IMG/VR virus record: IMGVR_UViG_3300025769_000109
Span: 1 to 62,372 of that record
Length of the DNA: 62,372 nucleotides
Origin: a virus
Strand: one strand, 5' to 3'
A program made the translations under genes and the position numbers. Under the pieces are notes generated by a model. That model was given only the letters and a program-made list of their open reading frames with translations, searched no databases and was not told the origin of the DNA. Positions 1-62,372 of the stretch are shown piece by piece. Positions within the stretch are counted from its first letter, which is position 1; every line of letters begins with the position of its first letter.

Positions 1-119
1 ATGACTGATGAGCAGCGGGCGCTGCTAAACCACGTGCAAGACTTGGACCGTAAATTGTCCAATGCGCAATTTAATATGGACCAGCTTGCCATTGGCAGAG
101 AAGCGTTTGTGAATCGACT
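1..119. repeat. Terminal repeat, left copy (matches 61811-61929)
   Basis: Bases 1-119 are identical to 61811-61929 in the same orientation. Such a match at contig ends usually means a circular or terminally redundant molecule. Here the right copy does not sit at the very end: 443 further bases follow it and differ from the sequence after the left copy. So the repeat joins one sequence to two alternative continuations. Confidence 0.9.
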
Positions 120-159
120 CGCAGGTTCATTGGAGTCTGAAGAAGTCGTTGTGGAGTAA
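1..159 (+). CDS. Small phage protein, 5' truncated by window edge
   Basis: This is the C-terminal part (52 codons to a TAA stop) of a small charged, probably helical protein. It starts inside the gene: the complete version is at 61751-61966, where the same reading frame has 19 further residues in front. The first 119 bases are identical to 61811-61929, after which the two copies diverge but still encode similar residues (RLAGSLESEE here, RLAASLEAPE there). The following XhlA-like gene starts 6 bases after the stop. Function is unknown. The methionine codon at position 1 is internal, not a real start. Confidence 0.75.
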   Translation: MTDEQRALLNHVQDLDRKLSNAQFNMDQLAIGREAFVNRLAGSLESEEVVVE

Positions 160-165
160 TGAAGT

Positions 166-357
166 ATGAGTCGCACCGTTCAAGACGCTCATCGTCGTAT
201 AGATGAGATTGAACCACGCGTAACAAGATTGGAGACCGAGGTGCATATCCAGTTTAAGGAAGTGTTCACTCGGATCAAGCGCTTGGAAGCTATCTTGATC
301 GGTGCGGCTGGTACTATCATTGCAATGCTGTTCGCCATCCTGACAAAGATGGGGTAA
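166..357 (+). CDS. XhlA-like holin-associated membrane protein
   Basis: A 63-residue protein with a charged, coiled-coil-prone N-terminal part (about residues 5-40) and one C-terminal membrane span (about 42-60, LIGAAGTIIAMLFAILT). This order matches haemolysin XhlA-type proteins, which work with holins in host lysis. It opens a cluster of membrane proteins followed by an endolysin-like peptidase, which supports a lysis role. The start at 166 lies 6 bases after the previous stop, within translational coupling distance. Family assignment comes from architecture and is moderately sure. Confidence 0.65.
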   Translation: MSRTVQDAHRRIDEIEPRVTRLETEVHIQFKEVFTRIKRLEAILIGAAGTIIAMLFAILTKMG

Positions 358-371
358 CCACTACACACTCT

Positions 372-419
372 TTGTTACAAAATAATACCTGTACACATAA
401 TAACAACTTATGGTATAAG
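372..419 (+). promoter_or_regulatory. Candidate promoter for the lysis/late genes
   Basis: The 111-base gap before the next gene is AT-rich. Two options are visible: TTGTTA at 372-377 with CATAAT at 396-401 (18-base spacer), and an extended -10 element TGGTATAAG at 411-419. A similar TGCTATAAG lies at 51172-51180 before another late gene set. Activity is inferred. Confidence 0.4.
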
Positions 420-468
420 CTAGATACACGCTTCGCGCTGCGACAATCCATTATTTGAGGGTCTTTGG

Positions 469-936
469 ATGATCGCAGAGCTTGCCGCGTTCAACGCGGG
501 ATTCGCCGTAGTTAAACAGTTCGTCGCCAATGGGCGTGACCTGTCTGATGCTATGGGCGCTATTGGGCAGATGGTCGGTGCCAAAGAAGACCTGAAAGCT
601 CGTGGCGAGAAGAAAAAGAAAAGCGTTCTCTCCATCCTCGGCGGCAAAACCGAAAACGACTTTGAAGAGTTCATGGCGCTTGAGAAAATCAAGCAAATTG
701 AAAAAGACCTCACCTCCATGATGAAGCTCTACGGACGCCCCGGACTGCATGACGACTGGATTCGTTATCAGGCCGAAGCGCGTAAAAAACGTAGACAACA
801 AGCTCTCGACGACAAGAAACGTAAAGAAAAGATGTGGGAGTACATCGGATGGGGGATCGCTGTTTTCCTATTTGTTGTCGGGCTAGCAGGCATCGTGGTA
901 TGGGCTAAGTTTTTACGGGATGGTGCGTTATGGTAA
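469..936 (+). CDS. Membrane-anchored protein of the lysis cassette
   Basis: A 155-residue protein. The N-terminal half is soluble and helical, residues about 58-120 are very rich in Lys, Arg and Glu, and one membrane span lies near the C-terminus (about 126-147, GIAVFLFVVGLAGIVVW), leaving a short tail. A TGAGGG ribosome site lies at 456-461. Similar proteins accompany lysis genes in marine phage genomes. A role in lysis or membrane anchoring follows from context only. It overlaps the next gene by 7 bases, which points to coupled translation. Confidence 0.7.
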   Translation: MIAELAAFNAGFAVVKQFVANGRDLSDAMGAIGQMVGAKEDLKARGEKKKKSVLSILGGKTENDFEEFMALEKIKQIEKDLTSMMKLYGRPGLHDDWIRYQAEARKKRRQQALDDKKRKEKMWEYIGWGIAVFLFVVGLAGIVVWAKFLRDGALW

Positions 937-1241
937 AGAAGTTCCAGAAACAATCTGAATACGAAGAGTACGATCTTGACGGGGATGGTACAATTACTGA
1001 CGAAGAGCTAGAAGCTGCTAAAGAAATTAAACAGGAAGAAGCCGAATTGCGTAAGATGCGGGCACAGCGTCGGATGGCAGTAGCCTCACTTGCTGCTATG
1101 GGAGCCTTTACGTTCGCTATGTTCTTTGTGCCGATTGAACGCGTAGAAGCCCTTTCTGGTATCTCGGACTTATTCTTTTTGTCGGCGGCTGGAATAGTCG
1201 GGGCTTATATGGGGATGACGGCATGGATGTCAAAAAAGTAA
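930..1241 (+). CDS. EF-hand membrane protein, holin-like
   Basis: A 103-residue protein with one canonical EF-hand calcium loop near the N-terminus (residues 15-26, DLDGDGTITDEE, acidic residues at loop positions 1, 3, 5 and 12), then a charged helix, then two hydrophobic spans (about 48-68 and 76-96). It overlaps its neighbours on both sides (7 and 19 bases), so it belongs to one translational unit. Two spans plus context suggest a holin or lysis regulator. The calcium loop suggests that calcium could bind on the soluble side. Neither is proven by sequence. Confidence 0.7.
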   Translation: MVKKFQKQSEYEEYDLDGDGTITDEELEAAKEIKQEEAELRKMRAQRRMAVASLAAMGAFTFAMFFVPIERVEALSGISDLFFLSAAGIVGAYMGMTAWMSKK

Positions 1242-1576
1242 CGGAAATCTCAGAAAAATGGACTTCGGCAGGTGCTGCCTGCCTTCTTACGATGGTGCAG
1301 GGTAACGTGTTTGCGTTAAACCCATCTCACTGGATTACTGCGACTAAAACAGCTACAGGGGCTACCATCATTTATCTGGTTTGTTTGTACCTACCAAAAG
1401 TCGGAGATTGGCTAAAAACACGGCTTGGTGGGGCGGTGCTAATAGGTCTTGCTACTTTCTTTGCCGATTTGGGTATGCACCCAACGCATTTTGGTTACTG
1501 GTGGACTGAAGCATTGGTTACGGCGTTAGGAGCTACGGCGGTATCGTTTGTACTGCACAAGCAGTTAGTTAAGTAA
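1223..1576 (+). CDS. Multi-span membrane protein of the lysis cassette
   Basis: A 117-residue protein with about three hydrophobic segments (residues about 42-58, 68-83 and 95-111). It has no recognisable enzymatic motif. It overlaps the EF-hand gene by 19 bases and lies before a 3-span holin, so a holin or antiholin role is possible. The start at 1223 (ATG) has no strong ribosome site, and translation is probably coupled to the gene before. Confidence 0.65.
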   Translation: MDVKKVTEISEKWTSAGAACLLTMVQGNVFALNPSHWITATKTATGATIIYLVCLYLPKVGDWLKTRLGGAVLIGLATFFADLGMHPTHFGYWWTEALVTALGATAVSFVLHKQLVK

Positions 1577-1637
1577 TCTTTGCAAATCATGCAGTAATCT
1601 ATTAAGGTGAGGTAGGTAGTATTATGTGGAGGTTCTA

Positions 1638-2033
1638 ATGCTACAAGCACTCATTGGTCCCGTGTCTGGTCTACTGGACAAGTTCATCGAGGACAAAGAT
1701 CAAAAAGCTGCGTTGGCGCATGAGATTGCGACGATGGCAGAAAAACATGCCCATGAAGCAAACATGGGGCAGTTAGATATAAACAAAATGGAAGCTCAGC
1801 ACCGATCTATTTTTGTGGCGGGTTGGCGACCATTCTTGGGTTGGGGCCTTTCGTTTGCCATGATATGGCACTTTGTCCTTGTCCCAATGATTACGTTTGG
1901 GTTCGCGTATGCAGGGGTTGTACCCCCAGAACTACCCGCGTTTGACATGGAAAGCCTAATGACTGTACTGCTTGGTATGCTTGGGTTGGGTGGACTCAGA
2001 ACGTTTGAGAAAGCGAAAGGGCTGACCAAATGA
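1638..2033 (+). CDS. Three-span holin (GTA-type holin family)
   Basis: A 131-residue protein resembling the 3TM holins of gene transfer agents and marine phages: a helical, charged N-terminal part, a WRPFLGWG motif before the first span, then hydrophobic spans and a short basic end. Holins open the inner membrane so that the endolysin reaches the cell wall. I choose ATG 1638 over an upstream GTG (1626) because TGGAGG at 1627-1632 is ideally placed for 1638. The stop overlaps the peptidase start (ATGA at 2030-2033). Confidence 0.75.
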   Translation: MLQALIGPVSGLLDKFIEDKDQKAALAHEIATMAEKHAHEANMGQLDINKMEAQHRSIFVAGWRPFLGWGLSFAMIWHFVLVPMITFGFAYAGVVPPELPAFDMESLMTVLLGMLGLGGLRTFEKAKGLTK

Positions 2034-2485
2034 GTTTTAAGTTATCACAGCGTAGTCGAGATAAACTCGAAGGCGTAGATGTCGGGCTTATTGCCGTTGT
2101 CGATTACGCTATTGCCGTTACTAAGATTGATTTTGGTGTAATCTGCGGTCTGCGAACCATCGAAGAACAGCGGGAACTTGTAGCGAAAGGCGCAAGTAAA
2201 ACAATGAAATCTAAGCATCTTAACGGTCATGCCGTGGACCTTATGGCCTATATTGGACCGCGTGGTTCGTGGGAACTCAACATTTATGATGAAATAGCCG
2301 ACGCCATGAAAGAAGGCGCACAGGCTGCTGGTGTAGGTGTTCGCTGGGGTGCCGCATGGCATATCCCTGACATCCGTGATTGGGATGGTACGATGGAAGA
2401 TGCGATGAACGCCTACGTTGATTTACGGCGTTCACAGGGTAAAAGGCCCTTTATTGACGCCCCACACTTTGAATTGGCGGGGTAG
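2030..2485 (+). CDS. Peptidase M15-type endolysin (D-Ala carboxypeptidase-like)
   Basis: A 151-residue single-domain zinc peptidase of the VanY/M15 kind. Visible ligands: SKHLNGHAVDL at residues 61-71 (His63 and Asp70 are the expected zinc ligands) and the C-terminal DAPHFEL (His146). Enzymes of this family cut peptide bonds in peptidoglycan cross-bridges. No signal peptide is seen, so it depends on the holins. Its start overlaps the holin stop, and it closes the lysis set. The family call is firm; the exact bond cleaved is not known. Confidence 0.88.
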   Translation: MSFKLSQRSRDKLEGVDVGLIAVVDYAIAVTKIDFGVICGLRTIEEQRELVAKGASKTMKSKHLNGHAVDLMAYIGPRGSWELNIYDEIADAMKEGAQAAGVGVRWGAAWHIPDIRDWDGTMEDAMNAYVDLRRSQGKRPFIDAPHFELAG

Positions 2486-2487
2486 CG

Positions 2488-2697
2488 ATGCGTAAAACAG
2501 TACAGGCACGTGATGTAGAAGGTGGCACAGAGCCTACGCACACACTAGAAGTTGTTTGTGCAAATTGTGGATATGACCTCGACGAGGCCGAATTGGAAGC
2601 AGACACTTGCTCGGATTGTGGTCAGGCGCTAAATTTGAAAGAAAGCGTATCTATTCAAGTTACCACTCTTCCACCAGTGTTTGGTGAAACTATGTAG
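2488..2697 (+). CDS. Small zinc-ribbon protein
   Basis: A 69-residue protein with two CxxC pairs (CANC and CSDC, about residues 24-44) separated by 14 residues, a typical treble or ribbon zinc site. Function is unknown. It sits between endolysin and tail gene, two bases after the endolysin stop. A second CxxC-pair protein occurs at 54180-54491 next to the head-tail genes, so these may be structural or assembly parts. Confidence 0.65.
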   Translation: MRKTVQARDVEGGTEPTHTLEVVCANCGYDLDEAELEADTCSDCGQALNLKESVSIQVTTLPPVFGETM

Positions 2698-2704
2698 GTG
2701 GATC

Positions 2705-3004
2705 ATGGCTCTAAAGAAGTTACTATTCAAACCCGGAATCAACCGCGAAGTAACACGTTACACCAACGAGGGTGGTTGGTACGAGTGCGATAAAGTACGC
2801 TTTAGGCAAGGATTCCCAGAAAAGATCGGTGGTTGGTCTCAAATCTCTGGTACCACCTTTCTTGGCACCTGCCGTTCGCTGTGGAATTGGGTAACACTTG
2901 GCAGTATCAATCTGATTGGTGTGGGTACACACCTCAAGTTTTACCTAGAGCAAGGTGGCGGGTATAACGACATTACGCCGATACGAACTACCACCGTGAT
3001 GTGA
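2705..3004 (+). CDS. Tail/stabilisation-type protein, N-terminal piece (split gene)
   Basis: A 99-codon reading frame starting with KKLLFKPGINREVTRY and containing EGGWYECDKVRFRQGFPEK. It closely resembles the frame at 61974-62372 in this window, but there the frame continues without a stop past the point where this one ends. It ends at ATG-TGA (2999-3004), and the next frame carries on the same protein at GTG 3001, so this is probably one gene with a one-base change near 3000. Proteins of this kind are beta-rich phage structural proteins, possibly like P22 tail stabilisation factors. A ribosome site (AGGTGG) precedes ATG 2705. Confidence 0.7.
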   Translation: MALKKLLFKPGINREVTRYTNEGGWYECDKVRFRQGFPEKIGGWSQISGTTFLGTCRSLWNWVTLGSINLIGVGTHLKFYLEQGGGYNDITPIRTTTVM

Positions 3005-4566
3005 CATTTGCCGCTACAAATGGCTCTGCAACGCTAACCGTTACTGACACAGGACACGGTGCACGAGAGAATGACTTTGTTACCTTCAGTGGTGCGGTAA
3101 CACTTGGCGGTAACATTACTGCTGATGTACTGAACCAAGAGTATCAAATCGTCACCGTACCCGATGCCGATACTTACACTATCACAGCAACTGCTACAGC
3201 CAACGCCTCAGACACAGGTAATGGTGGTTCCGCTGTTGTTGGAGCGTACCAAATCCGTACTGGTGAGCCGTATGAAGTCCCTCTATCTGGTTGGGGCGGC
3301 GGCACATGGGGCGCTGGTGTATGGGGTACAGGTGGTGTTTCCACCGAAGCTATCCGTCTTTGGAGCCAGTCGAACTTCGGCGAAGACCTTGTGTTTGGTC
3401 CTCGCGGGGGTGATATTTTCTACTGGGATGCCACAAACGGTGTTAGCACACGAGGTGTTTACCTAAACACGTTATCAGGCGCTTCTGACGTACCTGAATC
3501 GCAAAACGTAATACTCGTTTCTGACATCAACCGTTTTGTATTCTGTATGGGTACAAACGATGTGGGCACCGCTACGGTAGACCCGATGCTTATTCGCTGG
3601 TCGGATCAGGAAGACCCTGCCAACTGGACGCCAGCTTCAACGAACCAAGCGGGGTCCTTGAGACTGTCACGGGGCACCGAGATAGTTGCGGCTAAACAAG
3701 CACGTCAAGAGGTCCTCGTTTGGACCAACTCTTCCTTGTACTCATTGCAGTATCAGGGCGCACCTGCCGTCTGGGGTGCGCAGTTGGTCGGCGATAACAT
3801 TTCTATCGCATCCATGAACTCCGTGGCGTTTGCTAGTGGTATCGCGTTCTGGATGGGTAAAGACAAGTTCTATATGTACGATGGACGCAGTCAGCCGCTA
3901 CAGTGCGACGTGCGTCGGTATGTATTTGGGGACTTCAACCCGTTGCAGTATGACCAAGTATTTGCGGGTACTAACGAAGCGTTCCACGAAGTTTGGTGGT
4001 TCTATTGCTCGTCTGATAGCCAGAATGTGGACCGTTATGTGGTGTTTAATTACCTCGAACAGACGTGGTATTACGGCACTATGGGGCGCACCGCGTGGCT
4101 TGATTCTGGCTTACGTGAGTACCCACTGGCTGCAACTTATAGCCACAACCTCGTTAATCACGAGCAAGGCACCGACGATAACGAGACAGGCACTCCTGCG
4201 GCGATCACTGCAACTATAACATCTGGTCAATTTGACCTAGATGATGGTGACCGTTTTGCCTTTATCTGGCGTATTATGCCAGACGTAACCTTTGACGGGT
4301 CTACGGCGGCTAGCCCCGCTGCGACCATGACGCTGCTCCCCCTTGCAAACTCAGGGTCAGGGTACAACAGCCCGTACTCAGAGGGGGGTAGTGCCGTAGG
4401 CACCGTCACCCGTACCGCTACAGTGCCGATTGAGCAGTTTACGGGGCAGGTTAATACACGTGTTCGAGGCCGACAAATCTCCCTAAAGATGGAGTCTACT
4501 GACCTTGGTGTTAAGTGGCAGTTAGGTTCTCCACGAGTTGATATGCGCCCTGATGGGAGGCGCTAA
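3001..4566 (+). CDS. Tail/stabilisation-type protein, main part
   Basis: A 521-codon frame, rich in Trp, Gly, Thr and Ser, with repeated short beta-strand blocks (for example LVFGPRGGDIFYWD and VFNYLEQTWYYG), compatible with a beta-propeller. It begins with a TFAATNGSATLTVTDTGH segment that resembles small beta domains inserted in phage tail proteins. Its start (GTG 3001) overlaps the stop of the N-terminal piece by four bases, with no independent ribosome site. Either translation is coupled or the two frames are one broken gene. The following fibre gene overlaps by one base (TAATG). Confidence 0.7.
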   Translation: MTFAATNGSATLTVTDTGHGARENDFVTFSGAVTLGGNITADVLNQEYQIVTVPDADTYTITATATANASDTGNGGSAVVGAYQIRTGEPYEVPLSGWGGGTWGAGVWGTGGVSTEAIRLWSQSNFGEDLVFGPRGGDIFYWDATNGVSTRGVYLNTLSGASDVPESQNVILVSDINRFVFCMGTNDVGTATVDPMLIRWSDQEDPANWTPASTNQAGSLRLSRGTEIVAAKQARQEVLVWTNSSLYSLQYQGAPAVWGAQLVGDNISIASMNSVAFASGIAFWMGKDKFYMYDGRSQPLQCDVRRYVFGDFNPLQYDQVFAGTNEAFHEVWWFYCSSDSQNVDRYVVFNYLEQTWYYGTMGRTAWLDSGLREYPLAATYSHNLVNHEQGTDDNETGTPAAITATITSGQFDLDDGDRFAFIWRIMPDVTFDGSTAASPAATMTLLPLANSGSGYNSPYSEGGSAVGTVTRTATVPIEQFTGQVNTRVRGRQISLKMESTDLGVKWQLGSPRVDMRPDGRR

Positions 4567-5186
4567 TGGCTAACGAGATTGAGAGAGCAGAGCCGCCTGC
4601 TCTGCCACTGGCCCCTGAAGAATACAGACGCCCGTTTATGGACCAGAACAGTAACGTCCTGCGTCTGTTCTTCAATCGTATCGTGAACTCTCTCAATACG
4701 CTGTTTAGCACTGACGATGGTGGCAGATTTTTGTATATGCCACGGGGGTCTTTTTATAGCACTGCTGACCAAACGGCGGCAATGGCAAATACGGGGTACG
4801 CGGTTACGTTTAATTCTACGCACCACACGGATAGCATAACTCTATCAAACAACAGCAGGATAAATGTTACCTACGCAGGTACATATCAGTTCTCTATAAC
4901 GCTTCAGATAGAGCATAATAATTCTAGTGAGGCTACGGTAACTGTTTGGGAGAAGCGAAATGGAACTACCGATACATCCTACTCAGGACATCTATTTGAT
5001 GTAAAAGGTAACGATTACTATGTTGTTAACTGGGTTTTTACACGCGCTTTAGAAGCAAACGATTATATTGAAATCTACTGGGCCACTACTGATACGCAGT
5101 TAAACTTACACGCAGAAGCTGCATCAGCCCCTCACCCCGGCGTCGCATCAGCTACGGTTGATGTAACATTCGGGACTAACTCATAG
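4566..5186 (+). CDS. Short fibre/knob protein, jelly-roll-like
   Basis: A 206-residue protein. Residues 1-60 are a helical adaptor containing EEYRRPFMDQNSNVLRLFF. From about residue 60 it is beta-rich with features of a C1q/TNF-like jelly roll: PRGSFYSTADQT, TYAGTYQFSITLQI, and a C-terminal SATVDVTFGTNS strand. Such modules form trimeric host-contact knobs in phages. It sits directly after the tail protein with a one-base overlap. A virion role is likely; receptor binding is inferred. Confidence 0.65.
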   Translation: MANEIERAEPPALPLAPEEYRRPFMDQNSNVLRLFFNRIVNSLNTLFSTDDGGRFLYMPRGSFYSTADQTAAMANTGYAVTFNSTHHTDSITLSNNSRINVTYAGTYQFSITLQIEHNNSSEATVTVWEKRNGTTDTSYSGHLFDVKGNDYYVVNWVFTRALEANDYIEIYWATTDTQLNLHAEAASAPHPGVASATVDVTFGTNS

Positions 5187-5251
5187 TAATATGTAGGGCC
5201 TGCCATCAGCCGTCGTTGCTGTATCATTTGTTAGCAACTTATAGTGTGTGG

Positions 5252-5301
5252 TTGCCTCCAGTGAGGAGATGTCTATACTGAATCCACCCTAACTATAGGA
5301 G
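5252..5301 (+). promoter_or_regulatory. Candidate promoter before the ACP-ketosynthase pair
   Basis: In the 122-base gap before the ACP gene: TTGCCT at 5252-5257, a 16-base spacer, TATACT at 5274-5279, then a good ribosome site TAGGAG at 5296-5301. Upstream, GTTGCT (5215-5220) and AGCAAC (5233-5238) can form a small hairpin, but the T-tract after it is weak. The gap suggests that the ACP pair can be transcribed separately from the tail genes. Confidence 0.4.
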
Positions 5302-5308
5302 CGACAAA

Positions 5309-5620
5309 ATGGCATTTGATTTTCTTGAACTGTTCAACGCAATAGGCGCTGCACAGAAGGTGGTGACGAAAGACTTCATCCCCGCCGAATCCATGGACAC
5401 CCCCGTAACCGAAGACGCAACAGGGCTAGACAGCCTTGATGTGACGCTAACTTTCTTTGTTCTTGGCGAAGCCTACGGCATCCCCGAAGACGAGGAACTT
5501 AACGAACAATGGCCCTACGAGAGTGTGCAGTTGTTGAAAGAGTTCATTGACGAACATAAAACGAAAAACCCCGAAGACGAGTTTAACTCGATTAAAGCAC
5601 TCGTTAAGGAGTTAGCATGA
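5309..5620 (+). CDS. Acyl carrier protein-like protein
   Basis: A 103-residue acidic protein with the ACP hallmark DSLD at residues 41-44; Ser42 is the expected 4'-phosphopantetheine attachment site. After it comes the usual helix II region (VTLTFFVLGEAYGIPEDEEL) and a helix with LLKEFIDEHK. ACPs carry growing acyl chains as thioesters. The gene overlaps the ketosynthase gene by four bases (ATGA at 5617-5620), so carrier and enzyme are very probably made together. It is longer at the N-terminus than a typical 78-residue ACP. Whether a host phosphopantetheinyl transferase modifies it is unknown. Confidence 0.75.
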   Translation: MAFDFLELFNAIGAAQKVVTKDFIPAESMDTPVTEDATGLDSLDVTLTFFVLGEAYGIPEDEELNEQWPYESVQLLKEFIDEHKTKNPEDEFNSIKALVKELA

Positions 5621-6729
5621 TTTACATGACGCAATGCAGGACTGCCTGCACGACTGACCGTACCCTGATTGACGACATACCCTACCCTCAACACGCCCAT
5701 ATCCTGCCGAAAACGTTTCGTAGAGCCAAATCTGGCCTGAAATACCCTCCTCACGTACTGATCGAAAGCCTGATTGACGAAGAGTTAATCAACTACGTGG
5801 TCAGTAACCCTGTAGCGGGCAAAACTGGTTTCATCTTTGCGGCGGGTAACCAAGGCTGGATGGGCACTAACGGGCGGTACGACAAAAACCCCGATGCACA
5901 GCTTCACTACAAGGTGAAGATTCCGTTTATTGTACTGACCAATATCTATGCAGGGCGTATAGCCAGCATGTTTGCTGTACATGACCATGTGTCAACAGAT
6001 GCTAGCGCCTGCTCTTCTAGCTTACACGTACTCATGAATATGCAGAATCTGATGAACAACTATGGGTTTGATCGGGTTATTGTGTTTAGTGGCGAAGATA
6101 GTGTAAACAACTTAGTATTAGAGTTCTTCGGCGAAGCAGGTGCAAGCCTACAATACAAGGACGAGGGTGAACGCCAACCCTCTGCGTTTGACGACCACAA
6201 CCAAGGCTTCAACATTGGGCAAGGTGCGGTAGTCGCAATCTTTGAGAAAGAGCACGCAGGTATGGCTGATCCCATGGCAAAATTTGTAGGCGCATACAGT
6301 TCCGCAGAAGACAATACCAACCCGCTAGGGCAACGAGATGATGGGTCGGGCTTTAGTAAAGCTATCGAGGGCGCATTATTTGTAGCCAAAGCACATAAAA
6401 ATGATGTAAGGTTGGTTAAAACGCATGGAACTGGCACGCCAGTCAACAATGCTGCGGAAAAATCGGCACTCCTACGTTCTCTTAACGAGTTTGTGGCAAC
6501 GTCTTACAAACCACGTATTGGACACACCATGGGTGCTAGCGGACTATTGGAGACTGGTTTGTTGCTACGCGACTTACAGAACGGCTATGTGCCGAAAATC
6601 CTAAACAGAACTCAGGATGATCCTGTGTTCTTATCCTCTGACGCCCCCGTTCCCGAGGGCCTTATGCTTAGTCTTGCCGCTGGCATGGGCAACATCTACT
6701 CGGCAGCGTTGTTTTCACGGGAGGTGTAA
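5617..6729 (+). CDS. Beta-ketoacyl-ACP synthase (FabF-like ketosynthase)
   Basis: A 370-residue condensing enzyme of the thiolase fold. The catalytic set is complete: Cys132 in STDASACSSS (nucleophile), His270 in KTHGTGTP, Lys298 and His303 in KPRIGHTMGASG with the FabF spacing Lys-x4-His. FNIGQGAVV (about 198-206) matches the conserved GEGAG loop region. It is somewhat shorter than bacterial FabF (about 410), mainly at the N-terminus. These enzymes condense an acyl group with malonyl-ACP during fatty acid or polyketide synthesis. Its start overlaps the ACP stop. It lies among virion genes, which is unusual; the substrate and product are unknown. Confidence 0.85.
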   Translation: MIYMTQCRTACTTDRTLIDDIPYPQHAHILPKTFRRAKSGLKYPPHVLIESLIDEELINYVVSNPVAGKTGFIFAAGNQGWMGTNGRYDKNPDAQLHYKVKIPFIVLTNIYAGRIASMFAVHDHVSTDASACSSSLHVLMNMQNLMNNYGFDRVIVFSGEDSVNNLVLEFFGEAGASLQYKDEGERQPSAFDDHNQGFNIGQGAVVAIFEKEHAGMADPMAKFVGAYSSAEDNTNPLGQRDDGSGFSKAIEGALFVAKAHKNDVRLVKTHGTGTPVNNAAEKSALLRSLNEFVATSYKPRIGHTMGASGLLETGLLLRDLQNGYVPKILNRTQDDPVFLSSDAPVPEGLMLSLAAGMGNIYSAALFSREV

Positions 6730-6730
6730 G

Positions 6731-7198
6731 ATGCAATTAGTGAATAGCAAAGAACGGCTATTAAAAGGACCTGAAATTGTAGCGATGTCTGCAATGGAGG
6801 CCACTGGACTTAAATACCCCAAAGAAGTGCTTTTGGGAGCGGTTGCAGCAGAATTTACACTGCCACGAACGGATTTAGTACAGATCGGAAACACTGTGTT
6901 TGTGGGTCATACGGGTAAAGGCAAGAACAAAAAGAAGATGGTGGGCCGTGCGTTCAATGTCGATACGGGTAGGAACTTCATTATCAATGGGTTCAAATAC
7001 TTCACATATCTACAAAAGAACGGCATAACTCACTATTCGACAACGTTCGACGGACCTGTTTTCTTAAACGGGTTTAAGCTCTTTAAACGCCGTGCTGACC
7101 AACAAGATACGGAGATTGCGATTGGTAAGTACCGAAATAGCGATACGTATGTGGTGTTTATGAGGCTAGGAAAAGAGCCACTAATGCGAGGGTTGTAA
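6731..7198 (+). CDS. Unknown protein downstream of the ketosynthase
   Basis: A 155-residue protein with no family I recognise. It has a basic GKGKNKKKMVGRAF stretch (about residues 58-71), mixed alpha/beta character and several aromatic residues. ATG 6731 is chosen because GGAGGTG lies just upstream (6719-6725), inside the end of the ketosynthase. Its stop is two bases before the next gene. It could belong to the acyl pair or to the ejection protein set that follows. Confidence 0.6.
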   Translation: MQLVNSKERLLKGPEIVAMSAMEATGLKYPKEVLLGAVAAEFTLPRTDLVQIGNTVFVGHTGKGKNKKKMVGRAFNVDTGRNFIINGFKYFTYLQKNGITHYSTTFDGPVFLNGFKLFKRRADQQDTEIAIGKYRNSDTYVVFMRLGKEPLMRGL

Positions 7199-7199
7199 A

Positions 7200-10100
7200 T
7201 TGAGCTTTATCGTTGACGCCATTTCAGACGTAATTGACTGGGTCGCTGGTGCCATTGAAGACGTTGTTGAGTTTGTCTTTGATGAAGTCATTGAGCCTGT
7301 TGTTTCGTTTGTTGGTGATACGGTACAAGCCCTTTTAGACAATCCACTGGAAACAATCGCAAAGGTGGTGGCTATAGCGACGGGTAACGCGTGGGCCATA
7401 CCACTCATTGATGGAGCTTCTGTAGCTGCAAATGGTGGCGATCTTGGTGACGTGCTTGAGAGCGTTGCTATATCCTATGTTTCGCAAGCCATTGGCGGTG
7501 AAATTGCACAGCACACTGCTCCGTTCGTTGACGAAGTTATCGGTGACTCACTCAGCGCAGGTCTAAAAGAAGTTGCTGTCGCATCTATCACTCAAGGCAC
7601 CGTTGCTGCTACCTCTGCCATCCTTTATGGAGAAGACCCGTTAGAAGCGTTTGCCCGAGGTGGTATCACCGCTGCGGTTTCCGCAGGTATGGGTAAAATC
7701 GCTGAGCAAATAGGTTTTGAGGTAGAAGTCACTGACCCTGATACGGGGCAGACGACTACACGAGCACTTCCAAACGTCGTTAAAAACGTTGTTAGTGCTG
7801 CACTTGCCGCTGAATTAACGGGCGGTGAAATCACTGACGAGCTTATAGCAAACGCCGTTACGCGTGGTTTGATTACCACGGACCTTGTTAAAAAGTACGT
7901 CGCAGACAACCCGAACATTGGAGATCGTGAACTTACCTACATGACCGCTGCGTTTCAACGCACAGCGGCTGTCGCCCTATCTGGTGGTACTGGAGAACAG
8001 GCAGCGGCACAAATCATGGGCGTTATCTCTGCCTATGGTATGGAAGAACTGCACGATGAGATTCGTGACTCAGGTGTTGGGGACTTTATCGGCGATACCC
8101 TCGACAAAATATCTGGTGATTACCAGCGCGTAGAAGAACTAACCGCGTTAATGGACGAGATAGGCCCAAGACTCCAAACAAACTACGCCGAATACGAAGA
8201 AAAGTACAACACACTGCAAGCGTTGTGGGGCATTATCACGGGTAATCGTGAACAGATTATGATGCTTGAAGCTGATGCAGCGGAGCCGGGGCTGGACGCC
8301 AACAATATATTTGCACGACAAATTGCAGAATTAGAAGCTGAGCTTGAAACAGCCGTCGTAGAATACAACCGCTTAATCGAAGAAGAAGGCTACCTCGACC
8401 GAATTAACGAACTTGTACCCCTAATCGAGGCTGATAACGAAGCGTTGCAAGGGTACCAAGACGATCTCATCGAAGCACAGAATGATCTACAACGTAGTGC
8501 TGACCGCTTAGACGGTGAGCTAACGTCTGTATACAGCGCAACAGATGAGTACCTAGTTAACGCTATGGACCCCGGCTTTAACGCCGACGAATACCGAGAA
8601 CTTAACAACCTACCTGATGATGTAGATGCTTATGCACACTTCTTATCCGAAGGACAGCATAACGGGGCGTATACTAGCTGGAATCAATACGACATCGCGT
8701 TAGACAACGCACGTGATCTTGCAATGAACGAGATCATGTTTGGCGGCTTTGGTATTGGTGAAAACTCTGCCGTATGGAACCTTACAGACGCTGACCGCCA
8801 AGCCTTACAAACCATACTAAGAGAGAACGGATACGACTCCCCTCAAGCCTTAAATGAACTTTTAACAGCGCCGGGCGAAGTCCGAGAAGCTGTGTTTAAT
8901 CAATGGGTTGAAGCCATTGGGTCAAACCAAAACCGTTTGTTCAGCACTGGCGATACGTTACGGCAAGCCGACATAGACTATCTTGCGGCACAAGGATACG
9001 ACATGCGAGGTGTCGCGGTAGGCACTCCAATGTCTGCTGAAGAGGCGATTGCGCTAGATGCTGGTTTCCGTCAACAAAGTGGAGACTCAGAAAGTGGTGG
9101 CGGTGGGTTTGGATTTTCTGAAGGTGTCACTGCTGAAGACGTTATAAATGGTACAGCTATCCTTCGTACGGGAGACGACGGGTCCATGCAATGGACAGTG
9201 CTACCGGGCGTAACACGTTGGGACCCTCAACATGGCTGGATTACACAGCAGATTTTTTACGATGAAGCTGGAAATAAACGGCAGTGGCAGTATGTAGACC
9301 AAGACGGTAACTTTGTCCCCGGCACTATGGGGCTTGTTATCTATGGTGGCGTGCAAGATGTTGATGACCGCGAACAAGCAGGTTTAGCGCTTAACGCCGC
9401 AAGCAGTGGTATGTCTTGGGGTGATATTCAAGAAGGTCTTGGATGGTCTGACACCTTAATTGACATGGCGCAAAACGTCATGGATTGGGCAAACGAAAAC
9501 GACACCGATGTGTTCGGGTTGTTTGATGCTCAAAACTTCCTTGCCAACGCTATGAAAGCTGGTGGTGGCATCCTCGAAGCGTTTAACGGCATGTCCACCT
9601 TGTTTGGTATCGCACCAGACAGCACAGCACTTGGTAAGTTTGCGGAGCAACTACAGAACATTGGTGCAGCGGGCAACACCGAAGAGTACCAAGCCGAGCT
9701 TGCCAAACTGCAAGAAATGATGAGCGCCGAAACTGATCTTCCAGAAGATGCGGCGTGGTATGAAAGAGCGTTTGCTAGAGTCGCTACGATTGCTGGCGCA
9801 GCCGCTGAGCACCCCAGTGCGTTTATTTCTGAATATATTGGCGTTGAAGCCTTGCAGGAGCTTGTACCTCTTGCAGTCGGTGGTGTTGCCACACTGGGTG
9901 CGAAAGGCGCGGCAATGGCTATGGGTCGTACGCTGTCCACTCGTATGGCGGCTGGCACAGGTCTAAGTGCCGCAGCAGTCACAGACATCGCCGAAAGCTA
10001 TGGTGGCACAGCGGGAGAGACGTACGACCGTGCACTAACAGTCGCCTTAGACTCAATTAACCCTGCTACGGGTCAGATTTATACGCAGGAAGAAGCTGAA

Positions 10101-13100
10101 GAATACGCAATGACACTCGCCGTACAGACGGGTGCAGTAGCCGCAACAATGACCGCCGCTACAATGGGTATCGGTGGCATGGCGTTGGAGAAAGCGCTGC
10201 TTGGTGACAAAGCCGCAACTGGGTTTGTCGGAGCAGGTATAGACGAGCTTGCAAGCCGTATCGCTAATGGCGGTACGATTATGATTAAAGAGGGCCTTAC
10301 TGAGGGTCTCGAAGAAGGTCTTGCTACCGCGTTCCGTGAAGGGCATTTATCACAAATTAACCCTGATATTGACGTAGCCGACGAGGTTGCAGGTGCGGCC
10401 TTCATGGGCTTTATTGTTGGTGGCCCAGTTTCTGGTGGTGCGTATGGCGTAAGCCAAGTCGGAGATGCTTACTCTAACTTTATCTCTGCGATTGACCCTG
10501 ACGTGCGGTCAGCCATCGAGAACGGTAACACTGTAGCTGCTAACGAAGCACTGGATAATCTAGGTGTTACCGACCCAGTCGTACGTAATAACGTACTCAG
10601 TCAGGTTGCACCCGATCAGTTCGTCAACACAGCGCAAGCCACTACGTCATTCCTTAACGCAAACCCTGATTACACTGCAACGGAAGCAGAGATTAACTCG
10701 TTTGTACAAGCGGGCAGCTACGAAGATATTAACGAACAGATTGATCGCTACGTCGATGATCGTTACGTGGACGTGCAGGAAGTTATTGATGCCGCCGCTG
10801 CCGAAGGCGTTACGCTCACTGAAGAACAAGCTCAACAGTACGTTGGTCAAGGCCCCGCAGGTCATGAAGACGCGGTACTGTCTAACCTTCGCACCGAACT
10901 TGGCCCTGAGTACACTACTTTTGGCGAGGCTAAGAAGTTCTTTGAAGACCTTGGATTCAACCCCACAGACGCACAAGTGCAGGGCTTTGTTGGTCGTATC
11001 GCCGAAAGCACACAACAGCAGGCTATTGCTGAGTATGTAGACCCACGACAAATTACGGAAGAAGAAGCCCGCGCTGCGTTTGAGGCTCAAGGGTTTGACC
11101 CCTCTGCGGATGACATTGCGGCGTTTGTTGGTCAAGGCAACGCTAATTTTGAATCTAACGCCGACTTTGAAGGGTATGTAGACCCCCGTCAGGTTACCGA
11201 AGCGGAAGCCCGTGCGTTCTTTAACGACTTAGGGTATGAGGCTACTGATGCGCAAATTGCCGCGTTTGTTGGTCAAGGCGGGGCAAACTTTGAAAGTAAT
11301 ACAGGCACTAACGTCTCTAGTTACGTTGACCCCCGTCAGGTTACTGAAGCGGAAGCTCGCGCTGCGTTTGAAGCACAGGGCTACACCCCGACTAACGAAG
11401 AGGTTGCGCAATATGTTGCGCAAAGCGCCGATAACAATCTTCAGGCTTCTACAGAGACCGACATCACTAGCTTTGCTGACCCTCGTGCAACTACAGAGGC
11501 CGAAGTTCGTGCCATGTTTGAGGCAGAGGGGTACACACCCACCGATGCCGAAGTCCAAGCCCGTATGGGTCAGGGCGGTGCAGACTTTGAGTCTACGTCC
11601 GATGAGCAGATCAGCAATTATGTAGACCCACGTCAGGTTACTGAGGCAGAGGCACGTCAGTTCTTCGCCGATATGGGTTACGATCCTACAGATGCGGAAG
11701 TCGAAGCGTACATGGGGCAAGGCGGCTCAAACTTTGAGTCGAACAAAGAGACTGCGGTTGGTGCGTATGTTGATCCACGCCAGACTACGGCAGAAGAAGT
11801 TAGGGCGGCGTTTGAAGCGGCGGGCTACGAAGCGACTGAAGACCAGATTAACCAGTTCGTCGGACAGCTAAACCAAGCACAGCAAGAAGCTGCGGTCGGC
11901 GAATACATTGATCCACGTCAGGTAACAGAGAATGAAGCACGTCAGTTCTTCTCAGACCTTGGCTATGACGCCACGGCTGATGAGATTGCTGCGCAAGTTG
12001 GTCAAAGCCTTGAGGAAACGTATCAAGCCACGACCGAGACAGGTGTCGGCAGCTACGTAAACCCACGTCAGGTAACAACTGATGAGGCGAGGGCTTTCTT
12101 TGAGAGCTTGGGCTACGAGGCCAATAACGCAGAGATTGCGTCGTTTGTTGGTCAGGGCGGTGACACGTTTGCTGCCGATCAACAGGCCGCAGTGGGTACT
12201 TACGTAGACCCACGTCAGATGACTGAAGCTGAAGTCCGCGAGATGTTTGCGGCTCAAGGCTACGAACCTACTGACGAAGAGGTGGCAGGCTACGTTGGTC
12301 AGGGCAACAGAAACTTCGACACAAATCAAAGCAACGCGGTCACTGCGTTTGCTGACCCACGTGCAACCACTGAAGCTGAAGTTAGAGCACAGTTCGAGGC
12401 CGCAGGCTACGATCCTAGCGACGAAGAAATCGCGGCCCGTGTCGGTCAAGGCAATGCAACCTTTGAGTCTGGCACCAATACTGAGGTCGCAGGCTACTCC
12501 GATGTGCGTGTTGTCACCGAAGCAGAAGCACAGCAGTTCTTCGATAACCTTGGCTACGAAGCTACAGACGACGAGATCGCTGACTTTATCGGTCAGGTCG
12601 AAGATCGTAGCAATGCACAGTACCAGTCACAGCAACAGAACCTTGTTGGTCAGTATGTAGACCCACGTCAGGTCACGTTTGACGAGCTACAAGCCATTGC
12701 AAGTCAGGAAAACCTTACCCTTACTGAGGCACTTGCCGAAGCGTATGTGGGTCAAGGTGACGAGAACTTTGAGTCAACCAATTTTGCCGATGCTCGTAGC
12801 GAATACGATACCTTGGCTACCACCACGGACGAAGCACGGCAGTTCTTTGGTGATCTAGGCTACACCTTTACCGACGAAGAAGTCGCTCAGTTTGCTAACG
12901 ACAGCATGACTGAGGCAGACCAGCAAACGGCACTAGGTGCCTATGTAGACCCACGTCAATTTACTTTCGAGGAAGCTCGTCAGTACATGATTGACCAAGG
13001 CTACACTGATCCTACAGACGAAGAAGTTAACAGGTTTGTGGGTCAAGGTGACGACGCATTCCAAGCTACCAACCAAGACGCTGCGTTTGCGTACGTCGAT

Positions 13101-14996
13101 GAATTTACTGTCACGGCTGACGAAGTACGTGATATGTACGCTGAGTTGGGTCTGGTACGGCCTACGGATGACGATATTGCACGGTTTGTAGGTCAGTACG
13201 AAGAATCCACCCTGCGTGGACAGCTTGAAGAATACCTACCCGTTGCAACGTCTAACTCAATCAACGGCATTGTTGAGGGTCTGGAAGACCAAATCGGTCA
13301 GATTGCTGACGGTGACCAGCCTGCTACGGGTCTGTATGCGTACATTGATAACGCCATTCAGGACCTGATAGATGCAGGAATCGACGCTGACGAAGTTACA
13401 CAGATTATTAACGACGTTGTTGGTACACCTGCTACTGGCGATTCTGACGCGACTGGTATCTATGCAGCACTCGAAGGTGTGGTTGACGATGTCGAATCAC
13501 TTATCGGTCAGCCTGCCACAGAAGATAGCGAAGCTACGGGTATCTATGAGGCGATTGACGACGCGGTTGCGGGAGTCAGTGAAGAAGTAGCTGACGTTGC
13601 CGAAGACGTTGCCGACCTATCTGATGTTATCGGTACTCCTGCGGTCGAAGACGACCTTGCTACTGAAGATGTAGACGAGTCCCAAGAAGCCACGGGTATC
13701 TTTGCTGAAATCGACGCACTGGTCGAGGCAGGTGCAACACGCGATGAAGCTATCGCTGCGCTCGCAGGCCAGATTGGTACAACATACGATAACTTGATAG
13801 CAGCCCTTGGCGAAGTTGAAACCAACATCGCCGAAGACATTGAGGGCGTACAAGAAGATATAGCTGACGTTGCGGGTATCCTTGGTACTCCTGCGGTTGA
13901 AGATGACCCGAATACTACAGATGTAGATGAATCTCAGGACCCAACAGGTCTGTTCGCTACGATTGCTGAGTACGAAGCACAGGGTCTAGCACGTGATGAA
14001 GCCACTCAACAGGCTATCAGCGACCTATCTAACGAGCTTGGGCTAACTGAAGACCGCATCCTCGAAGAGTTCGGTCTTACCGAAGACCGTATTATCCAGC
14101 GTATTGACGATGCTGAGACTGCGCTTAGCGAAGACATCGCAGGTGTACAAGAAGACGTTGATATTCTTGAGGGCGTCATTGGTTTGCCCGGTCTGGAAGA
14201 TGACCCGAACACGCCTGATATTGATGAGAGCCGTGCAGCGACAGGTATCTTTGAGACCATCGCCCAGTACGAAGCGGCTGGCATTGCACGTGATGAAGCC
14301 ACACAGCGAGCGGTATCTGACCTATCTACTGAGTTAGGTATCACTGAAGAAAACTTACTCAACCGTATTACTGAAGCTGAAACCACACTAACTGACGATA
14401 TTAACGCCATTAGTGAACTGATTGGTAAGCCTGCTACTGAGGTTACACAGACTGACATCGACTTTGTTGTAGATGTTATCGCTGGTAATCAAGTTATGGC
14501 AGAAAACCAGCTTGCGCAGTACGATGTGACTGGTGATGGTCAGATCACACTAGAAGATCAACAGCTACTAGAACAGCTATTGGCTGGTGAAAACGTATTC
14601 GGTCAGGTTGCCGATACGTCTATCTACGCACCGACAGGTATTTACGGTACGGTGCAGGATACGCAGACCGCTATTGAGCAGCAGATACAGCAAAACCAAG
14701 AGCAAACGATGGATCAAATCCAACAAATGGAACAGAACATCGTTACTAATATTGAACAGGAGGCGTTACGTGCTGGTGGGCGTCAATTCTTGCAAGCCGC
14801 GCTTCAAGCTCCTGATGCAATGGGGCAACAAGTAACCGTCAGAACACCCGATCCGCTAAATTTACGCTACATTTACGACTTTAGCAGCATATTTGCCACT
14901 CCTCAACAGCAGGCAATGTTCCCTAGTCCGTATGCAAAGGGTGGACAAGTAGAGGATACAACTGATAAGTTGTTAAATATAATTGGAGGCTCGTAA
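7200..14996 (+). CDS. Giant repeat-containing virion/ejection protein
   Basis: A 2598-residue protein starting at TTG 7200 (GAGGG upstream). Regions: residues 1-230 with hydrophobic, amphipathic segments; about 310-450 coiled coil; about 850-1140 Ala/Gly-rich hydrophobic segments; about 1180-2000 tandem repeats of about 45 residues (YVDPRQVTEAEARAFF...GYEATDAEI...FVGQG); about 2020-2420 a second acidic repeat series (GTPAVEDD...ATGIF); a dockerin-like calcium loop at about 2442-2453 (DVTGDGQITLED); and a C-terminal YAKGGQVED motif. Size, hydrophobic blocks and position before other large proteins fit an internal ejection protein that enters or crosses the host envelope. Enzymatic motifs are not seen. 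Confidence 0.7.
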   Translation: MSFIVDAISDVIDWVAGAIEDVVEFVFDEVIEPVVSFVGDTVQALLDNPLETIAKVVAIATGNAWAIPLIDGASVAANGGDLGDVLESVAISYVSQAIGGEIAQHTAPFVDEVIGDSLSAGLKEVAVASITQGTVAATSAILYGEDPLEAFARGGITAAVSAGMGKIAEQIGFEVEVTDPDTGQTTTRALPNVVKNVVSAALAAELTGGEITDELIANAVTRGLITTDLVKKYVADNPNIGDRELTYMTAAFQRTAAVALSGGTGEQAAAQIMGVISAYGMEELHDEIRDSGVGDFIGDTLDKISGDYQRVEELTALMDEIGPRLQTNYAEYEEKYNTLQALWGIITGNREQIMMLEADAAEPGLDANNIFARQIAELEAELETAVVEYNRLIEEEGYLDRINELVPLIEADNEALQGYQDDLIEAQNDLQRSADRLDGELTSVYSATDEYLVNAMDPGFNADEYRELNNLPDDVDAYAHFLSEGQHNGAYTSWNQYDIALDNARDLAMNEIMFGGFGIGENSAVWNLTDADRQALQTILRENGYDSPQALNELLTAPGEVREAVFNQWVEAIGSNQNRLFSTGDTLRQADIDYLAAQGYDMRGVAVGTPMSAEEAIALDAGFRQQSGDSESGGGGFGFSEGVTAEDVINGTAILRTGDDGSMQWTVLPGVTRWDPQHGWITQQIFYDEAGNKRQWQYVDQDGNFVPGTMGLVIYGGVQDVDDREQAGLALNAASSGMSWGDIQEGLGWSDTLIDMAQNVMDWANENDTDVFGLFDAQNFLANAMKAGGGILEAFNGMSTLFGIAPDSTALGKFAEQLQNIGAAGNTEEYQAELAKLQEMMSAETDLPEDAAWYERAFARVATIAGAAAEHPSAFISEYIGVEALQELVPLAVGGVATLGAKGAAMAMGRTLSTRMAAGTGLSAAAVTDIAESYGGTAGETYDRALTVALDSINPATGQIYTQEEAEEYAMTLAVQTGAVAATMTAATMGIGGMALEKALLGDKAATGFVGAGIDELASRIANGGTIMIKEGLTEGLEEGLATAFREGHLSQINPDIDVADEVAGAAFMGFIVGGPVSGGAYGVSQVGDAYSNFISAIDPDVRSAIENGNTVAANEALDNLGVTDPVVRNNVLSQVAPDQFVNTAQATTSFLNANPDYTATEAEINSFVQAGSYEDINEQIDRYVDDRYVDVQEVIDAAAAEGVTLTEEQAQQYVGQGPAGHEDAVLSNLRTELGPEYTTFGEAKKFFEDLGFNPTDAQVQGFVGRIAESTQQQAIAEYVDPRQITEEEARAAFEAQGFDPSADDIAAFVGQGNANFESNADFEGYVDPRQVTEAEARAFFNDLGYEATDAQIAAFVGQGGANFESNTGTNVSSYVDPRQVTEAEARAAFEAQGYTPTNEEVAQYVAQSADNNLQASTETDITSFADPRATTEAEVRAMFEAEGYTPTDAEVQARMGQGGADFESTSDEQISNYVDPRQVTEAEARQFFADMGYDPTDAEVEAYMGQGGSNFESNKETAVGAYVDPRQTTAEEVRAAFEAAGYEATEDQINQFVGQLNQAQQEAAVGEYIDPRQVTENEARQFFSDLGYDATADEIAAQVGQSLEETYQATTETGVGSYVNPRQVTTDEARAFFESLGYEANNAEIASFVGQGGDTFAADQQAAVGTYVDPRQMTEAEVREMFAAQGYEPTDEEVAGYVGQGNRNFDTNQSNAVTAFADPRATTEAEVRAQFEAAGYDPSDEEIAARVGQGNATFESGTNTEVAGYSDVRVVTEAEAQQFFDNLGYEATDDEIADFIGQVEDRSNAQYQSQQQNLVGQYVDPRQVTFDELQAIASQENLTLTEALAEAYVGQGDENFESTNFADARSEYDTLATTTDEARQFFGDLGYTFTDEEVAQFANDSMTEADQQTALGAYVDPRQFTFEEARQYMIDQGYTDPTDEEVNRFVGQGDDAFQATNQDAAFAYVDEFTVTADEVRDMYAELGLVRPTDDDIARFVGQYEESTLRGQLEEYLPVATSNSINGIVEGLEDQIGQIADGDQPATGLYAYIDNAIQDLIDAGIDADEVTQIINDVVGTPATGDSDATGIYAALEGVVDDVESLIGQPATEDSEATGIYEAIDDAVAGVSEEVADVAEDVADLSDVIGTPAVEDDLATEDVDESQEATGIFAEIDALVEAGATRDEAIAALAGQIGTTYDNLIAALGEVETNIAEDIEGVQEDIADVAGILGTPAVEDDPNTTDVDESQDPTGLFATIAEYEAQGLARDEATQQAISDLSNELGLTEDRILEEFGLTEDRIIQRIDDAETALSEDIAGVQEDVDILEGVIGLPGLEDDPNTPDIDESRAATGIFETIAQYEAAGIARDEATQRAVSDLSTELGITEENLLNRITEAETTLTDDINAISELIGKPATEVTQTDIDFVVDVIAGNQVMAENQLAQYDVTGDGQITLEDQQLLEQLLAGENVFGQVADTSIYAPTGIYGTVQDTQTAIEQQIQQNQEQTMDQIQQMEQNIVTNIEQEALRAGGRQFLQAALQAPDAMGQQVTVRTPDPLNLRYIYDFSSIFATPQQQAMFPSPYAKGGQVEDTTDKLLNIIGGS
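10740..13215 (+). repeat. Tandem protein-coding repeats, about 45 codons each
   Basis: About 17-18 diverged copies of a unit beginning YVDPRQ or FADPRA, followed by TEAEARAFFxxLGY, an acidic stretch and FVGQGxxxFES. Copies keep the frame but differ at the DNA level, so they are old. Each unit probably forms a small helical module with an acidic surface. Confidence 0.85.
13260..14440 (+). repeat. Second in-frame repeat series, acidic
   Basis: Four to six diverged units built around GTPAVEDDxxTxDVDESQ, a TGIF or TGLY turn and a long helix with many Ala, Glu and Asp residues (for example EDIAGVQEDVDILEGV). It looks like a long alpha-helical, coiled-coil-prone stalk. No relation to the first repeat series is obvious. 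Confidence 0.7.
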
Positions 14997-15796
14997 TGGG
15001 GTGGTTCAGTGACTTAGTAGATGATTTTGGAGCTGGTATTCAGCAAGCGGGTAGTAACGCTTATGACTACTTTACCAGTCCAGAAGGCATAATCCGCCTT
15101 GGATCAATGGGGTTAGGCTATTTAGGCAGCAAATCAGGTGCGGGGCAAGCACAGATTCCCCCTACTGGGTACCAAGGCGGCATCCCCGCCCTTCGCGCAA
15201 TACGTACACAAGCACCGCAGATGATGGGCGAAGAGCTTTCCGATGGCTCTGTGCGCCCTATTGACCAAGCCGCCCCAACAGGTATCGAAGGGCTATATGC
15301 ACCGCAAGGTACAGGTCGGCAGGTTCCAATGTCCTATGATCCCAACCGTCGTCCCGGCAGTGCGGGTCGTCGTTACTTTACTGACGTGCAGTATGTGGCT
15401 GAAGATGAAGATATGGGTGCGGCACAAGAACGTATGGAAGCGCAAGCTGCACAGTTAACAGAACAAAACATACGTAACCTAGCTAGACAGCAACGTTCTA
15501 CACCACGTGGTATGGCGACAGGGGGCATTGCCGCGCTAAAAAAGGGTAAGTACCTTGATGGGAATACCGATGGCATGGCTGATGAAGTCCCTGCCACTAT
15601 CGAGGGACGTCAACCAGCGGCACTTAGCGACGGGGAGTTTGTTATTCCTGCCGATGTCGTAAGCCATCTCGGTAATGGCAACTCTGATGCAGGTGCCAAA
15701 GTATTAGAGCGAATGATGGCTCGTGTTAGAAAAGAACGCACGGGCAATACGAAACAGGGTAAAGAAATAAAGCCCCAGAAAATGTTACCAGCGTGA
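14996..15796 (+). CDS. Virion protein with DGMADEVPATIEG module
   Basis: A 266-residue protein. The N-terminal 40 residues are amphipathic with Gly. Residues about 175-245 hold a module seen in many marine phage structural proteins: a MATGGIAALKKGKYLDG lead, then DGMADEVPATIEGRQPAAL, SDGEFVIPADVVSHLGNG and DAGAK. A C-terminal basic tail follows. It overlaps the giant gene by one base (TAATG) with GGAGG upstream. The family is structural by context; its role in the ejection complex is inferred. Confidence 0.65.
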   Translation: MGWFSDLVDDFGAGIQQAGSNAYDYFTSPEGIIRLGSMGLGYLGSKSGAGQAQIPPTGYQGGIPALRAIRTQAPQMMGEELSDGSVRPIDQAAPTGIEGLYAPQGTGRQVPMSYDPNRRPGSAGRRYFTDVQYVAEDEDMGAAQERMEAQAAQLTEQNIRNLARQQRSTPRGMATGGIAALKKGKYLDGNTDGMADEVPATIEGRQPAALSDGEFVIPADVVSHLGNGNSDAGAKVLERMMARVRKERTGNTKQGKEIKPQKMLPA

Positions 15797-15804
15797 GGTG
15801 AGAC

Positions 15805-16647
15805 ATGGCTGATCCGATTGTAGGACAAGAAACAGGTAGAGAGTCGTCCCTTTCTACATGGGCTGGTCCGTATGTAACCACAATGCTTGGCAAGGGCGCT
15901 GCGCTTGCAAATGAACCCTATCAAGCATACATGGGGCCGCTGACCGCTGGTTCTGCACCCCTGCAACAACAAGCATTCCAAGGTATTGCTGGCCTCGCTG
16001 TGCCGGAACAGATGGGGGCATATCAGCCTCAGTCGTTTACACAAGAAGGCAGTGCACAGCAGTACATGAACCCATATATTCAGGCCGCGCTACAGCCGCA
16101 GCTTGATGAACTCCGTCGTCAGACTGAAAAATCACGTGTTGAGCAGGCAGGGCGTCTCACCCGCGCTGGTGCTTACGGTGGTTCTCGACAGGCTTTGGCA
16201 GACACAGAACTTACTCGTGCGATGTTGTCAAATATGGCAAACGTAACGGGACAAGGCTACAACCAAGCGTTCCAACAAGCACAGCAACAGTTCAACACAG
16301 AACAGCAACAGGCTCAGCAAGCACAGAACCTAGCAAATCAGTTCGGATTGCAAGCACTGGCGAACCAAGTACAAGCTGGTCAGCTACAGCGTGGCATTGA
16401 ACAAGAAGGTATTACAGCAGACCGATTGCAGTTTGAGGAAGAGCGAGACTTCCCATACAAGCAGGTGCAGTACATGCAGTCACTTCTACAGGGCTTGCCG
16501 ATTGCCGCACAGTCTTATTCATACGCACAGCCAAGTGCGCTATCCGACTTTTTATCCGGTTCTGGTGGGGTGTACGACCTACTTAGTAAAGTATTCTTGC
16601 CTCAAGAAACGCCGCCAGCCGAAGACACTAGCGGGACAGGGGGCTAA
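15805..16647 (+). CDS. Gln-rich virion protein
   Basis: A 280-residue protein. The N-terminal part contains STWAGPYVTTMLGKGAAL and PYQAYMGPLTAGSAPLQQQA; the middle (about 90-220) is a long Gln/Ala-rich helix with GRLTRAGAYGGSRQALADTE. The same design is seen in marine podovirus-like structural gene sets next to large ejection proteins. A GAGGTGAG ribosome site precedes ATG 15805. An internal virion protein forming helical assemblies is likely, but the exact role is unknown. Confidence 0.65.
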   Translation: MADPIVGQETGRESSLSTWAGPYVTTMLGKGAALANEPYQAYMGPLTAGSAPLQQQAFQGIAGLAVPEQMGAYQPQSFTQEGSAQQYMNPYIQAALQPQLDELRRQTEKSRVEQAGRLTRAGAYGGSRQALADTELTRAMLSNMANVTGQGYNQAFQQAQQQFNTEQQQAQQAQNLANQFGLQALANQVQAGQLQRGIEQEGITADRLQFEEERDFPYKQVQYMQSLLQGLPIAAQSYSYAQPSALSDFLSGSGGVYDLLSKVFLPQETPPAEDTSGTGG

Positions 16648-16650
16648 CCA

Positions 16651-18444
16651 ATGGCGATTGACCAAGATATTCAACAGCGCGTTGACGCATATCGCAACAA
16701 CCCTCAAGCCCTGCAACAACGGTACGCCGCTAATCAACAGCTTCTTGATCTGTTAGCACTTCAACGTCTGAAGTCTGAGAAAGACGATGCTGCACGTAAG
16801 GTGCAGATGGAGATGCAACAGAATCCTCAGACTATTAAGCAGCAGCGTGAACAGCAGCTTTTGGACATGACGAAGCAAGACCTTGCTCAACAAACAGCAG
16901 CGATCATGCAGAACAAGCAGCAACAGCAGCAAAAGAATATGCAGCGGGTAGCTAAACAAGGTGCAGCGCCACCTCAACAGGTTCAGCAGTTACAGTCTGG
17001 CCTTGGCGCGTTGGCTAGACGTCAACAACAGCAGGCACCACGTCGTATGGCGGCGGGTGGCATTGTGGCCTTTGCAAAAGGCGGGGAAATAACACAAGCC
17101 GATATTGATGCTTACCGTCGTGGTGGCGGTCAAGCACGCCGTAACCGTGCGAAACTGACAGATGAGCAGATTAGAGCCATTCTTGAACGTGCTCAAGGAC
17201 CAGACACTTCTGGCTACGAAATGGTGCAGACCCGCCGAGGGCTTCGTCGTAAGCCAATGGCGCTAGATACTGCCGCAGAACAAGCACCGCAAATTGAAAC
17301 GGCGGTTCTTGAAGAAAAGGATGCTGCCCCTGTGGTTGAAGAGGTTGAAGAGGTTGCAGAGGTTGCAGAGGAAGTTGTTACTGAAGCACGAGACCCAAAT
17401 GCGGCTACGTTTGAAACGCCGCCTAGTCCACCTGAAGCGGGTGGCCTTGCTGCCATGCTTAAAGAAAACACGCTTACTACACCTAGCGTTGATCTTTCTA
17501 AAGTGGGCGAAGGAGGTAAGGGTATTCTTAGTGCCGCAGGTATCGGCGCACAAGACCCCACTGCGGCTATGAAATCGGCTCGCTCTGACGCTGCTTCTTA
17601 CTTAGGTCGTGACAAAAAAGCTCAGACGATGCAAGAGTATCTGGAGCAAATCAAAGCACTTGATGTTAGCCAGACTGATCCTAAGAAAATGCGTGACGAG
17701 CAAATCTCCGCGTTCCTGCGTGGTACTGCGGGGGGTGGTAGCTTTGGTACAACGATGGCTGGTGGCTCTGGAGCCATGGCTGCGGAACGTGAGAAACAAG
17801 AAAAGTCACAGCGTGATCGCCTACTAAGTCGCCTCAACATCGAGAAGAGCGCGATGGATATGGACCTCGACATTGCGAAACAAGCGCAGTCGTCTGGTGA
17901 TAACGCGTACTCACAAGCAATGGCAAATCAACGCACGATTGCGAACGTCATGGCTACAACCCGTGGGCAAGATATTGATCTCGCCATGAAGCAAGCCGAC
18001 ATGGAGTACCGCACAAACAAAGACAACGTGCAGAACATCTTGAAAGGTTTGGAGTTGGAGTACAACGAAGCGTTGCGACGTGACATTGCTGAAGGTGACC
18101 GTGCCGCTCGTGCAGGACAAATCCTTGGCGATCTTCAAACTGATCGTGCGCAGTTTTTCCAAGATGCGTTGGCGGCTGATCCGACATACAGAAACGCACA
18201 GATTGCTGCCAACCAAGAGAACCCACCGCCCAATGCGGATGAGCTAGTTCGTGCCGCTTATAACGCTGTACAGCTTCGTGTAACTAAGATGTACGAAGAC
18301 GCTGGCTTGCTAGATACTGAATCACGGCTCTTAAATATCCTTGAGGGTGGCGGCGGTACGATGCCAACCTCACCAACAATGCCGGGTAGTTTTGCCCTGT
18401 CAGGCGAAGGACAATCAGCATTAGAGCGTAATTTACCAAAGTAG
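16651..18444 (+). CDS. Coiled-coil virion protein with KGG motif
   Basis: A 597-residue protein. Residues 1-125 are a Gln-rich coiled coil. Then MAAGGIVAFAKGGEI (about 131-145), which echoes the MATGGIAALKKG motif of the gene at 14996 and YAKGGQVED of the giant protein. The centre (about 200-290) is acidic and Pro-rich; the C-terminal half (about 330-530) is long helices with Gln, Arg and Asp. It lies between other large virion genes with short spacing. Likely part of the internal or ejection complex. Confidence 0.65.
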   Translation: MAIDQDIQQRVDAYRNNPQALQQRYAANQQLLDLLALQRLKSEKDDAARKVQMEMQQNPQTIKQQREQQLLDMTKQDLAQQTAAIMQNKQQQQQKNMQRVAKQGAAPPQQVQQLQSGLGALARRQQQQAPRRMAAGGIVAFAKGGEITQADIDAYRRGGGQARRNRAKLTDEQIRAILERAQGPDTSGYEMVQTRRGLRRKPMALDTAAEQAPQIETAVLEEKDAAPVVEEVEEVAEVAEEVVTEARDPNAATFETPPSPPEAGGLAAMLKENTLTTPSVDLSKVGEGGKGILSAAGIGAQDPTAAMKSARSDAASYLGRDKKAQTMQEYLEQIKALDVSQTDPKKMRDEQISAFLRGTAGGGSFGTTMAGGSGAMAAEREKQEKSQRDRLLSRLNIEKSAMDMDLDIAKQAQSSGDNAYSQAMANQRTIANVMATTRGQDIDLAMKQADMEYRTNKDNVQNILKGLELEYNEALRRDIAEGDRAARAGQILGDLQTDRAQFFQDALAADPTYRNAQIAANQENPPPNADELVRAAYNAVQLRVTKMYEDAGLLDTESRLLNILEGGGGTMPTSPTMPGSFALSGEGQSALERNLPK

Positions 18445-18450
18445 GTGCAC

Positions 18451-21400
18451 ATGGCGACTTTAGCGCAACTCGAACAAGCTCTCATAAATGCAGATCGGGC
18501 GGGTCGCACTGAAGACGCTCGTATCCTTGCTCAAGAACTTCAACGTGCCATGGGTGGCGCGGAGGTTGATCCGTTTGCTGCACAAGCGGAGATACGTGAG
18601 CAACTGCGTCGGTCTTCACCGGAAGAGTCGGGCTTTATTGAAAACGTGTTATCAGGCTTTGGGTCTGGTGTTGTCGGTACTGGCGAGATGGCTGCACTTG
18701 GTGCGGCTGCATTACTAGAAGAGGAAGACGAACTCGCTGCCCGTGACAAGATCAAAGCTGCCGCAGAATCATTTCGGCCTGAAGGTGGTGACCAAGACTC
18801 GCTAGCCTACAAAATATCCTCTGGTGTTGGTTCTGTTGCTGGTGCGCTTGGTGCCGCCGCTGCCGCTACGTATGGTGCTGGCGCACTTGGTGTTGGCGCA
18901 GTAGGTGCTGGTCTTGCAGGTTTGGGTACCGCAGGTGCTATCGGCGTCGGTGCTGGTGCTGGTGAAGCTAGCGAACGTGCACGTGCCGCAGGTGCTACCG
19001 AAGAAGAACGCGCAGCGGCTACACGCAGAGGCGCGGCAATCGGATCACTCGAAGTATTACCACTTGGTCGTATTCTTAAAATTCCCGGTGTGTCCAAGCT
19101 CGCTGAGAAAATCGGTGGTAAAGCTGTCGAGGAAGGTGGAAGCCGAATCCGTAGCGCATTGACCACTGGTGGTGCTGAAGCCGCACAGGAAGCTAGTGCC
19201 GCGTTCTTACAGAACCTTAACGAGCGTGGCTACAACGTAGAGAAAGAGCTACTAGACGCAGGTATTATCGACGAAGCTATCGCTGGCGGCGGTGCAGGTG
19301 CAATCGTACAGGGTGTCGTAGACTTTTTTGTTCGAGGCAAGACCCCGAGGCGTACCGCGACCGAAATTGATAGCGAAGCGCCAGAGACCGCAGAAGTTGA
19401 GGTCACTGAACCTACACGTACTGAGGACGAAATACGTGAAGCAGAAGCAGCATCGCTAGAAGCCCGTGCACTGGCAGCAGCAGACCGTGGTGACGAACGT
19501 AAGTTTGAGCAGGCAGCGGCTGAAGCCGCACAGCCTGACTTGTTTCCACGTGAACTAGAAAAAGCGAGAAAGGCCCGCCCAGAGGCCGCACTGCGTGGTC
19601 AGCTAGAGTCAGAAGGGGCAGAACGAGTACCGCAGCGAGAAGGTATTAGAGAAGAACCTAAGCCAACACCGCCGCAACCCATCCCCGTACAAGAAGATAT
19701 GATCGACCGTCTGGATAAGATGGAGATCGACGATGCTGAGATCGCTGAGATCGAAGCGATGCTACAGGCAGATGAGCAAGCCGTTGCCGAACTAGATCGG
19801 ATGCGCGGTGAGTCTGAGCTTGAAACCATGGATGCCCGTCGGAAAGGCGATCAGGCACGGCGTAGCACGGATAAGCGTTACAGCATCCTGCAAAAGACCA
19901 TTGAAGAGAACCCTACGCGTAACTACAACACGCTGTCGAAGAACTTTGAAAAAGCACTCAAAGCCGAAGGCATCAAGAAAACCAAGGCAACTGAGAGTGA
20001 AATCAAGACGATTCGCCGTGCAGTAAACGTACAGCGTGCGGAGAAGCCCGAACCACCCACGACACCTGAGATCACTCCACCGCCAGAAGCTACACAACTT
20101 GCAGAAATGGAAGCACGTATCCCAGAACGTAAGGAACGTGCACCTGTTACTCCGTCACAACTATCGTTCCCCGGTATGGGGCGTCGTAAGACACCACCTG
20201 TAAAGGAGACACCACCCGCTCCGAAGACAGTAACGAAAGAGTTTATGGACGGTCTCGGCATTTCACCCGCCGCTCCAATACGCAAACGCACGGAAGGTAA
20301 AGACCTTAACGACCCTGCGATACGTGAGCAGTTCGTGAAGTTTGCCAATAACCCCAAGGTGGGACAGCAAGCTCGGCTGAATGTGGCGAGAGAACTAGAA
20401 GGCGTGCCAGAAGCACAGCTTGAATTGTTCCAGCCCCAGCCTCGTGGACGTGTCGCCGCTGTACAAGGAGGCCCCGATGCGAGGATTAGAGAACCTCAAC
20501 CAGTGCGAGGTGGAGTTAGCGTTCCAACTCCTCGACCGCCTGTGGGAGAAACAGGAGGAGTTCCTGCACGTCCAAGAGCTACCGAAGTGCCTACAGCACC
20601 TCGAAGAGGAAGAGTGGCAAGTGCTCGGCGTAGCGTTGGAGAGCCTGTACGAGGAGCGACAGAACAGCAGCTTACACTAGATTTACCTGAGCCAATCGCT
20701 GCGCCGAAAGTAGAGACACCCAAGCCAACAAGAAAAGCGGCACCGAAAAAACGTGTGGCTAAGAAGAAGGCTCCTACACAACCCCGGGAAGCTCAGGAGT
20801 TAACCACTACACGTAAACAAGTCACCACAAAAGAACCGAAGAGGACAACCTCTACGACGCGCAAAGTGATGCCTACGTTGCAGGTCAAGAAGACTACCCC
20901 GGCGCTGGCTCCTAAAGACAACGCAACAAAACAACTTAGGGCGAAGTTTGAGGAACAAAACGAGCAGACACAAAAATACGCGACCGAACTTAGCAAAGAC
21001 TTCCAAGATACGGTTGGTGACGAGAAGACCTCAGTTGATGATCGGCTGAAGATTCTCACCTTGCTTACTGGTGGTGCAAAGGCCCGCGATAAGGACGGCA
21101 ATGCCGTGGTAACTTATTTGAGTAAGTACCCTCGACCCACCGACGGCTTGTACGCGGCGATCTATGACGTGGCAAACCAGTCACCACAGTTCCGTAGAAC
21201 CAACGAGACCACTGCACAGGAAGCAGCGATCTTTGAAGGTACGGGCAAGAAAACAGGTCAGCGTGTGTTGGACTGGGCGAAAGCTAACCTGTCCGATAAG
21301 ACGAACAAATGGATTGACGAGACACTAGCGAACGAAATTCGTGAGATGCAACGGATCGAGAACACCGACTATGTCGAGATGTTCCGTCAACGCGATGCCA

Positions 21401-24400
21401 AGCTAGCCGCGAAAGAAGCGGCAGAACAGGCACAGATCGAAGCTGAGATGCGTCAAGATGTACGTGCAAGCCTCAACGAACTGGCTCGCATGTTTGAAAA
21501 GAAACTCGAAAGAGGTTCTGTTATGGCGCTTGATATACCGCTGCACCCGGCAGTACGTGTGGCGTTACGTGAGAACAACTTACAGGGCGCACTATCATCG
21601 CTCGCAGCGACGACGCCAGATAACCGTGTACGCCAGATTGCAACTAAGCTGAGCAAGGTTGCAGGTGATACTAAAATCGAAATCGTCAAAGACATGAAGG
21701 ATGCAGGGTCGTTTGATCCTGAGACCAACACGATCAAGCTGGACGCAGACGAAGGGATGAACCCGCACGTGTTGTTGCACGAAGCTACTCACGCGGCGAC
21801 ATCGGCTACGCTTGGAAACAAGAACCACCCGCTTACTCGCCAGCTCACAAACCTTTACAACGACGTTAAAGATTATCTTGATACTGCGTATGGTGCGAAG
21901 GACGTGGATGAGTTCGTCTCCGAGGCGATGTCGAATCCAGAGTTCCAAGCCAAACTTGCGGCTATCAATCCTAACGGCGAAAAGATTAACGCACTGCAAC
22001 GCTTCTACAACAGTGTCGGTAACTTCCTGCGTAAGCTAGTCGGTATGCAACCGAAGAAGATTGATTCGGCGCAGACCATGGCTGACCGTTTGATTGATGG
22101 CATTCTTGCTCCCGCTCCTGACTATCGTAACGCACCAGAGCTTGCCATGGAGTCAACCGCTGATGGTGTGAAGCGCGAGGCCAACGCAGTCGGCGATGCG
22201 CAGAAGGCTGTAAGCCAGCCCACTATGACCAAGCAAGGTAAGGCGCAGTTCGGCGACACAGCGTCAAACGTCATGAGCAGTCTCGGCGAAGCGAGATCAT
22301 GGCTCGTACCTAAACTCCTTGATGCGCAAGCACTAGCTGACGCAGCATATTCTGTTAGTGACAAACTTGGTGCAGTAGCTACTAAGTTCTACGAGACCGC
22401 TGACTTTATGCGTGGCGACATGGGTAAGGCGCACGACAAAGTACGTGAACAAATCAAGGTTGTAGACCAATGGCGTGCCAAAGCAGGCAAAGAAGGACAA
22501 GCGCACCTAGACAACTTAATCTATAACGAGAGCTTTGGCGCTACGATCTATCAGGTTGACCCTAACAAGAAGCGGTCAGACTACGAAGGACAGACTGACG
22601 AGAGCGGTAACGACCTAGCAAAAGTCTGGGATGCGCAACGTGCCGATTGGAAAGCACTTGGTGCCAGTGGTCAGAACGCTTACCGCACCATGCAGAAAAT
22701 GTATCGCGCTCAGTTTGAAGAGTTGAAAGCGGTGATCGACGGGCGTATCGACCGCCTCCTTGAGAACAATCCTGATGCGGCTACTGAACTAAAGAACGAA
22801 GTTTTCTCCAAGCTGTTCGAGAACAAAACGCTCGACGTGTACTTCCCCTTGTTGCGTGAAGGCCGATACAAAATCGAGTACACCTTCAAGAATGCCAAGG
22901 ATGGGCGTGACACCTATGTATTCCAGATGATGGATAACAAGGCACAACGCGACCGTCTGGCGGAGGAACTACGTGCTGACCCTGACGTGGTAACAAGTTC
23001 TGTTAAGACAGGTGATGGTGACTTCAGGAACTACGACTTCAGCAATGCACCGTCCACGTCTTTTGTCGGCAATGTCATCAAAATCCTCGACGAGAACGGC
23101 AAAGGTCTACAGGGCGCTGAGAAGGACGCGTACGACGAAAACAAAGCTGACATCATGAATTTGTTTATTGATGCGCTCCCGGAAAGTTCGTTCGCTAAGT
23201 CCCTGCAAAGACGTAAGGGTACACCGGGCTACATGACCGATTCAATTTACGCCATGAAGACCAAAGGTTTTGACCTTGCGCGTCAGATTGAAAAGCTGAA
23301 GTACACCGCACAGTTCCAACAGCTTGAAGCCGAACTTGCAGAAGTGCAGGGTGAACCTCCCCAAGGCGCAGACTACAAGTTCAACCAGATTGCTGACCAG
23401 TTACAGACACGCATTAACTTTGCTAAGTACGGTGCGAAGAACAAGGGTGTGGAGCAGTTTGTACGCTTTGCCAACCAAACCGCGTTTGTTTATACGCTCG
23501 GCGGTAACGTGGCATCAGCCGCTGTGCAGTTGTTCCAGACCCCGATGTTTACCTTCCCGATGTTGGGAGCACGGTACGGATACCAGAAGACTTACGACGA
23601 AATCATGAACGCATCGTCCATCGTGACAGGTGCAAAGATGAACGCCGAAACAATCAAAGAAGCAACGGGGCTACGTGGTAAGGCAGGTGCCGCGACCAGA
23701 AAAATCTCTATCGCGCACGGTCTCGACTCGTACTATGACGTCACTGACAACGGTGACTTTGTAGTGAAGAAGGACCTTGGCGTTCCTGACGAGCGTGTAA
23801 AGGAGTTAGAGCGTCTGGCCCCACTTGTGCAGCTAATGCACGCACGTGGACATCTCAACCGTTCGTTCTTGTTTGACCAGTTGGGTATTGAAGAAGGTGG
23901 CAAGGCTCGCCGCCGTGGTGGACTGGGTCAGCAGATCGCCAACGCTATCGACTTTGGCACAGGTGCTTCGGCTCTTATCTTTAACCAGTCTGAACGGTAC
24001 AACCGCCAAGTTACCGCCGTTGCGTCATATAACCTAGCTTTGGAGCGCATCACCGCTGAGAACCCTAAGATGCCACTACGTGAGCGTCAGGATAAGGCGG
24101 CTGTAGAAGCTCTGTATGACACGCAAGAATACAATGGTGGTTCGACACTCGAAACGGCACCGCGCATCGCACAGGAAGGTCTAGGCCGCGTGGCGATGAT
24201 GTATAAGACGTACGGTCTGCGCATGTACTACAACATGATTAAGACTATGCGTCAGTTGGCAGACAATGCGTTTGCCAGCGATGCCGAGGGCAAAATGCTA
24301 CGCAACATTGCGCTCAAGCAAATGATCGGTATACATGGTTCGGCTCTGTTCTTTGCGGGTATCCACGGTATCCCACTGTACGGCGCGGTTCAGTTACTTG

Positions 24401-25185
24401 CTGATGCCTTCTTACTGGGTGACGAAGACGATGACTTCAACAGCATCGTCCGTAACTATGTCGGCGAAGGCTGGTACAAAGGTGCGTTCAACCAGATACT
24501 CGACCAAGCAGGTGTGGGTGCTGACGTAGCATCACGTGTTCGCTTAACGGGGCTGCTCATCCAAGAGAACCGCTACAATACTGAACCGTCACCAGAAGAG
24601 TTCCTTGGCTTCTACCTTGGTGGTCCTGCACTCAGTATCTATAAGCGTATTGATCGCGGCATTACTGACTTACGCAACGGTGAGTTTGAGCGTGGGTTCG
24701 AGAACATCATGCCAACTGCTATCTCCAACGGGTACAAAGCCCTTGGTCGGTACCGCCAAGACGGGGGTATCTACTCACGCCGTGTCGATCCTATCTATGA
24801 CGACATGACAGGTGGTGAGTTGTTTGCACAGATGCTCGGCTTTGCGCCAGCAGAATACTTACGCATCCAAGAAGAGAACCAACGTGTTAAGCGTATCGAC
24901 ATTGAACTGGGCAGACAGCGGTCTAACCTGACCAAGAAATACTATGTTGCCGCACGGCAGGGTGACTGGGCAGAAATCGCACGGCTTGAGCAAGAGATTT
25001 TGGAGTTCAACCGTAAACATCCTAGTTTTGAATTAACTCTGGACGCTATCAATCGTTCGTTGGAACAACACATGAAAACATCTGAGGAGATGTATAACGG
25101 TGTGTCACTTTCCCCGGCAATGCGTCGAGCAGCAGAGGAACATCTTTATGGTGTGAGGAACGGGTTTATGCCACCCGTGAGATAG
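18451..25185 (+). CDS. Giant multidomain virion protein with zincin motif
   Basis: A 2244-residue protein. ATG 18451 is chosen over GTG 18445 because TAGGTG sits just before it. Order: a helical N-terminus (LAQLEQALINADRAGRTEDA); a long Gly/Ala hydrophobic region (about 68-180); acidic, Pro-rich linkers (about 300-830); a metallopeptidase motif HEATH (His1110-Glu1111-His1114); then a long helical region and a C-terminal part with hydrophobic segments (LFFAGIHGIPLYGAVQLLADAF). It resembles phage polyvalent/ejection proteins that carry peptidase modules and enter the host with the DNA. The peptidase function is inferred from HExxH only. Confidence 0.75.
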   Translation: MATLAQLEQALINADRAGRTEDARILAQELQRAMGGAEVDPFAAQAEIREQLRRSSPEESGFIENVLSGFGSGVVGTGEMAALGAAALLEEEDELAARDKIKAAAESFRPEGGDQDSLAYKISSGVGSVAGALGAAAAATYGAGALGVGAVGAGLAGLGTAGAIGVGAGAGEASERARAAGATEEERAAATRRGAAIGSLEVLPLGRILKIPGVSKLAEKIGGKAVEEGGSRIRSALTTGGAEAAQEASAAFLQNLNERGYNVEKELLDAGIIDEAIAGGGAGAIVQGVVDFFVRGKTPRRTATEIDSEAPETAEVEVTEPTRTEDEIREAEAASLEARALAAADRGDERKFEQAAAEAAQPDLFPRELEKARKARPEAALRGQLESEGAERVPQREGIREEPKPTPPQPIPVQEDMIDRLDKMEIDDAEIAEIEAMLQADEQAVAELDRMRGESELETMDARRKGDQARRSTDKRYSILQKTIEENPTRNYNTLSKNFEKALKAEGIKKTKATESEIKTIRRAVNVQRAEKPEPPTTPEITPPPEATQLAEMEARIPERKERAPVTPSQLSFPGMGRRKTPPVKETPPAPKTVTKEFMDGLGISPAAPIRKRTEGKDLNDPAIREQFVKFANNPKVGQQARLNVARELEGVPEAQLELFQPQPRGRVAAVQGGPDARIREPQPVRGGVSVPTPRPPVGETGGVPARPRATEVPTAPRRGRVASARRSVGEPVRGATEQQLTLDLPEPIAAPKVETPKPTRKAAPKKRVAKKKAPTQPREAQELTTTRKQVTTKEPKRTTSTTRKVMPTLQVKKTTPALAPKDNATKQLRAKFEEQNEQTQKYATELSKDFQDTVGDEKTSVDDRLKILTLLTGGAKARDKDGNAVVTYLSKYPRPTDGLYAAIYDVANQSPQFRRTNETTAQEAAIFEGTGKKTGQRVLDWAKANLSDKTNKWIDETLANEIREMQRIENTDYVEMFRQRDAKLAAKEAAEQAQIEAEMRQDVRASLNELARMFEKKLERGSVMALDIPLHPAVRVALRENNLQGALSSLAATTPDNRVRQIATKLSKVAGDTKIEIVKDMKDAGSFDPETNTIKLDADEGMNPHVLLHEATHAATSATLGNKNHPLTRQLTNLYNDVKDYLDTAYGAKDVDEFVSEAMSNPEFQAKLAAINPNGEKINALQRFYNSVGNFLRKLVGMQPKKIDSAQTMADRLIDGILAPAPDYRNAPELAMESTADGVKREANAVGDAQKAVSQPTMTKQGKAQFGDTASNVMSSLGEARSWLVPKLLDAQALADAAYSVSDKLGAVATKFYETADFMRGDMGKAHDKVREQIKVVDQWRAKAGKEGQAHLDNLIYNESFGATIYQVDPNKKRSDYEGQTDESGNDLAKVWDAQRADWKALGASGQNAYRTMQKMYRAQFEELKAVIDGRIDRLLENNPDAATELKNEVFSKLFENKTLDVYFPLLREGRYKIEYTFKNAKDGRDTYVFQMMDNKAQRDRLAEELRADPDVVTSSVKTGDGDFRNYDFSNAPSTSFVGNVIKILDENGKGLQGAEKDAYDENKADIMNLFIDALPESSFAKSLQRRKGTPGYMTDSIYAMKTKGFDLARQIEKLKYTAQFQQLEAELAEVQGEPPQGADYKFNQIADQLQTRINFAKYGAKNKGVEQFVRFANQTAFVYTLGGNVASAAVQLFQTPMFTFPMLGARYGYQKTYDEIMNASSIVTGAKMNAETIKEATGLRGKAGAATRKISIAHGLDSYYDVTDNGDFVVKKDLGVPDERVKELERLAPLVQLMHARGHLNRSFLFDQLGIEEGGKARRRGGLGQQIANAIDFGTGASALIFNQSERYNRQVTAVASYNLALERITAENPKMPLRERQDKAAVEALYDTQEYNGGSTLETAPRIAQEGLGRVAMMYKTYGLRMYYNMIKTMRQLADNAFASDAEGKMLRNIALKQMIGIHGSALFFAGIHGIPLYGAVQLLADAFLLGDEDDDFNSIVRNYVGEGWYKGAFNQILDQAGVGADVASRVRLTGLLIQENRYNTEPSPEEFLGFYLGGPALSIYKRIDRGITDLRNGEFERGFENIMPTAISNGYKALGRYRQDGGIYSRRVDPIYDDMTGGELFAQMLGFAPAEYLRIQEENQRVKRIDIELGRQRSNLTKKYYVAARQGDWAEIARLEQEILEFNRKHPSFELTLDAINRSLEQHMKTSEEMYNGVSLSPAMRRAAEEHLYGVRNGFMPPVR

Positions 25186-25186
25186 T

Positions 25187-25585
25187 ATGGCTGAAGTAAG
25201 CGACGAAACAAAAGTCTCTGTCCCTATCCGCAACTTGATCGGTTTGGGCGCAGGGATTGTTATGGCTACCACTGCGTATGTAACGCTCAATAGTCGCATC
25301 ACTACGCTTGAGCATGGTCACGAAATGCAAGCGATGACGATTAAAGAGAACACTGCGTTTGTTCGGGAATGGCCTCTGGGTCTGCGCGGTGCACTGCCTG
25401 ACGACTTAATACAGAACGCCAAGATCATGGCACTCGAAGAGAAGAACGCTGAACTCAAAGAACTCCGAGAGGAGATAAGGCGTTTACAGTTAGACTTGGG
25501 TCAAGTGAACGCCAAGACTGAAACGCAAGAAGAGAAGATCGAAACCCTCTTTGACATCTGGAACAACCAAATTACCAAGCAATAA
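25187..25585 (+). CDS. Membrane-anchored coiled-coil protein
   Basis: A 132-residue protein with one membrane span near the N-terminus (about 15-33, LIGLGAGIVMATTAYVTL) and a long coiled coil (about 80-120, EEKNAELKELREEIRRLQ). It starts one base after the giant protein's stop and ends at a strong terminator, so it closes this late operon. One span plus a coiled coil is compatible with a spanin-like or ejection-anchor role, but no lipobox is present. Confidence 0.65.
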   Translation: MAEVSDETKVSVPIRNLIGLGAGIVMATTAYVTLNSRITTLEHGHEMQAMTIKENTAFVREWPLGLRGALPDDLIQNAKIMALEEKNAELKELREEIRRLQLDLGQVNAKTETQEEKIETLFDIWNNQITKQ

Positions 25586-25609
25586 AAACCCCCCTCCGAA
25601 GAGGGGGGT
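25584..25609. terminator. Bidirectional terminator between convergent operons
   Basis: A nine-base-pair stem: ACCCCCCTC (25588-25596) with GAGGGGGGT (25601-25609), loop CGAA. The A-tract at 25584-25588 reads as a U-tract for leftward transcripts. It lies between the end of the rightward late genes and the end of the leftward early genes. Confidence 0.85.
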
Positions 25610-25664
25610 GTATGGAGAACGACAGACAGTCAGTGAGGGTAGACAGGCTGTCCTCCAAACCTTA

Positions 25665-25901
25665 TCACATCGTGCGCCAGAAACGCACTCCTAATTTTGC
25701 GTCCTCAATGCGTAACCTGTGTTCAATCGTCCACTGTCGTTCCTTTGCCACACCTAACACCTGCTTAATAGCTTCCTCTGTGTCGATGCACGGAACGAAT
25801 ATCGAAGCGCCTATCACCATGCGATCCCAATTTACTTCAATCGCCACGCCATCGGGTGACAAGTCATAGGTCTTCAATACCTTCATTGTCGGGGTCCGCA
25901 T
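25665..25901 (-). CDS. Small conserved-looking phage protein
   Basis: A 78-residue protein (start ATG 25901; ATG 25886 or TTG 25904 are possible). It contains VLKTYDLSPDGVAIEVNWDRM and EEAIKQVLGVAKERQ. It overlaps the primase-helicase end by about 38 bases and is the last gene of the leftward operon before the terminator. Function is unknown. Confidence 0.6.
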   Translation of the reverse strand: MRTPTMKVLKTYDLSPDGVAIEVNWDRMVIGASIFVPCIDTEEAIKQVLGVAKERQWTIEHRLRIEDAKLGVRFWRTM

Positions 25902-28683
25902 CAAACTTCATTACGATAGTATCGGCAGGGGGTAGTTGTAGGTTCACACCCTTGGTTAGCTGTACCTTCTTCCGCTTGCCCTCGCACTTCTTCATGATCT
26001 CGCTTACCAAATGTGAGTAGTTAATCTGCAACTCACCACACCACTCCTTGAGCGGTTTTGGTTTGACGAAAAAGAGTTTTGTGTCAGTTTCATACCGTGC
26101 GACCAATCGACCACGTGCCACTTGTTCTGGTATCACATGTTGATCTAGGCCGTTGTCGTTTGAGCCACGAAGGTCTTGGGTGCTTTTGATCTGTAAGATA
26201 TAGCTGATGTTCTCGGCAAAGAAGTCGTTGAGTACGTCCGTCACCGAATGCTCCATCTCACTCAGGCCACGCTTGTTCTGTGCGATCAGGTCAGTCGTTG
26301 CCCATGTAAATATCTTCTGCACGTCAAAGTCGTGAAGCCCAATCTTCTTAGCGATTAGTAACCCTGCAATCGTTGCAGTTATGGTGTCAGACCAAAACCT
26401 GTTTTCAGATGTTAGCTCAGCTTTCTCGTCAACGCGTTGCTGTACCTTCTTAATGATGGCGCGGGTTTCATCCAGATTGTTCATCACCCACTGAATAAAT
26501 GGCACACCTGCCACGCCGTAATGGACTTTGAGTACCTTCTCTTTGAACTGATCCTGTATCTCTTTGTCCTTGTACTTGTCGAACAACCGCTCAACGCGAC
26601 ACTCAAGTATGCGCTGTGCCTCTGCTTTCGGCATAGCTTTGCCACGGCTCACGGTTTCGATGATGGACGCGTTAGCCGTGTACTGCATAAGTAAACTCCA
26701 CGGTCTACCTTGGTGCCGTTCCACGTTGGCACTCGCAGTCATACGCCCACGTTGTTTACCTGCGGTACCTTGATAGATCAGATTAGACATCTCACGTGGG
26801 GTCAGGTTAGTCACCTCGTCGATGCCTGTCGGCAAACTGTGCATGACTTCGGCACGGTTCATCTTGAAGGCAGTGCTGTCGTCTCTATCCAAAACAAGTT
26901 TACGTGGGTCACCCCACACCCCAGCAGCGGCGTACATCATCATGGTTTTACCCGTGCCAGAGTCATTGTTAATAAAGGCAACCGCTCCGCACGGCTCGTT
27001 AAGAAACTCCATCAGCGGACTGCCAAACCCCATACCGAACCCAAATTGTTGAAGAACAAACCGCTCCCCTTTCCAGAACTCCAGTGTTTCCTTCCACCCT
27101 TCAAGGGTGCCCTTCGGTTCAAATGCGGGGAAAAACCCTACCGTTTGGTTAGCAGGTGGATTGAACTCGATACAGTCTGGCCTAACGTTTTGGTTGCCGA
27201 CAATAAACGAATCATATTTCTCGTTTGCCCAACCGAACTGCACGTGGGCTTGATCGGCTGTACTGGTGGCTTGTAACTCATCCACCCAACTCAGTGTGTA
27301 TGACATCAAATCATCCATCTTCTTTACTGCAACGCCTTGTGATGACAGCTTCTTACGAAACTCCTCGCTCGACGTGACTGAACTCATAGGTAACGTAAAC
27401 TCTTGCACTCCGTCTCTCGGCAGGTGCAAACGCATAACAAGCGACTCGCCCAGCTCGGGGTCCTTCACTCGCTTAACAACGTATAAGTCGTTATGGTATA
27501 TCTTCTTCTCATCCAGATCGCCATCTTCGTTACGTGTACGTATGTAGACGCCGCCGTTTGTACCCCGCACGTAGGGCGGTGGGTACTTTGGGATAACGTA
27601 CTCAGGCTCCTGTGCAGTGGGTTCCGCGACATAGTTACCTTCGTCATCAACTTCCGCTTCGACTAACCGCTTCCCCAACACAATCGGTGATTTGATCTTG
27701 CCCCAGTGAGGGCAGTCCATGCAGACATCGGGGTTATACTCGTCAAAACGTGCACACGTGTACGGGCCTTTGATCTGCTCGAACTTCTTTTGTGTGTCGT
27801 CTGGCGTGTATTCGGGATGGTCTTTCGACATGAGATGCGCGGCCTTCGCGCCATCCGTACAGAACTTCGCAATCGACAGCCCTGCTCTCCACAGCGGTTC
27901 ACTCATCTCCCTTTGGTTCTTAACGATATGCAGGATTTGAGCGCAACCTTCCCCCTTGTGCGTCTTGATAAGTATGTCTTTGAACACGCTTTCCTGATTA
28001 CCCATCAGGTTTTGCATGGTCGTGTTCATCGCCATGGGCGTGTATTTCGTGGGAACTGGTATCGGATCATTGCCAAGCAACTCTGAGAATGTGTCAAAAT
28101 CGACAGTCTCAAACCGCCTAGATAAGCCAAAGAAGTCCACGTTGGACGGGGGATTGGTCTTGTGGTTATGTGTGTGAGGAACTCTTAACACACGTGCCCC
28201 ATCTGCTGTGACGGCAGGGTCAGCGTTAAAGTCTTGTTCCGTACACAGTCGTTTTAGTCTTTCCGCTACAGGGAACCAGTCCTCGTAGCAGACCGATTCC
28301 GATAGGAACCAGTATACGTGTACACCACGGCCCGAGTTGACCATGGTGGGTTGTGGCAGTTTATTGCGTTTGCAAAACTGTCTGAGGGCTTTGATCGCTA
28401 TCTCTTGCGATTGGAAGTCTTTGCTTGGCCCACAATCGAGATCGAGGAAGAATGCGTTTAGGTATTTTATGTTATCTACTTTACGTGAACCTGCCTCTTC
28501 AAACGTAGCTAGTCCGTAATAAACATCGAATCCTTCTTCATCAAAATTGTGTGCGGCATCGACAACGGCGTCTATAGAGTCATAGAATTTCTGTGCTTTG
28601 CGTTCGTCCGAAGATCGTGCGGCAAAAACACAGTAGTAGCCCTCACTACTCAGCGCCTTTGTTAGAAATGTTTTAGTTTCCAT
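25864..28683 (-). CDS. Primase-helicase (AEP primase fused to helicase-like ATPase)
   Basis: A 939-residue replication protein. N-terminal archaeo-eukaryotic-type primase/polymerase motifs: FFLDLDCG (about 78-85, metal-binding Asp pair) and NSGRGVHVYW (about 110). A Cys-rich patch near 300-320 (CARF...CMDC) may bind metal. The C-terminal half holds an ATPase: Walker A NDSGTGKT (about 570-577) followed by GIDEVTNL as a Walker B-like segment. Such fusions prime and unwind at phage forks. It replaces a T7-type primase-helicase in this genome. The ATPase subclass (SF3-like or DUF927-like) is uncertain. Confidence 0.8.
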   Translation of the reverse strand: METKTFLTKALSSEGYYCVFAARSSDERKAQKFYDSIDAVVDAAHNFDEEGFDVYYGLATFEEAGSRKVDNIKYLNAFFLDLDCGPSKDFQSQEIAIKALRQFCKRNKLPQPTMVNSGRGVHVYWFLSESVCYEDWFPVAERLKRLCTEQDFNADPAVTADGARVLRVPHTHNHKTNPPSNVDFFGLSRRFETVDFDTFSELLGNDPIPVPTKYTPMAMNTTMQNLMGNQESVFKDILIKTHKGEGCAQILHIVKNQREMSEPLWRAGLSIAKFCTDGAKAAHLMSKDHPEYTPDDTQKKFEQIKGPYTCARFDEYNPDVCMDCPHWGKIKSPIVLGKRLVEAEVDDEGNYVAEPTAQEPEYVIPKYPPPYVRGTNGGVYIRTRNEDGDLDEKKIYHNDLYVVKRVKDPELGESLVMRLHLPRDGVQEFTLPMSSVTSSEEFRKKLSSQGVAVKKMDDLMSYTLSWVDELQATSTADQAHVQFGWANEKYDSFIVGNQNVRPDCIEFNPPANQTVGFFPAFEPKGTLEGWKETLEFWKGERFVLQQFGFGMGFGSPLMEFLNEPCGAVAFINNDSGTGKTMMMYAAAGVWGDPRKLVLDRDDSTAFKMNRAEVMHSLPTGIDEVTNLTPREMSNLIYQGTAGKQRGRMTASANVERHQGRPWSLLMQYTANASIIETVSRGKAMPKAEAQRILECRVERLFDKYKDKEIQDQFKEKVLKVHYGVAGVPFIQWVMNNLDETRAIIKKVQQRVDEKAELTSENRFWSDTITATIAGLLIAKKIGLHDFDVQKIFTWATTDLIAQNKRGLSEMEHSVTDVLNDFFAENISYILQIKSTQDLRGSNDNGLDQHVIPEQVARGRLVARYETDTKLFFVKPKPLKEWCGELQINYSHLVSEIMKKCEGKRKKVQLTKGVNLQLPPADTIVMKFDADPDNEGIEDL

Positions 28684-28700
28684 TGCCCCACCTGTTGCCT

Positions 28701-28743
28701 AAAACGCCACGGTAAGGAAGAGGTAAAAAACCCTACCGTGGCG
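28701..28743 (-). terminator. Leftward terminator or attenuator before primase-helicase
   Basis: CGCCACGGTA (28705-28714) pairs with TACCGTGGCG (28734-28743), a perfect 10-bp stem with a 19-base loop. On the leftward strand it is followed by TTTT (28701-28704). It lies between the SSB-like gene and the primase-helicase, so it may lower expression of the latter. Confidence 0.6.
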
Positions 28744-28773
28744 AAGTCCGATTACCTTGTTTAGACGACAGAT

Positions 28774-29682
28774 TTATTCGTCGTCCCAGTTGTCGATAAT
28801 CGAACTAAGATCGTCGTCAGCATCAGGCTTGGGTTCTGACTTTTTCGTGACGACTTTCTTTGGCTCCTCAACAGGTGCGTCCTCGGGACTATTATCGAAG
28901 ACGGTTTTAGGCTTTGCTTCTTTCTTTGGTGCCTCTGCTTTCGGTGTTTTATCCACACCGTCAGTTTGGGCAACCGTGAACGTGATAGCCTTCAGAGTAG
29001 CAGGGTCATCTTTTAACGCAACCACTTGCTCTAACTCGTTCTCATCCAAGGGGCGAACCGCCTTGAAGAACAGCTTGGGTACACTGCTATTCTTATCGAA
29101 ACGCATGTTGGTAACGATAGCGATAGCGGGTGTATTGTGGGCGTTCAAGAACCGTGCGTAGGCTTGCATCGGCATGTTGCCATCCTTGGCTTCACCAAAG
29201 ACAGAAGTCGCAGGTAGCTGAAGCTGATACACCTTATCAAGTTGTCCTTCGAGGGCAACGGCTAGGCGTTGTGCGAAACGACAGGCACGGCCTTCACCTT
29301 GTCCTGACCCCTTAATATTCTGAGGGCAGTCCATACACCGCTTCGCTTGACGTTGATCCTCTGGCACCTCGGGTGCAGGTGCATCGGTATCGGCAGACCA
29401 ACAAGTCGGCGGCGTTGGGTTGGATGGGTTGTACGTACCTTCGTAGTAGGAACGCGAGATTTTAGCGGCGTTAAGAATAATCATGTTCATGTTATTCTCA
29501 TCGCTTACGGAAACTTCTTCTCCGTTAATGATTTCACGGAATGCTTTACCGTTAAGACTGATGCGGCGGTTTTGTTCGCCCCCACCAGAACCACTTAACA
29601 GGTTGTTGTTTACATCTTGAAGTTCTTTGAACAGGTCACTGTTCGCAAGCGCATTGTTTTCAAACAAGGTAATATCGGACAT
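28774..29682 (-). CDS. Probable ssDNA-binding protein with acidic tail
   Basis: A 302-residue protein. A Cys cluster (CW...CMDC...GRACRF, about 94-135) could form a zinc site, and the C-terminal region is a Lys/Pro/Ala linker ending in a very acidic tail (DDDLSSIIDNWDDE). An acidic tail after a linker is typical of SSB-type proteins, which use it to bind replication partners. It is placed between the helicases and the primase, with AAGGAG before ATG. The OB fold itself cannot be verified by eye. Confidence 0.65.
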   Translation of the reverse strand: MSDITLFENNALANSDLFKELQDVNNNLLSGSGGGEQNRRISLNGKAFREIINGEEVSVSDENNMNMIILNAAKISRSYYEGTYNPSNPTPPTCWSADTDAPAPEVPEDQRQAKRCMDCPQNIKGSGQGEGRACRFAQRLAVALEGQLDKVYQLQLPATSVFGEAKDGNMPMQAYARFLNAHNTPAIAIVTNMRFDKNSSVPKLFFKAVRPLDENELEQVVALKDDPATLKAITFTVAQTDGVDKTPKAEAPKKEAKPKTVFDNSPEDAPVEEPKKVVTKKSEPKPDADDDLSSIIDNWDDE

Positions 29683-29692
29683 ATTATTCTCC

Positions 29693-29977
29693 TTACATGT
29701 CTTCGTCTAAGCCGTAGACAACTTCGTCGTCTACATTCGATACCATCGCTACAGCGGCGACAGCCCCAGTGCCACTTGCAACAGCAACGGCAGGTGCTTC
29801 GATTTCCCGCTTCGTAAGCGCGGCGGCTACGTTATCAATAGAGAAACGGTACGTGTTCCCCACTTTAATGTAGGTGTCCTTGGGTATATGCCCTTGGCGC
29901 ACCCATGCTCTGATCGTCGATACAGAGACAGTGAAGTGCTTTGCCACTTCTTCGATAGGTACAAAAGGTCCAGTCAT
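29693..29977 (-). CDS. Excisionase/MerR-type HTH DNA-binding protein
   Basis: A 94-residue protein. The N-terminal 55 residues form a winged-helix of the excisionase/MerR kind: IEEVAKHFTVSVSTIRAWVR, then a wing and TYRFSIDNVAAALT. The C-terminal tail is Ala/Val-rich and acidic. It overlaps the gene upstream by four bases (ATGA) and sits just before the SSB-like gene. It could regulate the early region or act at replication sites. Recombination directionality is unlikely because no integrase is seen. Confidence 0.65.
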   Translation of the reverse strand: MTGPFVPIEEVAKHFTVSVSTIRAWVRQGHIPKDTYIKVGNTYRFSIDNVAAALTKREIEAPAVAVASGTGAVAAVAMVSNVDDEVVYGLDEDM

Positions 29978-30375
29978 GATTTTTTCCTCACAGATATGAC
30001 GTATTCCGAATCCACGTTGAGTCCTTTCGGCACGAGGTCGGGGTTCTCTTCGAGGAAGGTTCGCACGTTCGTTTGGTTGAGCCGCTTTTCCAGAAACTCA
30101 GGCACACCATGCTCCATAACAAATTGGTGCATAGCTTCCCAGTCGCTAGTCCAGTAGCGCGTCTTAACGGAACGGTAGAATATTCCCTCTGAAGTCTTTA
30201 CACTCTCCAGACCGTTGTCTTTGCAATAGTCCAGTAGTGCCACTTTGACCTTATCCAGTTGTTGGTTAAGGTCATCTTCTTGCTTCTTGAACTCCGCAGA
30301 AAGCTGAGCCTTCTTGTCACGGATTTTCAAGTAAACACGCGTCAGCTTTTCAGCTAACTTTTCTTCCTCACTCAT
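29974..30375 (-). CDS. Unknown replication-region protein, coiled-coil N-terminus
   Basis: A 133-residue protein with a helical, charged N-terminus (about 1-50, LTRVYLKIRDKKAQLSAEFK) followed by a small mixed domain (KTSEGIFYRSVKTRYWTSDW...). The design is loosely like Gam-type DNA-end-binding proteins, but identity is not clear. It has its own predicted promoter and an AGGAG ribosome site, and overlaps the HTH gene by four bases. Confidence 0.55.
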   Translation of the reverse strand: MSEEEKLAEKLTRVYLKIRDKKAQLSAEFKKQEDDLNQQLDKVKVALLDYCKDNGLESVKTSEGIFYRSVKTRYWTSDWEAMHQFVMEHGVPEFLEKRLNQTNVRTFLEENPDLVPKGLNVDSEYVISVRKKS

Positions 30376-30415
30376 TTTGTTCTCCTAATCGCACGACATA
30401 ACTGTCGGGGTGTTT

Positions 30416-30444
30416 ACTCTACTAACGCCTTGTACGCTAGTCAA
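30416..30444 (-). promoter_or_regulatory. Predicted leftward promoter
   Basis: On the minus strand: TTGACT (30444-30439), a 17-base spacer, TAGAGT (30421-30416). It overlaps the 3' end of the helicase gene and could give separate expression of the genes from 30375 leftwards (unknown protein, HTH, SSB-like). Confidence 0.5.
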
Positions 30445-31984
30445 GCAATTCTTTGTAAAGATCAATCATTTTTGTGTGGACGTCTATTCTGCTATCTAAT
30501 AATGCGTAAACACGTTTCTCTACGTGTGATCCTTGTAGCTGCACGACGGTACACTTCTGATCTTGTCCTGACCTGTGAACACGTGCATTGGCTTGGGCGT
30601 AGGTCTCCAACGAACTGGTCGGACCCCACCAAACCACTGTGTTTGCGGCTGTTAACGTGACACCGTGCGCGGCGGCTTGTGGCTGGATCACCAGTACACG
30701 CGGGTTATCTTGGCTTTGGAAACGACTGAAGATGTCGGTACGCTTTGGCGCAGATACGTCACCACGGATAACCTCAGTAGTTATACCGTCCGCTATCAGC
30801 TTCTCTGTCAGTATGTCGATGGTGTGTTTGAACGGCACAAAGACCAAAACCTTCTTACTGCTTTCGTCGATAACCTCACGCAGAACCTTGTAGCGGTGCT
30901 TGATGTCAAACTCCAGTGCATCTCCGCCATCTGTGTACACCGCACCAGAAGATATTTGCAGGAGTTTGCTCATGTTGATCGCCGCATTCGGCGCTGTGAT
31001 CTCTTCCCCTGCCGCCTGTAAAACAAGTTTATCTTTGAGTTCCTTGTAATACTTGGCCTGTTGTCGCGTAAGTTCTACCTCACGTTTGACGTACACCATG
31101 TCGGGCAGGTCGAGACACTCTTCCTTGGTAAATCTAATGGCGGGTTGCAGTGCGTTGTAGACTGTATCGGTCGCTGTCTCTTTCGGCTTCCACTTAAACT
31201 GTGTGACCTTGTACATCACTTGGTCGCGGAACGAACCAAAGAACCTCGGCACCCCATCGGGGTTGACTAGCTTGGCGATACCGTACGCATCCAACGGCGA
31301 TTGTGCCGCAGGTGTGCCTGTCATCATCCATAGCCAAGTCTTGTCGGTTACCAACTTATTCAGTGTCTTCCATCGCTTGGTCTGTGCGTTCTTATAATGT
31401 GTGGCTTCATCGACAATGATGCAGTCGAACCCACCGTCCGCAATGTCTTCGGCTACAATCTCTACACCGTCATAGTTAATGACCACGTAGTCAGAGCCTT
31501 CGGCGATGATCTTTTTGCGCTTGTCTTTGGAACCGTACGCCACAGAAACCGTGCGGTGCATGGCAAAACTAAACAAGTCATTACGCCATGCGCTGTCCAT
31601 GATCGAGAGCGGGCAGACAATCAACACGCGGTTGACCTTGCCTTGTTTCATTAGGAAGTCGGATGCCCAGATCGCAGACGCTGTCTTACCTGTTCCCTGT
31701 TCATTGAAACAGAAGGCTTTCCGGTTAAGAGTGAGGAATGACGCAGTAACACGTTGGTGGTCGTATGGCTTGTACTGCCCGGGCCAGTCGTACTTCCCTT
31801 CGATGGGTGATGGTACGTTTATGTTTAACTGCTTTAGTGTGTGCGCCTCATCAACGCCCCAGTTCACTAAGACTTCATTGTTTGGTAACGCTCGGCTTTT
31901 CTCGACAAGTTTCGTTACTTTATTTGGGTGACGCAGACGCAACAAGAGCGCCTTGTTATCTACAATCTTCACTATGTTCTCCAT
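30437..31984 (-). CDS. Snf2-type SF2 helicase
   Basis: A 515-residue two-lobe helicase. Motif I NEQGTGKT (about 93-100), motif II VDEATHYKN (about 191-199), motif III MMTGTPAAQ, and motif VI with VHRSGQDQ (about 470-477), the HRxGQ form typical of Snf2 enzymes. It is compact with few insertions, as in phage replication helicases. It likely remodels DNA or protein-DNA complexes during replication or repair. A copy of the 17-bp palindrome lies 22-38 bases upstream of its start. Confidence 0.85.
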   Translation of the reverse strand: MENIVKIVDNKALLLRLRHPNKVTKLVEKSRALPNNEVLVNWGVDEAHTLKQLNINVPSPIEGKYDWPGQYKPYDHQRVTASFLTLNRKAFCFNEQGTGKTASAIWASDFLMKQGKVNRVLIVCPLSIMDSAWRNDLFSFAMHRTVSVAYGSKDKRKKIIAEGSDYVVINYDGVEIVAEDIADGGFDCIIVDEATHYKNAQTKRWKTLNKLVTDKTWLWMMTGTPAAQSPLDAYGIAKLVNPDGVPRFFGSFRDQVMYKVTQFKWKPKETATDTVYNALQPAIRFTKEECLDLPDMVYVKREVELTRQQAKYYKELKDKLVLQAAGEEITAPNAAINMSKLLQISSGAVYTDGGDALEFDIKHRYKVLREVIDESSKKVLVFVPFKHTIDILTEKLIADGITTEVIRGDVSAPKRTDIFSRFQSQDNPRVLVIQPQAAAHGVTLTAANTVVWWGPTSSLETYAQANARVHRSGQDQKCTVVQLQGSHVEKRVYALLDSRIDVHTKMIDLYKELLD

Positions 31985-32005
31985 CGCAACGCCATACGGC
32001 GCGGT

Positions 32006-32022
32006 GTTAGTGTCGCACTAAC
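32006..32022. promoter_or_regulatory. 17-bp palindrome copy 1 (TCG centre)
   Basis: GTTAGTGTCGCACTAAC. One of eight copies of an odd palindrome with 7-8-base arms. It lies 22-38 bases upstream of the helicase start (31984) and touches the stop codon of the HNH-like gene. Confidence 0.8.
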
Positions 32023-32309
32023 TATTTCTTTTTGCGGCCTCTGCTCAACGCACCGCCAGCCGCACGATTTTTACTGCGGCTCTGTACTCTCACGCCATCT
32101 TTGTTCGTACCCCCACGAGATAGCGGCTTCTTGTGTGCTACATCCTTGCCTTCACGCTTGTCGGCTTTGCCGTTCTTGTTAGCGTCTTTACCTGTCTTAT
32201 CCATCTTGCGGCGTGCACGCTGTCGCTCCATACGATCTGAGTGCTCACCTCTGGATTTCTGCTGTTGGTATTCCTTTTTGTAAGGACGTGGCTTGTTCTT
32301 GTATGGCAT
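32022..32309 (-). CDS. Small basic HNH-like protein
   Basis: A 95-residue, very basic protein. Its C-terminal half holds DVAHKKPLSRGGTNKDG and RSKNRAAGG, resembling the second half of HNH nuclease motifs (His in VAHKKP, Asn-Arg in KNRA). The N-terminal CxxC of many HNH enzymes is absent. Its start overlaps the Cas4-like stop by one base (TGATG). It may be a small nuclease or a DNA-binding assembly factor. Confidence 0.55.
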   Translation of the reverse strand: MPYKNKPRPYKKEYQQQKSRGEHSDRMERQRARRKMDKTGKDANKNGKADKREGKDVAHKKPLSRGGTNKDGVRVQSRSKNRAAGGALSRGRKKK

Positions 32310-32980
32310 CAGTTGCTCCCATTATGTGGACACACGGTAACTTGGCAGTGCCGCTTGCATAGTCCATTCGGCCTCGGGTTCCAGACATTGGCATCGGCGG
32401 CGGCTTTCATGGTGTTGTACTTACCTTGCCATTTCACCCAAAGCTGTTGTTCGTCAAATTCATCGTAGCTTGCCTTGATAAGGTCGTTACTTACGACGAA
32501 CACTAGCCCTGCCTTTACCTTCTTAATATCGGGATAGTGCAAGAACACTGACATTGCCATGAGTTCAAGCTGACCTTTATCTGCGTACTTTGCGTTTTTC
32601 CCTGTCTTGTAGTCGATGACCCAAGCCACTTCCCCCAGAGTATCCACAATCAGTAGGTCGGCAATCCCTCTGAACCACACGTCTTTGGAATAGAAATCGC
32701 ATGGTCTAAGGTCTTCGGTTATGCCTAACTTTTTCTCGCATAGCTTGACCCCACGCTTGGCGTTCAGGGAATCGAGCACTCCCTGTGCGTACTCAAACTT
32801 CTTAGGGAGTGCCTTGCTATCTTTTATGTAATCTTCTGCGGCTTTGTGAAACTCATTGCCGTACCGAATGGCATCGGTTTCGACAAACGGAAACTCCTTG
32901 AGTATCTTTTCGTGGTAAAACTGCTTTGGGCATTGCTCGAATGCCTTGATTTTACTGAATGACCACGGTGTTATACTCAC
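32309..32980 (-). CDS. Cas4/RecB-like PD-(D/E)XK exonuclease with Fe-S cysteines
   Basis: A 223-residue nuclease. Core motifs: a His/Glu region (NEFHKAAEDYI), Asp in FRGIADLLIVD, and the DYKTGK signature in AWVIDYKTGKN (about residues 119-129). Cys17 (FEQCPKQF) plus Cys208, Cys212 and Cys217 (LCKRHCQVTVCPH) match the split cysteine set that holds a 4Fe-4S cluster in Cas4/AddB-type enzymes. It overlaps PolA by four bases. It probably processes DNA ends in replication or recombination. No CRISPR array is near. Confidence 0.8.
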   Translation of the reverse strand: MSITPWSFSKIKAFEQCPKQFYHEKILKEFPFVETDAIRYGNEFHKAAEDYIKDSKALPKKFEYAQGVLDSLNAKRGVKLCEKKLGITEDLRPCDFYSKDVWFRGIADLLIVDTLGEVAWVIDYKTGKNAKYADKGQLELMAMSVFLHYPDIKKVKAGLVFVVSNDLIKASYDEFDEQQLWVKWQGKYNTMKAAADANVWNPRPNGLCKRHCQVTVCPHNGSN

Positions 32981-34806
32981 TCACAATCTCCGTATGATTT
33001 GCCTGTTCCACTTTCACAGTTGATTGGCAGTCCTTCTGCCCAGTCTGGTGTCCACCGCATACACTGCTCAATATACGCTTGGGCTTCATCGACTTCGCTA
33101 TCAGCGACACAGCATACAATCGAGTCATGCACAGTTAGTACAACGCGGTATCTCTTAGTAATTTGTAACATCTGCTCACCAATAATGCAACGCGCTATCG
33201 CTTGGCAAATGTTCTCTGTTACCTTTCCACCATATATTCTGGTGCGTCCGCGCCGTGTCTTATAGCTGTACTCGATCCCTCGCTCACCCTGTTCTCCTGA
33301 TAAGTCGTCATAACGTATCAGCAAACCTGATGGCAGCTTGATCCCACGTTCCGATCCCAACACTTCCAGTACCCCTGCCTTACCGACTTGGATGCTGTCG
33401 CCGTTGACCATGTAGCGCACCATGTTCTGGCAGTCGCGCCATAACTGATTGATTTTCCAGTTGGCTTCACGGTAGATGTTTATGATCCGACGGGCCTCGT
33501 CCAGTTCAACCTCTTGTCCAAACGTGTTTAGCTGTGCTTGGAACTTGAGTGCACCCATGCCGTAACCTGCACCAAGGATAGTCGTCTTACCTACGAACCG
33601 TTGTTCTTTGGTGACGTCCTCCTCGTCGCATCCATAGATACGTGATGCCATCTTTACATACACATCTTCACCACGTGAGAAGGCTGTGGTCAGGTCGTCT
33701 TGCTCGGCAAGCCACGCCAAAACCCGCGCTTCGATCTGTGCGCTGTCAGCATCAATCAAAGTGTGTCCTGCTGGCGCGAGGATGCTACGCTTTAACTTCT
33801 TACCATTTGGCCCACGGCTTGGCAGGTTCTGCATGTTGATCTTGTCATCACCACCCCATCGCCCAGTGTGTGCGGCGTAGTAGCGGACAGGTACAGGCAG
33901 GGTGCCACGTTTACCGATGTCGATGAACCGCTGAGTCCTCGTCTCCTCCAGTGTGCTCTTCGTACCAAGACGTGCGGCAACAACGGCTTGCACCCTGTCG
34001 TCTTCGTGGTCAGCTAACGCCTTGAAAGCCTCGTCGTTCTTGGCAAACGCAAAGGTCTCCTTACCAGTCGTCAAGCTAACCTTGGTCGGTGGCTTAACAC
34101 CCAACCCTTCTAACACTTCCGCAAACTTGGGGTTAGACATGAGATCGTCTTTACACACACCTGCTGTTTCAAGAAGCTGATCCTTCCGCTCTCGTGTGTC
34201 TTCCAGATGTTGCTCTAACAACCCAATATCCAACTCCAATACAGGGTCGATGAACATGCGCAGTGTGCAGTCGATCAACCTTAGTTCAGTTTTTGGGAAT
34301 CCTTTTTTAAGGAAAATGTTAAAGAGTTTGTAGGTGAGTTCGACATCGTTGACGCAGTAGTCACCGTACTTGTCGAGGTCGGCTTCACTGAAATCGTCTC
34401 TTCTTTTTCCGAGGGCGTTGATGACTTCGTTGCCTTTAGCGCCGATGCGGTATCTTTCAGTGAGCGCCCTGAGACTTCCACCAACTTCCACCCCATGTAG
34501 AGCACGGGCGATACAAAGAGTATCGGTATACAAGCGAGGATGAATGCCAAAGCGCCAACTAAGAATGGCACCGTCAAACATAGTATTATGAGCAAGCACC
34601 ATAGCTTCTTGCCAGTTGAAGGTTCCGAGATAGTCTCTGATTTGTTCATGTGTTCCACTCGCCCATTCAGTAGGTTCATTGTTGACCTTCACACCTACAC
34701 CAATCACCTCAAAGCGAGGGTCGCGTACGTATTCTTCGGTCGTGATCTTAGACAGGGAATAGTCCCTATCGTAGTAGGTTTCAAAATCTAACGTGATAAG
34801 GTCCAT
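32977..34806 (-). CDS. polA: Family A DNA polymerase with 3'-5' exonuclease
   Basis: A 609-residue polymerase. Exonuclease motifs: LDFETYY (I), LAHNTMFDGAI (II), YCVNDVELTYKL (III). Polymerase motifs: A at IDADSAQIEARVLAWLA, B at RFVGKTTILGAGYG, C at VLTVHDSIVC. In motif B the position equal to E. coli Pol I residue 762 is Leu (Leu411, codon 33576-33574). No 5' nuclease domain. ATG 34806 is chosen over GTG 34809, as it overlaps the DUF3310 stop (TGATG). It is the replicative polymerase of this phage. Confidence 0.92.
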   Translation of the reverse strand: MDLITLDFETYYDRDYSLSKITTEEYVRDPRFEVIGVGVKVNNEPTEWASGTHEQIRDYLGTFNWQEAMVLAHNTMFDGAILSWRFGIHPRLYTDTLCIARALHGVEVGGSLRALTERYRIGAKGNEVINALGKRRDDFSEADLDKYGDYCVNDVELTYKLFNIFLKKGFPKTELRLIDCTLRMFIDPVLELDIGLLEQHLEDTRERKDQLLETAGVCKDDLMSNPKFAEVLEGLGVKPPTKVSLTTGKETFAFAKNDEAFKALADHEDDRVQAVVAARLGTKSTLEETRTQRFIDIGKRGTLPVPVRYYAAHTGRWGGDDKINMQNLPSRGPNGKKLKRSILAPAGHTLIDADSAQIEARVLAWLAEQDDLTTAFSRGEDVYVKMASRIYGCDEEDVTKEQRFVGKTTILGAGYGMGALKFQAQLNTFGQEVELDEARRIINIYREANWKINQLWRDCQNMVRYMVNGDSIQVGKAGVLEVLGSERGIKLPSGLLIRYDDLSGEQGERGIEYSYKTRRGRTRIYGGKVTENICQAIARCIIGEQMLQITKRYRVVLTVHDSIVCCVADSEVDEAQAYIEQCMRWTPDWAEGLPINCESGTGKSYGDCE

Positions 34807-35201
34807 CACTTCACCTCTAGTAACTTCTGCATGTAGTGACCCGCTTTGTCCAAGTCGTTGGCGTTCTTGGTTCGGGCAAGATACTTAATGATGTTGCCCT
34901 TCAAGAACCCAACAAACTCATCCTTAGTCATCCACGCTTGCATTGCGTCCCAAGGTTCGACGGATAAACCCACGTAGTGTTTCCCACCAACCTGTCGTAG
35001 GTTGGCGATCTGTGGCTTTTTTGCGGTGCTTTTCGCTTCCTCCTCGAAAACTTCTTTTGGTGTGCCGATCTTCTTCATCAGCTTGTAGACGTAGCCATAC
35101 GACACGCCTGTCGCCTTAGCGACTTCGGCAGGGGTAGCGAGTTTATTTTTGAGCAGATATGCCCAGACCTTTTCGGCCTTCGGTGATGACTTAGTAGCCA
35201 T
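34806..35201 (-). CDS. HTH-DUF3310 fusion protein
   Basis: A 131-residue protein. Residues about 8-45 form an HTH (KLATPAEVAKATGVSYGYVYK). The C-terminal part (about 70-130) matches DUF3310: GKHYVGLSVEPWD, FLKGNIIKYLART, DLDKAGHYMQKL. DUF3310 proteins are common in phages, and T7 gp1.7 of this type is a nucleotide kinase-like protein. ATG 35201 is chosen because AAGGAG precedes it. It lies after a predicted terminator and just before PolA, so it may set polymerase expression or nucleotide supply. Confidence 0.75.
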   Translation of the reverse strand: MATKSSPKAEKVWAYLLKNKLATPAEVAKATGVSYGYVYKLMKKIGTPKEVFEEEAKSTAKKPQIANLRQVGGKHYVGLSVEPWDAMQAWMTKDEFVGFLKGNIIKYLARTKNANDLDKAGHYMQKLLEVK

Positions 35202-35225
35202 GGTCGTTCTCCTTTTGCGCGTACG

Positions 35226-35269
35226 ATAAAAATAAGGCACAGACCCTCGTACGGAAAAAGTCTATGCCT
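35226..35269 (-). terminator. Leftward terminator/attenuator before the PolA operon
   Basis: On the minus strand AGGCATAGAC (35269-35260) pairs with GTCTGTGCCT (35244-35235), ten pairs with one G-U, followed by TTATTTTTAT. It lies between the small gene ending at 35276 and HTH-DUF3310. Confidence 0.65.
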
Positions 35270-35275
35270 GTAGAT

Positions 35276-35428
35276 TTACTCAGGTGCTTTACTTGCTTTA
35301 CGGAATGCGTACTTCGCACCCCACGCAAAGAACCATCTCATTGGTGACCACCATGGGGCTTTCAGCCACGCGGTCTCACAGAGCACACCAATATCGGTCC
35401 ACTCTTTCTTAGTTCGTTGTTTCGCCAC
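35276..35428 (-). CDS. Small basic/aromatic protein
   Basis: A 50-residue protein starting at GTG 35428 with a clear GGGAGGTG ribosome site. It is rich in Trp (WWSPMRWFFAWG) and Lys. Its start overlaps the end of the winged-helix gene by 20 bases. Function is unknown; a membrane-active or host-takeover peptide is possible. A predicted terminator follows. Confidence 0.55.
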   Translation of the reverse strand: MAKQRTKKEWTDIGVLCETAWLKAPWWSPMRWFFAWGAKYAFRKASKAPE

Positions 35429-35714
35429 GGCGCACCTCCCATAAGATACAGGCTTTGCCCCATTGCGTTCTGCCACGTTTACCACTGTCCTTGATGCGTC
35501 TATCGTTCGACAACTCAGACAGACGTGGTTGCACAGACACATACGGACGCTCTAACATCTCAGCGATTTGCTCAGTGCTTAGCGGGATGGGTGCTTGTGT
35601 GAGTAGTTGGTAAACTTGTTCTCGTAAGGTAACCTTCTTACCCTTACTGTCGTCAGCGGCGGCGAGACTTGTGTCCCGATGCTGATAGCCGATACCCTCT
35701 TCGGTGTATCCCAT
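35409..35714 (-). CDS. Winged-helix DNA-binding protein
   Basis: A 101-residue protein with a winged-helix domain at about residues 28-85 (REQVYQLLTQAPIPLSTEQI, then AEMLERPYVSVQPRLSELSND and RRIKDSG). The N-terminal tail is charged. AAGGAG precedes ATG 35714. It is probably a transcription regulator of early genes and one candidate for binding the repeated palindrome, though nothing here proves this. Confidence 0.65.
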   Translation of the reverse strand: MGYTEEGIGYQHRDTSLAAADDSKGKKVTLREQVYQLLTQAPIPLSTEQIAEMLERPYVSVQPRLSELSNDRRIKDSGKRGRTQWGKACILWEVRRGETTN

Positions 35715-35738
35715 GACGTTCTCCTTTTCGCGCAGTCC

Positions 35739-36077
35739 TCAAACTGGATGTCCGTTGAAGTCAAACTCCAACTGTCGCGGATCGTTGTAGCGACCCGCCA
35801 AGGCGTAACGCACGTCTTCAATGTTCTCTTCATTTATAACGAGTGCTATACCTTGGTTCTCTTTTATATCAGATAGGTTCTTTTCTTGCAAGGGTGTTGG
35901 TTTGTTTTTACCTGCCTTGCATTCTATACCAAAGAACATCCCCTTGTAGCATCCTATGATGTCAGGGACACCGCTCTTACCGTACCCACCCGTCACAGGG
36001 TAGAAGTAATACGCGTTAAGTTCTTTGAGTATGGTGGTGACTTTCTTCTTCACCTTTGCTTCGGGTGTCATTGCCAT
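35739..36077 (-). CDS. VRR-NUC domain nuclease
   Basis: A 112-residue stand-alone VRR-NUC protein of the PD-(D/E)XK class: GGYGKSGVPDIIGC (catalytic Asp in VPD), FFGIECKAGKNKPTPLQ (Glu-x-Lys), then a C-terminal helix and strand. Phage VRR-NUC proteins act on branched or flapped DNA. ATG 36077 is chosen because TTGGAGA lies upstream. Its start lies within the previous zinc-finger gene (62-base overlap). Confidence 0.8.
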   Translation of the reverse strand: MAMTPEAKVKKKVTTILKELNAYYFYPVTGGYGKSGVPDIIGCYKGMFFGIECKAGKNKPTPLQEKNLSDIKENQGIALVINEENIEDVRYALAGRYNDPRQLEFDFNGHPV

Positions 36078-36249
36078 GGCGTTCTCCAAATCTAAATTCA
36101 TCTATGACCGTTCCGCGACACTGACTGCATTGACGTGTTATCTTGCGTTTGTCATACACGTAGGTGTCTTCCACCAGTCGTAACGTAGCCATACACCAAG
36201 GGCAAAGGTTGTCTTCTAATCGCTTTTGAATTTCACCCTTATCTTCCAT
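36016..36249 (-). CDS. Small CxxC zinc-finger protein
   Basis: A 77-residue protein with CPWC and CSQC pairs (about residues 16-43) separated by about 20 residues, a probable zinc ribbon. The C-terminal 25 residues overlap the VRR-NUC start and are charged. The start ATG 36249 has a weak GGGG site. A palindrome copy lies 60 bases upstream. Function unknown. Confidence 0.5.
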   Translation of the reverse strand: MEDKGEIQKRLEDNLCPWCMATLRLVEDTYVYDKRKITRQCSQCRGTVIDEFRFGERHGNDTRSKGEEESHHHTQRT

Positions 36250-36308
36250 TGCGTTACCCCTCGGAACTGGTTTCACAAAGTGGGTGGGGAGCGGCGAACC
36301 GCCCCCCT

Positions 36309-36325
36309 GTTAGTGCCGCACTAAC
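36309..36325. promoter_or_regulatory. 17-bp palindrome copy 2 (CCG centre)
   Basis: GTTAGTGCCGCACTAAC, a perfect palindrome with 8-base arms around one centre base. It sits in the 77-base gap upstream of the zinc-finger/VRR-NUC pair. Confidence 0.85.
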
Positions 36326-36326
36326 A

Positions 36327-36596
36327 TCACAGTCGAAATACCCAATAAACATTGGCGTCAATTCTCCTGCCTACACCATCGACCACTTTGGTTGGCTTGT
36401 CCAAAGGGGTCAGCATCAGTAGCGCAACCTTCTCTTGCATCCACAAAGGAAGGCTGTCTACCAAAGGGTACTCACCCTCCACCTTGCTGTCAAACACTTC
36501 CATGCCAATACATGACACTTCGACAGCATTGGTGTGAGGGTTTATGTAAACGCGGTATACGTTATCATCATGTGGTAAGTCGTTATCGTACGACAT
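36327..36596 (-). CDS. Small phage protein, unknown
   Basis: An 89-residue protein starting at ATG 36596, inside the end of the previous gene (14-base overlap). It contains YRVYINPHTNAVEVSCIGME, is predicted beta-rich at the N-terminus, and has LWMQEKVALLMLTP near the middle. It ends just before palindrome copy 2. No family recognised. Confidence 0.6.
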   Translation of the reverse strand: MSYDNDLPHDDNVYRVYINPHTNAVEVSCIGMEVFDSKVEGEYPLVDSLPLWMQEKVALLMLTPLDKPTKVVDGVGRRIDANVYWVFRL

Positions 36597-37473
36597 AAAA
36601 CATGCCTTCGCCCGCGCTGTAACCAACGTCATCGACAAAGTCATCCTTGTCTAGGATGTTCAGCACCGATAGCTTCTGCATGATCTCTTCGGGTAACGTG
36701 TCAGCAGTGAACCGTTGAACGTCCGTGCTGATGTTGGTTTCCCATGAATGCTTACCCTTGTCGATGGTCGTGACATCGAAATGCTGTGCACCGAACCGTT
36801 CGTACACGCGGACAAACCACATCGGCACCGTGCGGTTGCTCAGTCGTTCGAGTTCCTGTTGCTTGGCGAACATGTTACGTAGGTCCTGACCAAACGTAGG
36901 GTTCACAAACTCGTGCTCAACTGTCAGCAGGTGTTTGAGTTCTGCCATCAGCTTCGAGCCAAGGTTGGTGTCGCTTGAATACATCGACGTCTCCACGTCG
37001 ATAGCCGAGGCACGTGCGTGTTGGTACTCAGTCCGAGCCTCTTGCACCACCTTGTCCACCGCCTCTGTCGCGTCTTTCAAACGTGTCTCCGCAAGCTCAA
37101 TCGGTGACATCATACGTATAAACTTCTTAGCATTGCGCACCGCTGTATCTACATTGGTAGACATCTTCATGAAGTATTGCTTGCTGTAATCGCTGTACTT
37201 GCCGTTCTCGATTGTCCGTGCGTTGACAACGTACATACTGGTACCGTCACCACCGTTGCGGTAGTCACCGTAACCAACCCACCCAAGACAGTAGGGGCAG
37301 TCATCACGGTACAGCCAGTAGCTTTGCCTGTCACGTCCGTGCATCTTTACACGTAGTTCCTTACACACTCTCTCAGCGAATGGGGTTACGTACTCGGCAC
37401 CGTTGGTGTTTTCGGTGACGGTACCGCCTGTTGTTAGTGCGTCACTAACAAGTTTGTGGTCATATCTAGCCAT
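36583..37473 (-). CDS. Unknown early protein, about 296 residues
   Basis: ATG 37473 is chosen because AAGGAG precedes it. A DDCPYCLGW segment (CxxC) lies at about residues 57-65, and SKQYFMKM and a long helical centre (about 115-200) follow. The N-terminal residues ALTTGG are encoded by palindrome copy 3, which lies 24-40 bases inside the gene. No catalytic motif is recognised. It lies in the same leftward operon as the MoxR/VWA genes, so it may belong to that module. Confidence 0.6.
   Translation of the reverse strand: MARYDHKLVSDALTTGGTVTENTNGAEYVTPFAERVCKELRVKMHGRDRQSYWLYRDDCPYCLGWVGYGDYRNGGDGTSMYVVNARTIENGKYSDYSKQYFMKMSTNVDTAVRNAKKFIRMMSPIELAETRLKDATEAVDKVVQEARTEYQHARASAIDVETSMYSSDTNLGSKLMAELKHLLTVEHEFVNPTFGQDLRNMFAKQQELERLSNRTVPMWFVRVYERFGAQHFDVTTIDKGKHSWETNISTDVQRFTADTLPEEIMQKLSVLNILDKDDFVDDVGYSAGEGMFYVVR
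37433..37449. promoter_or_regulatory. 17-bp palindrome copy 3 (CGT centre), inside a gene start
   Basis: GTTAGTGCGTCACTAAC. It lies within the first 14 codons of the gene at 37473. One arm position differs from the perfect form. Confidence 0.75.
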
Positions 37474-37489
37474 GTCGTTCTCCTTTAAC

Positions 37490-37663
37490 TTAGCCGTTGC
37501 GTACTTTGCTGAACGCATCTTTGATTGCGTTGATTTGCTTGAGCGCAGTCTTACGTGCGCCGAATGATTCGAGAAGTTCGGCCTCACTCCGTAACTTCTC
37601 ACAGTGTTGCTCGACGATCCGTTCGATGATCGCTACTGCCATTGCATACTCCATGTTACTCAT
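37490..37663 (-). CDS. Small helical protein (57 aa)
   Basis: A 57-residue helical protein beginning MSNMEYAMAVAIIERIVEQH and ending KDAFSKVRNG. GAGGAGG stands just before ATG 37663. It lies between the VWA gene (ends 37674) and the gene at 37473, with short spacing on both sides, as expected for a real gene of this operon. Function unknown. Confidence 0.65.
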   Translation of the reverse strand: MSNMEYAMAVAIIERIVEQHCEKLRSEAELLESFGARKTALKQINAIKDAFSKVRNG

Positions 37664-37673
37664 TGCTTCCTCC

Positions 37674-38912
37674 TCAAAGGTCTCGTGATTTTATGTAAAC
37701 GTATTTACCAGTGTCGGGCTTTGCACTCTGGTTGTCTAAGATGCACCATAGCACAGGACATGCCCATTGCCCCCATGATCCACCAAGGTACCCATCGGTC
37801 AAAATGATGGCGGCTTGCGGCTTGACACCATGCTCGGTCAGATAGGCGGGAACGCACTCGACGTTGGTGCCACCACCGCCCTTGGGCTTGGTAGTCTTCA
37901 CAAGGTCATCGAGTTGGTGCATGTCGTACTTCTCGTCCTGACACACACGTGTGTCCCAGTACAGCAGACGTATGGCCTCGGGTTGCACCGTGTCACAGAT
38001 GGACTTGATCTCTGACATAAACGCAGTGAGTTGGACACCACCGATAGACCCTGACGTGTCAACAGCAATGACAAGTTCACCCACCTGCTCGCTGATACCG
38101 CTCGGCATGTAGTAACCTGATGACACGTAGCGACGATTGGGACGTTGCCATGTGGAGTAGTCGTTACCTGCACAGGTAGTCTGGACAAACTCGCGCAACA
38201 CCTCGCGCCAGTCGATCTGCGGTTGTAGTAACTCGTCAAGAGAACGGTCACCACCTGACCCGACCTTACCTGCAATGAGCGCACCTTGGCGTATGGCCTC
38301 GTCGATCTCACGCGCAAGTTCGCGTTTCTCGTCGGGTGTCAGTTCGGTAGCACCGTCCCAGTCATGGTCATCGAAACCTTGGGGTGGTTGGGGCTGACCG
38401 TGACCTACAGCGGTGTTTTGTGTACCAGTAGTGTCACCTGACCCCTCGTCGCCATCTTGTGGTGAGCCGTTATCACGTAGGTCATGAAAGACTGCGGCGC
38501 TGTCCCACCCACGATACTTCTCGGAGTAGCACCCACCTTGCGGCATGGTAGCCCAACCGTCTCTGTTGTCGTCGGCAATCTTGACGTTGATGACGTAATC
38601 ACATGCTTGGTTGGCAAGCTGTGGATCGTCGTCGTGCAGATGTCGCCATGTGATAAGGTGTTTGTACAGCTTGTGGTATACCTCGTGAAGCACAAGGAAC
38701 CGTAGTTCTGCATCGTTGAGCGAGTCAACAAAGTCACGCCCATACATCTCATCGCGTCCGTTGGTACACGCAGTTGGATGGTCGTCCACCACCGTGCGAT
38801 CACCGATCATGAGGACACCTGCGAGGGCAACGTATTTGGGGTTGCCCATGATGTCAACGACAGCTTTGGACAGTCGTTGCTCTGGTGTAAGTTGTTTACC
38901 TATGGCTAGCAT
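37674..38912 (-). CDS. VWA-domain protein with HExxH metallopeptidase-like region
   Basis: A 412-residue protein. The N-terminal domain has HEVYH at residues 76-80 (LVLHEVYHKLYKH), the signature of the zincin-like domain found in front of VWA in DUF2201-type proteins. The C-terminal domain has a MIDAS metal site DTSGSIGG (about residue 285). An acidic Gly/Gln linker lies between. Such proteins pair with MoxR AAA ATPases, which lie just upstream here. The pair is thought to act as a chaperone or remodelling machine. Its start overlaps the 41-residue gene (TAATG). Confidence 0.85.
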   Translation of the reverse strand: MLAIGKQLTPEQRLSKAVVDIMGNPKYVALAGVLMIGDRTVVDDHPTACTNGRDEMYGRDFVDSLNDAELRFLVLHEVYHKLYKHLITWRHLHDDDPQLANQACDYVINVKIADDNRDGWATMPQGGCYSEKYRGWDSAAVFHDLRDNGSPQDGDEGSGDTTGTQNTAVGHGQPQPPQGFDDHDWDGATELTPDEKRELAREIDEAIRQGALIAGKVGSGGDRSLDELLQPQIDWREVLREFVQTTCAGNDYSTWQRPNRRYVSSGYYMPSGISEQVGELVIAVDTSGSIGGVQLTAFMSEIKSICDTVQPEAIRLLYWDTRVCQDEKYDMHQLDDLVKTTKPKGGGGTNVECVPAYLTEHGVKPQAAIILTDGYLGGSWGQWACPVLWCILDNQSAKPDTGKYVYIKSRDL

Positions 38913-39037
38913 TATTCTTCCTCCTCTTCTTCATCTGTGGGGAAGGACACGACAACGTGACCGTATTCTTCGTGAGTGATCTCCCACTTGTGGGTTGGGC
39001 AAGTCTCCAACCATTCAAAAAATTCTTCGCGGGTCAT
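38912..39037 (-). CDS. Small acidic protein (41 aa) coupled to the VWA gene
   Basis: A 41-residue protein beginning MTREEFFEWLETCPTHKWEI and ending in six Glu residues. AAGGAG lies 7 bases before ATG 39037. It lies between the MoxR and VWA genes, and its stop overlaps the VWA start by one base. It may be an adaptor or inhibitor of the pair. Confidence 0.65.
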   Translation of the reverse strand: MTREEFFEWLETCPTHKWEITHEEYGHVVVSFPTDEEEEEE

Positions 39038-39048
39038 TGTCATTCTCC

Positions 39049-40140
39049 TTACTTCTTGTCAGCGGCGAACATGTAGTTGTTGTCCATCGCCCACTGCGTG
39101 AATTTCTTGTTGGTCATCACAGTCTTGCGGTGAGCGTACTTGTCACTGGACACACCGTTGGCGAACATGCCCTGCGCTTCTTTGTCGAGGCGCACCATGT
39201 AGTCCATCCATGCGTCGATCCAGTCCGCACCAATAGTTGATAGGGTGCGATAGACAACCATACAGACGGCGGCGGCACTGTCAGGTACCTTGGCTGTCTT
39301 GGGTTCGTCCTTGATGGATTGCAGTGACGGCAGTTGGTCAGCGAGTTTGACGAATGCCATCAGGTCCATGGCCCCACGTTCACCGATAGTGCCCATGAGT
39401 AAACTTGTCAGGGTCTGATCGTCGAAGTGCTCACGGGACTTGAGCCAGTCGGACGCCGCCTCAAGAGAACGCGGTGTGACAAACGCCGTGCGCTGTTGTT
39501 TGGGGTGGTAGATGTAGGGGTTGTCGTCAGGGTCTTTGACGTCCTCGAAACTGTGGAACAGGTGCGGGTTGTCCTTGCACCAACCGAGCAGTGTGTGATC
39601 GACACCGTTGTTGATGCCCCACTCGATCCACTCCATGTTGTCAGGTTTACGTGCGGTGATGACCGTGATGCGGTTCCGTGCGTGTGGTGGTAGTAGGTCA
39701 CCGACACCCTCCGCGCCGAGGTTAGTGGTCGCAAAGATTATCGAGTCAGGGTGTAACTCGTAACCACCGATCTTGCGTTCGAGCATGACGCGCAGTAGCG
39801 CATTCTTCACAGCGGGGTTGGCCTTGCCGTACTCGTCGATCATGAGAATGATCGGGGTCTTGTGATGTGCGCCCAGTTCCTCGTTGGTCGCGTATGCAAC
39901 GTAATCGGCACCGTCGAGGTTGGACATCTTAGGTATGGTGATGTCACCCAAGTCCTTGGTGGTGCAGTCGAAGTAACACGCGATGTGGTTTGGTAGCGCA
40001 CGTGATAACGTGTTGAGCAGTGAGGACTTACCTGTCCCCATGTGCCCTTGCACAAGTATCGTGCGTTGATGACCACCGACACGGATCGCGTTGTCAATTT
40101 GGTCAAGGCCGAGTGAGTACATTTGAATTGCTGAGTTCAT
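39049..40140 (-). CDS. MoxR-type AAA+ ATPase
   Basis: A 363-residue ATPase. Walker A GHMGTGKSS (about 32-40), Walker B IILMIDEYGKAN (about 94-105), sensor 1 FATTNLG (about 135-141), Arg-finger region PHARNRITVI. The C-terminal half is helical. MoxR ATPases use ATP to remodel partner proteins, usually a VWA protein. Here the partner is two genes downstream. TGGAGA precedes ATG 40140, and a palindrome copy lies 21-37 bases upstream of the start. Confidence 0.85.
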   Translation of the reverse strand: MNSAIQMYSLGLDQIDNAIRVGGHQRTILVQGHMGTGKSSLLNTLSRALPNHIACYFDCTTKDLGDITIPKMSNLDGADYVAYATNEELGAHHKTPIILMIDEYGKANPAVKNALLRVMLERKIGGYELHPDSIIFATTNLGAEGVGDLLPPHARNRITVITARKPDNMEWIEWGINNGVDHTLLGWCKDNPHLFHSFEDVKDPDDNPYIYHPKQQRTAFVTPRSLEAASDWLKSREHFDDQTLTSLLMGTIGERGAMDLMAFVKLADQLPSLQSIKDEPKTAKVPDSAAAVCMVVYRTLSTIGADWIDAWMDYMVRLDKEAQGMFANGVSSDKYAHRKTVMTNKKFTQWAMDNNYMFAADKK

Positions 40141-40160
40141 GATATTTCTCCAGTTGATTT

Positions 40161-40177
40161 GTTAGTGCGGCACTAAC
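40161..40177. promoter_or_regulatory. 17-bp palindrome copy 4 (CGG centre)
   Basis: GTTAGTGCGGCACTAAC, perfect 8-base arms. It lies in the 41-base gap between the DUF3150 and MoxR genes. Confidence 0.85.
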
Positions 40178-40181
40178 TTGT

Positions 40182-41099
40182 TTACATGTCGATTGAAGGA
40201 AGTGACTTGATGACATCGTCAACAGCACGTTTGGTTTCTGCACGTAGGTAGCCATCCTCGCGCAATGCGTCAGGTGTGACACCGCGTAAGGTATCGTCAA
40301 GTTTCATGGCGAGAGCCGCCATCTGAGAGTCACCTGTCACGTTGCACACGTTAAGAAGTTCCACCATGTCGGTGACGTTGGACACCAAGGTGTCACGGAA
40401 GACCTTCTTCTGTTCGTGGTCGGCGTAGTCGAGGCGCTCGGACATCTTGGACAATGCCTTGTAAGCACGTTGCCACACGTCATCCATCGCGGACTTCAGT
40501 TGGTCGGCGTAGTAGGACTGATAGTGGTTGCGCACTAACTCGTTACCCTCGTTGCCTATGTCGATGCGGAAGTCACCCGCGTCTGGCAGTGGGATGTACG
40601 AGAAACGAAAGCGAAACTTGGACGCGATGCTGTCCGTCGATGGGTAATCGGCAGGGTCGAACATGTCGCCTAGTTTGGCTTGTGACTGTGCGATTGCCCA
40701 GTCGTACGCGTCGAGAAACGTCTGCACCATGCGCTCGTACTCGTTCTGCACCTCGGTCATCGCTTGGTGATACTTGAAGTATTGCGCGGTCGGCAGTAGG
40801 CGAAGCCCAGTGTCAGACCATGGCATTGTCATGCCGTAGTGTAGGTTACGGACGTTAGCTGTAAACTTCTGAACAGCAGTGAGTTCATCGCAGTTGCCCA
40901 GTAGCTTCTTGTGCACATTGGCGATACCTGCATCGGCATGGTGACGCGTGGTAACGTCTTGTGACGCACGCTTGTCTAGCTTGCGGCCAGTCCATGTGCT
41001 GATGCTGAGTTCTACCAACATTGACGCAGAGCCAATGGATGGTGCGTTTACCGCAGGTTGATTTGTTAGTGCGGCACTAACATTGCTTTGTTGTGTCAT
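40182..41099 (-). CDS. DUF3150-like protein
   Basis: A 305-residue, mostly helical protein with the typical MLVELSISTWTGRKLDKRAS opening after a 26-residue leader. DUF3150 proteins are found beside MoxR and VWA genes in phages and plasmids, as here, so it is a probable third component. The function is not known. AGGAG precedes ATG 41099. The gene is the first of the long leftward early operon and is driven by the strong promoter at 41199-41227. Palindrome copy 5 lies 19-35 bases inside its coding region. Confidence 0.75.
   Translation of the reverse strand: MTQQSNVSAALTNQPAVNAPSIGSASMLVELSISTWTGRKLDKRASQDVTTRHHADAGIANVHKKLLGNCDELTAVQKFTANVRNLHYGMTMPWSDTGLRLLPTAQYFKYHQAMTEVQNEYERMVQTFLDAYDWAIAQSQAKLGDMFDPADYPSTDSIASKFRFRFSYIPLPDAGDFRIDIGNEGNELVRNHYQSYYADQLKSAMDDVWQRAYKALSKMSERLDYADHEQKKVFRDTLVSNVTDMVELLNVCNVTGDSQMAALAMKLDDTLRGVTPDALREDGYLRAETKRAVDDVIKSLPSIDM
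41065..41081. promoter_or_regulatory. 17-bp palindrome copy 5 (CGG centre), inside a gene start
   Basis: GTTAGTGCGGCACTAAC, perfect arms, within the first 12 codons of the DUF3150 gene, encoding VSAALTN. Confidence 0.85.
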
Positions 41100-41132
41100 G
41101 TCGTTCTCCTGTATGACATAAGTTGCGTTAGC

Positions 41133-41191
41133 GTTGGTGGCCTACCACTTGCCATAGGACAAGAGCGGGAACCGTTGGGTAGACCACCAAC
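41133..41191 (-). ncRNA. 5' leader hairpin of the main early transcript
   Basis: On the minus strand GTTGGTGGTCTACC (41191-41178) pairs with GGTAGGCCACCAAC (41146-41133), 14 pairs with one G-U. The loop is 31 bases and contains a small CTTG/CAAG stem. The predicted transcription start is about 41191-41192, so the stem would form the extreme 5' end of the RNA. It could protect the message or control its translation. Confidence 0.65.
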
Positions 41192-41198
41192 TCTATAT

Positions 41199-41227
41199 AT
41201 TATGCCACAACTGACGAGATATGTCAA
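41199..41227 (-). promoter_or_regulatory. Strong sigma-70-type early promoter
   Basis: On the minus strand: TTGACA (41227-41222, perfect), a 17-base spacer, CATAAT (41204-41199). It points at the DUF3150-MoxR-VWA operon. This is the best promoter match in the window. Confidence 0.8.
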
Positions 41228-41396
41228 ATGTTACCAAAACGTGTTGAGAAGTGTAATGTTCTGTTGTTTTGTGTAAAGTTCTTATATTGTTCGGAAGCAA
41301 GTATTTGATTTACAAGCAAAGTTCGATTATTCGCTAATTTGAGAAGTGAGGACTAGCGCGGAGGGGGGTGGACGGACGGAGTAAGAAACGAATCTT

Positions 41397-41413
41397 GTTA
41401 GTGCGACACTAAC
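41397..41413. promoter_or_regulatory. 17-bp palindrome copy 6 (CGA centre)
   Basis: GTTAGTGCGACACTAAC, in noncoding DNA 170 bases upstream of the early promoter and next to an AT-rich stretch. Confidence 0.8.
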
Positions 41414-41613
41414 TTTACCCCTTGTATATACTTTTCTATAAAACGAATAATATATAATAATAATAAGAAAACTAAACAAACTACAAAAGCTGACAGGCAG
41501 GTTCTGCTAACGCTCCGCTCGGGTTGGTATGGTATGCCACCAAAACGCATTGTACGTTTGACATCTTCAAAAAACGAACTTTCACCGAACATTACGAACA
41601 TTGCACCGAACAA

Positions 41614-41745
41614 AGGCTCAGCGCGACATGGAGAACTGGTATCGTGTGTTAGTGCGGCACTAACATGCCCGCTGCCGGTTGGCGTTTGATTCATCGCGTG
41701 TTAACACGTTTACGCACAGGCTCAGCGCGACATTGGGAACTGGTT
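41614..41745. repeat. Direct repeat pair around palindrome copy 7
   Basis: AGGCTCAGCGCGACAT at 41614-41629 and 41718-41733, followed by similar sequences (GGAGAACTGGTATCG and TGGGAACTGGTTTCG). The two copies are 104 bases apart with palindrome copy 7 between them. Confidence 0.7.
41648..41664. promoter_or_regulatory. 17-bp palindrome copy 7 (CGG centre)
   Basis: GTTAGTGCGGCACTAAC, perfect arms, in noncoding DNA between two direct repeats. Confidence 0.85.
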
Positions 41746-41756
41746 TCGATAGGCAC

Positions 41757-41785
41757 AAAAAAAGGCAGAGCCGAAGCTCTGCCTT
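41757..41785 (-). terminator. Leftward terminator after the two-gene control operon
   Basis: AAGGCAGAGC (41762-41771) pairs with GCTCTGCCTT (41776-41785), loop CGAA, 10 pairs. Leftward transcripts then meet seven T (complement of A at 41757-41763). It ends the operon of the genes at 42479 and 41967. The CGAA loop is the same as in the terminator at 25584. Confidence 0.85.
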
Positions 41786-41790
41786 AGTTG

Positions 41791-41967
41791 TTACTGTGTG
41801 ATGCCCTCCCAGATCATCGCGGGTGTTAGGCATGAATTGGTTGGTGTCCAATATGATTCGTCCCATGACTCACAACCTAGTAACAAGTTAATGAATATGA
41901 AGGCTAGAAAAAAGCCGGTGAGTGCGAGGGCGATTACCGCCCCCGCTGTTTCGACTAAGCGTCTCAT
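41791..41967 (-). CDS. Small membrane protein or lipoprotein (58 aa)
   Basis: A 58-residue protein, MRRLVETAG then a hydrophobic span (about 9-31, VIALALTGFFLAFIFINLLL) followed by GCESWDESYW. LLGC could be a lipobox, making it a lipoprotein; otherwise it is a single-span membrane protein. Its start overlaps the previous gene's stop (ATGA at 41967-41964), and a terminator follows its stop by six bases, so the gene is well bounded. A role in exclusion or host membrane change is possible. Confidence 0.7.
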   Translation of the reverse strand: MRRLVETAGAVIALALTGFFLAFIFINLLLGCESWDESYWTPTNSCLTPAMIWEGITQ

Positions 41968-50217: not shown

Positions 50218-51132
50218 ATGGCTATTTCACGCGCCCAGTTACTTAAAGAACTCCTTCCCGGCCTGAACGCTCTGTTCGGAATGGAGTACGCGAAATATGG
50301 CGAAGAGCACGCCGAAATTTACGAAACTGAGTCCTCAGACCGCTCATTTGAGGAAGAGACCAAATTATCGGGCTTCTCAGCAGCACCTGTTAAAAACGAA
50401 GGTGCCGCGATTGAGTACGATAATGCTCAAGAAGCATGGACCGCGCGTTATACGCACGAGACCGTGGCGATGGGTTTCTCTATTACTGAGGAAGCTATCG
50501 AAGATAACTTGTATGACTCTTTGTCTGCTCGTTATACCAAGGCTCTCGCACGTGCTATGGCGTACACCAAACAGGTTAAAGCTGCTGCAATCTTGAACCA
50601 AGCGTTCACAGGTTCTGGCAACCCAACCTACGGTGACGGCAAGGTACTTTGTGCCACCGACCACCCGCTTGTTTCTGGCGGTACCAACTCCAACCGTCCT
50701 ACTGTTGCTGCTGATCTCAACGAGACTTCTCTTGAAGCCGCAGTTATTCAGATCGCTGGTTGGACTGACGAGCGTGGTCTGCTCATCGCAGCTAAGCCTC
50801 GTAAGCTGGTTATTCCACCGAACCTACAGTTCGTTGCAACTCGTTTGCTCGACACTGAAGGACGTGTGGGTACGGCTGACAACGACATCAACGCCATCCG
50901 TAACAACGGTTCGATCCCAGAGGGTTACACTGTTAACCACTATCTGACCGATACCGACGCATGGTTCTTGATGACCGACGTTCCTAACGGCTTGAAGCAC
51001 TTTGTCCGTACTCCGATGTCTACGTCTATGGACGCTGACTTCGATACTGGCAACAGCCGCTATAAAGCCCGTGAGCGTTATTCGTTCGGGGTATCTGACC
51101 CACTGGGCATCTTCGGTTCGCCGGGTGCTTAA
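50218..51132 (+). CDS. Major capsid protein (Mu gpT-like)
   Basis: A 304-residue protein: LLKELLPGLNALFGMEYAKY at the start, FSAAPVKNEGAAIEYD, MGFSITEEAIEDNLYD, then DHPLVSGGTNSNRPT and PRKLVIPPNLQFVATRLL, closing with KARERYSFGVSDPLGIFG. This matches the Mu-type gpT major head subunit family. AAGGAGG gives strong translation, and a strong terminator follows. It builds the icosahedral shell. Confidence 0.92.
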   Translation: MAISRAQLLKELLPGLNALFGMEYAKYGEEHAEIYETESSDRSFEEETKLSGFSAAPVKNEGAAIEYDNAQEAWTARYTHETVAMGFSITEEAIEDNLYDSLSARYTKALARAMAYTKQVKAAAILNQAFTGSGNPTYGDGKVLCATDHPLVSGGTNSNRPTVAADLNETSLEAAVIQIAGWTDERGLLIAAKPRKLVIPPNLQFVATRLLDTEGRVGTADNDINAIRNNGSIPEGYTVNHYLTDTDAWFLMTDVPNGLKHFVRTPMSTSMDADFDTGNSRYKARERYSFGVSDPLGIFGSPGA

Positions 51133-51137
51133 TAGGG

Positions 51138-51166
51138 AGGGGGCAATTTATTTGCCCCCTTTCTCT
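51138..51166 (+). terminator. Terminator after the major capsid gene
   Basis: AGGGGGCAA (51138-51146) pairs with TTGCCCCCT (51152-51160), followed by TTCTCTTT. It limits transcription past the capsid gene. The next genes have their own promoter candidate inside and just after it. Confidence 0.85.
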
Positions 51167-51180
51167 TTATATGCTATAAG
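51152..51180 (+). promoter_or_regulatory. Candidate promoter overlapping the terminator
   Basis: TTGCCC (51152-51157), 17 bases, and TGCTATAAG (51172-51180), an extended -10 like the one at 411-419. Downstream, CAGTTTC and GAAACTG (51195-51213) form a 7-pair hairpin in the leader of the next gene. Confidence 0.4.
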
Positions 51181-51238
51181 AAGTTAATCCCTGACAGTTT
51201 CGTGGTGAAACTGACACTAGCCAAGACAGGAGATTCAC

Positions 51239-51454
51239 ATGGCTAATACTACGTTCCAAGGTCCAGTCCGTTCTGAGAATGGCTTTAAGGACATCACTAA
51301 AGCTGCTGGCACTGGCACCGTAACTGAGAACATCTCGATTACGCACGACGGTACTAACAGCGTTGTTATCTTCACTGATCTTCCGACTTCTGATCCGTCT
51401 GTCGCAGGGCAGCTTTGGAGTAACTCAGGCGTTCTGACGGTCTCCGCAGGTTAA
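51239..51454 (+). CDS. Small virion protein (71 aa)
   Basis: A beta-rich 71-residue protein (NTTFQGPVRSENGFKDITKA, then NSVVIFTDLPTSDPSVAGQL, ending LTVSAG). AGGAG precedes the start. Similar short proteins follow capsid genes in marine phages; a head decoration or fibre-base role is likely but unproven. Confidence 0.6.
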   Translation: MANTTFQGPVRSENGFKDITKAAGTGTVTENISITHDGTNSVVIFTDLPTSDPSVAGQLWSNSGVLTVSAG

Positions 51455-51465
51455 GGAGATAGCTC

Positions 51466-51741
51466 ATGTCTAATTCAGACGTTCGCGCCAAACGCGTTAC
51501 CGCCGCAGCCTCTCTCGCAGTAGGCCCAGCGCGTATCCGTCAGGTGCAAGTGTTGACAGGGGCAGGAGCAGGGCGTCTAACCATCACTGATGGTGATGGA
51601 GGTTCGACTGTTTTGGACCTCGATTTCCTTGCGTCTGATTCCCACTCTGTAAACATCCCCGATTGGGGCATACGTTGTGAGACTGATGTGTTCATCACTG
51701 CGATGACCAACATCACGGCCATGACGGTGTTCTACAGCTAG
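51466..51741 (+). CDS. Small virion protein (91 aa)
   Basis: A 91-residue beta-rich protein with RKxVT-like start (DVRAKRVTAAASLAVGPARI) and LTITDGDGGSTVLDLDF. AAGGAG precedes ATG. It follows the 71-residue protein by 11 bases, probably in the same structural unit. Confidence 0.6.
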   Translation: MSNSDVRAKRVTAAASLAVGPARIRQVQVLTGAGAGRLTITDGDGGSTVLDLDFLASDSHSVNIPDWGIRCETDVFITAMTNITAMTVFYS

Positions 51742-51750
51742 GGGGCGGGT

Positions 51751-52059
51751 ATGAGAGCTTACTACAAAAAAGGTGGCTCCGTAAAAACCGCTGCGTGGCA
51801 ACGCAAGGAAGGCAAAAGTGAGTCTGGTGGGCTGAACGCCAAAGGTGTTGCGAGTTACCGTCGGGAAAACCCCGGCAGTAAACTCAAAACGGCTGTGACT
51901 ACAAAACCCAGCAAACTCAAAAAAGGCTCTAAAGCGGCAAAACGTCGCAAGTCATTTTGTGCCCGCATGAAGGGCATGAAGAAGCGCAATACCAGCGCAA
52001 AGACTGCAAACGATCCGAACAGCCGTATTAACAAGAGCTTACGAAAATGGAACTGCTGA
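51751..52059 (+). CDS. Basic virion-associated protein, DUF6321-like
   Basis: A 102-residue, strongly basic protein. It contains AWQRKEGKSESGGLNAKG, SYRRENPGSKLKTAV, and a C-terminal RRKSFCARMKGMKKRNTSA. This is a conserved small protein type seen across phages and large DNA viruses. Its N-terminus AYYKKGGSV has the KKGG motif shared by neighbours. DNA condensation or head-tail joining is possible. Confidence 0.65.
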   Translation: MRAYYKKGGSVKTAAWQRKEGKSESGGLNAKGVASYRRENPGSKLKTAVTTKPSKLKKGSKAAKRRKSFCARMKGMKKRNTSAKTANDPNSRINKSLRKWNC

Positions 52060-52060
52060 T

Positions 52061-52528
52061 ATGGCGATTTCACGGACACAAATGGGGTCTCAACTAAGAG
52101 GTGACAGGATGCCCGCGAAATCTGCAAAACAACAACGTTTTATGTCCGCAGTAGCAAACAACCCAAAGTTTGCAAAGAAAGTTGAAGTACCTAAAAGCGT
52201 AGGAGAAGAGTTCATGAAAACCAAAAAATACCAGATGGGTGGAATGACCCAAATGCGCCAAGCACCGCAAGACGAGTCTTTGATGAAGGGTCGTAATCGT
52301 CGTATGCCTTCTATGCCAGACGCGCCAATGGCTCCTCCAAAGCCGTTGCCCGGCAAGCCTAAGAAGAAGCGTCAAGGTCCACGCGGTGGCCCGGGAATGC
52401 CTCAAATGCCCATGATGAAGTCTGGCGGTATGGCTAAGAAATACAAGTCTGGCGGCAAAGTTCGTGGCTGTGGTATGGCGAAACAAGGTGTTCGCGCTGC
52501 CAAAATGGTAACGATGAAAGGTTCCTAA
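52061..52528 (+). CDS. Basic Met/Pro/Gly-rich protein with KSGG motifs
   Basis: A 155-residue protein. The N-terminal part has KSAKQQRFMSAVANNPKFAKK (seen in many small phage proteins), the centre is Met/Pro-rich and unstructured, and the C-terminus has two KSGG motifs (MMKSGGMAKKYKSGGKVRG). It overlaps the next gene by one base. ATG 52109 is a possible internal start (M-PAKSAKQQ), since GAGGTGACAGG precedes it. Confidence 0.6.
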   Translation: MAISRTQMGSQLRGDRMPAKSAKQQRFMSAVANNPKFAKKVEVPKSVGEEFMKTKKYQMGGMTQMRQAPQDESLMKGRNRRMPSMPDAPMAPPKPLPGKPKKKRQGPRGGPGMPQMPMMKSGGMAKKYKSGGKVRGCGMAKQGVRAAKMVTMKGS

Positions 52529-52728
52529 TGCGCCGATACTACCGAAACTCAGGCTGCGGCTGTTCGGAATGTAATAAGGGCTACAAGAAAGGCGGCTCGG
52601 TGAAGGATGCGTGTTATCACAAGGTGAAATCACGCTACAAAGTCTTCCCGTCCGCCTATGCTTCTGGAGCGATTGCGTCTTGCCGAAAGAAGGGCGCTAA
52701 GAACTGGGGCAACAAAGGAAGTAAGTAA
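52528..52728 (+). CDS. Small basic Cys-containing protein
   Basis: A 66-residue protein: CGCSECNKGYKKGGSV at the N-terminus and DACYHKVKSRYKVFPSAYAS followed by GAIASCRKKGAKNWG. The second part is a widespread small viral motif, with Cys and His that may bind metal. It overlaps both neighbours by one base, so the run from 52061 to 53012 is translated as a chain. Confidence 0.65.
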   Translation: MRRYYRNSGCGCSECNKGYKKGGSVKDACYHKVKSRYKVFPSAYASGAIASCRKKGAKNWGNKGSK

Positions 52729-53012
52729 TGGCTGTTCGTAAGACTGCAAAAGGTGCTGCACTGAAACGCTGGTTCAAAGAGGACTGGAAAGATGTGCGTA
52801 CTGGCAAGGCTTGCGGACGAACGAAAGGGGAGAAGCGCGGCACACCGTATTGTAGACCTACAAAACGTGTATCAAGTAAGACCCCCAAAACCAGTGGCGA
52901 GATGAGTTCTTCCGAGAAGAAGAGCAAAATCGCACAGAAAAAGCGGTTAGGACAACCTGCTGGCAAGCCTCGCAGAGTGTCTCCCGCTAAGCGGAAAAGG
53001 GGGAAGAAGTGA
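52728..53012 (+). CDS. Basic protein, DUF5872-like
   Basis: A 94-residue, very basic protein. The N-terminal half (LKRWFKEDWKDVRTGKACG, then RTKGEKRGTPYCRPTKRVS) matches the DUF5872 type found in phages and giant viruses. The C-terminal half is Lys/Ser-rich and disordered. Probably DNA- or RNA-binding by charge. Confidence 0.65.
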   Translation: MAVRKTAKGAALKRWFKEDWKDVRTGKACGRTKGEKRGTPYCRPTKRVSSKTPKTSGEMSSSEKKSKIAQKKRLGQPAGKPRRVSPAKRKRGKK

Positions 53013-53320
53013 TGGAAATCTTCCAGAACGGCAGGTTCTCTACAGGTGAACCAGTGTACCAAATTGGCACAAAGAATGCTGATGGTACATACGAAGTAAA
53101 AGTCTTTGACCTGATGACCAAAGCACAGGCAGAGGCAAAGCTAGAGTCTATGGGTGGCAAGAAAAAGCCTGCGGCCTCGAAGAAAAAAGCTGTACCTGAC
53201 TATTCGGGTATGACTAAAACTGAACTTGAAGCGTTTATGCGCGAGTACGGTGTGGAGTTGGACCGTCGTAAGACGAAAGCCGACTTGATGAAACAAGTAG
53301 ACGAGTATTTTAATGGCTAA
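53012..53320 (+). CDS. Protein with C-terminal HeH/SAP-like motif
   Basis: A 102-residue protein starting at ATG 53012 (GGGAAG upstream, overlap of one base with the previous stop). The N-terminus is a small beta part (GEPVYQIGTKNADGTYEVKV). A Lys linker follows, then MTKTELEAFMREYGVELDRR and KTKADLMKQVDEY, a helix-extension-helix similar to HeH/SAP DNA-binding motifs. Confidence 0.6.
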   Translation: MEIFQNGRFSTGEPVYQIGTKNADGTYEVKVFDLMTKAQAEAKLESMGGKKKPAASKKKAVPDYSGMTKTELEAFMREYGVELDRRKTKADLMKQVDEYFNG

Positions 53321-53495
53321 AGGCGTTAAACATTACTTTGCTGACGGCAGAGAGCATAAAGGCGGGATGCACAAGCACCCTGACGGAAAGCTCATGACAG
53401 GTAAAGTAATGTCTAACACTTCAAAGAAACTCTACCATTACGGTGAGTTATCTGCGAAAGCTAAGAAAAAAGCTCGTAGTGGGTGGAAAAAATGA
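53313..53495 (+). CDS. Small basic protein (60 aa)
   Basis: A 60-residue protein rich in Lys, His and Gly (KHYFADGREHKGGMHKHPDG, then GELSAKAKKKARSGWKK). It overlaps the previous gene by eight bases and the adaptor gene by four. It is another member of the tiny basic protein chain. Function unknown. Confidence 0.6.
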   Translation: MAKGVKHYFADGREHKGGMHKHPDGKLMTGKVMSNTSKKLYHYGELSAKAKKKARSGWKK

Positions 53496-54178
53496 CGACA
53501 TCGGGTACAACCGCATTTGATATGGACTTCACGGAAATCGCTGAAGAAGCGTGGGAGCGTGCTGGTCGTGAAATGCGGTCAGGCTACGACCTACGTACCG
53601 CACGTCGTTCTATGAATCTGCTGACCATTGAGTGGCAGAACCGTGGTATCAATTTGTGGACGATTGACGAAGGTTCAATCAGCCTAACCACGGGTACTTC
53701 TGAGTACGATCTTCCCGCCGATACGATTGATTTGTTAGAGCAGGTTATTCGTACTGGAGACGGGAATCAGAGCACGCAATCCGATCTTACCATAAGTCGT
53801 ATTAGTGTGAGCACTTACGCATCAATTCCTAACAAGTTATCACGTGGTAGGCCAATACAGGTCTGGATCGAACGTCTGCGTGACAATCCTAAAATAAATG
53901 TTTGGCCTGTTCCTGACTCCGATCAGTATGTGTTCCGCTATTGGCGTATGCGCCGTATTCAGGACGCGGGAAGCGGTGTACAAACAGCAGATATGAACTT
54001 TAGGTTTCTCCCCTGCCTCGTTTCTGGGTTGGCGTACAATATCGCCCTTAAAGTACCAGAACTTGTGGAACGCGTTCCTCTCTTAAAGCAGGTCTACGAG
54101 GAGCAGTTCCAGTTGGCTGCTGGCGAGGACAGGGAGAAAACCCCGGCACGTTTCGTGCCTCGTGCAATGAGGGTCTGA
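53492..54178 (+). CDS. Head-tail adaptor (P22 gp4-like)
   Basis: A 228-residue protein. The N-terminal helical part (DFTEIAEEAWERAGREMRSG, then DLRTARRSMNLLTIEWQNRG) and LTTGTSEYDLPADTIDLLEQ fit the adaptor/connector family that binds under the portal. ATG 53492 is chosen since it overlaps the previous stop by four bases; an upstream in-frame codon at 53483 lacks support. It links head and tail. Confidence 0.75.
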   Translation: MTTSGTTAFDMDFTEIAEEAWERAGREMRSGYDLRTARRSMNLLTIEWQNRGINLWTIDEGSISLTTGTSEYDLPADTIDLLEQVIRTGDGNQSTQSDLTISRISVSTYASIPNKLSRGRPIQVWIERLRDNPKINVWPVPDSDQYVFRYWRMRRIQDAGSGVQTADMNFRFLPCLVSGLAYNIALKVPELVERVPLLKQVYEEQFQLAAGEDREKTPARFVPRAMRV

Positions 54179-54179
54179 T

Positions 54180-54491
54180 ATGGCTACTCAATTTGCATCG
54201 AGCCAAAAAGCGTTAGGGGTATGCGATGTATGTGGATTTACGTACAGGCTCCGTGAAATGCGGAATTTGGTACGTAAGGGGCGAGATACGAACATTAAGG
54301 CTTGCCCTGAATGTTGGAATCCAGACCATCCGCAGCTTAAATTGGGCGAGTTCCCAGTACACGATCCGCAAGCATTGCGCGATCCGCGACCCGATTCTAA
54401 CCAATACGCCTCTAGCCGTGCGCTTATAGAGCCAGTTAAGCCCGTTGTAGGGACTGGATTTATAGGACAAGTTACGGTACAAATTACATAG
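54180..54491 (+). CDS. Zinc-ribbon virion protein
   Basis: A 103-residue protein with CDVCGF (about 15-20) and CPECWN (about 42-47) around LVRKGRDTNIKA, a probable zinc ribbon. The C-terminal half has HDPQALRDPRPD and SRALIEPVKPVVG. The same layout is common between adaptor genes in marine phages. Likely a small structural factor. Confidence 0.65.
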   Translation: MATQFASSQKALGVCDVCGFTYRLREMRNLVRKGRDTNIKACPECWNPDHPQLKLGEFPVHDPQALRDPRPDSNQYASSRALIEPVKPVVGTGFIGQVTVQIT

Positions 54492-54501
54492 GAGTGATAC
54501 T

Positions 54502-54633
54502 ATGCGTAAGAAAACTCAAAAGCCTGCTAAGAAAAAGATGCAGAAGATGAAAATGAAGAAGGGCGGCGGTATCAAAGTTCGTGGTACTGGTGCTGCAACC
54601 AAAGGGCTATATGCTCGCGGGCCTATGGGGTAA
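54502..54633 (+). CDS. Tiny basic KKGGG protein (43 aa)
   Basis: A 43-residue protein: MRKKTQKPAKKKMQKMKMKK followed by GGGIKVRGTGAATKGLYARG and PMG. TAGGAG precedes ATG 54502, and the next gene starts three bases after its stop. The GIKVRGTGAATKG core looks conserved rather than random. It belongs to the same small basic set as the genes at 51751-53495. Confidence 0.7.
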   Translation: MRKKTQKPAKKKMQKMKMKKGGGIKVRGTGAATKGLYARGPMG

Positions 54634-54636
54634 GTC

Positions 54637-55266
54637 ATGAATTACACCGAGCTGACAACTAACATCGAAGATATTACGGAGAACTCGTTCACCGCAGATC
54701 AGCTCGCTATGTTCACCCAACAGGCTGAGCAGAAAATCTATAATACTGTTCAGATTCCCGCGCTGCGGCGTAATGTTACGGGTACTTTGAGTTCAGGTAA
54801 TAAGTATCTGGGCGCTCCCACCGACTTTCTTTATACCTACAGCCTTGCGGTTGTAGATGGTGATGGAGAGTATCACTTCCTGCTAAACAAGGACGTTAAC
54901 TTTATCAGGGAGGCTTACCCCACGCCCACGGCTACGGGTTTGCCAAAACATTATGCTTACTTTGACGACGACTCAATCATCCTCGGACCTACCCCAGACA
55001 GTAACTACACAATGGAATTACATTACGGATATTATCCTGAATCCATCGTTACTGCTAACACTACATGGCTTGGGGACGAGTTTGATTCTGCTCTACTTAA
55101 CGGTGCGCTACTGGAAGCACTGAGGTTTATGAAGGGCGAACCTGACATGGTTCAGATGTATGAACGCATGTATGTACAGTCACTGAAACTGCTCAAAATG
55201 CTTGGTGACGGTAAACTACGAGAAGACACTTACCGTTCTGGGCAGTTCAGAATGGAAGTAGAATAG
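54637..55266 (+). CDS. Head-tail connector/adaptor protein
   Basis: A 209-residue protein with helical N-terminus (FTADQLAMFTQQAEQKIYNT), PALRRNVTGTLSSGNKYLG and a beta segment (YTMELHYGYYPESIV), then LLNGALLEALRFMKGEPDMV. This layout matches phage adaptor proteins (gp4/gp11-like) that sit between portal and tail. It lies next to the P22 gp4-like gene and may form the second ring. Confidence 0.65.
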   Translation: MNYTELTTNIEDITENSFTADQLAMFTQQAEQKIYNTVQIPALRRNVTGTLSSGNKYLGAPTDFLYTYSLAVVDGDGEYHFLLNKDVNFIREAYPTPTATGLPKHYAYFDDDSIILGPTPDSNYTMELHYGYYPESIVTANTTWLGDEFDSALLNGALLEALRFMKGEPDMVQMYERMYVQSLKLLKMLGDGKLREDTYRSGQFRMEVE

Positions 55267-55276
55267 GAGGCTAGAA

Positions 55277-55705
55277 ATGGCAATTACTCAAGCAATGTGC
55301 ACGTCTTTCAAAAAAGCCCTTCTCGATGGTGAGATGGACTTTAGCTCAGACACGTCACAAACTTTTAAGATCGCATTGTTCACGTCTTCAGCTACGCTGG
55401 ACGCGTCTACAACTGCGTATAGTACAACGAACGAAGTAACCGGGACGGGTTATACAGCAGGTGGTAACACGTTAACTGTTGTTGCTCCCACGACGTCTGG
55501 TACCACTGCGTACCTAGATTTCTCTGATACTACGTGGTCCACGGCGACAATTACGGCGCGTGGAGCGTTAATTTATCAGTCTGGTGGTTCTAACCCAGCG
55601 GTTGCGGTTCTTGATTTTGGCGCGGATAAAACGTCTACGGCGGGTGATTTTACTATTCAGTTCCCGACTGCGGATGCGTCAAACGCTATTATCAGGATTG
55701 CGTGA
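55277..55705 (+). CDS. Small beta-rich structural protein
   Basis: A 142-residue protein: KALLDGEMDFSSDTSQTFKI at the start, then FTSSATLDASTTAYSTTNEV and DFSDTTWSTATITARGALIY. The pattern of an ordered beta sandwich in a short chain is widespread in phage tail regions. AGGAGG precedes ATG. A tail or fibre-base part is likely. Confidence 0.6.
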   Translation: MAITQAMCTSFKKALLDGEMDFSSDTSQTFKIALFTSSATLDASTTAYSTTNEVTGTGYTAGGNTLTVVAPTTSGTTAYLDFSDTTWSTATITARGALIYQSGGSNPAVAVLDFGADKTSTAGDFTIQFPTADASNAIIRIA

Positions 55706-55711
55706 TGAATT

Positions 55712-56608
55712 ATGGCTGATGTACTCGTTACCTATAGAGGGTGGGCCGCAGGAGGCTGGGGTGACACCGCGTGGGGTACTGATGTACAGATGCCATCAGC
55801 TACAGGTGCAGTTGGTACTGTATCTGTTAGCGGTGCAGCGACGGTCCAACCTACTGGGCTACAGGCTACAGCAAGCGTAGGATCAGTCACTGTTGTTGCG
55901 GAAGCTAATATCTTCCCAACAGGTGTCGCGGCTACAGGAGCAGTTGGTACTGTCGATGTAGTTGCTGACGCAAATGTAGCGGTTACAGGGGTCGCGGGCA
56001 CTTCTGCTCTTGGTTCAGTAACCGTAACGGCAGACGCAAATGTCTACCCGACAGGTCTTGAAGCGACCGCAGGGTTAGGTATTGTATCTGTCACCGCCGA
56101 TGCAAATGTATCGGTAACTGGAAACGCGGCGACCACCTCTCTTGGAGATGTGACGGTCACAGCCGATGCGAACGTTCAACCGTCTGGGCTTGCAGCTACA
56201 GGCGGATTAGGCACGGTAAGTATAGTTGCCGAAGCCAACATCTACCCGACTGGGGTAAGCGCCACAGGTGCCATTGGCACTGTCACCACAACAGCGGACG
56301 CCAACGTCCCAACATCTGGTCTAGCAGCCACAGGTGCTGTAGGAACGGTGTTTGTAGCGTTTGGAGTAACTTTCTCCGTTACAGGCGTGACTGGTACGCC
56401 GCAGTTAGGTGATGTAACAACAAAAGCCGACGCAGATGTGTTGGTCACAGGTGTAAATGCAACAGGCGCGGTAGGTACGGTCTTTATTTGGGGTGACATA
56501 GATGACGATCAAAATCCCAACTGGCAAAATATTACTAGCGCACAGACACCAACTTGGGGTAATGTTTCAACAGGACAGACTCCGAATTGGCAAGATATAG
56601 CCGCGTGA
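55712..56608 (+). CDS. Repeat-rich beta protein, tail-associated
   Basis: A 298-residue protein. The N-terminus has RGWAAGGWGDTAWGTDV. From about residue 28 to 258 there are about ten repeats of 22 residues (ATGAVGTVTVxADANVxPTG), then a C-terminal PNWQNITSAQTPTWGNV region. Each repeat forms two short strands, giving a beta solenoid or rod. Linked to the fibre gene that follows by 10 bases. DNA of the repeats differs between copies. Confidence 0.7.
   Translation: MADVLVTYRGWAAGGWGDTAWGTDVQMPSATGAVGTVSVSGAATVQPTGLQATASVGSVTVVAEANIFPTGVAATGAVGTVDVVADANVAVTGVAGTSALGSVTVTADANVYPTGLEATAGLGIVSVTADANVSVTGNAATTSLGDVTVTADANVQPSGLAATGGLGTVSIVAEANIYPTGVSATGAIGTVTTTADANVPTSGLAATGAVGTVFVAFGVTFSVTGVTGTPQLGDVTTKADADVLVTGVNATGAVGTVFIWGDIDDDQNPNWQNITSAQTPTWGNVSTGQTPNWQDIAA
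55795..56490 (+). repeat. 22-codon tandem repeats
   Basis: About ten in-frame copies of ATGAVGTVxVxADANVxPTGL. Copies vary at the third codon positions, so they are under protein-level selection. Confidence 0.8.
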
Positions 56609-56618
56609 GGATTAAAAG

Positions 56619-59600
56619 ATGACGACACAATACACTTCGATACTAAAACTCGCCCTTCCTGTCCAAGGGGAGCTTAGTGGTACGTGGGGCGATGTAGTAA
56701 ACGACAACATCACCTCGATGGTTGAGGAGGCTGTCGCTGGGCGTGCCGTCATCAATACATGGACAACTAACTCGCATACGCTGACGACTGCGGACGGTAC
56801 GACTGCCGAATCCCGTTGCGCGATGCTGGAGTTTACGGATACTGGCGCGGCACTTACCGGAGCGGCTACCGTTGTCTGCCCTAGCGCCTCTAAACTTTAT
56901 GTTTGTAAGAATGACTCAGGACAACAAGTTACTATCCAAACTGCTGCTGGCACTGGTGTGGCTATCCCCGATGGGCAGACCATGTTTGTGTTCTGTGACG
57001 GTACGAACGTCGAGCAGTGTACGACGAACTTCAATTCGCTTAGCTTTAACGACTACACCCTAAGTTTTGGCGGTGCAGTTACTACTGCTGGAGCGTTCAC
57101 GACTTCAGGCGCATACGCGCTTACCCTGACTACAACTGGCGCGACTAACGTAACGCTGCCTACTACGGGCACGCTGGCAACGCTGGATGGTACGGAAACC
57201 CTTACCAACAAGACGTTGACTGCACCGACTATCTCGTCTCCAACGCTGACGGGTTCTATCTCTGCAACTGACCTGACGATCTCTGGCGATACTACGATTG
57301 GTGACGCCGCTGCGGATGGCCTTACAGTTAACGCGACTGTTACGTCTAACTTGATCTTTACTGACAATACCTACGATATTGGTGCGTCTGGTGCCACTCG
57401 CCCACGTAACTTGTTCTTGGCGGGTAATGCGACGATTGGCGGTACGGTAACGCTTTCTGGCGGTATTGATGTTACTGGTGCGCTAGGTGTCGATGGTGAC
57501 TTCGACGTAAATACCGACAAGTTTACCGTTGCGTCTGCTACGGGCGACACGCTTGTTGCGGGCACTCTTGACGTCACTGGTGTGACCACTGCGACTGGCG
57601 GTCTCAACGTCGATACGATTAACGAAATCACCGCTGCTGGTGGTGTCACTATTGATGGTGTTTTGCTGAAAGACAACGGCATCACAGGTACGGGTAATCT
57701 TAGCTTCGACGGCGGCACAATCAAGCTGGATGGTAACTATCCTACGGGTACGGATAACGTTGCTTTGGGCAACAATACTTTGAGCGACGGGTCTTTTGTC
57801 GGGTCCGGTAACATCGCCATTGGTGACAGCGTAGGCAGCGGAATTACCACGGGTACTAATAACATTGGTATCGGTCGGGATGCTATGACGGGGGTCATTA
57901 CGGGTGGCGACAACATCGCCATTGGCCGTGGCGCTGGCGCTGCGATTGACTCGTCATCGAATAACATTGCAGTTGGGGTTTTGGCACTTACTGCGAATAC
58001 TACCGGGTTTGAGAATACGGCCATCGGGCGTCTGGCGCTTACTGCAAACACTACGGGTAACCGGAATACCGCGATTGGCGCTCAAGCACTAGATGCTAAT
58101 ACTACTGCGGCTAACAACGTCGCGGTCGGGTATGCGGCTCTTAGCGAAAATACTACCGGAAGCGTGAATACAGCGGTAGGTAACGCCGCCCTAGTTCTTA
58201 ATACCACGGGTTCTAGCAATGCCGCTTTTGGGTACAATGCGGGCGGTTCCGTTACGACGGGGGTTAATAATACTCTGGTAGGCACCCAAGCAGGGGACTC
58301 TATTACCACGGGGGCGTATAACACGCTTCTTGGTAAGGATGCTGGTGGGGCGATCTCAACGGGGGGCTACAATACTTTTATCGGTGGGTTGGCTGGTGAT
58401 GCTTTAACCACCAGTAACTATAATACCGCCGTTGGTTTCCAGTCTCTGACGTCAGTTTCCACCGCCTCTAACACTGCCGCACTAGGCGCACTGTCTGTTT
58501 TTAGTCTGACCACTGGGGTTAGCAACGTCGCATTAGGTTACGCTGCCCTTTACAACACCACTACGGGTAACACCAATGTAGGTATCGGACAGCAGTCACT
58601 TAATGCAAATACCACGGGGTCTAGCAACACCGCTATCGGCCACCAATCTCTGTACACGGTAGAAACCGCTACCAATAACGTCGCGGTTGGGTATCAGTCG
58701 CTTTTCAACGTCACGTCAGGCGACAACACAGCAGTTGGCTTTAAGGCCGCAACCTCCGCTACCACGGGTACGGGCAATACGGCTATCGGTACTAATTCTC
58801 TTTCCCTTACTACTACAGGGGCATATAACGTTGCGGTTGGCGGGTCAGCTACCGGGGTTGTTGCGTCAGCTTTACAGCAAAATGTTTCAGGCAACAATAA
58901 CACCGCAGTGGGCGTTGGCGCATTTGCCAATAACACTACCAATAACAACACTGGTTTGGGCTTTAAGGTTGCTTACGCAACTACCACTGGTTCTAGCAAC
59001 GTTGCTATTGGTTATCAGACTCTTATCGCTAACACCACTGGGTCGTTGAACGTAGCTGTAGGGCAATCCGCGCTTGGCGCGAATACGACAGGCTCCACTA
59101 ACACTGCGCTGGGATATAGCGCTGCCAATGCGAATACCACAGGGACGTTCATAACCGCCGTTGGCGTTGGTGCGTTTGAAAAAACGACAACTAATAATGC
59201 TAACACTGGTCTGGGTTACTACGCTGGGCGTTTCGTGGAAAGCGCAAGTAACACCGCTATTGGTACGCAGGCACTATACGGTGTTTCTGGGTCCAGTACC
59301 GGAGGAAGTAACACAGCGGTTGGTTACCAAGCTGGATACAGTACCACTACCGCAGCTAACAACGTTGCTGTTGGCGCAGGGAGCCTCTTTTATACTACAG
59401 AAGGGGGCCAAAACACTGCCGTTGGTCGCTCTGCACTGAACGCCAACACCACCGCAAGCAACAACACAGCAGTGGGGTATCAGGCTGGAATTAGTAATAC
59501 TACGGGCGGTAGCAACACGATTGTCGGCTATCAAGCGTTGTATGCTAACACTTCAGGTAGCAGTCTTACGGCAGTCGGTTCAGCGGCACTTGTGTCTAAT

Positions 59601-61064
59601 ACTACGGCGTCGTTCAACACGGCTATCGGTTGGCAGGCTGGCCAGCAAAACACCACGGGTAGTACCAACACTTTCCTCGGTGCGTTTTCTGGAGAACAAA
59701 ATACGACCGGGAACGGGATCACCGTTGGGGGTTATGCGGCTTTTGAGAACAACACCACTGGGAATTTCAACACTGGGTTCGGTACGCGAGTTGGACAAGA
59801 CAACACGGGAAGCAACAACACGGCGATGGGATACCACGCTATGTTGGATTCTACGGGGAGTGGGAATACCGCAATAGGCGTGTTAGCACTTAGAGTTTCT
59901 TCTGGAGCTGATAACGTCGCTGTGGGTTACAACGCGGCATACAACACCACGTCCGGAACTCGCTTAGTCGCGGTCGGCAGAAGCGCGTTGTACGCAAATA
60001 CCACGGGAAGTTACTCGGTTGCCATAGGTCAATCGGCACTGACTAACGCTACAACAGGGTCAAACGTCGCTATTGGCGACTCTGTTATGGCTTCTACCAC
60101 TACTGGTAACTCAAACGTTGCTATCGGCACCTTTAACGGCTCAACTTTACCCCCTCTGTATTACAACACCACGGGCTACCAAAACGTTGCTATTGGTACA
60201 GGCGCTCTTAGATCAAATACTACCGCAAACAACTCCGTTGCGATTGGTTTTCTGGCACTTACTGACAGCACAACTGCGAGCGTTAACGTCGCAGTTGGGT
60301 CTAACGCGGGTTCGAATACTACCACTGGTCAAAACAACACCTATATTGGGTACGGCGCGGGTAGAACAGGCACCACTAACGGTAATAACACTGCTCTGGG
60401 CTATGCTGCTCTGGGTTACAACGCTTCGTTTACGGGCACTGGTAACATGGGTATCGGTGTTCAATCCGGCTATAACTTAACCACCGGTGTGGATAACGCA
60501 TTTGTAGGCGCGGTAAACTCGGGCTTCCAAATGACTACGGGCAGCAAGAACGTAATCCTTGGTAGCCATAACGGTAACTCCGACGGCCTCGACATCCGTA
60601 CTTCTAACTCGCAAGTCGTAATTTCTGACGGCGATGGGTATGTACAGGCGCACTTTAACAGCGGAAAACTAAAAAGAGTCCGCTTCCAAGTGAACTCCGA
60701 CTACTCCAACACCTACGATTATGTGGCGGCGGGGGCGTTTGGTACGACGTATGCCGACCTAATTCCAACGGGAAACTTGGTGGCAGGCGCTATCTATCTC
60801 GTAACAATTAACTGTAACTACGGTGTTAACCCTTACTACCAAGATGTCGCGTTTATATTCAAATGCGTAAATACAAACGGCGTGGGGGCAGGCAGCCCTA
60901 TTGAGTTTATGGCTTCTCACCACGTTAACCGTCCTGCGGGGCTTTGGAATATTCGTGTAAGCACTGCTAGCTCCAGCACAAACGGTTTGCAAGGTCTAGC
61001 CAGTAGCGGTCCCGGAACAGACGCTGCCGCGTCAATCACTGTATACGCGCAACGTATTTCGTAG
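56619..61064 (+). CDS. Very long tail fibre with NTAIG repeats
   Basis: A 1481-residue fibre. Residues 1-150: virion-binding part (LPVQGELSGTWGDVVNDNIT). About 170-380: TLTNKTLTAPTISSPTLTG and shaft segments. About 385-1310: dozens of repeats of the form NTTGSxNTAIGxxAL, similar to YadA-head type left-handed beta rolls. About 1340-1481: a C-terminal knob with a C1q/TNF-like character (VRFQVNSDYSNTYDYVAAGA...SITVYAQRIS). The repeats make a long rod and the knob likely binds the host. The N-terminus matches many phage fibre attachment domains. Confidence 0.8.
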   Translation: MTTQYTSILKLALPVQGELSGTWGDVVNDNITSMVEEAVAGRAVINTWTTNSHTLTTADGTTAESRCAMLEFTDTGAALTGAATVVCPSASKLYVCKNDSGQQVTIQTAAGTGVAIPDGQTMFVFCDGTNVEQCTTNFNSLSFNDYTLSFGGAVTTAGAFTTSGAYALTLTTTGATNVTLPTTGTLATLDGTETLTNKTLTAPTISSPTLTGSISATDLTISGDTTIGDAAADGLTVNATVTSNLIFTDNTYDIGASGATRPRNLFLAGNATIGGTVTLSGGIDVTGALGVDGDFDVNTDKFTVASATGDTLVAGTLDVTGVTTATGGLNVDTINEITAAGGVTIDGVLLKDNGITGTGNLSFDGGTIKLDGNYPTGTDNVALGNNTLSDGSFVGSGNIAIGDSVGSGITTGTNNIGIGRDAMTGVITGGDNIAIGRGAGAAIDSSSNNIAVGVLALTANTTGFENTAIGRLALTANTTGNRNTAIGAQALDANTTAANNVAVGYAALSENTTGSVNTAVGNAALVLNTTGSSNAAFGYNAGGSVTTGVNNTLVGTQAGDSITTGAYNTLLGKDAGGAISTGGYNTFIGGLAGDALTTSNYNTAVGFQSLTSVSTASNTAALGALSVFSLTTGVSNVALGYAALYNTTTGNTNVGIGQQSLNANTTGSSNTAIGHQSLYTVETATNNVAVGYQSLFNVTSGDNTAVGFKAATSATTGTGNTAIGTNSLSLTTTGAYNVAVGGSATGVVASALQQNVSGNNNTAVGVGAFANNTTNNNTGLGFKVAYATTTGSSNVAIGYQTLIANTTGSLNVAVGQSALGANTTGSTNTALGYSAANANTTGTFITAVGVGAFEKTTTNNANTGLGYYAGRFVESASNTAIGTQALYGVSGSSTGGSNTAVGYQAGYSTTTAANNVAVGAGSLFYTTEGGQNTAVGRSALNANTTASNNTAVGYQAGISNTTGGSNTIVGYQALYANTSGSSLTAVGSAALVSNTTASFNTAIGWQAGQQNTTGSTNTFLGAFSGEQNTTGNGITVGGYAAFENNTTGNFNTGFGTRVGQDNTGSNNTAMGYHAMLDSTGSGNTAIGVLALRVSSGADNVAVGYNAAYNTTSGTRLVAVGRSALYANTTGSYSVAIGQSALTNATTGSNVAIGDSVMASTTTGNSNVAIGTFNGSTLPPLYYNTTGYQNVAIGTGALRSNTTANNSVAIGFLALTDSTTASVNVAVGSNAGSNTTTGQNNTYIGYGAGRTGTTNGNNTALGYAALGYNASFTGTGNMGIGVQSGYNLTTGVDNAFVGAVNSGFQMTTGSKNVILGSHNGNSDGLDIRTSNSQVVISDGDGYVQAHFNSGKLKRVRFQVNSDYSNTYDYVAAGAFGTTYADLIPTGNLVAGAIYLVTINCNYGVNPYYQDVAFIFKCVNTNGVGAGSPIEFMASHHVNRPAGLWNIRVSTASSSTNGLQGLASSGPGTDAAASITVYAQRIS
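57745..60570 (+). repeat. Fibre shaft repeats (NTAIG type)
   Basis: More than 40 in-frame units of 14-24 codons with NTxxGxxNTAxGxxAL. The varied lengths and DNA-level similarity make this the most recombination-prone part of the genome. Confidence 0.85.
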
Positions 61065-61073
61065 GAGTAAAAA

Positions 61074-61445
61074 ATGACACCTGAAGAATATTGGATCAAA
61101 TATCCGCCAAGACCCGTCACACCTGCTTACTATGACCAGATGACGTTTGGCTTTGATATTGAGCAGATGCACACAAAGACCGTCAACGGTACACCTAATG
61201 TAGTTTACAAAGTAAATTATTATGTTTGGGGCGATTACCAAGGTGAGCAGGGGCGTGTCGCTCAGGAACTAATGTTTCCACAAGAGGTTTTAGACCAGCA
61301 GGTTTCGTTTATCCCTTACGACGATCTGACCCAAGAAACCGTTATTGGGTGGATTGAAGACAACACGTCGTATATTCACACTCAATATACAATTGCTAAT
61401 CAACTTGATGTACCGAGCGACGATACACCGCCGCTCCCTTGGTAA
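61074..61445 (+). CDS. Fibre-associated small protein, DUF7936-like
   Basis: A 123-residue protein. KVNYYVWGDYQGEQG, then QVSFIPYDDLTQETVIGWIE resembles a family of short proteins coded just after tail fibres. It may help fibre assembly or cap the fibre. TAGGAG precedes ATG. Overall acidic. Confidence 0.55.
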   Translation: MTPEEYWIKYPPRPVTPAYYDQMTFGFDIEQMHTKTVNGTPNVVYKVNYYVWGDYQGEQGRVAQELMFPQEVLDQQVSFIPYDDLTQETVIGWIEDNTSYIHTQYTIANQLDVPSDDTPPLPW

Positions 61446-61470
61446 CTCAGTCTAATATAGGAGAAAGACC

Positions 61471-61728
61471 ATGACTGACGAAATCGAAGCACGAAGCGCA
61501 GAACAACGCGCACAAGACTACACGGCCATGGGGCACAGTGTAGATTTAATCAACGACGTAATTGCAGGCAACCAAATGGCTGACGAAGAAGCCGCGGACC
61601 GCCAAGATTGCGTTGATCGCAATGTTGCTCACCTTGAACTTATGGTCGCTAAGACCGATTGGGACGGTGAAGACATGACCGCAGCAAACGCTGCAATTAC
61701 AGCAGGACAAGGGTATACCGCGTCTTAA
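61471..61728 (+). CDS. Small acidic protein
   Basis: An 85-residue, acidic, helical protein (EARSAEQRAQDYTAMGHSVD, then RNVAHLELMVAKTDWDGEDM). ATAGGAG precedes ATG. It lies between the fibre-associated gene and the small gene at 61751. Function unknown; probably virion or fibre related by context. Confidence 0.6.
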   Translation: MTDEIEARSAEQRAQDYTAMGHSVDLINDVIAGNQMADEEAADRQDCVDRNVAHLELMVAKTDWDGEDMTAANAAITAGQGYTAS

Positions 61729-61750
61729 TTTAACCTAAAGGAGACTTGTG

Positions 61751-61966
61751 ATGGGAAAAGACAAAAAGACCCCAATCACCGTCAACGACACTGAATATTT
61801 TGTCGAAGACATGACTGATGAGCAGCGGGCGCTGCTAAACCACGTGCAAGACTTGGACCGTAAATTGTCCAATGCGCAATTTAATATGGACCAGCTTGCC
61901 ATTGGCAGAGAAGCGTTTGTGAATCGACTTGCCGCTTCTTTGGAGGCACCTGAAGTCGAAGAGTGA
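61751..61966 (+). CDS. Small charged protein, complete copy of the gene truncated at 1-159
   Basis: A 71-residue protein (GKDKKTPITVNDTEYFVEDM, then TDEQRALLNHVQDLDRKLSN). AAGGAG precedes ATG 61751. A helical C-terminal part is likely. Its last two thirds match the start of the window. Here the next gene is a tail protein, whereas in the left copy it is the lysis cassette. Confidence 0.75.
   Translation: MGKDKKTPITVNDTEYFVEDMTDEQRALLNHVQDLDRKLSNAQFNMDQLAIGREAFVNRLAASLEAPEVEE
61811..61929. repeat. Terminal repeat, right copy (matches 1-119)
   Basis: Identical to bases 1-119. Downstream, the right copy continues with a related but different sequence. Confidence 0.9.
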
Positions 61967-61973
61967 GGTATGA

Positions 61974-62372
61974 ATGCCCTTTACCAAGTTGCAATTCAGA
62001 CCCGGTGTAAACCGAGAGACTACTTCGTATAGTAACGAGGGCGGTTGGTTCGACTGCGACAAGGTAAGGTTTCGCTTCGGCTTTCCCGAAAAAATAGGTG
62101 GCTGGGAGGCGACTTCCGCCACCTACTTCTTAGGCACGTGCCGTGCTTTGCATCCGTGGGTCGCGCTCGACGGCTCACGGTACTTGGGCGTTGGTACGCA
62201 CCTCAAGTATTACATCAACGAAGGTGGTGGCTACTCTGACATCACCCCGATCCGCGAGACAACTGCGGCAGGTGCAGTTACATTTTCCGCGTCTGCAAAC
62301 ACGTTGGCTGCGGATGTCGATATTTCGGACACTACTGTTACGCTGACAAGCGGTACGGGATTCCCGGATACC
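61974..62372 (+). CDS. Tail/stabilisation-type protein, second version, 3' truncated
   Basis: An open frame of 133 codons running off the window edge. It begins PFTKLQFRPGVNRETTSYSN, then EGGWFDCDKVRFRFGFPEKI, and closely matches the gene at 2705. After ITPIRETTAAG it stays in frame with VTFSASANT, exactly where the left version is interrupted. It starts 8 bases after the previous stop (GAGG upstream). It is a second allele or paralogue of the same tail protein. Confidence 0.8.
   Translation, partial: MPFTKLQFRPGVNRETTSYSNEGGWFDCDKVRFRFGFPEKIGGWEATSATYFLGTCRALHPWVALDGSRYLGVGTHLKYYINEGGGYSDITPIRETTAAGAVTFSASANTLAADVDISDTTVTLTSGTGFPDT

Follow-up and report, generated by a model that had tools for sequence, protein, structure and literature searches.

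A phage gene cassette encoding an acyl carrier protein, a ketosynthase and a GNAT-fold protein ahead of the DNA-ejection genes

A cassette of three genes, encoding an acyl carrier protein (ACP)-like protein, a FabF-like ketosynthase (KS) and a protein of GNAT fold, is a lineage-wide core feature of a widespread group of aquatic bacterial viruses. The cassette may be a phage-dedicated supply of acyl-ACP coupled to a GNAT-fold acyltransferase, probably one that acylates a virion protein; we prefer this reading, but only tentatively. The first-pass annotation of this DNA had recognised the ACP and KS as a coupled pair. The coupling stands, but the pair is not the whole unit, since a third gene that had been missed (6731..7198) belongs to the same operon.

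The window, i.e. the whole stretch of DNA analysed, is 62,372 bases long and makes up an entire IMG/VR virus record. It belongs to a tailed phage, as judged from its genes for terminase, portal, capsid and SU10-type adaptor, and the content of predicted genes, which includes a DNA ejection protein and a stabilization protein resembling P22 gp10, suggests a short-tailed virion. The closest named relatives of the terminase, at 45-48% identity, are Pelagibacter phages HTVC027P and HTVC023P, phage 023Pt_psg01 and phage DSL-LC04. Upstream of the cassette, on the + strand, lie the gene of the P22 gp10-like stabilization/hub protein (3001..4566; phrog_3287, virion structural protein, 7.5e-58), homologues of which carry the annotations 'stabilization protein' or 'needle head protein', and a gene for a fibre or needle-tip-like protein (4566..5186), so called only from its sharing the position of P22 gene 26. 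Pfam and PHROG gave no confident family match for the latter product. Downstream, also on the + strand, are a gene with a TTG start for a 2598-aa ejection-type protein (7200..14996), positioned as P22 gene 7, and a DNA ejection protein gene (15805..16647; phrog_4287, DNA ejection protein, 3.9e-6). The pair had been placed between a fibre-like gene and large ejection proteins, and the order of genes in the window agrees. A scan for promoters and terminators gave results near chance.

Several other features of the window were noted. No family match was obtained for the N-terminal 467 aa of the 7200..14996 product. The protein carries at least 11 degenerate DPRQ/DPRA repeats at a spacing of about 50 residues, and the counterpart of its gene in several relatives encodes only about 650-700 aa. 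After the ejection genes, 18445-25185 encodes a 2246-aa protein with a HEATHAAT zinc-metalloprotease-like motif, the first 685 aa of which gave no PHROG match. At 37674-41099 on the - strand, adjoining genes for a DUF2201 metallopeptidase/VWA-like protein, an AAA ATPase and a DUF3150 protein resemble a phage MoxR-VWA module. A small protein encoded 5' of the lysis genes (930-1241) has an EF-hand-like DLDGDGTITDEE motif followed by hydrophobic stretches.

The first gene of the cassette (5309..5620, + strand) encodes 103 aa with a DSLD motif, the codon of Ser42 being at 5432-5434. All 104 distinct homologues have Asp41 and Ser42, and almost all have Leu43 and Asp44, with identity outside DSLD down to about 21-34%. 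The best of five AlphaFold models (pLDDT 90.5; the other four 60 to 86) has helices at residues 5-16, 42-56, 62-65 and 73-83. Helix II is thus predicted to begin at Ser42, with DSLD at the start of an ACP-type helix, and on this point, set beforehand as a possible refutation, the ACP assignment is not refuted. Foldseek matches of the model are acyl carrier proteins at E values of 0.01 and above, i.e. of moderate similarity, and entries from complex I and MukBEF are also among them. The protein has no match in Pfam (PF00550), PDB sequences or NCBIfam; the ACP of a relative that lacks the KS has a PP-binding match over the same motif at a sub-threshold 15.2 bits (cut-off 20.8). From conservation and predicted structure together, the earlier description of the product as ACP-like is convincing.

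The KS (5617..6729, + strand) has 370 aa, with Cys132 (codon 6010-6012), His270 (6424-6426), Lys298 (6508-6510) and His303 (6523-6525). Pfam models PF00109 (7.5e-10, 39.3 bits) and PF02801 (1.1e-16, 61.4 bits) both exceed the cut-off of 20.8, the PF00109 match being confined to the latter half of that N-terminal domain. PDB sequences matched are those of solved FabF-type enzymes, at best 6.7e-22. The best curated match in NCBIfam is the FabF equivalog TIGR03150, at 106.1 bits and below its cut-off of 493.75. Residues 2-318 match phrog_35856 (5e-34), a family listed as of unknown function, the entry for which makes no mention of a KS, an ACP or an operon. By its matches to Pfam, PDB sequences and NCBIfam, the protein is predicted to be a genuine condensing enzyme. 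All four residues align with those of E. coli FabF and are invariant in 111 of 111 distinct phage KSs, which bears out the FabF-like assignment and, by alignment and conservation only, agrees with a putative Cys/His/Lys pocket. This residue set argues for real condensation chemistry. The gate loop GFGGTN of FabF is replaced by GMGN in all 111.

The third gene (6731..7198, + strand) encodes 155 aa, for which the AlphaFold model reaches a pLDDT of 94.8. The order of elements in the model, helix-helix-three strands-helix-strand-helix-two strands, is that of the GNAT fold, and among the PDB matches listed by Foldseek 50 of 50 are GNAT acetyltransferases (best E 9.4e-4, TM 0.4-0.6). Viral structural matches include a DUF2824 protein and an 'Internal virion protein A'. 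Sequence comparison gave no match to a Pfam GNAT model. The CoA pyrophosphate loop R/Q-x-x-G-x-G/A is not recognisable in 44 of 45 GNAT-fold proteins and the one match is chance-like; the pattern is weakly specific, being also absent in exact form from the annotated GNAT protein of Roseobacter phage CRP-901. The family has no invariant His of the RtxC/HlyC type.

IMG/VR was scanned with KS proteins, with an alignment of KSs and with the third gene of the cassette, yielding a set of 246 sequences, some from the same contig and including the window, a phage from Manatee Spring and one genome match. A single scan with the KS alignment returned 451 stretches encoding a relative at its threshold. 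In the window the ACP stop and KS start share ATGA at 5617-5620, a four-base overlap as first annotated, and the search of viromes that had been proposed for this overlap found it in 124 of 149 first-pass loci. ACP is upstream of KS in 149 of 150 first-pass loci, the exception being a contig that begins about there. Where both flanks of the KS are present, ACP is found in 211 of 211 loci and the GNAT-fold gene follows the pair in 207 of 211 (a count that includes L187, whose KS fossil was taken for a KS). Conversely, GNAT-fold loci with room upstream (n=223) have ACP and an intact KS in all but seven. The dN/dS ratio is about 0.04 (0.035-0.056 where computable) in all three genes. The pair is not a chance association, because ACP lies upstream in all 211 loci, the catalytic residues are invariant and dN/dS is about 0.04. 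The same gene order and four-base overlap are present in the uncultured phage from Manatee Spring (INPHARED MW202545.1; KS 52% identical), where the KS is annotated as 3-oxoacyl-ACP synthase and the ACP and GNAT-fold genes as hypothetical proteins.

The origin of the KSs was addressed with a tree of phage KSs, E. coli FabF and FabB, Balneolaceae FabF and type I polyketide synthase (PKS) domains, a phylogeny against FabF and polyketide enzymes having been suggested at the outset. In this tree, in which cellular sequences are few and branches long, the phage KSs group together as a single long-branched clade, apart from FabF, FabB and PKS alike and about 20% identical to each. A scan of prokaryote genomes, limited by the short patterns used, gave one match in 84,980, a phage-type three-gene operon on a Balneolaceae MAG contig. 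An origin in a host or a prophage was rejected on this single match and its phage-type locus. Recent and sporadic capture of a host gene, in the manner of an auxiliary metabolic gene, was rejected likewise, because the KSs have their own deep, phage-only clade and a GMGN signature, the operon is near-fixed and the one matching genome carries all three genes. Other INPHARED matches (Listeria, Staphylococcus, Acinetobacter etc.; below 31% identity and most unannotated) were set aside, as they look like cellular FabB/FabF in phage-labelled records. The earlier framing, in which fatty-acid genes occur as occasional phage auxiliary genes, thus gives way to a lineage-wide core cassette. What survives of the original interpretation is a matched pair, coupled in translation, with the residues of an elongating KS and with steps supplied by the host; the pair as the whole unit and the occasional auxiliary gene do not.

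Genes for AcpS, an FabG-type SDR, FabD and FabA/Z were found neither in the window nor in 15 other phage records, in agreement with the earlier remark that no other fatty-acid gene is seen. Because these are absent from all 16 records, phosphopantetheine, malonyl groups and any reductions have to come from the host.

The cassette has natural exceptions. In five contigs (L187, L188, L190, L191 and L192) an ACP that retains DSLD is separated from an intact GNAT-fold gene only by a KS fossil of about 25 degraded residues around HGTGTxxNN (EQIKILKTHGAKTKLNN vs EQIKIVKTHGTGTKSNN in relatives). These natural losses of the KS are at L187:4683-4815, L188:4680-4775, L190:4948-5000, L191:4953-5006 and L192:3878-3930. 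The remaining neighbour of the ACP in each is the GNAT-fold gene, and this retention indicates a use of the ACP besides the KS. L221 (also fetched as L257) has a GNAT-fold gene and neither ACP nor KS. The partial contigs of one phage type (L104, L108, L109 and, by the same test, L114) carry ACP-KS but lack a GNAT-fold gene; the L108 pair is outside the virion block, with replication genes on one side and, on the other, small genes that run up to a probable gene for the small terminase. The shared element is the ACP.

The cassette is also fixed with respect to what follows it. The next gene starts -3 to +5 nt from the stop of the GNAT-fold gene (distinct loci), and its product begins M-[SGA]-[AFV]-[VI] (M-S-F-I-V in the window), followed by a Val/Asp-rich amphipathic stretch. 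Residue 2 of this ejection protein is S, G or A in 133 of 143, compared with 50% in control ORFs, which is a hint, as the sequences are related and the controls were not matched for ancestry.

A dedicated supply of acyl-ACP to a GNAT-fold acyltransferase is favoured because the KS residues and the ACP serine are invariant, dN/dS is low and gene order is near-fixed, and because the ACP and GNAT-fold gene persist after loss of the KS. It is favoured further by a GNAT fold in which the CoA loop is not recognisable, as in the acyl-ACP-using RtxC/HlyC enzymes, and by the coupling to an ejection gene, the N-terminal pattern of that gene's product and the lack of other phage fatty-acid genes. The same reading is weakened because GNAT-like proteins occupy the slot without ACP or KS (CRP-901, L221 and, by position, P22 gp14), because the partial contigs of one phage type have ACP-KS off the virion block and lack a GNAT-fold gene, because an invariant RtxC-type His is missing and the CoA-loop test is weak, and because the N-terminal pattern may reflect shared ancestry.

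Under such a scheme, host AcpS would load the phage ACP with phosphopantetheine late in infection, and host enzymes would acylate or malonylate it. The phage KS would add two carbons to the acyl chain on the phage ACP, by acylation of Cys132 and a putative decarboxylative condensation assisted by His, His and Lys, the residues being observed and the reaction inferred; its product may be reduced by host enzymes. The GNAT-fold protein would then take the acyl group from the phage ACP and transfer it to an amine. A virion protein is the most economical guess for the target, because the cassette adjoins an ejection gene. The likeliest acceptor would be the first ejection protein, perhaps at the conserved N-terminal Ser/Gly/Ala before its amphipathic stretch, and the lipid would, speculatively, aid insertion of that protein into the host envelope as the DNA is delivered. 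In T7-like phages the first ejection protein enters the outer membrane (PMC8954989), where an acyl group could be of help. The full proposal, in which aquatic phages lipidate their own DNA-ejection protein for envelope insertion, with ACP and KS making a specific chain and the GNAT-fold enzyme attaching it, possibly to the N-terminal Ser/Gly/Ala, is a somewhat doubtful one. Of the three roles first suggested for the pair (lipid remodelling, a signalling molecule or acylation of a virion protein), virion-protein acylation fits best, given the acyltransferase fold predicted for the product of the third gene and the ejection gene immediately next to it; general lipid remodelling fits worst.

Auxiliary metabolism would have the pair boost or redirect host fatty-acid elongation or membrane lipids, with the GNAT-fold gene acting separately in virion assembly, in the manner of P22 gp14. 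Earlier work has proposed auxiliary roles for phage ACP and FabF (PMC8224337, PMC11705849, PMC10653327), the KS retains its elongation residues, and both the ACP-KS outside the virion block in one phage type and the GNAT-like genes in the slot without ACP-KS count in favour. However, the KSs form a deep phage-specific clade and are not a host copy, a dedicated ACP is superfluous for acting on the host pool, linkage to the GNAT-fold and ejection genes is near-fixed, and the ACP stays beside the GNAT-fold gene after KS loss. On balance this explanation is unlikely.

GNAT-fold enzymes that make small acyl-amides from acyl-ACP exist, and the presence of a GNAT fold beside an ACP, with a KS that residue conservation suggests is kept active, could be taken to indicate a small-molecule product. 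The ACP and KS would set the chain and the GNAT-fold protein would join it to a free amine (an amino acid, polyamine or similar) in the style of LuxI-type or N-acyl-amino-acid synthases, giving a signal, a membrane agent or an anti-host compound. A secreted product, however, needs no fixed place against an ejection gene in the virion block, and late expression leaves little time for it, so that this prospect appears decidedly improbable. ACP is a structural subunit in several complexes, and the location in the virion block, with complex I and MukBEF entries among the ACP matches, could suggest that ACP and KS are structural or chaperone parts of virion assembly, or that ACP acylation is only a partner-binding switch; the chance of this is slight, since a purely structural role leaves unexplained the invariance of four KS residues and the ACP serine across divergent sequences. 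Equally slender is the prospect that the KS is itself an acyltransferase, moving acyl groups from ACP to an amine or alcohol without condensation as thought for some KS-like biosynthetic proteins: the GMGN gate loop and a distant match to the NCBIfam KS-like 'acyltransferase subunit' AmcF (1.6e-23, far under cut-off) would allow it, but the decarboxylating residues, Lys298 and the two His, never vary, and ordinary FabF models give higher scores than AmcF.

If the proposed lipidation of the ejection protein is correct, these viruses would encode a protein-acylation system of their own that depends on acyl-ACP. A short-tailed phage has to assemble a protein channel across the host envelope, and the entry of ejection proteins into membranes is understood only in part. 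With a conserved cassette for building and transferring acyl groups just ahead of the ejection genes, lipidation of virion proteins would become a mechanism open to test, and a role would be suggested for GNAT-like proteins at the same place in other phages. 'Fatty-acid auxiliary genes' in viromes would also be recast, in that at least one family of them is a phage-specific module annotated as 3-oxoacyl-ACP synthase or 'unknown function'.

Earlier reports of phage fatty-acid genes differ from the cassette. A phage-borne ACP is known from Alteromonas phage R22Y, and acpP/fabF/fabG from Rhodobacteraceae prophages (PMC11705849, PMC8224337). By their descriptions these are set apart, being a lone auxiliary ACP or a host-like fabG-acpP-fabF operon in predicted prophages with no linkage to ejection genes described, and another report of phage ACP/FabF consists of read-level annotation only. 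A literature search, with most subscription papers and preprints outside its reach, found no description of an ACP-KS-GNAT-fold cassette, in keeping with the earlier suggestion that a coupled pair in this position may be undescribed.

Compared with FabF/KAS II, the phage KSs share the Cys-His-Lys-His set, the C-terminal domain and the order of motifs, but differ in their identity of only about 20%, in GMGN for GFGGTN and in forming their own clade. With type II ACPs (AcpP, PF00550) the phage ACP shares a DSLD starting helix II and a predicted four-helix fold, whereas it adds a C-terminal helix (95-102) and the equivalents of AcpP E41 and E47 are not acidic. The P22 gene order is 10-26-14-7-20-16, and that of the window is gp10-like, fibre/needle-like, ACP, KS, GNAT-fold and ejection genes. 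In this order the GNAT-fold gene takes the place of P22 gene 14 (DUF2824), directly before the ejection genes; unlike the cassette, neither P22 nor CRP-901 has an ACP or KS at that slot. The 6731..7198 product has no Pfam match to P22 gp14 (DUF2824) and an hhalign probability of 0.2%, and a sequence-profile link to P22 gp14 or CRP-901 gp34 was sought and none detected, so the relationship is one of positional and structural resemblance and not of family membership. The CRP-901 gene (gp34; L156:12387-12821) is an annotated GNAT shortly before large virion proteins in a related phage without ACP/KS. GNAT-like genes in the pre-ejection slot may be a wider feature of phages.

In bacterial protoxin operons hlyC is placed before hlyA. 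The RtxC/HlyC acyltransferases have a GNAT fold without CoA-binding elements and use acyl-ACP as donor (PMC8339906). The phage cassette shares with these enzymes and their protoxin operons the predicted GNAT fold and a gene beside that of a putative protein substrate, and would share the acyl-ACP donor; its CoA loop is not recognisable by a weakly specific pattern. RtxC/HlyC, however, use host ACP and a conserved active-site His, whereas the phage family has no invariant His and the phage brings its own ACP and KS.
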